A stretch of 32,316 nucleotides of DNA from a virus, in IMG/VR virus record IMGVR_UViG_3300025732_000163, positions 1-32,316 of that record, one strand, 5' to 3'. The notes beneath the pieces are model-generated. The model saw only the letters and a list, made by a program, of their open reading frames with translations, ran no database searches and was not told the DNA's origin. Shown here in pieces: positions 1-32,316 of the stretch (the stretch's first letter is position 1; every line of letters begins with the position of its first letter). The position numbers were made by a program, and so were the translations under genes.

Positions 1-78
1 AATGATAATTTATGGGAACAAATATTAGAATTTCTTGTAAAAATTACTACTAATCATAATATTGATATAACTTCATGA
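1..78 (+). CDS. 3' end of an unidentified gene (partial)
   Basis: Reading frame 1 is open from the window edge for 25 codons and ends in TGA at 76-78. The last residues read NHNIDITS. Its stop overlaps the start of the endolysin gene as ATGA, the usual arrangement for translationally coupled phage genes, so this is probably the gene just upstream in the lysis or late operon. Too little is present to name it. Confidence 0.55.
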   Translation, partial: NDNLWEQILEFLVKITTNHNIDITS

Positions 79-542
79 TGAAATTAGGTGATAGAGGTTT
101 AAATTTATTGAAAAAATGGGAACAAGGTCCTAAAGGAGGATTTTCTCCTGTTATTTATCCTTGTTCTGCCGGTAAAAATACTATTGGTTATGGTCATGTT
201 ATTACTCCTGATGATAATATAATTCCTCCAATAACAGAAAAACAGGCAGATGATTTACTTAAGCAAGATATAAAAACAGCTGAAAATGCGGTTAATCTTT
301 TAGTAAAAGTCTCTCTAACACAGAATCAATTTGATGCCCTTGTTTGTTTTGTATTTAATATTGGTGTTGGTGCTTTTCAAAAAAGTACTTTATTATCTTT
401 TATAAATAAAAATATATTTAATAAAGTGCCTGATCAATTTAAGTTATGGAATAAAATAACAGTTAATGGTATAAAAAAAGTAAGTAATGGTCTTACCAAC
501 AGAAGACAAGCAGAAGTAACATTGTTTTTATCTAAAAATTAA
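75..542 (+). CDS. Endolysin, GH24 (T4/P22-type) lysozyme
   Basis: A muramidase that cleaves the glycan backbone of peptidoglycan at lysis. The 155-aa length is typical of GH24 phage lysozymes. The family pattern is visible: catalytic Glu16 in KKWEQG, then Y-x-C-x-x-G-x-x-TIGYGH with Cys30, Thr36 and His41. Cys30 sits where T4 lysozyme has Asp20, giving an E-C-T triad; the gap between Glu16 and Cys30 is 13 residues, longer than the usual 8. The C-terminal part (QFDALVCFVFNIG, then NRRQAE) matches the family's second lobe. There is no signal peptide or SAR helix, so export would need a holin, which I could not identify. It starts a plus-strand lysis cassette ending in the spanins. Met1 and Met2 are adjacent and either could be the start. 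Confidence 0.93.
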   Translation: MMKLGDRGLNLLKKWEQGPKGGFSPVIYPCSAGKNTIGYGHVITPDDNIIPPITEKQADDLLKQDIKTAENAVNLLVKVSLTQNQFDALVCFVFNIGVGAFQKSTLLSFINKNIFNKVPDQFKLWNKITVNGIKKVSNGLTNRRQAEVTLFLSKN

Positions 543-550
543 GAGGTTAT

Positions 551-757
551 ATGAAAAATACGGAAGAAATAGATTTATCTATAGATAACAAAGAGGAAGT
601 AGTATCAGAAATTAATGATTCAGCAGATATAATATCTACATCTTCTGAATTTACAGGTACTCCGGAAGAAAGAATAGCAGCACTAATTAGTTATATAGAT
701 CAATCTCAAGAAAGATATGTTGAATGTTCTACTGTCAGAAAATTTTTAACAGAATAA
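551..757 (+). CDS. Small acidic protein, unknown function
   Basis: 68 aa, acidic, with an N-terminal half rich in Asp, Glu and Ser and a C-terminal helix around EERIAALISYIDQSQERY. No signal peptide or membrane segment. AGAGG lies just before the ATG, and the gene sits 8 bp after the endolysin and before the lipoprotein and spanin genes, so it belongs to the lysis operon. Family not recognised. Confidence 0.7.
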   Translation: MKNTEEIDLSIDNKEEVVSEINDSADIISTSSEFTGTPEERIAALISYIDQSQERYVECSTVRKFLTE

Positions 758-770
758 ATCTATTGTTAAT

Positions 771-965
771 ATGAAAAATTTACTGATATTAAGTATTTTT
801 ATTTTAATATTATTAATATTTTCTTTTCTAATATCTTGTGATGATTTCTTTTCTCCTACTATTGAAATATTTAATGAAATAAAAACTCCTGTAAATACAG
901 AACAGGATAATAAAGACAAAAATATTATAGATGATACAAAAATAAATGTAGTATGTTTATTCTAA
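771..965 (+). CDS. Small lipoprotein in the lysis cassette
   Basis: 64 aa. A lysine near the N-terminus is followed by a long Leu/Ile/Phe helix and the lipobox LISC at residues 20-23, with acidic residues right after the Cys (Cys-Asp-Asp), which in Gram-negatives favours retention in the inner membrane. The remainder is short and polar. The gene overlaps the i-spanin gene by 13 bp. It could be an accessory lysis lipoprotein, or the hydrophobic helix could serve as a holin or antiholin; the sequence does not decide. No clear SD precedes the ATG. Confidence 0.6.
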   Translation: MKNLLILSIFILILLIFSFLISCDDFFSPTIEIFNEIKTPVNTEQDNKDKNIIDDTKINVVCLF

Positions 966-1189
966 CTTATTTAAAAGAAATATTACTTGGTATTATAGGA
1001 TTTTTTGCTCTTTATCTATTTAATAGAAATAAAACCTTAAAACTAGAAAAAGAACAGTTAATAACGAAAAATAACGAAAAAGATACAATAATAGCTATTA
1101 AAACAAAAGATATACATGCTACAGAGAACATTAAACCTAGTAATGATATCAATAATGCTATTGACAGGATGTCAGAGCAAAATAAATAG
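953..1189 (+). CDS. i-spanin (Rz-like inner-membrane spanin)
   Basis: 78 aa. An N-terminal transmembrane segment (about residues 5-23, LKEILLGIIGFFALYLF) is followed by a charged, coiled-coil-like periplasmic domain (KTLKLEKEQLITKNNEKD). This is the standard architecture of the inner-membrane subunit that pairs with an outer-membrane lipoprotein to fuse the membranes at the end of lysis. Its last 74 bp overlap the o-spanin gene in another frame, the classic Rz/Rz1 arrangement. The assignment rests on architecture and position; spanins have little sequence conservation. Confidence 0.75.
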   Translation: MFILTYLKEILLGIIGFFALYLFNRNKTLKLEKEQLITKNNEKDTIIAIKTKDIHATENIKPSNDINNAIDRMSEQNK

Positions 1190-1493
1190 CACTATTACAA
1201 ATATTGATCTACCTGAATTTCCTTTAATATCTGTTACTGCTAACAAAGAACTTAAGACAGCTTTTAATCCTGTATGTATTAAAACTAATGGTCATATCAA
1301 GGATTTAAAATTATCTATACTTAATTACAATAAAGAAAATTCGGAAGATGTAATTAGAGTAAAAAATATAGAAGATTTGATATCCGAGTTAAATAGTATT
1401 TGCTCACCTAAATCAAAAGAAACTAAACTATGGTTAGATGAGCTTTATAAATTTAAAATAAGGTATTATATTTATAAGGAAGGATTGAAATAA
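1116..1493 (+). CDS. o-spanin (Rz1-like outer-membrane lipoprotein)
   Basis: 125 aa. The N-terminus is a lipoprotein signal ending in the lipobox LLTGC (Cys about residue 19) followed by Gln-Ser, compatible with outer-membrane sorting. The start codon lies inside the i-spanin gene in a different frame. At 125 aa it is longer than Rz1 of lambda but similar to separated or partly overlapping o-spanins, and it lacks a Pro-rich segment. Its stop is 1 bp from the end of the convergent structural gene, with no obvious terminator between them. Confidence 0.75.
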   Translation: MLQRTLNLVMISIMLLTGCQSKINSTITNIDLPEFPLISVTANKELKTAFNPVCIKTNGHIKDLKLSILNYNKENSEDVIRVKNIEDLISELNSICSPKSKETKLWLDELYKFKIRYYIYKEGLK

Positions 1494-1494
1494 T

Positions 1495-3714
1495 TTACTG
1501 ATATTTATCTAAAAATGGATTAAAACCAGGTTTAAATACCTCTACAAACCTTGGATCTCTTGGATTTTTTACATGTCGATAAGTGCCTCTTCCTGTTATA
1601 GCTTCCTGTTTTGCAATTGCTTTTACATATGCGTCACTAAAATGAGGACCAAAACGTTTATCTCTATTTCTAATTTCTTGCAACATTGCTTGTTCCGCTA
1701 ATTGTACTCTAAGTTTTTCTTGTTCTTTTTGTCTGTTAACTTCAGCAATTCTTAAAACTTCTGCTTGACGATTTGCTTCTTCTTCTCGTCTTCTTGCCTC
1801 TAGCTGTCTTTGTTCCTGCTCAACTCTTCTTAGTTCTGCTTGACGATTTTCTTCGGCAACTCTTGATTCTTCTTGTCTTCTAGCTTCTAAATTTCTTTGT
1901 TCCTGCTCAACTCTTAATCTATTAGCATTCTCTTCTCGTTCTCTTAATACTTTTTGTTGATTTTGAAGTTCGGCACGTTTCTTTAAATCCTGCTCAAGAT
2001 TTATTCTAGCTGCTATTTCATTCTGCAACTTATTGTTCAGTTCATCTCTTTCTATACCGAGTTTTAATCTTTGATTTTTTTCATTCTCATACTCTCCCAT
2101 ATTTTTCTTGGATAACTCTTCAGCTTGAAGTTTATAATCTTCCAAACTTTTTATTTTATCTAAATTTGATGTTCTTTCTTTTTCCATTTCTGAGTATCTA
2201 TTTTGAAGATCACTTATACTAGACAAATCAATACCCTGATTATTGAAATGATTGAATATTGTGTTTATTCCGCTATTAACTCCTCCTTCATATCCACTAT
2301 TTCTTGCATTGGTTAATAGTTTTGGATTCATACCTCCTTTTTCTGCCTGATATGATTTATATAATTGTTCATTATTTTCCTGTGCATTTTTCCATTTTTC
2401 TAATCCTTTTAAATTAGATCTTTTAACATCATCAAGTACTGTTCCAAATTCATTATTAGCTAATTGGTCGTATTGATTAAGTTTATCAATATTATTTAAA
2501 TCACTATACTCTTTATCTGCAATACCTCTTACTAAATCTTCTTTTACTGCTTTTAATTTTGATTCTCCGGTAGCAGACAACAAATCCTGCATTCTATTTG
2601 TAACGGATTTTAAATGTGAATTACTGCCGTACATCCCTTGTTTGATATACCTGCTATTTAAAGCTGTTAAATCATTTATTGCTTTCTTTTTTGCTTCTTC
2701 ATCAAGAGATTCAAACTTTGGTCTTATGTTTTCAGGCAAAGAATTTACAACATTATTTACCGAATTAGTACCATCTACTAAAGATTTTCTAGTTAATTTA
2801 CGATCAAGGTAATTTTTATCTTTATAGAAAGGACTTATATTTTCAGCTAATTCATAAGACTTAGCTAATTCATCATTTACCGGTTCTACTAATTTACCTT
2901 GATAAACAGGTAAATTAGTTCTTGGGGTAGTCATCCATTGATCAACAGGTTTACCTACATCAACACCGTAAGCTTGCAAAGCTTTTATTAACTGTTTACC
3001 TTGTAAATCAAGTACATCAGGATGAGATTGTCCGCTATCTATTCCATCCATTGAATTTAATACGGAGTTAAGATTTTCGATACGTCCGTAAGGCTCATTT
3101 ACTTCTGCATCGAATCTGGCTTTTTCTGCTGTTAATCCTTTATTAACAATACCGTGTTTCTGTTCTCCGTACTTATTAAGAGAATCTATTAAAGCTTTTT
3201 CCCTATTATATTTGTTTTTACCTGATTCAGAAATAGCTTCAAAAGCAAAACGACTCTTCTTCCCTTGAAGTTTTTTTATTTCAGGATTCAAAGTATTTAG
3301 ATCAGACCTGAATTCGTTTGTTTTTAATTGATTGTTTCTATCTACATTATTTCTAAAACTATCGTAGTATCTATTAAAATTATTGCCGAACTGATTTCTT
3401 AATCTATCTGATACAGTCTCTAAACCTCTATTAGCGGTATCATAGGTAAAATCCTGTAACTGATTTATATTACCTTCGTTTATTCCTTCAATAGGAGCAT
3501 TTGCTAGAGTATTTAGATCGTTGGTATACGGCATACCTTTAGCAGTCCTTCTTTCCTCCAATCCTCTTGCTCTTTGAGTCATGGAAGACATTGGAGCTAA
3601 TGTTTTTCCGGGATAAGGTGTATAATTGGAAGTAGATAATCTGCCGCTATCACGAATTAGTAATTGCCTAGCTTTATCTCTTATCTGATCAAAAGGTATA
3701 TACTGTTTTGCCAT
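1495..3714 (-). CDS. Long coiled-coil protein, putative virion/ejection protein
   Basis: 739 aa. The first 480 or so residues are polar and helical. Residues about 500-685 form a long charged coiled coil, rich in Glu, Arg, Gln and Ala, with internal repeats around RVEQEQRNLEARRQEE and RVEQEQRQLEARRREE (29-residue period). A short basic tail ends RFGPHF...KNPRDPRFVEVFKPGFNPFLDKYQ in outline. It is the last gene of a five-gene leftward operon headed by adaptor and tail-nozzle genes, 3 bp after its neighbour. Size, coiled coil and position suggest a tail or internal virion protein delivered with the DNA; a tail fibre or tape-measure role cannot be excluded. No enzymatic motif seen. Confidence 0.8.
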   Translation of the reverse strand: MAKQYIPFDQIRDKARQLLIRDSGRLSTSNYTPYPGKTLAPMSSMTQRARGLEERRTAKGMPYTNDLNTLANAPIEGINEGNINQLQDFTYDTANRGLETVSDRLRNQFGNNFNRYYDSFRNNVDRNNQLKTNEFRSDLNTLNPEIKKLQGKKSRFAFEAISESGKNKYNREKALIDSLNKYGEQKHGIVNKGLTAEKARFDAEVNEPYGRIENLNSVLNSMDGIDSGQSHPDVLDLQGKQLIKALQAYGVDVGKPVDQWMTTPRTNLPVYQGKLVEPVNDELAKSYELAENISPFYKDKNYLDRKLTRKSLVDGTNSVNNVVNSLPENIRPKFESLDEEAKKKAINDLTALNSRYIKQGMYGSNSHLKSVTNRMQDLLSATGESKLKAVKEDLVRGIADKEYSDLNNIDKLNQYDQLANNEFGTVLDDVKRSNLKGLEKWKNAQENNEQLYKSYQAEKGGMNPKLLTNARNSGYEGGVNSGINTIFNHFNNQGIDLSSISDLQNRYSEMEKERTSNLDKIKSLEDYKLQAEELSKKNMGEYENEKNQRLKLGIERDELNNKLQNEIAARINLEQDLKKRAELQNQQKVLREREENANRLRVEQEQRNLEARRQEESRVAEENRQAELRRVEQEQRQLEARRREEEANRQAEVLRIAEVNRQKEQEKLRVQLAEQAMLQEIRNRDKRFGPHFSDAYVKAIAKQEAITGRGTYRHVKNPRDPRFVEVFKPGFNPFLDKYQ

Positions 3715-3717
3715 ATC

Positions 3718-4818
3718 TTAAATTCTTGTTGGATTACCGCTAAATTGCGGATTGTTATAATAATTTAGCCATCTTCCGGTTCTTTCTCTTTCTTCCGGAG
3801 TACTAACTCTTGTATATAACGGATCTATTTCTATTCTTTCTTCCGGTAGGAATTTTTTACGTGAATTCCTACGTTTTGCCTGCTCTACTTGAAGTTCATA
3901 CTGTTCTTGAGCAGCAAGTTCTTCAGGAGTTAGTCGTTGAGCTAGCATTCTCTCTTTTAATTCTTTACCTTCTTGAGCAGCAGTCTTTGGTTTTGGTTGA
4001 TTGAATCTATCGTACAAAGTTAATCCGGTAGTACCAAGAGCCAGTAAATTCTTGGGTTTACTTAGGAAATCCATGCTATTACTCTGTAATTTATCCATGA
4101 AACTCATATCATCTTTTTTCTTTTCTTTTTCAAGAAGATATTGCATATAACTTTCCGTATCATCACCGGCAGATACACCAGCACCTTTAGAACCTCCTAA
4201 GTTACTTAGTAATGACGTAGCTCCGCCGTATTTAGCAGCACTTTTACCCATCCCCATTACGCTAGATCCGGTATCTTTACCAAATCCAAGAGCAGGTAAT
4301 ATGGCATTATCAGTTCCATATTTACTTAAAGTAGAACCAATACCGCCCATACCTAGTTTAGTTGCCCCAAAACCTAATCCTGATGCAACAGAAGGTAAAG
4401 CTGCTCCCATTCCTGCACCTTTTAAAGCTCCTTGTAAAGCGTTTTTACCTCTTGCTGCATGTTGAGCACCTTGACCGACAGCACCGCCTATAATACCTCC
4501 TACTCCCGGTAAAATCATATTACCGATTAAAGCTCCTGCTCCTCCGCCAAGAACACTTTTTATTGCTTTAAAAGGTTTTCTAAAAAAACCTCCTTTATAT
4601 TCTCTAAGCCCTGTTTTTGGATTAATGCTGCCACTACCTCCAAGACTTTTTAATATTTTAGATTCAACAAGATTAATATGAGCAAGTTCTGTGTCTCCTC
4701 CTCTACCTTTTTTCTTTGTTTGCTCCAGTACATCCTTGATATGTTTTTTACTATATTTTTTTAATGTTTTATGTTTATCTTTATTAAACATATCGGATAT
4801 ATGTTTTCTATTTTTCAT
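3718..4818 (-). CDS. Gly/Ala-rich structural protein, putative DNA-ejection protein
   Basis: 366 aa. The basic N-terminus (MKNRKHISDMFNKDKHKTLKKY) is followed by a glycine- and alanine-rich, weakly hydrophobic region at about residues 85-220 with repeated GxGxG runs such as LIGNMILPGVGGIIGGAVG. Similar segments occur in phage ejection proteins and glycine-zipper membrane proteins. The C-terminal third is charged and helical (EEKKKDDMSF, then ERIEIDPLYTRVSTPEERERTG). The start overlaps the stop of the 90-aa gene upstream as ATGA. The function is inferred from composition and its place between the tail nozzle and the coiled-coil protein. Confidence 0.78.
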   Translation of the reverse strand: MKNRKHISDMFNKDKHKTLKKYSKKHIKDVLEQTKKKGRGGDTELAHINLVESKILKSLGGSGSINPKTGLREYKGGFFRKPFKAIKSVLGGGAGALIGNMILPGVGGIIGGAVGQGAQHAARGKNALQGALKGAGMGAALPSVASGLGFGATKLGMGGIGSTLSKYGTDNAILPALGFGKDTGSSVMGMGKSAAKYGGATSLLSNLGGSKGAGVSAGDDTESYMQYLLEKEKKKDDMSFMDKLQSNSMDFLSKPKNLLALGTTGLTLYDRFNQPKPKTAAQEGKELKERMLAQRLTPEELAAQEQYELQVEQAKRRNSRKKFLPEERIEIDPLYTRVSTPEERERTGRWLNYYNNPQFSGNPTRI

Positions 4819-5087
4819 TTATTTGTCCTCATCATTACGATATATACAGCCTTAGCCCAGTCTTCCCAGTTTTTAAACATATCAAGTTTACGACCGCTTT
4901 TACTACTTGCAGCAATTGGTATACTATTTGTTTTAAAAGTACCTATTCCTGCCATTTTGTTTGCAATCTCACGCCAATCATCATTTGGCATAGGTATAGG
5001 CAGTCTCTCATCCTTATAAATCCTTAAAACTTCTCTATACCAACGATCAAAAGTTATTTGACTTGGAAAAGGTAGATTCCTTATCAT
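4815..5087 (-). CDS. 90-aa protein of the tail-gene operon, unknown
   Basis: 90 aa, soluble, with several aromatic residues (FDRWYREVL, DDWREIANKM, WEDWAKAVY). It overlaps both neighbours by ATGA junctions, so it is translationally coupled to the tail nozzle gene upstream and the Gly-rich gene downstream. A small protein of this kind often follows nozzle genes in podoviruses, but I do not recognise the family. The stop codon TGA, used here in an overlap, supports the standard bacterial code. Confidence 0.75.
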   Translation of the reverse strand: MIRNLPFPSQITFDRWYREVLRIYKDERLPIPMPNDDWREIANKMAGIGTFKTNSIPIAASSKSGRKLDMFKNWEDWAKAVYIVMMRTNK

Positions 5088-6685
5088 TGACCGTCTCCAA
5101 TTTCAAAATTGATTAATATATTACCTACAGTATAAGGATAAACGCATGCAAAAGTTATATTTACAAATCTACCTTGTACTCTCATATCTATTTTACCTCT
5201 ATTATTACCCATAAACAAATCAAATTCTAAAGGAACTATTACTTGTTTCTGTACTCCAGCATATTTAAGCATGGCAGATCCTATAACAAGTAATTCATTT
5301 GCTCTTCTTGTGTATAATTCAGGAGCAGGGAAATCCGGCTCTATCTCGGTAATTCTAATATATTTGTCCATTACTTTACCGTCTTTAGCCGGAGGAAATG
5401 CTGCATATCCAAACCAAGGAGTAGTAAAGAACGAAGGTATATTATGTACTGAATTATCTCTTCTTACCTCATAAAAACCTGTTTCCTGTTTCCATATTGT
5501 TTTATAAGCATTAACAGGGTTATAAGGATAATTAGTGCAACTATCACCATAACTTATTATATCTCCGCTTGCCTCATAAACTGTAACACAATCCCTTTGT
5601 ATTGAAGTGTCATACCAGCTATTTTCTCTTACATTATAAACAAGTTCTCTAGTACATCCTATATCTGCTCTACCCATAAACCTTTTTTCCGGAAAAGCCC
5701 ATCGTATTTCTCCGTAACGAGCTACTTTATATCCATAAATTTTTTCTTTTTTAGTTAAATCAACATTTTCCAGAAACCACTCGAAATTTACATCATTTTT
5801 TATTGATTCAACTATTCCGTTATAAACAAAAGCACGATCCGTACCAAGCCAGAAGAAAAGACTATCGTACTGAACAATAGATTTTGGCGACATGACAGAA
5901 GAATTGGTAGTTATTTCCTCTCTTTGGAATTCAATAGGGGAATTAGGGTTAGTTCCATCTGCAACGTTAGTTAGATATATTACGGAGTTCTGTGTCCAGA
6001 ATAAAAATGTCGGAGCGTTTGCACCTCCTCTAATAGAAGCACCAAATAGCAGTTTATTCTCCGATATTTTATATGAATCGGCATCAGAATCTCCGCTGTC
6101 ATCAAAATCGAGAGGATTACTTGTTTTACTTCTAATTATAGTGCCGTTATTGCCGTACATATACAAACAAGGAGAAGAATATATAATACCTCCTGACGGT
6201 ATATTCCCATAATCGCCTAATACAACATTATTATTCACGAAATCTGCGTTATCATCTGTTACTGATTTATAATATAACACCCCTGGTCTATCGCTTAACA
6301 TATTATTGCCGTTGAAAGTAGAAAGTAACGCTATATAAGGTGTACCATCTTTAATAAATTTAACCGATTGCCAAGTTCTGGCTTGATCTCCGCCAAGTCC
6401 AGCTAAAACCTGTCTATCGTTGGTACTATTAGATAATTCATTGTTAAGAATACAACGATTTACTCCGGTTGAATGTGTATAAATTAGAACAGGATTAGTT
6501 CCGTTAAAATATATATCAAGATATGTAGGTTCAAGTCCTACAGGTTGATATATTTCTTTCTGCCCTTTCATTTTACGTATTTTGCCGTTAACGAATCTTA
6601 TATACTGTCCGTCTATACAATATTCATCCTGGAAATCTCCGGCATTTCTTTGAATACCCGGTTTATAAACTAAAGGAACTCTCAT
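5084..6685 (-). CDS. Tail nozzle/hub protein (P22 gp10-like packaged-DNA stabilisation protein)
   Basis: 533 aa, rich in beta-strand, Gly, Tyr and Asn. The N-terminus (VPLVYKPGIQRNAGDF, then DGQYIRFVNGKIRKMKG) and the repeated beta-propeller-like strands (for example SLFFWLGTDRAFVYNG near residue 280) resemble the nozzle/hub proteins of podovirus tails. These close the tail tube and stabilise packaged DNA. It follows the adaptor gene with a TAATG overlap of 1 bp, matching the adaptor-nozzle gene order of P22- and SU10-type phages. It ends in two consecutive stops (TGA TAA). The assignment rests on fold-like pattern and context and would need a profile search to settle. Confidence 0.75.
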   Translation of the reverse strand: MRVPLVYKPGIQRNAGDFQDEYCIDGQYIRFVNGKIRKMKGQKEIYQPVGLEPTYLDIYFNGTNPVLIYTHSTGVNRCILNNELSNSTNDRQVLAGLGGDQARTWQSVKFIKDGTPYIALLSTFNGNNMLSDRPGVLYYKSVTDDNADFVNNNVVLGDYGNIPSGGIIYSSPCLYMYGNNGTIIRSKTSNPLDFDDSGDSDADSYKISENKLLFGASIRGGANAPTFLFWTQNSVIYLTNVADGTNPNSPIEFQREEITTNSSVMSPKSIVQYDSLFFWLGTDRAFVYNGIVESIKNDVNFEWFLENVDLTKKEKIYGYKVARYGEIRWAFPEKRFMGRADIGCTRELVYNVRENSWYDTSIQRDCVTVYEASGDIISYGDSCTNYPYNPVNAYKTIWKQETGFYEVRRDNSVHNIPSFFTTPWFGYAAFPPAKDGKVMDKYIRITEIEPDFPAPELYTRRANELLVIGSAMLKYAGVQKQVIVPLEFDLFMGNNRGKIDMRVQGRFVNITFACVYPYTVGNILINFEIGDGQ

Positions 6686-7359
6686 TAATTGTTATCTCTT
6701 ATTACTGTTCTATCAGCACTTCTGTCTTTATTGATTTTATTTATGGTATCTAATTCTTCATTAAACAGATTTTTATATTCAGCAAGTTTAGCTGGATTAT
6801 CCAAGAATAAGGATGCTTCAATTAAACAAGAATAAAGAAGTAAATCAGGATAACGATGCGTTAAGAAATTTGTTTGATTCTCATTATTAAATAATGGTAT
6901 ACCGAGGTAAATTATATCAAAAGTATATGATTGATCTAAATTTGGAATAAATGTCCAATAAAATCTATTGTATGTATTTGCTAAATCTGAATTATTTGAA
7001 TTTAATACACTATCACAATAATATTTTGGTCTTCCTGTCTTATTTTGATATCCAAGTGGCCAGTAAGTTATTAAGAATTCCCTGCTTCTTGGTATTAAAT
7101 ATGTAGCTGTTTGTGTGGCAACATCAAACATTAAAACACTAACAGTTTCACGCCAGTTAGCAGGTTTTGTAACTGTGTTAGAACCTACAACATTATTGGT
7201 ATGTTCATATCTTGTTTCAAAACCTAAATCTTTTGCTCTATTATAAACCCTGATAATTCCTTGCTGGATAAGATCAGGTAATTTAGCAACAAAAGGTTGA
7301 TCTGTTCTTAGCATATATAGCTGTAAATCATTGATCAAACTCGTATATGTCATTGCCAT
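6685..7359 (-). CDS. Head-tail adaptor protein (SU10/P22 gp4-like)
   Basis: 224 aa. The helical N-terminus (YTSLINDLQLYMLRTD, then KLPDLIQQGIIRVYNRAKDL) and middle strands (LIPRSREFLITYWP, FDIIYLGIPLF), followed by FLTHRYPDLLLYSCLIEASLF, match the pattern of the adaptor ring that sits under the portal in SU10- and P22-like podoviruses. It is the first gene of the leftward tail operon, so the order is adaptor, nozzle, 90-aa protein, Gly-rich protein, coiled-coil protein. AAAGAAAAATTT precedes the ATG; the SD is weak. Confidence 0.75.
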   Translation of the reverse strand: MAMTYTSLINDLQLYMLRTDQPFVAKLPDLIQQGIIRVYNRAKDLGFETRYEHTNNVVGSNTVTKPANWRETVSVLMFDVATQTATYLIPRSREFLITYWPLGYQNKTGRPKYYCDSVLNSNNSDLANTYNRFYWTFIPNLDQSYTFDIIYLGIPLFNNENQTNFLTHRYPDLLLYSCLIEASLFLDNPAKLAEYKNLFNEELDTINKINKDRSADRTVIRDNN

Positions 7360-7399
7360 AAATTTTTCTTTAATTTTTTGTTTTGCTTTACATATAATT

Positions 7400-7411
7400 T
7401 AGTATATACTA
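7400..7411. promoter_or_regulatory. 12-bp palindrome in divergent promoter region
   Basis: TAGTATATACTA is a perfect palindrome centred between the divergent adaptor gene (minus) and the gene at 7445 (plus). The core TAGTATATAC recurs at 8822-8831 in the next intergenic region. It contains TATACT/TAGTAT hexamers that could act as -10 boxes in either direction, or it could be an operator. No good -35 box is visible. Function is inference. Confidence 0.35.
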
Positions 7412-7444
7412 CATCAGTTAGGAGTTTTTTTATACTTTAATTTT

Positions 7445-7819
7445 ATGAAGAAAAAGTCTGTTTTCAATAATAACGAAGTAGACATAGATTTACTGGTTAA
7501 TCAGCCTAAACATATAAGAAAATTGTTAGGTAAGAAAAAAGACAGAAATGAAGAAAATGAAGTAGAAGTAGAAGAAGACGAAGATAAAGATGATAATGAA
7601 GATGATGATACTGATACCAAAAGTATAAGTCCTCATATGAAGCGTTATATAGAAGAGTATATTGATTCTAAGAAGGTTAAGAAAAAACCTAATTTTATGG
7701 TTAAATCTGCTGACAAAATCAATAGTTTTATAGATGAAACATACGATAACGCTAAAAAAAGCAAAAAAGATAAAGACGGAATCATAGAAAGTTATTTAAA
7801 AAGAAAGTTTAGTAAATAA
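7445..7819 (+). CDS. Highly charged small protein, unknown
   Basis: 124 aa. Lysine-rich ends flank an acidic block (residues about 38-60, EVEVEEDEDKDDNEDDDTDT), followed by a helical basic C-terminus (YLKRKFSK). TAGGAG lies about 25 bp upstream of the ATG. The stop overlaps the start of the next gene by 1 bp (TAATG). Acidic low-complexity proteins like this may be scaffold-like or DNA mimics, but nothing in the sequence decides this. Confidence 0.7.
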   Translation: MKKKSVFNNNEVDIDLLVNQPKHIRKLLGKKKDRNEENEVEVEEDEDKDDNEDDDTDTKSISPHMKRYIEEYIDSKKVKKKPNFMVKSADKINSFIDETYDNAKKSKKDKDGIIESYLKRKFSK

Positions 7820-7995
7820 TGTTTCAATATATTAAATATTTAAGAGATATTATTTTTATTATTCTTTTAATTAGATTAACTTTTATTGAAAATGATTCAA
7901 TATGGTTATTAATTGAATTAGCATCATCTCTAGCATATATTTTTATACCTAATAATTCATCAAATAAAACTGATATAATAGATACACCAGAATGA
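7819..7995 (+). CDS. Small membrane protein
   Basis: 58 aa, starting MFQYIKYLRDIIFIILLIRL with a hydrophobic helix at about residues 9-22 and a second weak one at 28-43 (WLLIELASSLAYIFI), then a polar tail NNSSNKTDIIDTPE. It shares the last base of the preceding stop codon (TAATG), which supports translation by coupling. A holin-like role is possible from size and topology, but it is not next to the lysis genes. Confidence 0.55.
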   Translation: MFQYIKYLRDIIFIILLIRLTFIENDSIWLLIELASSLAYIFIPNNSSNKTDIIDTPE

Positions 7996-8194
7996 TTGAT
8001 ACATATATCTTATTTACCGTTTTTATTCTATAATATTCTATATACTTAAATCAATAATACTGAATAACAAATTAAACTATAGATATATATTATTTTTAAT
8101 TATTATACCTATAATCTATAAACCATCAATAATTTACTTTTTATCAAAAATAGAAAATAAAACTATTATTGAATTTATACACTTCAAAGACTAA
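7992..8194 (+). pseudogene. Possible frameshifted small membrane ORF
   Basis: ATG at 7992 overlaps the previous stop (ATGA) and opens MIDTYILFTVFIL before a TAA. The -1 frame across the T-run near 8020 continues for about 55 codons as an Ile/Leu/Tyr-rich stretch with a lysine-containing end (KIENKTIIEFIHFKD) and stops at 8192-8194. Read together they would be one membrane protein of about 65 aa interrupted by a single-base change. The AT-rich composition makes spurious hydrophobic ORFs common, so this is weak. Confidence 0.25.
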
Positions 8195-8322
8195 CTATCT
8201 TTTTTATCTAAACTATAGAAAAATTTACCGCAACTACAACATTCTATTATTATACTTATATACACTTGAGCCATACCGTAATGTATGTATTTACAGTGTT
8301 TGCAGGTATACTTAATCTCCAT
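8191..8322 (-). CDS. Zinc-ribbon miniprotein
   Basis: 43 aa. It contains TCKHCKYIHYG (CxxC) and, 20 residues later, ECCSCGKFFYS (CCxC), an arrangement expected of a one-zinc ribbon. The start ATG lies inside the 3' end of the upstream 124-aa gene (11-bp overlap), so expression is probably coupled. It ends tail-to-tail with the plus-strand reading frame that stops at 8194. The role is unknown; such ribbons usually bind nucleic acid or protein partners. Confidence 0.6.
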   Translation of the reverse strand: MEIKYTCKHCKYIHYGMAQVYISIIIECCSCGKFFYSLDKKDS

Positions 8323-8686
8323 AAGGATCGAATATTTCTTTTAGTAATCTTTTTTCTTTCTTAGCTTTTATCTCTTTGTAAAATCTCTCTAGTGCCGTAT
8401 CTTCTGATATCATTTCCGATATTAATTTGTTCTCAATAGTTGATTCTTTTATAATTTTCTTTGGTTTATGAATGTAACCTATGGTTAATCCTCTATCTTT
8501 ATTGATGTAATTTAAATTGTTAAGTTCAATTATCATACTAAAATATTTCAAACTTATTTTAAGTTCTAAAGCTAGTGAAGTTTTGGATTTACAGTTATCA
8601 AGTAAATTCTGTAACTCTTCAATAGTATATTTCTTAATTATCTTATCGTATTTGGAAATATATTTTGAATTGGTTTTAATTTTCAT
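8312..8686 (-). CDS. Putative HTH DNA-binding protein
   Basis: 124 aa, Lys-rich. Residues about 19-55 (YTIEELQNLLDNCKSKTSLALELKISLKYF in outline) look like a helix-turn-helix of the kind where a short conserved helix pair follows an EEL/LL segment. The C-terminal 60 residues are charged and helical. It is divergent from the rightward ejection genes across a hairpin-rich spacer, a plausible place for a regulator. No specific family recognised. Confidence 0.6.
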   Translation of the reverse strand: MKIKTNSKYISKYDKIIKKYTIEELQNLLDNCKSKTSLALELKISLKYFSMIIELNNLNYINKDRGLTIGYIHKPKKIIKESTIENKLISEMISEDTALERFYKEIKAKKEKRLLKEIFDPYGD

Positions 8687-8710
8687 GATTTATTTACGGA
8701 CTAATATAGA

Positions 8711-8745
8711 TAAACGCTACCAAGGATATACCTTAATAGCGTTTA
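8711..8745. repeat. Two-tier hairpin upstream of the 8686 gene
   Basis: TAAACGCTA (8711-8719) pairs with TAGCGTTTA (8737-8745), and inside it AAGG pairs with CCTT (8722-8725 / 8731-8734). It lies just upstream of the leftward gene at 8686. There is no T-run on either side, so it is more likely an operator or a leader structure than a terminator. Confidence 0.5.
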
Positions 8746-8864
8746 CCATACACAACAAAACTAAATTTATTTAATTTAAGGTAAATAAATTTTTTGACGC
8801 TACATGATGACATAGCTTAACTAGTATATACAATTATATGAAATTTGTAAACAAATATATTTAA

Positions 8865-8899
8865 TTCCTTATCTATTAAGGTAAGTAATAGATAAGGAA
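8865..8899. repeat. 13-bp perfect inverted repeat
   Basis: The 13-mer TTCCTTATCTATT at 8865-8877 is matched exactly by its complement at 8887-8899 around a 9-nt loop. The stem is long and perfect, with no following T-run in either direction. It sits in the 385-bp gene-free stretch (8687-9071) between divergent genes; a regulatory role is likely, and the identity is unknown. Confidence 0.55.
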
Positions 8900-8944
8900 A
8901 AAGGTATAGATTTTATAGATAAAACTTAAATGATAAAATTTAAG

Positions 8945-8973
8945 AAATCTGACTTTATAGGATAATCAGATTT
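8945..8973. repeat. 8-bp stem hairpin
   Basis: AAATCTGA (8945-8952) pairs with TCAGATTT (8966-8973) around a 13-nt loop. It is the third of three successive stem-loops between the divergent genes at 8686 and 9072. I see no convincing promoter in this spacer apart from scattered AT-rich -10-like hexamers. Confidence 0.4.
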
Positions 8974-9071
8974 ATATAATAAACTATTTGTAAAGTCAAT
9001 TATACTGCTTAACTATTTATATTAAATGAATTATAATATTATTTATTCATTTAATCAATTATTAACTTGGA

Positions 9072-10214
9072 ATGAAACGATATATCGATGAGATGCAGAG
9101 CAGGGGAAGAGAGATAGAGAATGAAGTTGACTCTAAAAATCTCTTTGATTCAGGAATTACCAGAGCTATTAAGTCTGCTAGACAGTCTTTAGGGTTAGAT
9201 CAGGACCAAGAGCATAAAGCTATTAGAAAAGGGTTATTCCGTTTCTCTGATGCTCTAACGCAGCAATATGGTGATCCGAGATTTACTAATAGAAAAGGAG
9301 CAGTCAATAATCTAGCATCTATTGCTCCTGCAATGGCTAAAGGTCTTGAAGGATACGAGGATGCTTCCGATAACATACAACATAATAATCGTGAAGTTTA
9401 TGAATGGGCTAAGAAGTTTAGAGACTCGGAAATTAAAAGATTAAGAGATGAGGATAAAGAAGCTTTTGATAGATACTTTGCCGATAAGAAACTTGGCATA
9501 GAATTAGCAAAACTTGATGAGCAAAGAGATTATCATAAAGGAATGCTTGAGAATAAGAATTCTGCAATTTCAAATAAAGAACCAGCATATAATAAAGATA
9601 TAAGAAGTGCTAATTTAAAAAATGTTTCAGAATCAAGGGATACAGTATTATCTGATATGGCTCTAGTTGAAACATTAAATGATTTGGAAGAAGCTTTTAA
9701 AGAAGCTAAGGAAGCAGGATATATAGGATCTTCTTATGAAGCTGCGGCTAGACGAAGACTCGCTAAATCTATTGGTGATACAAAACATCTAGATTTAATT
9801 AAAGCTGCTGAAGCTGCATATTTACATAGAGTTAAACAAGGTGGAGGAAGTAACCCATCTACATATGAATTTACTGAAATTCTAAAAACAATACCAAGTA
9901 GTGATAAACATTATGACGCATCTATGGCTATACTACAAAAAGATAGAAATAATGCTATAAGGAGATTGAAAGATTATAATGATTATACCAATAAATTAAA
10001 AGAAACAAAATATTTATTAGATCCAACTATTAATGTTGATAGTTATATAAACACTATTGAACAGAATAAAAATACTACAAATACTGCAAATAACACAGAT
10101 AATGTACCTAATTCTGTTATATTATATGACCCTAAAACTAATGAATATTTTAATGTTCCAGAAAGTGATTTATCTACTGTTTTAATTGATCATCCTCATT
10201 TAATTAGGAAATAA
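9072..10214 (+). CDS. Putative internal virion/ejection protein
   Basis: 380 aa, strongly helical and charged, without signal or membrane segments. The long helical middle (EVYEWAKKFRDSEIKRLRDE, then FADKKLGIELAKLDEQRDY) and a later segment with GYIGSSYEAAARRRLAKSIGD resemble DNA-ejection or internal core proteins of podoviruses. The C-terminus is an Asn/Thr-rich linker followed by SVILYDPKTNEYFNVPESDL. It is followed 1 bp later by the larger ejection-like gene, so the two are co-translated. The family assignment is inferred from size, composition and order. Confidence 0.65.
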   Translation: MKRYIDEMQSRGREIENEVDSKNLFDSGITRAIKSARQSLGLDQDQEHKAIRKGLFRFSDALTQQYGDPRFTNRKGAVNNLASIAPAMAKGLEGYEDASDNIQHNNREVYEWAKKFRDSEIKRLRDEDKEAFDRYFADKKLGIELAKLDEQRDYHKGMLENKNSAISNKEPAYNKDIRSANLKNVSESRDTVLSDMALVETLNDLEEAFKEAKEAGYIGSSYEAAARRRLAKSIGDTKHLDLIKAAEAAYLHRVKQGGGSNPSTYEFTEILKTIPSSDKHYDASMAILQKDRNNAIRRLKDYNDYTNKLKETKYLLDPTINVDSYINTIEQNKNTTNTANNTDNVPNSVILYDPKTNEYFNVPESDLSTVLIDHPHLIRK

Positions 10215-10215
10215 T

Positions 10216-11856
10216 ATGTCTAAATATGATTTACAAAAATATAAAATATCTCCACCAAAAGAGTTTGATTCTGAAATAGAAGGATATATTACTCCTAAAA
10301 AGAAAATAGATTTATCTAAATATAAAATATCTACTCCAGAAGAATTTAAAACTTCCGAACCTGAAGGAGATAGTGATGCAGCTATTATTGGTAAATCAGT
10401 ATTAAAAGGTTTAGGTTCTATTGCAGATTTACCAATAATAGCTGCTTCAGGATTAGAAGCAATAGCAGTTAGTAAAGCCAAGAGAAATGCAGGAGGATTA
10501 TATGCTCCTGATTTTCAAGGAGATGATGTTGATATACAAGATATTGATTTTATAAGTTCACGTATTCCTTCTACCGATGATGCAAGAAGTTATCTTAAAG
10601 AAAAAACAGGTATAGACCTTGAACCGCATCCAACCAATGCAACACAGAGGATGATTTCTCACGGAGGAGAATTTGCAGGGAGTATGATAGGTATGGGAGG
10701 ATTAGGATCAATACTAAAAGCAGGTAAAGCCGGATTATCTGCATATAAACCGGCACAAATAGCTAAAGATACTTTAACCGGAGCTAGTATAGGTTTAGGT
10801 TCTGGTGGTTTACAGGAATCAGGGGTTAATCCATTGGTTGCCGATATTGGAGTATCAATATTACATCCAACTTCCATAGCAGCAATTAAAGCACCGTATA
10901 ATTTCGGTAAAAATCTTTTTTCTACTGAAGGCGCAAAAAAATCGGTAAGCGATATGCTAAAACAAAGAGTAGGTAAAGATAATATCAATGTTGTAGCCGA
11001 AAGATTATCAGGTACATCACCTTTAAATACTGAATTACTTACAGCAGAACTTGCCGAAAATGCAGGTCTTGCGGGTATTCATCGTGCGTATGCTCCAAAT
11101 ATACCTGCAATAGCAGAGAAAAATAAAAGAAATAACGATATAATAAGATACGCTCTTGAAGAAGTAGGAGATACAAGTTTAGACCCATATATAGCGGGTG
11201 AAATTATAAGAGATCCAATTGTTAAAAATCTGGAAAAATATAAAAAGACTAGAGCCGCTAAAACAGAACCTTTGTATGCTGAACTTGATGCTATTGAAAC
11301 TCCGGTTAGTTTAAATAATACACAAAATTTTCTAGACACTAATTACGTTAATGCAACCGATACAAGACAAAAAACAATAGATAGAATTAGAAGAAATCTT
11401 GTTGAAGAAGATAAACATAAACTTCTCGAAGAATTTGAAAAAAAATATGGTCAATTAAGTAGTGATGCAAAAGCACAAGCATTTAATCAATTAAATCTTG
11501 GATTAGCACATAATCCAGCTAAAATAAGTAATGTAATACAGGAGCTTGGTGATAAAGTTAAAAGCACTAAAAAACCTAAGTTTCGTAGATTTATAACAGA
11601 AACAAGAGAAAATTTAAAATCAGATATTGAAAATGCCGGAATACCACAGGAAAAAATTGCCCGTGAAGCTTATTCCAAATACTCTAAACCAGTTAATGCT
11701 ATAGAAGAAAACCCCTTATTATCTAAAATAGTTAAAAAAGATTTAACTTCAGGAAATTATCAAATACCTCAAGAAAAAATACCTCAATTTATTTTTAATG
11801 GTAGTGTTAATGATATAAAAGAATTAATTAAACAGATAAAGAAAAATCCACTTTAA
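10216..11856 (+). CDS. Ejection-like virion protein, N-terminal part of a split gene
   Basis: 546 aa. The N-terminus carries two copies of a short motif (DLQKYKISPPKEF at about 4-16 and DLSKYKISTPEEF at about 32-44). A Gly/Ala-rich, membrane-active-looking region (about 145-230, SMIGMGGLGSILKAGKAGLS, TGASIGLGSGGLQESG) precedes a long helical C-terminal domain. This pattern occurs in podovirus ejection proteins. The frame ends abruptly at ...QIKKNPL with TAA (and TAG two codons on), right where a duplicated sequence begins. The downstream gene in the same frame resumes with TLDTLRGQTTKHIL, which reads as the natural continuation. I therefore regard this as the 5' two-thirds of an ancestral gene of about 720 codons. 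Confidence 0.75.
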   Translation: MSKYDLQKYKISPPKEFDSEIEGYITPKKKIDLSKYKISTPEEFKTSEPEGDSDAAIIGKSVLKGLGSIADLPIIAASGLEAIAVSKAKRNAGGLYAPDFQGDDVDIQDIDFISSRIPSTDDARSYLKEKTGIDLEPHPTNATQRMISHGGEFAGSMIGMGGLGSILKAGKAGLSAYKPAQIAKDTLTGASIGLGSGGLQESGVNPLVADIGVSILHPTSIAAIKAPYNFGKNLFSTEGAKKSVSDMLKQRVGKDNINVVAERLSGTSPLNTELLTAELAENAGLAGIHRAYAPNIPAIAEKNKRNNDIIRYALEEVGDTSLDPYIAGEIIRDPIVKNLEKYKKTRAAKTEPLYAELDAIETPVSLNNTQNFLDTNYVNATDTRQKTIDRIRRNLVEEDKHKLLEEFEKKYGQLSSDAKAQAFNQLNLGLAHNPAKISNVIQELGDKVKSTKKPKFRRFITETRENLKSDIENAGIPQEKIAREAYSKYSKPVNAIEENPLLSKIVKKDLTSGNYQIPQEKIPQFIFNGSVNDIKELIKQIKKNPL

Positions 11857-11860
11857 CAAT

Positions 11861-12030
11861 AGAGAGTAAAGAAAATGAACATTATTGAAGCGATGCAAAA
11901 ATTAAAATTAGGTAAAACTATAAACAGAAAAAGTCATAGACTTCCAGAAAAAACATATGGAATAAAACATGACAGACCCATCTCCATAATAGAGGAAACT
12001 GAAAAAGGTCAGTGGGTAGAAAATCCAAAA
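11861..12030 (+). repeat. Inserted copy of the 5' end of the Tad2-like gene
   Basis: This 170-bp segment is an inverted-orientation copy of 18824-18993. It covers about 14 bp of upstream sequence (two mismatches there) and the first 52 codons, with 7 mismatches in the 156 coding bases. It interrupts the ejection-like gene. Near-identical sequence, AAAAATCCA-CTTTA on the left (about 11842-11855) and AAAATCCAAAAACTTTA on the right (about 12020-12036), flanks the insert, suggesting microhomology-mediated joining or a target duplication. The insert brings its own ATG, so the downstream half is still translated as a chimera. Confidence 0.85.
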
Positions 12031-12564
12031 ACTTTAGATACTTTAAGAGGACAAACTACTAAACATATTTTAAGCGGTAGTGAGCTTGCAAGTGCTGATG
12101 GTAATTTATCTTATCCTAAACTGAAAAAATTCTTAACAAAAAATAGAGAAAAACTAAATTTAATTTATACTCCGGAACAATTAAAAATTTTTGATGATGC
12201 ACTAGAAATAACGAGAAAAAGAAATTTTGTTGATACTTTTGGAAGAGCAAAAGGTTCAAATACACAATCAGAAACTACTTTAATGAATAATCTATTTAAT
12301 ACAGGATTAGATATGTCAATTAAAAAAGGTTTAACTAGTTATATACCTGGAGCATCTGCATTATATAGTTCAATTAAAAGCGGTTTAAATAATATAGGAA
12401 AAGTAAAAAAAGATGAAATAATTTCTAATGCTTTACTTGACCCAACATTAGCTAAAGAATTATTATTAAGACCTGATATAGCACCTTGGTATCAAAGATT
12501 AGGTAAAGATTATTATAAACCTCTTCAAACTTCAATAATACTAGGTGCTACAAGAGATAAATGA
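11875..12564 (+). CDS. Chimera: Tad2-like N-terminus fused to ejection-protein C-terminus
   Basis: 229 aa. Residues 1-52 (MNIIEAMQKLKLGKTINRKS...) are about 90% identical to the start of the Tad2-like protein encoded at 18731-18979. Residues 53-229 are unrelated to that family and look like the missing end of the 546-aa upstream protein: TLDTLRGQTTKHIL, YPKLKKFLTKNREKL, YTPEQLKIFDDALE, GRAKGSNTQSETTLMNNL, a pattern seen at the C-termini of phage ejection proteins. The upstream AGAGAGTAAAGAAA offers a weak SD. Whether the C-terminal part still assembles into virions as a separate polypeptide is unknown. Confidence 0.75.
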   Translation: MNIIEAMQKLKLGKTINRKSHRLPEKTYGIKHDRPISIIEETEKGQWVENPKTLDTLRGQTTKHILSGSELASADGNLSYPKLKKFLTKNREKLNLIYTPEQLKIFDDALEITRKRNFVDTFGRAKGSNTQSETTLMNNLFNTGLDMSIKKGLTSYIPGASALYSSIKSGLNNIGKVKKDEIISNALLDPTLAKELLLRPDIAPWYQRLGKDYYKPLQTSIILGATRDK

Positions 12565-12595
12565 TATTATCTGTTATCGTATTAATATCATTTAT
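12557..12595. terminator. Bidirectional terminator candidate
   Basis: A 13-bp stem, A12557-A12569 (ending ATGATATTA) with 12583-12595 (TAATATCATTTAT), and a 13-nt loop lie exactly at the junction of the convergent genes ending at 12564 (plus) and 12595 (minus). The stem is AT-rich and not followed by a clean T-run, so termination strength is uncertain. Confidence 0.5.
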
Positions 12596-12756
12596 TACAT
12601 TGAATTATTTATATCCATAATAACATAAAACACAGCAACCAAAGACACAAGTTTTATAACGCCCCAGAAAAAACTATAACTCGGCATAAAAAAACATATC
12701 ACTAAAAATATGATAACAAGAAGTATATTCAACATTATTTGTCCAAAAATATCCAT
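12595..12756 (-). CDS. Two-pass small membrane protein
   Basis: 53 aa with two hydrophobic segments, about residues 6-24 (QIMLNILLVIIFLVICFFM) and 30-46 (FWGVIKLVSLVAVFYVI), joined by a PSYS turn and ending in MDINNSM. AAAGGTAAATAAA precedes the ATG, giving a strong SD that lies within a 26-bp repeat shared with the next gene. It is the last gene of the leftward block. Size and topology are holin-like, but nothing else supports that. Confidence 0.6.
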   Translation of the reverse strand: MDIFGQIMLNILLVIIFLVICFFMPSYSFFWGVIKLVSLVAVFYVIMDINNSM

Positions 12757-12779
12757 TTTATTTACCTTTAATTTTATTT
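12754..12779 (-). repeat. 26-bp direct repeat, copy 1 (stop codon plus RBS)
   Basis: The 26 bases at 12754-12779 are identical to 13019-13044. Each copy encodes the last residues (KIKGK and stop) of one gene and supplies the AAAGGT SD and ATG of the next. It is an example of a gene-boundary repeat in this block. Confidence 0.9.
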
Positions 12780-13021
12780 AATATTTCTTGTGTGTTATAA
12801 TTAATTTCTTTAGTTTTTATTATTATTTCATCTAATTTATGTCTTGTATCTGTATAATGTTCACCCATAGATTCTAAAAGCGAATCCATGAAATATTGGA
12901 TAATATGTATACTAATCACTACAATTATAACTTCCCATATACTTTTATTTAATATTACAGTGAAATAACCTATACCTATAATATATAGAATTACGATTAA
13001 TATTTTAAAAAATTTATTCAT
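12758..13021 (-). CDS. Membrane-anchored protein with coiled-coil tail
   Basis: 87 aa from ATG 13021, preferred over the ATG 39 bp upstream because AAAGGT lies at the right distance from it. Two hydrophobic stretches (MNKFFKILIVILYIIGIGYF and IWEVIIVVISIHIIQYF) are followed by a heptad-like tail (HTDTRHKLDEIIIKTKEI in outline) ending NKIKGK. The same six residues end the neighbouring KilA-N protein because both genes share a 26-bp repeat at their 3' ends. Function unknown. Confidence 0.65.
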   Translation of the reverse strand: MNKFFKILIVILYIIGIGYFTVILNKSIWEVIIVVISIHIIQYFMDSLLESMGEHYTDTRHKLDEIIIKTKEINYNTQEILNKIKGK

Positions 13022-13044
13022 TTTATTTACCTTTAATTTTATTT
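13019..13044 (-). repeat. 26-bp direct repeat, copy 2 (stop codon plus RBS)
   Basis: Second copy of the 26-bp repeat, at the junction between the KilA-N gene and the membrane protein gene at 12758-13021. A diverged third version lies just upstream of the KilA-N start (about 13887-13915). Confidence 0.9.
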
Positions 13045-13889
13045 GTTGTGTCAGGAGCATTTAACTGTAATATAGAGTTTATATAAGGTAATGCTGTTTT
13101 ATCTCTTTCCTTGAAATATTTTATTGCACGTTTAGGTAACCAATGCTCTATTACATGTTGTCTAAATGCAAAAAGATATTCATTCGGATATAATTTAGTT
13201 CCTGCACATCTTCTACCATCTTCGTATATATGAATATAAGTAGGCATTTCATCTATATTAATTCCTTGATCTCTCATAAATTTAGCGAATATCCTACCTT
13301 CTGATATATCAGGTATCATTGTATTTGGAATAACATACCCTTTCATCTCCAAAGCTCCAAACAACATGATAGTCATTTCCTGTAAAACTGAGAAATATCC
13401 AAGAGGGATGTTACTGGAATTTAAATAGTATCGTTTTAAATGATACGGCAAATTGCTTTTACTTGTCGGCATTTTGCCATTCATCCAGTCGAATATCCAT
13501 TTAGATACTTTAACTGCAAATTTAGGAGATAACCATTGACCTAAATTTATTGCAACTTGTGGATGTATCCAAGTACCTTGTAATTCAGGTTCACCACCTT
13601 GAATAGAGCATACTAAAGCCGTGGTCGTCATTTTTGCTGACGCTTTTATGTCACACTTCTCTACTTCCGATAATTCTTTTAAAAATGCTTTTGTTGATTC
13701 TAATTCGTTATAATGTTTCCACTCTTTACCGGCAGCTTTACACATAGCAGTAGCATTAACATATCCATCTTGGATACGCTGGTATATTATATGTCCTTCT
13801 TCCTCATGTTTAATAGTATAAGGTAGTGAGAAACTTAACTGTTCGTTGTATTTTTTTGGTATAAAATTTTTATTGATAGTTTTATCCAT
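13023..13889 (-). CDS. KilA-N domain protein
   Basis: 288 aa. The KilA-N DNA-binding domain spans about residues 36-140: DGYVNATAMCKAAGKEWKHY, then the helical NELESTKAFLKELSEVE, then TWIHPQVAINLGQWLSPKFA and VSKWIFDWMNGK. The family is common in phages and large DNA viruses and is thought to bind DNA as a regulator; the target here is unknown. A separate C-terminal half (about 170-280, including EDGRRCAGTKLYPNEYLF and VIEHWLPKRAIKYFKER) resembles the extra C-terminal domains found in phage KilA-N proteins. The leader upstream (13890-13985) holds a GTGTGTGT tract and an A/T-rich stretch shared with other leaders of this block. Confidence 0.9.
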   Translation of the reverse strand: MDKTINKNFIPKKYNEQLSFSLPYTIKHEEEGHIIYQRIQDGYVNATAMCKAAGKEWKHYNELESTKAFLKELSEVEKCDIKASAKMTTTALVCSIQGGEPELQGTWIHPQVAINLGQWLSPKFAVKVSKWIFDWMNGKMPTSKSNLPYHLKRYYLNSSNIPLGYFSVLQEMTIMLFGALEMKGYVIPNTMIPDISEGRIFAKFMRDQGINIDEMPTYIHIYEDGRRCAGTKLYPNEYLFAFRQHVIEHWLPKRAIKYFKERDKTALPYINSILQLNAPDTTNKIKGK

Positions 13890-13985
13890 TCTATTTACCT
13901 TTTTTAAATTTTATTTTGTGTGTGTTAAATTTAATTTTAGTTAATTGTATTTAATATATTTATCTTTTACCTCCTTTATTTTTAA

Positions 13986-14219
13986 TTATTCATAATATTT
14001 TTTAGCATGTATTCTATCTATTACAGACTTATCCCAAGCTTCCTTATTGTTACTAATTAGCTTATATTTAATAAAAGGTATTAATATGCAAGTAAGTATA
14101 AATAGACTTCTACCGATACATTTACCGAAAAATAAACCTGCTATAAATCCTAATATAATAATCGGTGAGAAAATAATAATTATTATACATCCTATAATAT
14201 CGTAAATTTTATCACTCAT
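13986..14219 (-). CDS. Small membrane protein
   Basis: 77 aa. Two hydrophobic segments, about residues 8-30 (IGCIIIIIFSPIIILGFIAG) and 37-50 (RSLFILTCILIPFI), are followed by a charged tail (NNKEAWDKSVIDRIHAKKYYE). Its ATG overlaps the stop of the 70-aa gene upstream as ATGAGTGA. Function unknown. Confidence 0.65.
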   Translation of the reverse strand: MSDKIYDIIGCIIIIIFSPIIILGFIAGLFFGKCIGRSLFILTCILIPFIKYKLISNNKEAWDKSVIDRIHAKKYYE

Positions 14220-14424
14220 TTTCCTTCTCCTCTTTCATTCTATTAGGAACTAAATCAATTAAACTATCTATATTATTGAAAAAGTAATCGTCATAAGACC
14301 AATTAATAAGAAACTCTAATATTTCCTCTGTACTTAATGTTGTTTTACGTTTTACTTTCCCTATAAATTTATCTAGATCACTACCATGTTCTATATAAAC
14401 ACTATATCTGGTTTTAACTGTCAT
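14212..14424 (-). CDS. Small soluble protein, unknown
   Basis: 70 aa: an N-terminal basic/beta segment (VKTRYSVYIEHGSDLDKFIG) and an acidic helical C-terminus ending MKEEKENE, whose GGAGAAGGAAAATG region supplies the SD for the next gene. It follows the 133-aa gene by 2 bp. Family not recognised. Confidence 0.65.
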   Translation of the reverse strand: MTVKTRYSVYIEHGSDLDKFIGKVKRKTTLSTEEILEFLINWSYDDYFFNNIDSLIDLVPNRMKEEKENE

Positions 14425-14426
14425 AA

Positions 14427-14828
14427 TTATTTTATATTTTTAGGTTTCTTATATTCAGGTGAAGGTAAAGATAATATAAAATCTTCATTAGTTTCCATAA
14501 ATGAATCAAAATCAATTTCTTTATATAATTTATTATTTTTAACTATTATATCAGGACAATTTTTTTCTATATAATCTATTATTGTATGTTTTTTATCTTT
14601 TGAATACGCTATATAAGTTTCTCCTAATAAAATAACAGAAAAATCATTAAATTTACCACTAGCTTTAGATTTATCACTCAAAATTAACTTATCATCTTCA
14701 ACAACTTCTCCATCTATCATATTATCAATAATACTTTCAAAAGAAGCTTTATATAAATTATTTTTATCATCTACCACTAAAGAAATCCATCTTCCATAAT
14801 CTTTATATATTACTTTATATTTCTTCAT
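14427..14828 (-). CDS. Hypothetical protein, 133 aa
   Basis: 133 aa, mixed alpha/beta: KYKVIYKDYGRWISLVVDDK, then an acidic middle and a C-terminus DFILSLPSPEYKKPKNIK. GGAGAATAATT precedes the ATG, a good SD that lies inside the possible 22-codon ORF upstream. No membrane segment or recognisable motif. Confidence 0.7.
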   Translation of the reverse strand: MKKYKVIYKDYGRWISLVVDDKNNLYKASFESIIDNMIDGEVVEDDKLILSDKSKASGKFNDFSVILLGETYIAYSKDKKHTIIDYIEKNCPDIIVKNNKLYKEIDFDSFMETNEDFILSLPSPEYKKPKNIK

Positions 14829-14883
14829 AATTATTCTCCAAATATTCTACTAAATAAGCTTCTTTTATCTTTATTTCCGTCAT
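14815..14883 (-). CDS. Possible 22-codon leader peptide
   Basis: ATG at 14883 opens a 22-codon frame (MTEIKIKEAYLVEYLENNYE...) whose last codons overlap the start of the 133-aa gene by 14 bp and contain that gene's SD. The only SD-like sequence in front is AAAAG. It may be a translational coupler or a chance frame. Confidence 0.35.
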   Translation of the reverse strand: MTEIKIKEAYLVEYLENNYEEI

Positions 14884-14888
14884 ATCTT

Positions 14889-15767
14889 TTAAGCTTTAGT
14901 TCTATTTTTTTTATCGTAAAAATTAAGAGTATTTTTTAATTCTTCATTAATTATAACACGTATTAAATCCATAGTAATTTTTGGTTTTGATTCAATATCA
15001 TTTTTATCGTATCCTTTTGAATTAATTATTTCTTTCATTAATTCAATATTATTTACTAGAAAATAATCTTTTAAATCTGTAGCCTGTTTATCTAATTTTG
15101 TATTTATACTAAAATTAATAGTTCTAAAATATTCTGTAGTTTTTTCATTTATTAAATTTACTTGTTCTTTTAAATAGCTTAATTCTTTGAGTATTAATTC
15201 ATTAAATTCCGGTTCAATATTAATATATCTTCCCGGTTCTACTAATAATTCTCTATTATCTTTGAACACTTTTGTTGTCTTTGGTTTAATATTCTTAGCT
15301 ATTTTTGAGGCTAGGTCATTTACGTTAACTTCACCGCCTTCAAAATATACTTTATCCTTAGTTTTTTTCTTATTGTAAATATTATCAATATATAACTCTA
15401 TCTCACCGTTTTTATTTACAACATAGTAAACAGGTTTATTGTTATAATCATTTTTATTTATAAAATATTTACCAACTGAAATAACTAGTTTTCTTGTTTG
15501 ATTATGTCCGTTACCTGTTATATGAGAACTATAACCTTTTTTACCTTCCTTTAATTTTGAAAGCAGTATAGTTCTTTCTTTCGTTATCGGTGAATATCCG
15601 TAAGTAATATCAATTTTCTTATCCTCACCAAAGAAATTTAAATATACTTCTCCTCCGATATAGATAGCAAACTGTCCTGATTTAGTATTATTTTCTATAT
15701 ATTTTCCTGCTGCTTTAATTCTTATTTCATCTTTTTCAGTGAAATTTTTTATTTTTGTAAACGTCAT
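14889..15767 (-). CDS. Hypothetical protein, 292 aa
   Basis: 292 aa, the second largest gene of the leftward block. The N-terminal half is beta-rich with repeated short blocks: EIRIKAAGKYIENNTKSGQF, KLVISVGKYFINKNDY and LLVEPGRYINIEPEF each contain a [VA]G[KR]Y[FI]xN/E core, suggesting three related beta repeats at about residues 18-30, 95-108 and 175-190. The C-terminal half is helical. AGAGGTAAAAT precedes the ATG. No family recognised; a DNA-binding or virion role cannot be judged. Confidence 0.72.
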   Translation of the reverse strand: MTFTKIKNFTEKDEIRIKAAGKYIENNTKSGQFAIYIGGEVYLNFFGEDKKIDITYGYSPITKERTILLSKLKEGKKGYSSHITGNGHNQTRKLVISVGKYFINKNDYNNKPVYYVVNKNGEIELYIDNIYNKKKTKDKVYFEGGEVNVNDLASKIAKNIKPKTTKVFKDNRELLVEPGRYINIEPEFNELILKELSYLKEQVNLINEKTTEYFRTINFSINTKLDKQATDLKDYFLVNNIELMKEIINSKGYDKNDIESKPKITMDLIRVIINEELKNTLNFYDKKNRTKA

Positions 15768-15776
15768 ATTTTACCT

Positions 15777-15869
15777 CTAATCTTTATCAAATATTAACTT
15801 CATTATATACACACCTATACATACGATAGATACAATAAACAAACCTATTACAATTAGTTTTATAACCAT
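15777..15869 (-). CDS. 30-aa single-pass membrane peptide
   Basis: MVIKLIVIGLFIVSIVCIGV followed by YIMKLIFDKD: one transmembrane helix with a short charged tail. The ATG overlaps the end of the upstream 72-aa gene (ATGGTTATAA) by 10 bp. The small size lowers confidence, but the coupling and the similar 32-aa peptide at 18120-18218 argue for reality. Confidence 0.45.
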   Translation of the reverse strand: MVIKLIVIGLFIVSIVCIGVYIMKLIFDKD

Positions 15870-16078
15870 ATATTTATTTCATACCCAAACATAATACCTG
15901 TTATAAGAATACAAATCAGATTACACTTTCTAACTATTTCTACCTTTTTATAAGTAGTTCCTATAATACCTCTTAATTTTATAGAAGAATCGTAAGTCTT
16001 AATAAAATCTATTAGACTATGTAATAAAAAATGTGTTGCTATCTGGAATATCAGCAGTATTGAAATAAGTATTATCAT
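15860..16078 (-). CDS. Small membrane protein next to repressor
   Basis: 72 aa with an N-terminal helix (MIILISILLIFQIATHFLLH), a polar middle (KTYDSSIKLRGIIGTTYKKVE) and a second helix (NLICILITGIMFGYEINIWL). The start overlaps the stop of the XRE repressor gene (ATGATAA), so the two are co-translated. A superinfection or sensing role linked to the repressor is possible but speculative. Confidence 0.6.
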   Translation of the reverse strand: MIILISILLIFQIATHFLLHSLIDFIKTYDSSIKLRGIIGTTYKKVEIVRKCNLICILITGIMFGYEINIWL

Positions 16079-16440
16079 AATTCTATTTTATTTAGTTTAA
16101 TTATAAGACTATTTATAATATCTTTTATTTCTTTATCTTTTATAGTGTGTATACCTTTTGTTATTTCAAGATCAATACGAGATAGATTATCCTGTTTTAT
16201 CTCGTTATTTCCCGTATCAATAAAATCTGCTAACGTTTTATTTAAAATTTTAGTTAGTAAAACAAGTTTACCTACAGAAATATTATTAACTCCGTTTTCA
16301 TACTTTGCTAATTGCTGATGAGTAATATCAATTTTTTTAGCTAAAGCATCTCTTGATAAACCTTTTTCATATCTGTAAATTTTTATTTTATTACCGATAG
16401 CAGTATTTATATCTTTTACTTCCATATTTTTTCTTGGCAT
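16075..16440 (-). CDS. XRE-family (Cro/cI-type) HTH regulator
   Basis: 121 aa. The HTH_3 domain covers about residues 12-68: GNKIKIYRYEKGLSRDALAK, then KIDITHQQLAKYENGVNNIS and LVLLTKILNKTLADFID, with the classic helix 2/helix 3 pattern. The C-terminal 45 residues form a helical segment and there is no peptidase domain, so this is a short repressor and not a full CI/LexA-type one. A palindromic GTATAC motif in the promoters at 17810, 23867 and 25634 is a candidate operator for it. The ATG at 16440 has no clear SD; an internal Met6 is an alternative. Confidence 0.85.
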   Translation of the reverse strand: MPRKNMEVKDINTAIGNKIKIYRYEKGLSRDALAKKIDITHQQLAKYENGVNNISVGKLVLLTKILNKTLADFIDTGNNEIKQDNLSRIDLEITKGIHTIKDKEIKDIINSLIIKLNKIEL

Positions 16441-16444
16441 ATTT

Positions 16445-16732
16445 TTAATTAATATTTATTTTTCTTATACACTCTTTTCCGGCCAGTTTTACATCATTAA
16501 ATCCTTTTATCATCTTTTTCATTGTCTCATTTAAAGTATTTAATGTATCTAATTTCTCGCCAAGAGTTTTACTGTTTTCATCACCTAAATCATTTATAAC
16601 GATAGCTAGAGTCTGACATAAAAAGTATATACAATCAGGAGTAGATAGGTTATTTACTTCTATTTTAGAATCCAGGTTTTCTTTCTTTGTTAATATGGTA
16701 ATAGAACCATCATGTTTAAAATTATTTCTCAT
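16445..16732 (-). CDS. Hypothetical protein, 95 aa
   Basis: 95 aa from the ATG at 16732; a start 18 bp upstream is also in frame but lacks an SD, whereas AAAAAGG is well placed for this one. Starts MRNNFKHDGSITILTKKENL and has a helical middle (ETMKKMIKGFNDVKLAGKE) with Cys residues at CIYFLCQTL and KECIRK. Overlaps the upstream zinc-ribbon gene by 11 bp and lies 5 bp before the repressor gene. Function unknown. Confidence 0.6.
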   Translation of the reverse strand: MRNNFKHDGSITILTKKENLDSKIEVNNLSTPDCIYFLCQTLAIVINDLGDENSKTLGEKLDTLNTLNETMKKMIKGFNDVKLAGKECIRKININ

Positions 16733-16901
16733 AATTAATACCTTTTTCATCCAGACATTTAATACAAATAGGTGAATAGTATTTACTGCTTCCTATCGTA
16801 ACAACTATTTTATCAAATATCGGTAATGGTTTACTGCAAGAGTTGCACATATTATCCATATCATAAATTTGACGATCCAATTCTATTGCTTGTGTTTTCA
16901 T
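16722..16901 (-). CDS. Zinc-ribbon protein, 59 aa
   Basis: CNSC at residues 19-22 and CIKC at 46-49 form a two-pair zinc ribbon separated by 23 residues. Short basic and acidic segments flank it. It resembles the other ribbon miniproteins of this phage (8191-8322, 19857-19982, 19986-20099) in architecture, not in sequence. The start ATG is preceded by AAGGTAAAAATTT. Confidence 0.6.
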   Translation of the reverse strand: MKTQAIELDRQIYDMDNMCNSCSKPLPIFDKIVVTIGSSKYYSPICIKCLDEKGINYEK

Positions 16902-16912
16902 AAATTTTTACC

Positions 16913-17185
16913 TTATATAAGTTTATCTATAATCTTATCCGCATTTACAATTATTTCCCCGTTATACTCAATTACAACTCTATCAAACATATTAGAGTTT
17001 TTAAGTAAGTTATGAAGTAACTGGCTATCTAGAAAATATACAAGATCAACTAATGTACTAAAAGTAGTAGTATAATCTCCTGTTTTAAATTGGTTTTCTA
17101 CTAGAGATAGTTTATATAGCTTTGGGTATGTTGTATCCGGGTTATTTGTTTTTAATACAATTTCAAGTATTTTATTAGTTAACAT
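16913..17185 (-). CDS. Hypothetical protein, 90 aa
   Basis: 90 aa, alpha/beta: TNKILEIVLKTNNPDTTYP, then LVDLVYFLDSQLLHNLLKN and VVIEYNGEIIVNADKIIDKL. AGAGGTAAAT precedes the ATG. The 36-bp spacer upstream contains the GTTGTGTTGTGTG tract found in other leaders of this block. Family not recognised. Confidence 0.65.
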   Translation of the reverse strand: MLTNKILEIVLKTNNPDTTYPKLYKLSLVENQFKTGDYTTTFSTLVDLVYFLDSQLLHNLLKNSNMFDRVVIEYNGEIIVNADKIIDKLI

Positions 17186-17221
17186 ATTTACCTCTTTAGT
17201 TATGTTGTGTTGTGTGTTTAA

Positions 17222-17725
17222 TTATTTACTATCTAGATGCATGCCGTCTTCATATATTCCTGTTATATGGGATTTAATCCTATAAAATCCAAAACGTCCT
17301 GCAACGACTATAATTCTTTTCTTAGAATTTTGATCTACATAAATGTAATAGTGTATACTATCTCTTATATACATTGTGTTTAATGTAGGAATAAAAGGAT
17401 TATAAACATTTTTAGCTTTTATTTCCAAATCATTGAAGAGCTTGGTAACTGATTCAAGAATAAATAAACTGTCCCAATACTCTTGTTGACCCATACATTC
17501 TGATTTTTCTATTAACCCTGTGTATCCAATAGTAGGATGAGTAGCAATAAACTCGTTTTTGTTTCCTTCAAATTCACTTCCATAATCAGATTCTTTTACA
17601 ATCATTTTCATTAAATACGGGCATTGTTCTTTAAAATAAGTGTTCAATACATTTTTAAAATCCATGTAATTGTCGTTTATATTAAATAATCTGTTTTTGT
17701 GTTCTATAATTGATTCTTCATCCAT
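17222..17725 (-). CDS. Hypothetical protein, 167 aa
   Basis: 167 aa, first gene after a good sigma70-type promoter. It has an acidic N-terminal helical half and a beta-rich C-terminal half (MYIRDSIHYYIYVDQNSKKR, IIVVAGRFGFYRIKSHITG). No catalytic motif, signal peptide or membrane segment is visible. It heads the operon that includes the zinc-ribbon gene and the XRE repressor. Confidence 0.7.
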   Translation of the reverse strand: MDEESIIEHKNRLFNINDNYMDFKNVLNTYFKEQCPYLMKMIVKESDYGSEFEGNKNEFIATHPTIGYTGLIEKSECMGQQEYWDSLFILESVTKLFNDLEIKAKNVYNPFIPTLNTMYIRDSIHYYIYVDQNSKKRIIVVAGRFGFYRIKSHITGIYEDGMHLDSK

Positions 17726-17764
17726 TTTTATATTCTATTTAGTTATATTATATTATGTGTTTAT

Positions 17765-17815
17765 ATCTTACAAGTTACAATTATATTTGTCAACATTAAA
17801 TTTATAATTGTATAC
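17765..17815 (-). promoter_or_regulatory. Leftward sigma70-type promoter with GTATAC operator
   Basis: On the minus strand, TTGACA (17788-17793), a 17-bp spacer and TAAGAT (17765-17770) are followed by the 167-aa gene at 17725. Upstream of the -35 box lies TGTATACAA (GTATAC at 17810-17815). The arrangement TGTATACAA, TATA, TTTAATGTTGACA matches the other leftward promoter at 23822-23872 base by base at most positions, pointing to a shared regulator. Confidence 0.65.
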
Positions 17816-17825
17816 ATAAATATTT

Positions 17826-18107
17826 TTAATTTTTTAAATATATTATATTTACTATAGTAGAAAAACAATCAAGTTTTACTATGTCTAGTTTATCTTTAAA
17901 AGTATAACCATCTATTTCCTGTAACTTATTTTTCAATTGTTTTAGAAATAATTTCTTCTGCATTTCCTTAACCACTTTTTTATCGTGTACTATACTTGAA
18001 AACCTATAAGATAGTTTACCGCTATCAATAAAAGTATTGAATATTTTATAGTTAATAGAATCTATAAAAACATTTTTGTAATCTTCTATGTATTCCTCTT
18101 CTGTCAT
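17826..18107 (-). CDS. Hypothetical protein, 93 aa
   Basis: 93 aa, acidic N-terminus (MTEEEYIEDYKNVFIDSINY), mixed helical middle (KVVKEMQKKLFLKQLKNKL) and a C-terminal KLDCFSTIVNIIYLKN. AGAGGAAATAAA precedes the ATG. It lies between the promoter at 17765-17815 and the 32-aa peptide gene upstream. Family not recognised. Confidence 0.6.
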   Translation of the reverse strand: MTEEEYIEDYKNVFIDSINYKIFNTFIDSGKLSYRFSSIVHDKKVVKEMQKKLFLKQLKNKLQEIDGYTFKDKLDIVKLDCFSTIVNIIYLKN

Positions 18108-18119
18108 TTTATTTCCTCT

Positions 18120-18218
18120 TTAATCCTTAAAATTATAATAAAAAATTACTCCTAGTCCGAGTATTCCAATAATTAATATTATTTTATGTACTAATAAAAT
18201 CAATTCAATATCACTCAT
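18120..18218 (-). CDS. 32-aa single-pass membrane peptide
   Basis: MSDIELILLVHKIILIIGIL, then GLGVIFYYNFKD: one Leu/Ile/Gly transmembrane helix with a short tail. AGGATTAAATAAA before the ATG is the end of the upstream gene and includes a weak SD. Similar in architecture to the 30-aa peptide at 15777-15869. Confidence 0.45.
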   Translation of the reverse strand: MSDIELILLVHKIILIIGILGLGVIFYYNFKD

Positions 18219-18223
18219 TTTAT

Positions 18224-18496
18224 TTAATCCTCATCATAAAATTTTAAATATTTTAATTCTTCCTCTGTAAAATCCCATTTAGATAAAGGGAAATCGATAT
18301 ATACGTAACTATCAGCAGATCTATTACCTCTACAAGCTCTTACATCCTTTTTTAAACTATGAATATATCTATATAAAAAACCTAAAGAATCTTTCCCTGA
18401 TTCTACTATAATTTCCTGTTTTAATCCTTCCAAGTCATTAACTAGTTGTACAATTAATTTATCTCTTAGTTCTTCTGTTCTTTCTTTACTTATCAT
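18224..18496 (-). CDS. Hypothetical protein, 90 aa
   Basis: 90 aa from the ATG at 18496; an in-frame ATG 15 bp upstream lacks an SD, whereas GGAG lies 11 bp before this one. Starts MISKERTEELRDKLIVQLVN, has a helical core (GLKQEIIVESGKDS) and ends with SKWDFTEEELKYLKFYDED. Overlaps the upstream gene by 11 bp. Function unknown. Confidence 0.6.
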   Translation of the reverse strand: MISKERTEELRDKLIVQLVNDLEGLKQEIIVESGKDSLGFLYRYIHSLKKDVRACRGNRSADSYVYIDFPLSKWDFTEEELKYLKFYDED

Positions 18497-18734
18497 CACT
18501 TTTATCTCCATTAGCTAATTTATGTGAAAGGAAATTATCTATGTTAACTATATTACTTATGTTTCCAATTGGACTTCCAAATTCTACTAAATCAAATTTT
18601 TCAGCAAACTTATTCCAAAATGCTTTACTTATCTTTTTCCTTTCTTTTTTGTATCTTTTAAACGCTTCTTTACTTGATAAAGGTGTATCAAATTCAATAT
18701 TGTTAATTTTTACAAATTTTATTTCCTTATTCAT
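18486..18734 (-). CDS. Hypothetical protein, 82 aa
   Basis: 82 aa with a Lys/Arg-rich middle (KEAFKRYKKERKKISKAFWN) and a C-terminus containing NIVNIDNFLSHKLANGDKSD. Its ATG overlaps the stop of the Tad2-like gene as ATGA, with the SD (GGGAGG) encoded by that gene's WEVVE tail. Basic stretch could bind nucleic acid. Unknown family. Confidence 0.6.
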   Translation of the reverse strand: MNKEIKFVKINNIEFDTPLSSKEAFKRYKKERKKISKAFWNKFAEKFDLVEFGSPIGNISNIVNIDNFLSHKLANGDKSDDK

Positions 18735-18979
18735 TCCACTACCTCCCAGTCATTTGCTAAAATATCGTCATCTAAAAAAATCATTTTAAAACCCTCTGGA
18801 GTATGTATTTCTATCGCAGAACCTTTTGGATTTTCTACCCACTGACCTTTTTCAATTTCCTCTATTATGTAGATGGGTCTGTCATGTTTTATTCCATATG
18901 TTTTTTCTATAAGTCTATGACTTTTTCTGCTTATAGTTTTACCTAATTTTAAATTTTGTATCGCTTCAATAATGTTCAT
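18731..18979 (-). CDS. DUF2829/Tad2-like protein, candidate anti-Thoeris sponge
   Basis: 82 aa. The N-terminus MNIIEAIQNLKLGKTISRKS and the C-terminus DDDILANDWEVVE fit the pattern of DUF2829 phage proteins: a start like MNFxEAIxxLKxGKxVxRxxW and an end like DLLAxDWEVVE. Members named Tad2 bind the Thoeris signal molecule gcADPR. The middle (IYIIEEIEKGQWVENP, IEIHTPEGFKMI) is compatible with the small beta-rich fold. Note the W of the usual RKxW motif is absent: here RKSHRL. The family call is moderate, since DWEVVE endings also recur here for RBS reasons. A copy of its first 52 codons sits inside the ejection gene at 11861-12030. Confidence 0.55.
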   Translation of the reverse strand: MNIIEAIQNLKLGKTISRKSHRLIEKTYGIKHDRPIYIIEEIEKGQWVENPKGSAIEIHTPEGFKMIFLDDDILANDWEVVE

Positions 18980-19118
18980 TTTCTTTTCTTTCTTCGTTAT
19001 ATTTTTCTAATAACAACCTATATAATTTTTGGTCTGTTTGATAATATTTAATATTAGACATAAGATGAGTATACAATAAATCATACGCTTTATTTTTCGT
19101 TTCTTTTGTGTTGTTCAT
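18966..19118 (-). CDS. Small charged protein, 50 aa
   Basis: 50 aa, polar and helical: MNNTKETKNKAYDLLYTHLM, then YYQTDQKLYRLLLEKYNEER. Its 3' end overlaps the start of the Tad2-like gene by 14 bp. The TKETxNKA start also occurs in the 91-aa protein at 19321-19596 (MSDTKETENKALTIF), suggesting a shared N-terminal module. It starts within the broken DUF2829-like gene's stop (ATGA). Confidence 0.55.
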   Translation of the reverse strand: MNNTKETKNKAYDLLYTHLMSNIKYYQTDQKLYRLLLEKYNEERKENEHY

Positions 19119-19324
19119 TCCACTATCTCTCAATCGTCTGCTAATATTTCATCTTCTAACGTATAATATTCTTCACCACAAATTCTTTTTTTTAATAATT
19201 CTTTGGCGTATCCTAGATTATGTTGCTTATTATCATAATCAACTAACTGATTTTTCCCCTGCACATACCATTCGCCTATTTCGTATCAAATAAAATCTAC
19301 TTGTTGTTTTGTAAATTCTCTCAT
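19115..19324 (-). pseudogene. Broken gene with two in-frame TGA codons at likely Trp positions
   Basis: From ATG 19324 (overlapping the stop of the 91-aa gene as ATGA) the frame stays open to 19115 apart from TGA at 19286-19288 and 19130-19132. The residues around them read QVDFI*YEIGEWYVQGKNQL and EDEILADD*EIVE. By analogy with DILANDWEVVE in the neighbouring Tad2-like protein, the second TGA replaces TGG (Trp). The first also looks like a former TGG. No SD defect or frameshift is seen. Most likely a gene decayed by two G-to-A changes; reading through TGA would restore a 69-aa protein of unknown family. Confidence 0.6.
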
Positions 19325-19596
19325 TTTACTTCCTCCCAAATTACTTTATCTGTTTCTAAATCAAAAACTATTCTTTCCGTATAATTATAAATTTTTAATA
19401 ACTTATTAAATTCATAACTATTAATAAATTCCATGACCTCTTCTCTAGTATTAAAATATTTGTTGTAGTGATCAACTCCCATTTCATCAAAAAAACATAA
19501 TTCAAACTTAGGTTTTACTGTATCATTAATATTTCTTTTTTCTATTTCTTTAAATATTGTTAATGCTTTATTTTCAGTTTCTTTTGTATCACTCAT
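19321..19596 (-). CDS. Hypothetical protein, 91 aa
   Basis: 91 aa: helical N-terminus (TKETENKALTIFKEIEKRNI) and beta C-terminus (TERIVFDLETDKVIWEEVK). The end is related to the 92-aa protein at 20873-21151 (DDRIIVVNLETDEIVFDTDR), so the two may be diverged paralogues. Its last codons, TGGGAGGAAGTAAAATGA, also supply the SD and overlapping start of the next gene. AGGTATATAAA precedes its own ATG within a 32-bp repeat. Function unknown. Confidence 0.65.
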   Translation of the reverse strand: MSDTKETENKALTIFKEIEKRNINDTVKPKFELCFFDEMGVDHYNKYFNTREEVMEFINSYEFNKLLKIYNYTERIVFDLETDKVIWEEVK

Positions 19597-19618
19597 TTTA
19601 TATACCTATTTTTTATTA
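19587..19618 (-). repeat. 32-bp direct repeat, copy 1 (gene start and RBS)
   Basis: Identical over 32 bases to 19828-19859. It covers the first codons (MSD) and the AGGTATATAAA leader of the 91-aa gene. The second copy does the same for the 73-aa gene. The repeat therefore marks exchangeable translation-initiation regions. Confidence 0.9.
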
Positions 19619-19837
19619 TTTCCAAAACCAGTCTAAATATTCATCATCCATTTTTGATTCTAACTCCCAATGTTCTATATAATCACGTATAGGTAATAAC
19701 CTACGTTTTCTTAACTCATAAGAAATTCTATGATCTATAGGTAAATTAAATTTTTTATAACAATTCATTAGATGATTATTACTCATTTCAGAAATTTTTA
19801 ATCTTTTTCCATCTTTAGTTATCCATATATCACTCAT
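19616..19837 (-). CDS. Hypothetical phage protein, 73 aa
   Basis: 73 aa: MSDIWITKDGKRLKISEMSN with HLMNCYKKFNLP, then RISYELRKRRLLPIRDYIEH and an acidic, aromatic end DEYLDWFWK. The 'WTTKDG' type N-terminus occurs in small phage proteins whose function I do not know. AGGTATATAAA precedes the ATG (repeat copy 2). Confidence 0.65.
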   Translation of the reverse strand: MSDIWITKDGKRLKISEMSNNHLMNCYKKFNLPIDHRISYELRKRRLLPIRDYIEHWELESKMDDEYLDWFWK

Positions 19838-19859
19838 TTTATATACCTATTTTTTATTA
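19828..19859 (-). repeat. 32-bp direct repeat, copy 2 (gene start and RBS)
   Basis: Second exact copy of the 32-bp repeat, 241 bp from the first. It spans the start of the 73-aa gene and the stop codon of the zinc-ribbon gene upstream. Confidence 0.9.
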
Positions 19860-19982
19860 ATAATCTTTATATATTTCTTCATAACCGCATTCACATACGT
19901 AAGAATAAATATCTAAATCTACCTCTTGGAATTGTTTTACAGAATAATCTTTACCGCAATTCTCACAAAAATATATTTTCAT
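19857..19982 (-). CDS. Zinc-ribbon miniprotein, 41 aa
   Basis: MKIYFCENCGKDYSVKQF with CxxC at residues 6-9, and YVCECGYEEIYKDY with CxC at 30-32. The two pairs are 20 residues apart, a minimal zinc ribbon. It is similar to the adjacent 37-aa ribbon (CAECGKEYDPDD, YFCECGYENVWV), so the pair looks like a tandem duplication. Between the stop of the upstream ribbon and its ATG there are only 3 bp. Confidence 0.6.
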   Translation of the reverse strand: MKIYFCENCGKDYSVKQFQEVDLDIYSYVCECGYEEIYKDY

Positions 19983-19985
19983 TTT

Positions 19986-20099
19986 CTATACCCATACATT
20001 TTCATAACCACATTCACAGAAATAAATTTCTTTATCCCCTATGTCTATTAAATCATCAGGATCGTACTCCTTACCGCATTCAGCACATTCTATTGTCAT
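19986..20099 (-). CDS. Zinc-ribbon miniprotein, 37 aa
   Basis: MTIECAECGKEYDPDDLIDI then GDKEIYFCECGYENVWV: CxxC (5-8) and CxC (28-30). Paralogue of the neighbouring 41-aa ribbon. The ATG overlaps the stop of the 78-aa gene (ATGA), whose tail WEVAK encodes the GGGAGG SD in TGGGAGGTAGCAAAATGA. Confidence 0.6.
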   Translation of the reverse strand: MTIECAECGKEYDPDDLIDIGDKEIYFCECGYENVWV

Positions 20100-20332
20100 T
20101 TTGCTACCTCCCAATCTTTACAACAATAAGGTTTATAACTAGTAGTACAAACAGGTTTTAAATGTTTTTTACACCATATATGAAGTGGTCTTATGTATTC
20201 TACATATACTCCTTTATTTTCTTCTCTTACTATTCTATTTGATATATCTATATGAACATGATTAGAACTCTCGCTAATTATATTGTTCTCTTCTATTAAA
20301 AATATACCATTTTCATTTTTAACTGTTATCAT
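20096..20332 (-). CDS. Cys-rich small protein, 78 aa
   Basis: 78 aa: ITVKNENGIFLIEENNIISE, a middle beta region, then a Cys/His cluster HIWCKKHLKPVCTTSYKPYC with a further Cys (CCKDWEVAK). Cys and His spacing could bind zinc but does not match a known ribbon. The WEVAK end doubles as SD for the ribbon gene. AGGTATTGGA lies before its own ATG. Confidence 0.6.
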   Translation of the reverse strand: MITVKNENGIFLIEENNIISESSNHVHIDISNRIVREENKGVYVEYIRPLHIWCKKHLKPVCTTSYKPYCCKDWEVAK

Positions 20333-20344
20333 TCCAATACCTCC

Positions 20345-20542
20345 TTAATCGTCTCTCTCAGTATCTAAAACACAAAGATAAATCATGAATAAACAAATAA
20401 TAATTTCTATAAATAAAATTATTTTATATATAATACAATTTAAATATATGAAATTAACTACACAACAAAATATACAAGTTAAGAATATTAATATAAAAAT
20501 ATATGGTATTATCTTATTTATAATTTTTCCTATTTTACCCAT
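20345..20542 (-). CDS. Two-pass membrane protein
   Basis: 65 aa with two hydrophobic helices at about residues 13-33 (PYIFILIFLTCIFCCVVNFI) and 38-57 (IYKIILFIEIIICLFMIYLC). It ends in DTERDD, which nearly copies the DTDRDD end of the 92-aa protein at 20873-21151. AGGTAATAGA precedes the ATG. Holin-like topology but no further support. Confidence 0.55.
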   Translation of the reverse strand: MGKIGKIINKIIPYIFILIFLTCIFCCVVNFIYLNCIIYKIILFIEIIICLFMIYLCVLDTERDD

Positions 20543-20553
20543 TCTATTACCTA

Positions 20554-20745
20554 TTAATCTTTTTTACCTAAAAATTTACAAATTTCTTTATTCCAATATT
20601 TCAACAAACCTGTATCATTTAAGTATTGTTCGTCAGAAACATCGATAGAATATTTTTTTAATAAAGCTATATGTAAATCTTCTATATTGTTAAACAACTT
20701 AGCTAATAAGTTTTCTATTTCATTTAATTTTTCTTCTATTTTCAT
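20554..20745 (-). CDS. Small helical protein, 63 aa
   Basis: 63 aa: MKIEEKLNEIENLLAKLFNN is an amphipathic helix, followed by LHIALLKKYSIDVSDEQYLN and a basic end KFLGKKD. Its 5' end overlaps the 46-aa gene by 26 bp. Coiled-coil protein interaction seems likely. Family not recognised. Confidence 0.55.
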   Translation of the reverse strand: MKIEEKLNEIENLLAKLFNNIEDLHIALLKKYSIDVSDEQYLNDTGLLKYWNKEICKFLGKKD

Positions 20746-20860
20746 AATATTTTGTTACTAATACCTTAAGATAATTTATTTTCACTTCTGTTTCATTACT
20801 ACCCCAATTATCCATGATATAATCTACTATCTCATTTTCTAGTTCTTGTGTTTTATCCAT
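20720..20860 (-). CDS. Small protein, 46 aa
   Basis: MDKTQELENEIVDYIMDNWG then SNETEVKINYLKVLVTKYYE and NRRKIK. AAGGAGGATAATAA gives a strong SD before the ATG, which is the main reason to believe in it. Overlaps the next gene by 26 bp in another frame. Unknown function. Confidence 0.55.
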   Translation of the reverse strand: MDKTQELENEIVDYIMDNWGSNETEVKINYLKVLVTKYYENRRKIK

Positions 20861-20872
20861 TTATTATCCTCC

Positions 20873-21151
20873 TTAATCGTCTCTATCTGTATCAAAAACA
20901 ATCTCGTCTGTTTCAAGATTAACAACTATTATTCTGTCATCATCATATTTATCAATATTGTCGTAATGGTCTGATAACAAAAAGAAGTTGAAATCAGTTA
21001 GACTTGTAAATTGTAGCTCGCTATGGATTATATCATCATCCGAAGCATTTTTACCTTTATTAGGTATATGTATGACCCTCATTTCATAATTAGCTTTTTG
21101 ATTACCATAAACTAGGTTTTCTTCTAGTAATAATTGTTTAAATCTGCTCAT
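20873..21151 (-). CDS. Hypothetical protein, 92 aa
   Basis: 92 aa, acidic: MSRFKQLLLEENLVYGNQKA, beta strands (YEMRVIHIPNKGK) and a C-terminal RIIVVNLETDEIVFDTDRDD. Related in its last 20 residues to the 91-aa protein at 19321-19596. Both share the order helix, strand, FxNxxEEV/DFNFF, strand, and may be paralogues. Its ATG shares a base with the stop of the 58-aa gene (TAATG). Confidence 0.6.
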   Translation of the reverse strand: MSRFKQLLLEENLVYGNQKANYEMRVIHIPNKGKNASDDDIIHSELQFTSLTDFNFFLLSDHYDNIDKYDDDRIIVVNLETDEIVFDTDRDD

Positions 21152-21327
21152 TATTTTAACTCTTTTAAGAAGTTGCTAAATACTTTTAATGTTTCTCTTA
21201 ACTGTTCTATATCTTTTATCGCATCATCAATTCTTATTTTAGGAGAAATATTAGCTTCTAAAGACATATACTCAAGTTTTATGAAATATGAAAATCGCTC
21301 TACTAGTCTATGTATTTCTTGTGTCAT
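21151..21327 (-). CDS. Small helical protein, 58 aa
   Basis: MTQEIHRLVERFSYFIKLEY, then EANISPKIRIDDAIKDIEQL and a helical end FSNFLKELK. Ends exactly where the next gene begins (TAATG). No recognisable motif; likely a coiled-coil or adaptor-type protein. Confidence 0.55.
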   Translation of the reverse strand: MTQEIHRLVERFSYFIKLEYMSLEANISPKIRIDDAIKDIEQLRETLKVFSNFLKELK

Positions 21328-21332
21328 ATCAA

Positions 21333-21491
21333 TTACCCGTAAATAAGGTTAATTACGTTATTTTCATTCATAAATTTAGAATAAAAAGCTATCTGATATT
21401 TTTCATACGATATCTTACCTAATCCGTATAATTCTGACGCATGCAAAGGATTCATTCGTTGATATTTCTTATATATTCTTTTCTTTTTCAT
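21333..21491 (-). CDS. Small basic protein, 52 aa
   Basis: MKKKRIYKKYQRMNPLHASE then LYGLGKISYEKYQIAFYSKF and NENNVINLIYG. The strongly basic N-terminus suggests nucleic acid or membrane contact. TAAGGTAAAATAAT precedes the ATG, within a leader that shares a 21-bp identical block (21506-21526) with the leader at 23791-23811. Confidence 0.55.
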   Translation of the reverse strand: MKKKRIYKKYQRMNPLHASELYGLGKISYEKYQIAFYSKFMNENNVINLIYG

Positions 21492-21542
21492 ATTATTTTA
21501 CCTTATTAAATTTAGTTGCGTTTTGTGTGTGTATTAAATCAG

Positions 21543-21809
21543 TTATTTTTTGTTATCTTTTTCCAGTTGCAAAACTTTATCTATATCATTCTCAATAGTA
21601 GCTTTTAGATAGATGCAATATTGTTCCTTGTTTTCTATATCTAATTCATAGCTTAGAGTCATAGTATTTCTATTACCATAACAAATAAGCCTGTAAGACT
21701 CGCTATTAGTCTTTATTCTATCCGTAAGCTCTTTTATCTCACTATAAGTGTTTGCCAGTGTTATAAACGGTATTAAAACAATAGCCGTTAATGTTAAAAT
21801 ATTTTTCAT
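21543..21809 (-). CDS. Secreted periplasmic protein
   Basis: 88 aa. An N-terminal signal peptide (MKNILTLTAIVLIPFITLA) with a likely cleavage site before Asn-Thr-Tyr is followed by an acidic, helical domain of about 68 residues with Cys at about 43 and 65 that could form a disulfide. A periplasmic phage protein may act at the cell envelope (superinfection exclusion or lysis control), but the family is not recognised. Confidence 0.65.
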   Translation of the reverse strand: MKNILTLTAIVLIPFITLANTYSEIKELTDRIKTNSESYRLICYGNRNTMTLSYELDIENKEQYCIYLKATIENDIDKVLQLEKDNKK

Positions 21810-21828
21810 TATTAATTTACCTTTTTTA

Positions 21829-22272
21829 TTATTTATCTAAAAGTTCTATTGCCGTATTATTTATAAAATCCATAAGTAGTCCATCGTAATACAACTCCTT
21901 GTCTCTCTTACGGATAGTTGTTAAGATGTTGCCCCATCTAATATATTTATAGCATTTTAAATATATATCATCGCTAATAGTTATGTCGTAAGCATAATCA
22001 GTATCGTAATGGTTATCATGATTGCTTGTTATTTCCATGTAACCGAATTCTCTAATATTTGCCGCTATAAAACACTCAATAAAATCTGTGTTATTTAATT
22101 GTTCCTTTAACTCTTTCTGTAGTTTCAACGTATTTTTAAATTTTTCTACAGCTCCGCTAGGGTAATTATCGTTTTGAGAATAAATACAAACGTCAATATC
22201 CTTGTGTGTTAATATTTTTCCATCTTTTTCCGTATATTGCATTGTTATTTGATATGTTCCTCTTGTACTCAT
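21829..22272 (-). CDS. MSTR-type hypothetical protein (YPSGA family)
   Basis: 147 aa. The start MSTRGTYQITMQYTEKDGK, together with CIYSQNDNYPSGAVEKF, matches a recurrent phage and bacterial protein type that begins MSTRxxYxF and contains a (H/N)DGYPSGA motif. The biochemical role of the family is unknown to me. The acidic His/Asp-rich stretch (ITSNHDNHYDTDYAYDI) could bind metal. Its ATG overlaps the stop of the 136-aa gene as ATGA. Confidence 0.65.
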   Translation of the reverse strand: MSTRGTYQITMQYTEKDGKILTHKDIDVCIYSQNDNYPSGAVEKFKNTLKLQKELKEQLNNTDFIECFIAANIREFGYMEITSNHDNHYDTDYAYDITISDDIYLKCYKYIRWGNILTTIRKRDKELYYDGLLMDFINNTAIELLDK

Positions 22273-22679
22273 GCTATAGCCTCTTCTTTAATATCTACCT
22301 CTTCAAAACAATACCCGTGTCCTGCTATATTATATTTATCTACAACAACAAGGTCTTTATCTTCAATATCAACATCGTTTTGCTGCTCTATATAAAATAT
22401 TTCATCCTCACTATTTCTATAAATCAAGAATTTACTATCAAATAATCCCTCGTTTATTTCTTTATATATAACCTTGTCGTTTTCAGTAATTACAACACCA
22501 TCACCGACTCCTGCAATAGCATCACAACCATTATAAGCATTATAAAAATCTGATGCAAAAAAGCTCTTTACGTCTTCTAATGTGGATAATTTTAAACTGC
22601 GATTTAAAAGTTCCTCCTTATACTCATTTATGTTATTAGTTTCTTCTAGATAGAAAAAGTTTATTTCAAATTTGCCCAT
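22269..22679 (-). CDS. Hypothetical acidic protein, 136 aa
   Basis: 136 aa, acidic: FEINFFYLEETNNINEYKEE, then a helical TLEDVKSFFASDFYNAYNGC and a beta C-terminus with GVVITENDKVIYKEINEG. AGAGGTAAAATAAT precedes the ATG. Overlaps the MSTR-type gene. The hydrolase-type GVGDGV segment has no catalytic context. Unknown function. Confidence 0.65.
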   Translation of the reverse strand: MGKFEINFFYLEETNNINEYKEELLNRSLKLSTLEDVKSFFASDFYNAYNGCDAIAGVGDGVVITENDKVIYKEINEGLFDSKFLIYRNSEDEIFYIEQQNDVDIEDKDLVVVDKYNIAGHGYCFEEVDIKEEAIA

Positions 22680-22698
22680 ATTATTTTACCTCTTTTTA

Positions 22699-23196
22699 TT
22701 ATTGATTAATAAATACTTCTATGTTAATTGATTCTTGAATAGTTATTTGTTCTTTTACTAAAAGTTTATAGTTTTCTTTTATTGTTTGTAATCTATGATA
22801 ACATACATCAATATCCAGCAGACTTTTAAATCTATATACATATTGTTTAAGAATAAACTTATTCATGGATGTATTAAGAGGGCAGGTTGTTAATAATCTC
22901 TCTGTATCCCGCTTCCCACAATTTCTTCTAAGTGTTAGCTCATAATCCCAATCGTGATTATGTCTGAATAACTTACGATCTTTCTTTTTTGTTGGAATAA
23001 AAGAGAATTCACAATCACTATTAATAGCAATAAGTTCAAGAAAATTATCATCTGTATTATATTTACGAGCATCCAAATAAGCTTTTTTCATTATGTTTTT
23101 AATATCCTCAATAGTATGCTCCTTATCTAAAAATAATTCAGAAGTTGTACTTTCTTTAGGGAAATCATCAAAATAAGTTATATATAAACCTTTCAT
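22699..23196 (-). CDS. Hypothetical protein, 165 aa
   Basis: 165 aa from the ATG at 23196, chosen because AAAGGAGG lies about 10 bp upstream; an in-frame ATG 39 bp further up is inside the previous gene and has no SD. Starts MKGLYITYFDDFPKESTTSE, has a segment DNFLELIAINSDCEFSFIPT and a Cys/Arg-rich middle (TLRRNCGKRDTERLLTTCPL), and a long helical C-terminus. Unknown function. Confidence 0.65.
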   Translation of the reverse strand: MKGLYITYFDDFPKESTTSELFLDKEHTIEDIKNIMKKAYLDARKYNTDDNFLELIAINSDCEFSFIPTKKKDRKLFRHNHDWDYELTLRRNCGKRDTERLLTTCPLNTSMNKFILKQYVYRFKSLLDIDVCYHRLQTIKENYKLLVKEQITIQESINIEVFINQ

Positions 23197-23212
23197 AATT
23201 ATTATACCTCCT

Positions 23213-23779
23213 TTAAGCTGCCTTACTGTTTTCAAGCAATTTGTTAATCTCTATTACTACTTCACTATCCTTGCCGTAATAATACTGGAAATATGATATA
23301 CCTTTTTCAGCAAAGTAAGAATGTTCATCATAAGAGCCGTCAGCTAGTAACTGATAAGCTTCAAGTTTGTATGTAAAATCCATACCGCAACCTCCGAAAG
23401 ACAATAGCTGTAAGTCTTCATCTTCCGTCTTTATTTCAAAAGGTATGAATCCGCAAAGGTCGGCAATCTCTTCATCATATATACGAGGCTCATACACATA
23501 GTTATACATTAAACAGTCATCTTCTAATGAATATTTAGCTTCATAATAAAGTTCATTGTATTTATCTTGGACATAATCCAAAAAGCTGTCGTATTTATTT
23601 GTGTTGTATTTAAGTTTAATGTCATAACCATCCTTTAAATTATCTTCAAGAATGAAATCAGGGATAATCAACTCTGTTTTACCCTCGTCAAATCTCTTGT
23701 TTAACTCAAATCTCGGTAAGTAATGTTGTGTATAAAAAGGTTCAATGTGTATTCCAGAAAATTGTTTTGTTAATGTCAT
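23213..23779 (-). CDS. Hypothetical protein, 188 aa, first gene of leftward operon
   Basis: 188 aa, acidic and Tyr-rich: FSGIHIEPFYTQHYLPRFEL, then EAKYSLEDDCLMYNYVYEPR, EDLQLLSFGGCGMDFTYKLE and AYQLLADGSYDEHSYF. The GGCGMDFTYKL segment is the most distinctive part; I do not recognise the family. Located directly downstream of the promoter at 23822-23872, so it is likely among the first genes expressed leftward. TTTAAAGGTAAATATT precedes the ATG. Confidence 0.7.
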   Translation of the reverse strand: MTLTKQFSGIHIEPFYTQHYLPRFELNKRFDEGKTELIIPDFILEDNLKDGYDIKLKYNTNKYDSFLDYVQDKYNELYYEAKYSLEDDCLMYNYVYEPRIYDEEIADLCGFIPFEIKTEDEDLQLLSFGGCGMDFTYKLEAYQLLADGSYDEHSYFAEKGISYFQYYYGKDSEVVIEINKLLENSKAA

Positions 23780-23790
23780 AATATTTACCT

Positions 23791-23811
23791 TTAAATTTAG
23801 TTGCGTTTTGT
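23791..23811 (-). repeat. 21-bp leader repeat (second copy 21506-21526)
   Basis: These 21 bases, containing TAGTTGCG, are identical to 21506-21526. Both lie just upstream of gene starts (23779 and 21491), directly 5' of the SD, followed by a GTGT-rich tract. Looser versions (GTTTTGTGTGTGTTAA-like) occur near 13910-13930 and 17200-17222. They may be conserved 5'-UTR elements of leftward mRNAs. Confidence 0.75.
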
Positions 23812-23821
23812 ATGTAGTTTA

Positions 23822-23872
23822 AGTTTATAGGTTGAAATTCATTATGTCAACACTAAAAATATATTTGTATAC
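23822..23872 (-). promoter_or_regulatory. Leftward promoter with GTATAC operator
   Basis: On the minus strand, TTGACA (23845-23850) is followed by TAAACT at a 17-bp spacing, or TATAAA at 15. The TTGTATACAA palindrome (GTATAC at 23867-23872) precedes the -35 box with the same spacing and flanks as at 17810. The gene start at 23779 lies about 45 bp downstream of the -10. Confidence 0.6.
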
Positions 23873-24018
23873 AATTATTTTAATATGTTGCAAATATATC
23901 ATAATAGTTGATAAAGTTTATGTTAGTATAGCTTGATAGTTGAATTTTAGATATTTGAAGTTTTTTTATATGAGTAATAAATTTTTCTTCATGCAAAAAG
24001 TTATTTTCCATTAATTTA

Positions 24019-24318
24019 TTATTTTAAAACAACAATTCTATATTTGATATTATCGTCAAATATATCGTCCTCAATAAGTTTTATATATACGAAACACTTA
24101 TTATCTACCAACTCCTTAATTCTGAATCTACCTTTTGACATATTTATTATATTGTAATCCTCGTTACAATACTTCCCTATATTGTCTTCTCTTAAAATAT
24201 ATAATCTATATTCATTTTCTGCTATTTTATGGCATGCAACAAGAGATGTAATATTGCATCCCTTAATTTTAATAAATCCTCTACTTATTTTTGCTATATC
24301 TTTTTTGTTTATATACAT
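24019..24318 (-). CDS. Hypothetical protein, 99 aa
   Basis: 99 aa, basic and beta-rich: MYINKKDIAKISRGFIKIKG, then ACHKIAENEYRLYILREDN and NKCFVYIKLIEDDIFDDNIK. Likely the first gene reached by transcripts from the control region at its right, separate from the promoter at 23822-23872. No SD is visible before the ATG, so the start is uncertain. The 234 bp between it and that promoter hold nothing else that I recognise. Family not recognised. Confidence 0.5.
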   Translation of the reverse strand: MYINKKDIAKISRGFIKIKGCNITSLVACHKIAENEYRLYILREDNIGKYCNEDYNIINMSKGRFRIKELVDNKCFVYIKLIEDDIFDDNIKYRIVVLK

Positions 24319-24663
24319 GTTTTTATATTTTTTATACTTTTTATATTTTAGTTATTTTCCTTGTTATTTCAATAAATCTTTCAAAAAAATTAGGTTTTTA
24401 CAGTTTTTTTAAAAATTTGACTCAAAATTTACTATTTTCAGTTGAAAATGTAGTATTCTGTAAAATATATTTTTACGTAAGGGGTTTTTGTAGTATTAGC
24501 AGTTGAATATAGTATTTTTTAGATGGTTTTAGGAGGTTAGTTAAATATATGTTAATTTTATTTATTTTTTTAATGTTTAGTTAATTTATTAAATATTATA
24601 GGTTATTTTATTTATGCAATGTTACTAACTTACGGTATGGCTTGCATTTTTTAAAAAATGTAG

Positions 24664-24693
24664 TTGACGCAAGGGTTTGGAGGATGTTATACT
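24664..24693 (+). promoter_or_regulatory. Rightward promoter reading into the inverted repeat
   Basis: TTGACG (24664-24669), an 18-bp spacer and TATACT (24688-24693) give a good sigma70 match. There is no gene for over 900 bp downstream; the transcript would first cross the 49-bp inverted repeat (24768-25041) and could therefore fold into a long RNA hairpin. Confidence 0.5.
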
Positions 24694-24767
24694 TTCCATA
24701 ATATAGATCACAAACATCTTATAGTTTAGTAACTAATAGTTTAATTAACCTATGGTTGAACGCCTAA

Positions 24768-25041
24768 TGTCACTAGTCAGAACTGACATTATAGAAATGA
24801 CAAATTGAAAACCCTTATATCTATTACTATTCAAATATATATTTGTCATTTGTCATTAAAATATTATAAAAGATTATATAAAAATAATAGATGGCAAAAA
24901 TAGAGGGAGGAGAGGGAGAGTGAAAAATAATATAAGAGTTTGTGATTTTTTTCTGACAAATGACATTTTGTATCTTCAAACCTTTTTGTTAAAAGGGTTT
25001 TCAATTTGTCATTTCTATAATGTCAGTTCTGACTAGTGACA
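24768..25041. repeat. Perfect 49-bp inverted repeat with 176-bp spacer
   Basis: Bases 24768-24816 (starting TGTCACTAGTCAGAACTGAC) are the exact reverse complement of 24993-25041. Inside the spacer, TGTCATTTGTCA (about 24844) is mirrored by TGACAAATGACA (about 24954). Next to the right arm, AAACCTTTTT (24978-24987) pairs with AAAAGGGTTT (24991-25000). The arms also contain the short inverted pair GTCAG-CTGAC. No ORF lies inside. It could be a miniature mobile element (no target duplication visible), a replication or recombination site, or a structured RNA. Confidence 0.85.
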
Positions 25042-25361
25042 AGGATTTTTAGCTAAACCGCTCCAATCCCTTATAGAATAAGGCTTACAAGGATATTATC
25101 AGTAAAATAAACATAGTGCAAGTAGTAATATAAAAAATTTTTATATATCTTAAAACCCTTATTATATAAGGGATTAAGAGATAAACAGAATAAAACATCA
25201 AAAAAATTTTATTTTATTGTTTTCACTTCGACGGAGGTAAGAGGAGGAAAAAATATAGTATTCTATAAAATTTGATTTAAACAGTCTAAAATAATTTTAT
25301 GTGGGTATATAGCTTAGCATATATTATAACTTCTAAAAACATATTTAAAACTCGTTTAAAT

Positions 25362-25375
25362 GATATTTAAATATC
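25362..25375. repeat. 14-bp perfect palindrome
   Basis: GATATTTAAATATC is a complete palindrome in the control region, adjacent to another loose inverted pair (TTTAAAACTCGTTTAAA). It could be a protein site or simple AT-rich symmetry. No gene within 250 bp. Confidence 0.4.
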
Positions 25376-25407
25376 AAACTTCACTTATATTAAATTTTAA
25401 ATTCAGT

Positions 25408-25426
25408 TGTACGATTTTTTCGTACA
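25408..25426. repeat. 7-bp stem hairpin TGTACGA/TCGTACA
   Basis: TGTACGA (25408-25414) pairs with TCGTACA (25420-25426) around TTTTT. It lies about 20 bp upstream of the promoter of the candidate small RNA, so it may be an operator for it. Not T-run terminated on the plus strand. Confidence 0.4.
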
Positions 25427-25446
25427 GCAAATAACTTTACTGGATA

Positions 25447-25545
25447 TTGACAATAGTAATGATTGAAGATAGTATCAATTTATCTGCTAAAGGCGATTGA
25501 TTTCTTATATTTAAAGGGTTTGTGTTCATATACGAACCCTTTTAT
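25447..25545 (+). ncRNA. Candidate small RNA: promoter, 60-nt transcript, terminator
   Basis: TTGACA (25447-25452), a 17-bp spacer and TAGTAT (25470-25475) form a near-consensus promoter. About 35 bp after the likely start, AAGGGTTTGT pairs with ACGAACCCTT (one G-U pair) and is followed by TTTTAT, a convincing intrinsic terminator at about 25513-25545. No ORF fits between them. A short RNA of about 60 nt is expected; its target is unknown. Alternatively the terminator serves rightward readthrough from the promoter at 24664. Confidence 0.5.
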
Positions 25546-25588
25546 AATATCCTCTACACTTTCCATAATAAATGTTATGTATAATCTG

Positions 25589-25639
25589 TTGACTAATTGT
25601 ATTGTCTATTATATAAACATTTAATAATTTTGTGTATAC
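25589..25639 (+). promoter_or_regulatory. Rightward promoter of the packaging block with GTATAC operator
   Basis: TTGACT (25589-25594), a 17-bp spacer and TATAAA (25612-25617) precede the ATG at 25657. GTATAC (25634-25639, within TGTATACAAT) lies just downstream of the likely start. The same TGTATACAA core lies upstream of the two leftward promoters, so one regulator may control both directions. Confidence 0.6.
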
Positions 25640-25656
25640 AATAATAGGTTAACATA

Positions 25657-25851
25657 ATGCAAACACTTCATCGAATAAATGAAAGCAATACATCACAAGA
25701 AATTAACCATGATAATATATTAACTAGATTACAAACGTTGGAGATAAGAACAAGCAATTTAACTGTTGATATAAAAAGTCTAGAAAATGTTATTATAGAA
25801 GTGATAAACGCTATTGGTTTAGGACCAAGAATAAAGGATGATAATAAATAG
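25657..25851 (+). CDS. Small coiled-coil protein
   Basis: 64 aa: polar N-terminus (MQTLHRINESNTSQEINHDN) and a heptad helix LTRLQTLEIRTSNLTVDIKS continuing to VIIEVINAIGLG. First gene after the rightward promoter. Overlaps the next gene by 14 bp. Unknown function. Confidence 0.55.
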   Translation: MQTLHRINESNTSQEINHDNILTRLQTLEIRTSNLTVDIKSLENVIIEVINAIGLGPRIKDDNK

Positions 25852-26104
25852 TTATAAGCCGTCAACTACTATACACTCTGCTAGATTCACTGATAGCGAG
25901 ACTAGAGCTATATACAAGTTACTTGAAATAATGAGAAACAATTATGGATGCAGAAGCTTAAAAATTAGTGATGTAGTAAGGAATTGTGTTATTAACGAAT
26001 GTAATAAATATAGTTTGATTGATAACGATAGCACAAATAGAAACGACATATTCGCTATTGATAATAAACATAATACTAAATTGTTGAGTGTCGATGAGAA
26101 ATAA
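25838..26104 (+). CDS. Putative ribbon-helix-helix protein, 88 aa
   Basis: 88 aa. A beta-type start (TIHSARFTDSETRAIYKLLE) followed by two helices (IYKLLEIMRNN and KISDVVRNCVINECNKY) fits a ribbon-helix-helix regulator, though the match is loose. The AAAGG in front of the ATG at 25838 is too close to be a normal SD, so the start is unsure. Encoded between the small coil protein and the Cys/His protein. Confidence 0.45.
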   Translation: MIINSYKPSTTIHSARFTDSETRAIYKLLEIMRNNYGCRSLKISDVVRNCVINECNKYSLIDNDSTNRNDIFAIDNKHNTKLLSVDEK

Positions 26105-26696
26105 AAGTTGTCCTGTATGTAATATCTTTCTGTCTTATAAATGGAATGATGAAAAGATAGAAAAGTTTAATAAATTTATTAAGAATGAATATAGGAGAGA
26201 CTTTACGGATTATCAGAGAGAGATACTTAAGTTTGAATTCAGTATACTTGTTGAGGATATTGCAAACCTTTCTTTCTATAATGTAACAAAGCATAGAAAA
26301 GAATGTATAGCTAATGATGATATTGCGGTAATAGTCGGCGATCATGACCCCGATGAGTTTCTTACTCGTAAAGAAGCAAGGGAATTGATTAGTAACTTTA
26401 GGCAACTTGATTACAGAGATAAGAAGAGTGTTGCCGCTCAAAACTGGCTTGAAGTAGTAACATTGCTTATTGCATCTACTAAAAAGAATATTGAACGTAA
26501 TATCGCAAATCAATCTAAACATATCCTTGATTACAACGATATGAAAATAGCTAAACTGATTATAGAGACTTTTAAAGTTCCTACTTTTGAAGTAGATATT
26601 GAGTTAAAGAATGTAAGCGATAAAGAACAGGATTATAAAGGTGATAAGTTCAAAGGTAAACTGGATATCATTAAAAACATGCTAAGCAAGAATTAA
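26094..26696 (+). CDS. Zinc-finger-like protein next to terminase
   Basis: About 200 aa from ATG 26094; an upstream in-frame GTG at 26088 is also possible. A CPVC motif (residues about 7-10) plus HRKEC (about 65-69) could form a Cys/His zinc site. The rest is helical and charged (KEARELISNFRQLDYRDKKS, NWLEVVTLLIASTKKNIERN). Located directly upstream of the small terminase candidate (1-bp overlap TAATG). Role unknown; regulatory or packaging-associated. Confidence 0.6.
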   Translation: MRNKSCPVCNIFLSYKWNDEKIEKFNKFIKNEYRRDFTDYQREILKFEFSILVEDIANLSFYNVTKHRKECIANDDIAVIVGDHDPDEFLTRKEARELISNFRQLDYRDKKSVAAQNWLEVVTLLIASTKKNIERNIANQSKHILDYNDMKIAKLIIETFKVPTFEVDIELKNVSDKEQDYKGDKFKGKLDIIKNMLSKN

Positions 26697-27151
26697 TGGA
26701 TAAGTCGGAGTTAAAAGAGTTTATAAAGTGCATAACACAAATGGCGTCAAACAATTTATCCGTTGAAGAGATTGCCATTGCTCTTGATTTTGACGTATAT
26801 GAGTTTAAGGAGCTAATTAACAGTAATGATAAGATAAAACATGCTTACGAGAAAGGTAAAGTAGCTGCCAATATTGAATTCAAGCAATCCATAAGGGAGC
26901 AATCATTACAAGGTAAAACAAAAGCTGTAGAAATATATAACGATTTAATACAGGAGCAGAATAAGTCTTTAGGACTCTCTACCAAATTTGTTGAAACAAG
27001 GGAGCAGAAGTATATAAGGATGAGAGCTATAAAACTTATGCACTATTTCTCAAATATAAGCGATGAAGTCCTTGCATTCATCAAGGAAAAGAATGGATAC
27101 GATGAGGAAATGGAGCGTATCAAATGGGCTTATGATAATAATAGAATATAA
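26696..27151 (+). CDS. Putative terminase small subunit
   Basis: 151 aa. Residues about 17-60 (NNLSVEEIAIALDFDVYEFK followed by ELINSNDKIKHAYEKGKVAA) look like the N-terminal DNA-binding HTH and start of the oligomerisation helix of small terminases, where AYxxGK precedes a long helix. Predicted role: DNA recognition and start of packaging with the large subunit. It is 2 genes upstream of the large terminase. Moderate support from sequence pattern and order. Confidence 0.6.
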   Translation: MDKSELKEFIKCITQMASNNLSVEEIAIALDFDVYEFKELINSNDKIKHAYEKGKVAANIEFKQSIREQSLQGKTKAVEIYNDLIQEQNKSLGLSTKFVETREQKYIRMRAIKLMHYFSNISDEVLAFIKEKNGYDEEMERIKWAYDNNRI

Positions 27152-27160
27152 AAGGTAGTT

Positions 27161-27550
27161 ATGGATTTACAGGAATATAAGGAAACTATAAGAGAACACA
27201 AGAAATACGTTAATAACAATTTATTGTTTGATAATATATTCCTGTATTCAAAAGATGTTGCAATAGAAAAACTTAAAGAAAAGGTAAAACATTTAACATC
27301 TATCGTAGATGAACAACAGAATATTCAGCAAGTATGTATAAATGAATTAGAGTATTTAGGTTTAACTGCAAAAGGTTTTGAACATGTTAGAAATAGTATT
27401 GAAAGAATAGAAACATTAAAAAGCCATATAAATTTTATAAATAAGTTTCTAAAAAATATTAATAAATACGATAAATATTTTGAAGATGAAGAGGCAGAAG
27501 AACAAAAACAGACAATAAAAATAATGAAGGAATTATTTGACCATGAATAA
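27161..27550 (+). CDS. Coiled-coil protein, 129 aa
   Basis: 129 aa, long helices (YKETIREHKKYVNNNLLFDN, then IEKLKEKVKHLTSIVDEQQN and an acidic tail YFEDEEAEEQKQTI). GGTAGTT precedes the ATG. Overlaps the next gene by 8 bp (ATGAATAA). Possibly a packaging accessory, since it sits between the terminase subunits. Family unknown. Confidence 0.6.
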   Translation: MDLQEYKETIREHKKYVNNNLLFDNIFLYSKDVAIEKLKEKVKHLTSIVDEQQNIQQVCINELEYLGLTAKGFEHVRNSIERIETLKSHINFINKFLKNINKYDKYFEDEEAEEQKQTIKIMKELFDHE

Positions 27551-27896
27551 ACAACAATATTTAAAATTTTTAAATGATTATAAAGAAATAGTAACACTTG
27601 TTTACGATATAAAAGAGTTATTGGATGACCATATAAACATAAGAGAGACTGAAAGTACTTTTTTAATATCAGATAAAAACAATTTAAAAGATAGATACAG
27701 AGAGATATTACGTAAAATAAAGCCTGATATCCATGCTATTACACAAGAAGTAGGAGTATTCAAGTATAACTTTACTCGGCTAACTAAAGATAATAGCACT
27801 TATAATTCTACTGATCTATTACCTGCATGTGTAATAAGTGAAATATACGAAAAGTTGAACGATATAGAAAATAAGTTAATAGGTATTAATAAATAA
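27543..27896 (+). CDS. Coiled-coil protein, 117 aa
   Basis: 117 aa from ATG 27543; an in-frame TTG/ATG-less extension upstream is not needed. Starts MNKQQYLKFLNDYKEIVTLV, helical throughout (DIKELLDDHINIRETES, YREILRKIKPDIHAITQEVG). Together with its neighbour it may form a pair of small helical proteins before the large terminase. Ends 2 bp before the terminase ATG. Confidence 0.55.
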   Translation: MNKQQYLKFLNDYKEIVTLVYDIKELLDDHINIRETESTFLISDKNNLKDRYREILRKIKPDIHAITQEVGVFKYNFTRLTKDNSTYNSTDLLPACVISEIYEKLNDIENKLIGINK

Positions 27897-27898
27897 TA

Positions 27899-29947
27899 AT
27901 GTCTAAAATAGAATATCTATTACCTAATGACGAAGAAGAGAAGCTTAAGTTACTAGCTGAAAGCTCTTTGTATGAGTTCTATAAACAGGCTTTACCTGTT
28001 ATAGACGGGTCTGGATATTTCTCTGATGAATGGTTTATGCGAGTTATAGCAGAACATCTTGAAAATGTTTACTATAGAAAAATAACAAAACTACTTATAA
28101 ACGTTCCTCCTCGCCTCGGTAAAACAAGTTTGATATCTATTGCATTTCCTGTATGGGTTTGGATACATAACCCTAATGAGAAATTCCTATGTTCTTCAAT
28201 AACTAGTGATCTATCGCTGGATATCGCAGACAAAAGCAGGATGTTACTAATGTCCGACTGGTTTAAATCCAGATGGGGAGACAGATTTAAACTAAGAGCG
28301 GATCAGAATGCTAAAGGATATTTTGTTAACGATAAAAACGGTTATAGATATTCAACATCCGTAACATCTGCGGTTATCGGAAGAGGGGGGAATATACTTA
28401 TTTGTATGCCTTATAATACACAGATATCAACTAGATACGGAAGATATACTATAGGTGAAATAGTTGAAAAAAAGTTAGATATAAAAGTGTTAAGTTACAA
28501 TCATAAATTATGTGATACTGAATATAAAAGTATTAAAAATTATTATAAACATGAAGGTAAACAGATATATAAACTTGAATTATATGTTTGCGCTTTTCAA
28601 AATGGTATAACTATAGAAGCTACTGAAGAACATCCTATTTATATTATAAACATAGGTTACAAGCCAATAAAAAATATTAAAGAGTATGATAGATGTTTAT
28701 ATAATATTGATGGAATAGTTTACGATGTTGTTGTTAAATCAGTTATCAAACAACAGGAAATACCTGAATATGTATATAATTTAGAGATAGAGGGTAATAA
28801 TAATTATTTTGCTAATAATATTCTAGTACATAATTGTGATGATCCAAACGCAGTAGGAGGAGAATCGGAAGTTATAAGAGATGCTACCAATAGATGGTGG
28901 TCTCTAAAATGGTTTAACAGGATAATACTAAGTGATATATCACCGACTTGTAGAGTACTTGTACAGCAAAGAGGTGATGAGCTTGATGTATCCGGTAACA
29001 TAATTGCTAATGACATAAACAATGAATGGGTAAAACTTATACTACCGCTTGAATTTGAGAAGGATTATGTAATTCCTACTTCCTATCTTCCCGACTTTGT
29101 TGATGATACTTTATTGCCTGACTATAAAAGCATATGGCAGGATATAAGAACGGAAGAGGGTGAACTACTTACTGAAAGAATGACCTTAACGGAAGTAGAA
29201 CAGCTTAAAAAAGAACTTGGATCTTACGATTATGCGGCAATATATCAACAAAGACCTGCACCTCTTGAGGGCGGTATAATAAAGAAACACTGGTTTAGAG
29301 TTTATAAAAGCCGTCAATTACCTAGATTTGAATATATTGTTCAATCATGGGATACGGCATTAACGGCTAAACATAATTCAGCTTATTCAGCTTGTACTAC
29401 ATGGGGGATATTTAGAGACGCAAAAGACAATACCAACGTTATGTTGCTCTCTTGCTGGCGGGATAGACTGGAATATCCGGAGCTTAGAGAAAGAGTTAAA
29501 AGATTATCTGTTAATTATATGGATACGAGTAATGTTCCGATTAAGTATAATCCGTTCTATAATCCTGATATGATTGTAATAGAAGCTAAAGCTTCCGGAG
29601 ATCCTTTAATAGCCGATTTAAATAGAGCCGGAGTATACGCAGAGCCTTTTGTACCTAATCAACACGGAGATAAACTGCAAAGAGTAAGATTAATTACTCC
29701 TTTAATAGAGGGTGGTATGGTGTGGTTACCTATTGATGTTGAAAATTCTATTGATATTTATGAACCAGCTAGCTTTGCCAAGGATTTTGTTAATGAGGTT
29801 GCATATTTCCCTAATCCAAGATCACTTGATTATGTAGATACAATGACGCAAGCGTTAATTGTACTTAGAAATCTCGGTAAATTGATGAATCCGGGTGATT
29901 ATATAGAACCTGATGACGCATCTATAGGTCGTAATGTTATATATTAA
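27899..29947 (+). CDS. terL: Terminase large subunit (TerL) containing a mini-intein
   Basis: 682 aa as encoded, 538 after splicing. Motor that packages DNA: Walker A at about residues 68-77 (NVPPRLGKTS); Walker B hydrophobic strand NILI at 165-168, followed after the intein by CDDP (313-316), Asp314/Asp315 being the Walker B acidic residues. Motif C-like VLVQQRGDELD near 354-363. The RNase H-fold nuclease is at the C-terminus: Asp485 in SWDTA, Glu562 in VIEAKASG, and Asp644/Asp647 in LDYVDTMTQAL. Residues 169-312 are an intein, so packaging activity should depend on splicing. Located 58 bp before the portal gene. Confidence 0.95.
   Translation: MSKIEYLLPNDEEEKLKLLAESSLYEFYKQALPVIDGSGYFSDEWFMRVIAEHLENVYYRKITKLLINVPPRLGKTSLISIAFPVWVWIHNPNEKFLCSSITSDLSLDIADKSRMLLMSDWFKSRWGDRFKLRADQNAKGYFVNDKNGYRYSTSVTSAVIGRGGNILICMPYNTQISTRYGRYTIGEIVEKKLDIKVLSYNHKLCDTEYKSIKNYYKHEGKQIYKLELYVCAFQNGITIEATEEHPIYIINIGYKPIKNIKEYDRCLYNIDGIVYDVVVKSVIKQQEIPEYVYNLEIEGNNNYFANNILVHNCDDPNAVGGESEVIRDATNRWWSLKWFNRIILSDISPTCRVLVQQRGDELDVSGNIIANDINNEWVKLILPLEFEKDYVIPTSYLPDFVDDTLLPDYKSIWQDIRTEEGELLTERMTLTEVEQLKKELGSYDYAAIYQQRPAPLEGGIIKKHWFRVYKSRQLPRFEYIVQSWDTALTAKHNSAYSACTTWGIFRDAKDNTNVMLLSCWRDRLEYPELRERVKRLSVNYMDTSNVPIKYNPFYNPDMIVIEAKASGDPLIADLNRAGVYAEPFVPNQHGDKLQRVRLITPLIEGGMVWLPIDVENSIDIYEPASFAKDFVNEVAYFPNPRSLDYVDTMTQALIVLRNLGKLMNPGDYIEPDDASIGRNVIY
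28403..28834 (+). other. Mini-intein inserted at the TerL Walker B motif
   Basis: 144 residues, TerL Cys169 to Asn312. Block A: Cys1 with CMPYNTQISTRYGRYTIGEI. Block B: GITIEATEEHPIY with TxxH (Thr242, His245). Block F: VYNLEIEGNNNYFANN. Block G: ILVHN followed by extein Cys313. The length leaves no room for a homing endonuclease domain, so it is a mini-intein. The join restores NILI-CDDP, the Walker B motif. Boundaries match codons: TGT at 28403 and AAT at 28832-28834 followed by TGT. Splicing is inferred from intact motifs, not tested. Confidence 0.92.
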
Positions 29948-30005
29948 GCAGGTAATTTATGTTAAAATCGGAATTAATTGCAAATAAACATTAAATATTA
30001 GGAAT

Positions 30006-32291
30006 ATGAAGAACAATGATATTATTGATATAGACGGATTCGGTACTCTTGAGAGATCTGATGAACTTCCTGACGGATCTACTGTTTATGACTTTGCCGA
30101 TAAGGAAAAAGATGCTTTCCATTCCGATTTATCCCGTAAAATGTCGGAAGATGCGTTAAATAAACTGTCTTCCTATGTTCTTTCTGCTCTTGATGATGAT
30201 ATAAAAGCAAGAGAACCTTGGCTTAAACTGCATAAGGAGTTGATGACGTTTACCGGTGATAAATGTGATGACATAAACAAGGAAAATGAGAATTCTTTGG
30301 TTGTTGACGGAACTCTAGGTACTGCTCTTGTACGTTTTACTGCAATAAGTAGAAGTGAACTGCTACCTGAAAGCGGGCCGGCAGGATTCAAGGTATTCGG
30401 ACAGGACGCAAGATCTTTAGAGGATATTGCCTCTAATAGAAGCAGCTGGCTTAACTACTATTTAACTGTCAGAGATGCTGAATATTACAAGGATTATGAG
30501 AAATTCCTGTATTATTTAGGGTTTTACGGCACTGTAATACGTAAAGTATGTTATGATGAGATGCTTGGTATGCCGATAAGCAGATTCATTCTACCTGATA
30601 ATTTCCTGATTAATATTGATTGTAGTACAATCATGGATTCAAATAGATTGACTCATATACTTAAGCTATCTACCAGAGACATATTAGCAAGGCAGAAATC
30701 AGGGATATTCAGGGATGTTGAATTACCTTACACTAAGATAGACTGGACTTCTGATTCATCCTCTTCTTCCAACGATAATATTAGCGGACTTGTTGATATT
30801 AATGCTTATAAGGAAAAAACATTGCATGATGTTTATGAGTCTCATTTTGATCTTGACCTTGATTTCTATATGGAGAAAAAACAGTCAAGATCAAAAGATA
30901 AAAAGAACCGTAATATACTTCCATATATCATATTTATTGATAAGGAAAGCCGTAAAATACTTCGAATAGAGCGTAACTGGCATAAACTGGATGAGAAACG
31001 TAAAAGAAGAAAATTCTTTATCTCGTATCAGTATTATACCGGATTTGATATATGGGGTCAGGGTATAGCAAGAATGTCGGCTAATAACGCCGTAGCTGCT
31101 ACTAAAATGCTAAGATTGACCATCGACTCAGCTACATACCAGAATTTACCTGCCGGCTTCTATAGAGGTCCTAAAATGGAGACTACGGACATTAGATTAT
31201 CTCCAGGTACGTTTAAGAATCTTAGTAGTTCATCCGCAGGAGGAGACATAAGATCAGATTTTGCCGTTCTACCTTTTGGTGGACCATCTCAAGCTTTACT
31301 TGATTTAAGAGGAGATATGATCTCACAGATGCAGGACAGATTATCTGCATCTGAACTAGGTATGATGGATTCAAGAGAGGATATACCGACAGGCACTGCC
31401 GTTGCATTTCTGGAGGAAAAAAATCGCATACAGGCAGCTATTTTAAAATCACTCCATAATTCATTATCGGAAGAGCTTAAATTACTTGATGACATGTTTG
31501 CAGAGGTTTTAGTAAAAGAGGAATTTTTTATTAAAGGAGAGAAAAGAATAATAACTGCGGATGATTTTGTTTCTGATGTGCAGATAGTTCCGGTATCAGA
31601 TCCTTCCGTTAATTCTACCGTTCAAAAGATAATGAAGGCAGAAGCGGTGTTCCAGACTGCTCTTCAGATGCCGGAGAAAGTAAATGCTTTTGAAGCTCTT
31701 AAAATGGTATTTTCTGCTCAAGGATTAAGCTCGGAAGAAATTGAGCGTCTTGTAACTAAGGATCAGGAGGTAGAACCTTTGGATCCGATAACCGAGAATA
31801 TGAATATAATGCAAGGCAAACCCGTAAGAGCGGGAATTGAGCAGAATCATGATGCTCATATTGTTGTCCATTCAGCAGTACAGAACGAACAATCAGCAGC
31901 TCATATTCAGGAACACATGGCACTTAAATTCATGTTGCAGATGCAAAATGAAATGGGAGTAGATTTATCTCAAGTATCTCCGGACGATCCTGAGATGCAG
32001 TATGAACTGGCTAGTAGAGCTGCTGCTGCAATAGAATCACTCGGGCTTAATAAACCAGAATCAATGGATGAAGATAAACCTCTTGATCCTAATGAACTTA
32101 TTGCTGCCGATATTGAGCAGAAGAGAGAGGCTAATATAATCAAGAAGCAGATAGCGGATGATAAAATAGAAGCGGAAACATTTAAGACCCAAATGGATTT
32201 CGAAAAAGAGAAAATGAAGGTAAAACAGGCACAGGAAGAAGCAAGACTTAGATATGAAGCCGAATTACAGAAGATTACGAGTAGATATTGA
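30006..32291 (+). CDS. Portal protein (P22/SU10-type)
   Basis: 761 aa. The ring at one capsid vertex through which DNA passes; assembles with the terminase and adaptor. The N-terminal domain holds helical and WxxxH/KELM segments (REPWLKLHKELMTFTGDK), the crown/stem region contains GFYRGPKMETTDIRLSPGTF and ASELGMMDSREDIPTGTAVA followed by FLEEKNRIQAAILKSLHNSL, which is typical of long podovirus portals. The last 100 residues are Glu/Lys/Ala-rich coiled coil (barrel). TAGGAAT precedes the ATG at 30006. Placement directly after TerL matches the usual order; capsid and scaffold genes presumably follow outside the window. Confidence 0.88.
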   Translation: MKNNDIIDIDGFGTLERSDELPDGSTVYDFADKEKDAFHSDLSRKMSEDALNKLSSYVLSALDDDIKAREPWLKLHKELMTFTGDKCDDINKENENSLVVDGTLGTALVRFTAISRSELLPESGPAGFKVFGQDARSLEDIASNRSSWLNYYLTVRDAEYYKDYEKFLYYLGFYGTVIRKVCYDEMLGMPISRFILPDNFLINIDCSTIMDSNRLTHILKLSTRDILARQKSGIFRDVELPYTKIDWTSDSSSSSNDNISGLVDINAYKEKTLHDVYESHFDLDLDFYMEKKQSRSKDKKNRNILPYIIFIDKESRKILRIERNWHKLDEKRKRRKFFISYQYYTGFDIWGQGIARMSANNAVAATKMLRLTIDSATYQNLPAGFYRGPKMETTDIRLSPGTFKNLSSSSAGGDIRSDFAVLPFGGPSQALLDLRGDMISQMQDRLSASELGMMDSREDIPTGTAVAFLEEKNRIQAAILKSLHNSLSEELKLLDDMFAEVLVKEEFFIKGEKRIITADDFVSDVQIVPVSDPSVNSTVQKIMKAEAVFQTALQMPEKVNAFEALKMVFSAQGLSSEEIERLVTKDQEVEPLDPITENMNIMQGKPVRAGIEQNHDAHIVVHSAVQNEQSAAHIQEHMALKFMLQMQNEMGVDLSQVSPDDPEMQYELASRAAAAIESLGLNKPESMDEDKPLDPNELIAADIEQKREANIIKKQIADDKIEAETFKTQMDFEKEKMKVKQAQEEARLRYEAELQKITSRY

Positions 32292-32293
32292 TT

Positions 32294-32316
32294 ATGGATA
32301 AATATTATATAGATAG
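32294..32316 (+). CDS. 5' end of the next gene (partial)
   Basis: ATG at 32294, 2 bp after the portal stop, opens MDKYYID and runs off the window. The SD is not obvious. Probably another head gene by position. Confidence 0.45.

Follow-up and report, generated by a model that had tools for sequence, protein, structure and literature searches.

Several phage genes are known to be split, among them the T4 topoisomerase large subunit gene (mobA), Aeh1 nrdA (mobE) and phage 25 gene 43 (PMC2988022). In T4-type phages, split genes can remain functional, and the halves of Aeh1 nrdA and of phage 25 gene 43 work together (PMC2988022). Splitting by insertion itself is therefore not new, and the unusual part of the locus described here is the agent, a copy of a fragment of the phage's own gene. 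Very probably, a self-copy of a Tad2-like gene split a gene of the virion cluster, presumably by microhomology-guided copying, which would leave two polypeptides in its place.

Short DNA inserted inside reading frames is also found in rickettsiae as Rickettsia palindromic elements. These are palindromic, keep the frame without stops and occur in many dispersed copies.

The DNA analysed, referred to as the window, is the linear virus record IMGVR_UViG_3300025732_000163 of 32,316 bp. It encodes a terminase large subunit (phrog_38), a virion structural protein (phrog_3287), an endolysin (Pfam search) and a portal-type protein that is kin to the head-to-tail connectors of, among others, the Roseobacter phages CRP-901/902 and the Pelagibacter phage HTVC023P. 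The terminase ORF (27899-29947) contains a small intein-like insert of about 141 aa at 28406-28826 (Pfam Intein_splicing, 8.5e-11), probably too short for a homing endonuclease; it is present in the related contigs L003 and L012 and absent from L004, L005 and L007. Just 5' of the terminase gene (27890-27901), L003, L004 and L012 carry about 0.8-1 kb of extra DNA, which in L004 (2463-3256) codes for a protein that by eye resembles a phage antirepressor. A gene-poor stretch at 24768-25041 holds long inverted repeats of 52 nt (98%) that enclose a 36-nt pair, a possible replication origin or regulatory site. The features of the split gene and of its donor are as follows:

9072..10214 (+): upstream neighbour, 380 aa, which adjoins the split gene in viral relatives as well
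10216..11856 (+): ORF A, 546 aa, made up of codons 1-545 of the virion-type gene that was split, a new codon CTT and the stop TAA
11843..11850 (+): left flank repeat AAAATCCA, whose AAT CCA encodes N544-P545 of ORF A
11851..11855 (+): CTTTA, repeated at 12032-12036, a possible remnant of a target duplication
11854..11862 (+): in-frame stops TAA (11854-11856) and TAG (11860-11862), which end the upstream half
11861..12030 (+): insert of 170 nt, copied from the 5' part of the Tad2-like gene and including its start codon and upstream DNA
11875..12564 (+): ORF B, 229 aa, chimeric, with Tad2-like residues 1-52 followed by the C-terminal piece of the virion-type gene
12020..12027 (+): right flank repeat AAAATCCA, which also belongs to the donor gene and shares the codon phase of the left copy
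12031..12564 (+): C-terminal piece of 177 aa, now detached, matching the C-terminus of an uninterrupted homologue
18731..18979 (-): intact Tad2-like gene, 82 aa (Pfam PF11195)
18824..18993 (-): the 170 nt at the donor site, inverted relative to 11861-12030

ORF A stops at the junction, as the preliminary description had stated, and both of its in-frame stops precede the new ATG of ORF B, which is read in the same frame. From gene order, namely its position in the virion gene cluster, the split gene is a candidate ejection protein. Pfam, PHROG, NCBIfam and structure evidence yielded no family name for it; searches of NCBIfam, PDB and Rfam gave no match, and the AlphaFold models of ORF A and ORF B (pLDDT 36-38) showed no usable fold. 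A lead to phrog_22963 was dropped because it led nowhere.

The 170 nt at the junction had been described as about 95% identical to 18824-18993; the alignment gives 94.7% (9 of 170 positions differ), with the two copies in opposite orientation. The next-longest inverted match between distant places of the window spans 44 nt at 73%, so the repeat lies far beyond chance. The donor gene matches PF11195 over the full profile length (1-73 of 73; 2.1e-6, 28.6 bits, above the cut-off of 25 bits). The inserted copy starts about 14 nt 5' of the ATG and comprises the start codon and the first 52 of 82 codons. With 5% divergence between the copies, the event is not a very recent one, unless a sister phage served as donor. 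The Tad2-like family appears prone to duplication, as such genes (MNIIEA... ...NDWEVVE) stand in tandem in relatives (L019, about 2900-3750; L057, 12956-13365 (-)). A further Tad2-like C-terminal stretch, LEDEILADD*EIVE, lies at window 19110-19339 (-), with TGA at the position of a Trp in the paralogue and another TGA further upstream (DFI*YEIGEW). It is a pseudogene or is read with TGA as Trp; the window has no tRNA genes.

The insert holds Tad2-like residues only, and no endonuclease, intron or splicing domain was found in it: it matches no Rfam family, and ORF B, which carries codons 1-52 of 82 and hence no complete Tad2-like domain, has no Pfam match. Its shortness, the rickettsial setting and a distance between the flank repeats that is a multiple of three would suit a mobile insertion into coding DNA like a Rickettsia palindromic element. 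Such an origin is most improbable, as the insert is a gene fragment and not a palindrome, carries two stops at its left edge, occurs in only two copies in the window, matches no Rfam family and has an RNA fold z of only -1.6.

The preliminary description had also proposed that the sequence past the insert is the missing C-terminus of ORF A in the same frame. The coding potential of this piece is +0.40 in the ORF B frame and negative in the other two forward frames, so that ORF A and the C-terminal piece lie in one frame with the same coding signal. The piece has no in-frame start before 12283, i.e. for 84 codons, which indicates that it was once read from upstream.

Plasmids were searched with an alphaproteobacterial frame and then with A and B, which led to a plasmid of the protist symbiont Candidatus Megaera polyxenophila (CP113873.1). 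This plasmid encodes the same protein over its whole length in a single uninterrupted CDS of 727 aa (23510-25693; WPX99986.1, Megpolyxen_01900), and the gene upstream of it corresponds to that of the window (37% identity). Residues 1-549 of the Megaera CDS match residues 1-545 of ORF A (67% identity, E = 0), and residues 552-724 match the post-insert piece (50-51% identity, 6e-45). The first match ends at 25156 and the second resumes at 25160, with three nt between them, and at the DNA level both flanks of the insert fall on one continuous stretch of the CDS. Across the junction, the Megaera translation reads ...QIRGNPKALDTLRGQ..., while the window has ...QIKKNPL-stop at the left edge and ...ENPKTLDTLRGQ... 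at the right edge, which fixes the insertion point to within about a codon. No Tad2-like match was found in the 22.8 kb of the plasmid examined.

A more distant homologue also appears to read through the junction, in weaker support of B as the continuation of A. It is a 461-aa open frame of the alphaproteobacterial genome G505, reached by a search with the tail of ORF A, that matches ORF A residues 334-544 (2e-18) and extends 176 aa past the junction point, compared with 177 aa in the window; the Megaera C-terminus aligns to this extension with a z of 6.5. G505 has two copies of this gene, both broken (L099, 5855-8028; L100, 6699-10725), one by an apparent frameshift and the other by an ORF similar to group II intron reverse transcriptases.

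Together, the Megaera CDS and the G505 homologue show that the insert split one ancestral gene. This virion-cluster gene comprised about 720 codons, and the break lies after its Asn-Pro codons (window codon 545), just before the Lys that follows. Alternatively, ORF A could be complete with its natural C-terminus and ORF B could stem from a deletion that fused the Tad2-like gene to the end of another gene. With 546 aa, ORF A is not far below orthologues of 590 aa. This reading is nevertheless refuted by the C-terminal piece of B, which continues A naturally in the Megaera CDS and more weakly in G505; it also leaves AAAATCCA at the end of A unexplained and is given almost no credence.

Some 22 complete, more distant orthologues, drawn from viral contigs and one MAG, each form a single ORF of 590-657 aa beside the same upstream gene. 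A two-gene arrangement throughout the relatives, on which the proposed disruption would have failed, is therefore not what is seen. Homology to about 25 viral orthologues is limited to the N-terminal part of ORF A. ORF B gave no signal against the viral family profile (p 0.57), and a likeness to the C-termini of the viral orthologues that had been seen by eye was dropped on this result. Scans of viral contigs with A, the A tail, B and the Tad2-like protein returned no relatives, and weak Rickettsiales matches to ORF B were to ordinary cellular proteins. The contig L055, 90-95% identical to the window over 5490-9555, carries a 0.68-kb insertion (3533-4213, at window 9002) and then a quite different, diverged allele of the split gene, in which the contig ends; this pattern suggests a recombination breakpoint near 9555.

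The split form comes from a single metagenomic assembly, and the junction is not covered in any close relative. An assembler could in principle have joined a Tad2 fragment into the gene, given a single contig on which this fragment is present elsewhere. We regard such an assembly or strain artefact as very unlikely: the copy differs from its donor at 9 of 170 positions and is not simply a duplicated stretch of reads, the flanks correspond to the halves of a known gene, with order, strand and frame all correct, and two separate wrong joins would be required.

Relatives of the split gene were found in a Megaira phage, a Rickettsiales MAG and plasmids of Candidatus Megaera and Candidatus Bealeia. 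From where these relatives lie, the window phage likely has a host of the Rickettsiales type. The Megaera match speaks for infection, present or past, of Rickettsiales inside protists by phages of this lineage.

Short near-repeats had been reported to flank the insert, and two were located: AAAATCCA begins at 11843 and 12020, 177 nt (59 codons) apart in the same codon frame, and CTTTA at 11851 and 12032. The chance of finding AAAATCCA in a random 20-nt stretch of the window is about 0.003, and that of any right-junction 8-mer about 0.007. At the right edge, AAAATCCAAAA is common to the donor gene and the inserted copy, and the target evidently had nearly this sequence too. At the left junction, about 10 nt (CTTTAACAAT) are of ambiguous origin and could be target duplication or diverged donor DNA. 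The presence of AAAATCCA at both edges in the same codon frame fits a microhomology-mediated insertion.

In the proposed mechanism, the insert would arise by illegitimate, microhomology-guided copying, e.g. by a template switch during replication or recombination, with the two loci lying either in one genome or in co-replicating relatives. A polymerase would leave the target after CTTTA, copy the Tad2-like locus and be guided back to the target by pairing at AAAATCCAAAA. Its return would leave the flanking AAAATCCA...CTTTA near-repeat, save for a four-base difference in the A run. Copying by template switch is compatible with donor and target lying in inverted orientation.

The same repeats could instead make the insert a switch rather than a scar. 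In bacteriophage T4 gene 60, ribosomes bypass 50 nt, and a stop lies close after the take-off codon. A full-length protein might likewise still be made here, either by ribosomal hopping over 177 nt between the AAT-CCA codons or by frequent slippage deletion between the AAAATCCA repeats during replication in part of the population, and split, chimeric and full-length forms would coexist. Matched in-frame codon pairs on both sides and a stop close after the would-be take-off codon are what this predicts; the gap, however, is 3-4 times longer than the known bypass, the weak fold (z -1.6) offers no strong RNA structure, and the insertion mechanism alone predicts the same repeats. Such a switch, in either form, is accordingly a far-fetched option.

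Under the preferred reading, a split by a Tad2-like self-copy, a start and 52 codons from the Tad2-like gene run in frame into the old C-terminus in ORF B. As the C-terminal piece lacks a start of its own, it would probably be translated from the Tad2-derived ATG, if at all. This ATG lies 18 nt past the stop of ORF A, a distance that would allow re-initiation, and the mechanism would yield two polypeptides, ORF A and ORF B. Our best guess is that ORF A is still made and ORF B at least weakly.

The preliminary description had taken the open C-terminal part as a sign of selection or of a recent event. ORF B is indeed fully open, but selection follows only weakly from this, as neutral drift at 4.5% divergence would leave the frame free of stops with a probability of about 0.09 and a relative-rate test on B was not significant (14 versus 7 unique changes, a mild excess on the window side, p 0.19). 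The split gene may instead be simply broken, with ORF B lacking useful translation and the phage either defective or making do with A. This outcome has a considerable probability, though one clearly under even. It would accord with the mild excess of unique changes in B, with its lower conservation against Megaera (51% versus 67% for A; dN 0.42 versus 0.22) and with the differing codons between copy and donor, 6 of 6 of which are nonsynonymous; zero synonymous among seven changes has P near 0.24 at an expected synonymous share of about 0.19 and is not significant. Against it stand the open frame, the nearby ATG and the block RKRNFVDTFGRAKGSNTQSET, the most conserved of ORF B, which is unchanged relative to Megaera. 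The chance that the two halves reassemble is put just short of even, and that of ORF B being a decaying remnant a little below even.

For this one split of a phage gene, donor, target, junction repeats and an uncut homologue are all identified. The case shows how, by copying a fragment of its own genome and without a mobile element, a phage can divide a large gene of structural type and give rise to a chimeric one. If both halves are functional, a virion protein can be added to the few split phage proteins known; otherwise, the case documents early decay.

Compared with known systems, the insert shares with Rickettsia palindromic elements that it is short DNA within a reading frame and differs in being a single, non-palindromic gene fragment that carries stops. 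With the Tad2-like family (PF11195; Thoeris anti-defense 2), the donor shares the full profile, whereas the inserted copy covers the first 52 of 82 codons only. The donor is thus possibly an anti-defence gene; donor and fragment are assigned by sequence family, and gcADPR sequestration or blocking of Thoeris is putative. The splits of the T4 topoisomerase gene, Aeh1 nrdA and phage 25 gene 43 are the closest parallels, as there too a contiguous phage gene was cut by insertion into two coding regions. Their insert, in contrast, is a homing endonuclease or an intercistronic element, whereas in the window part of an unrelated gene of the phage itself was copied in and became fused to the second half.
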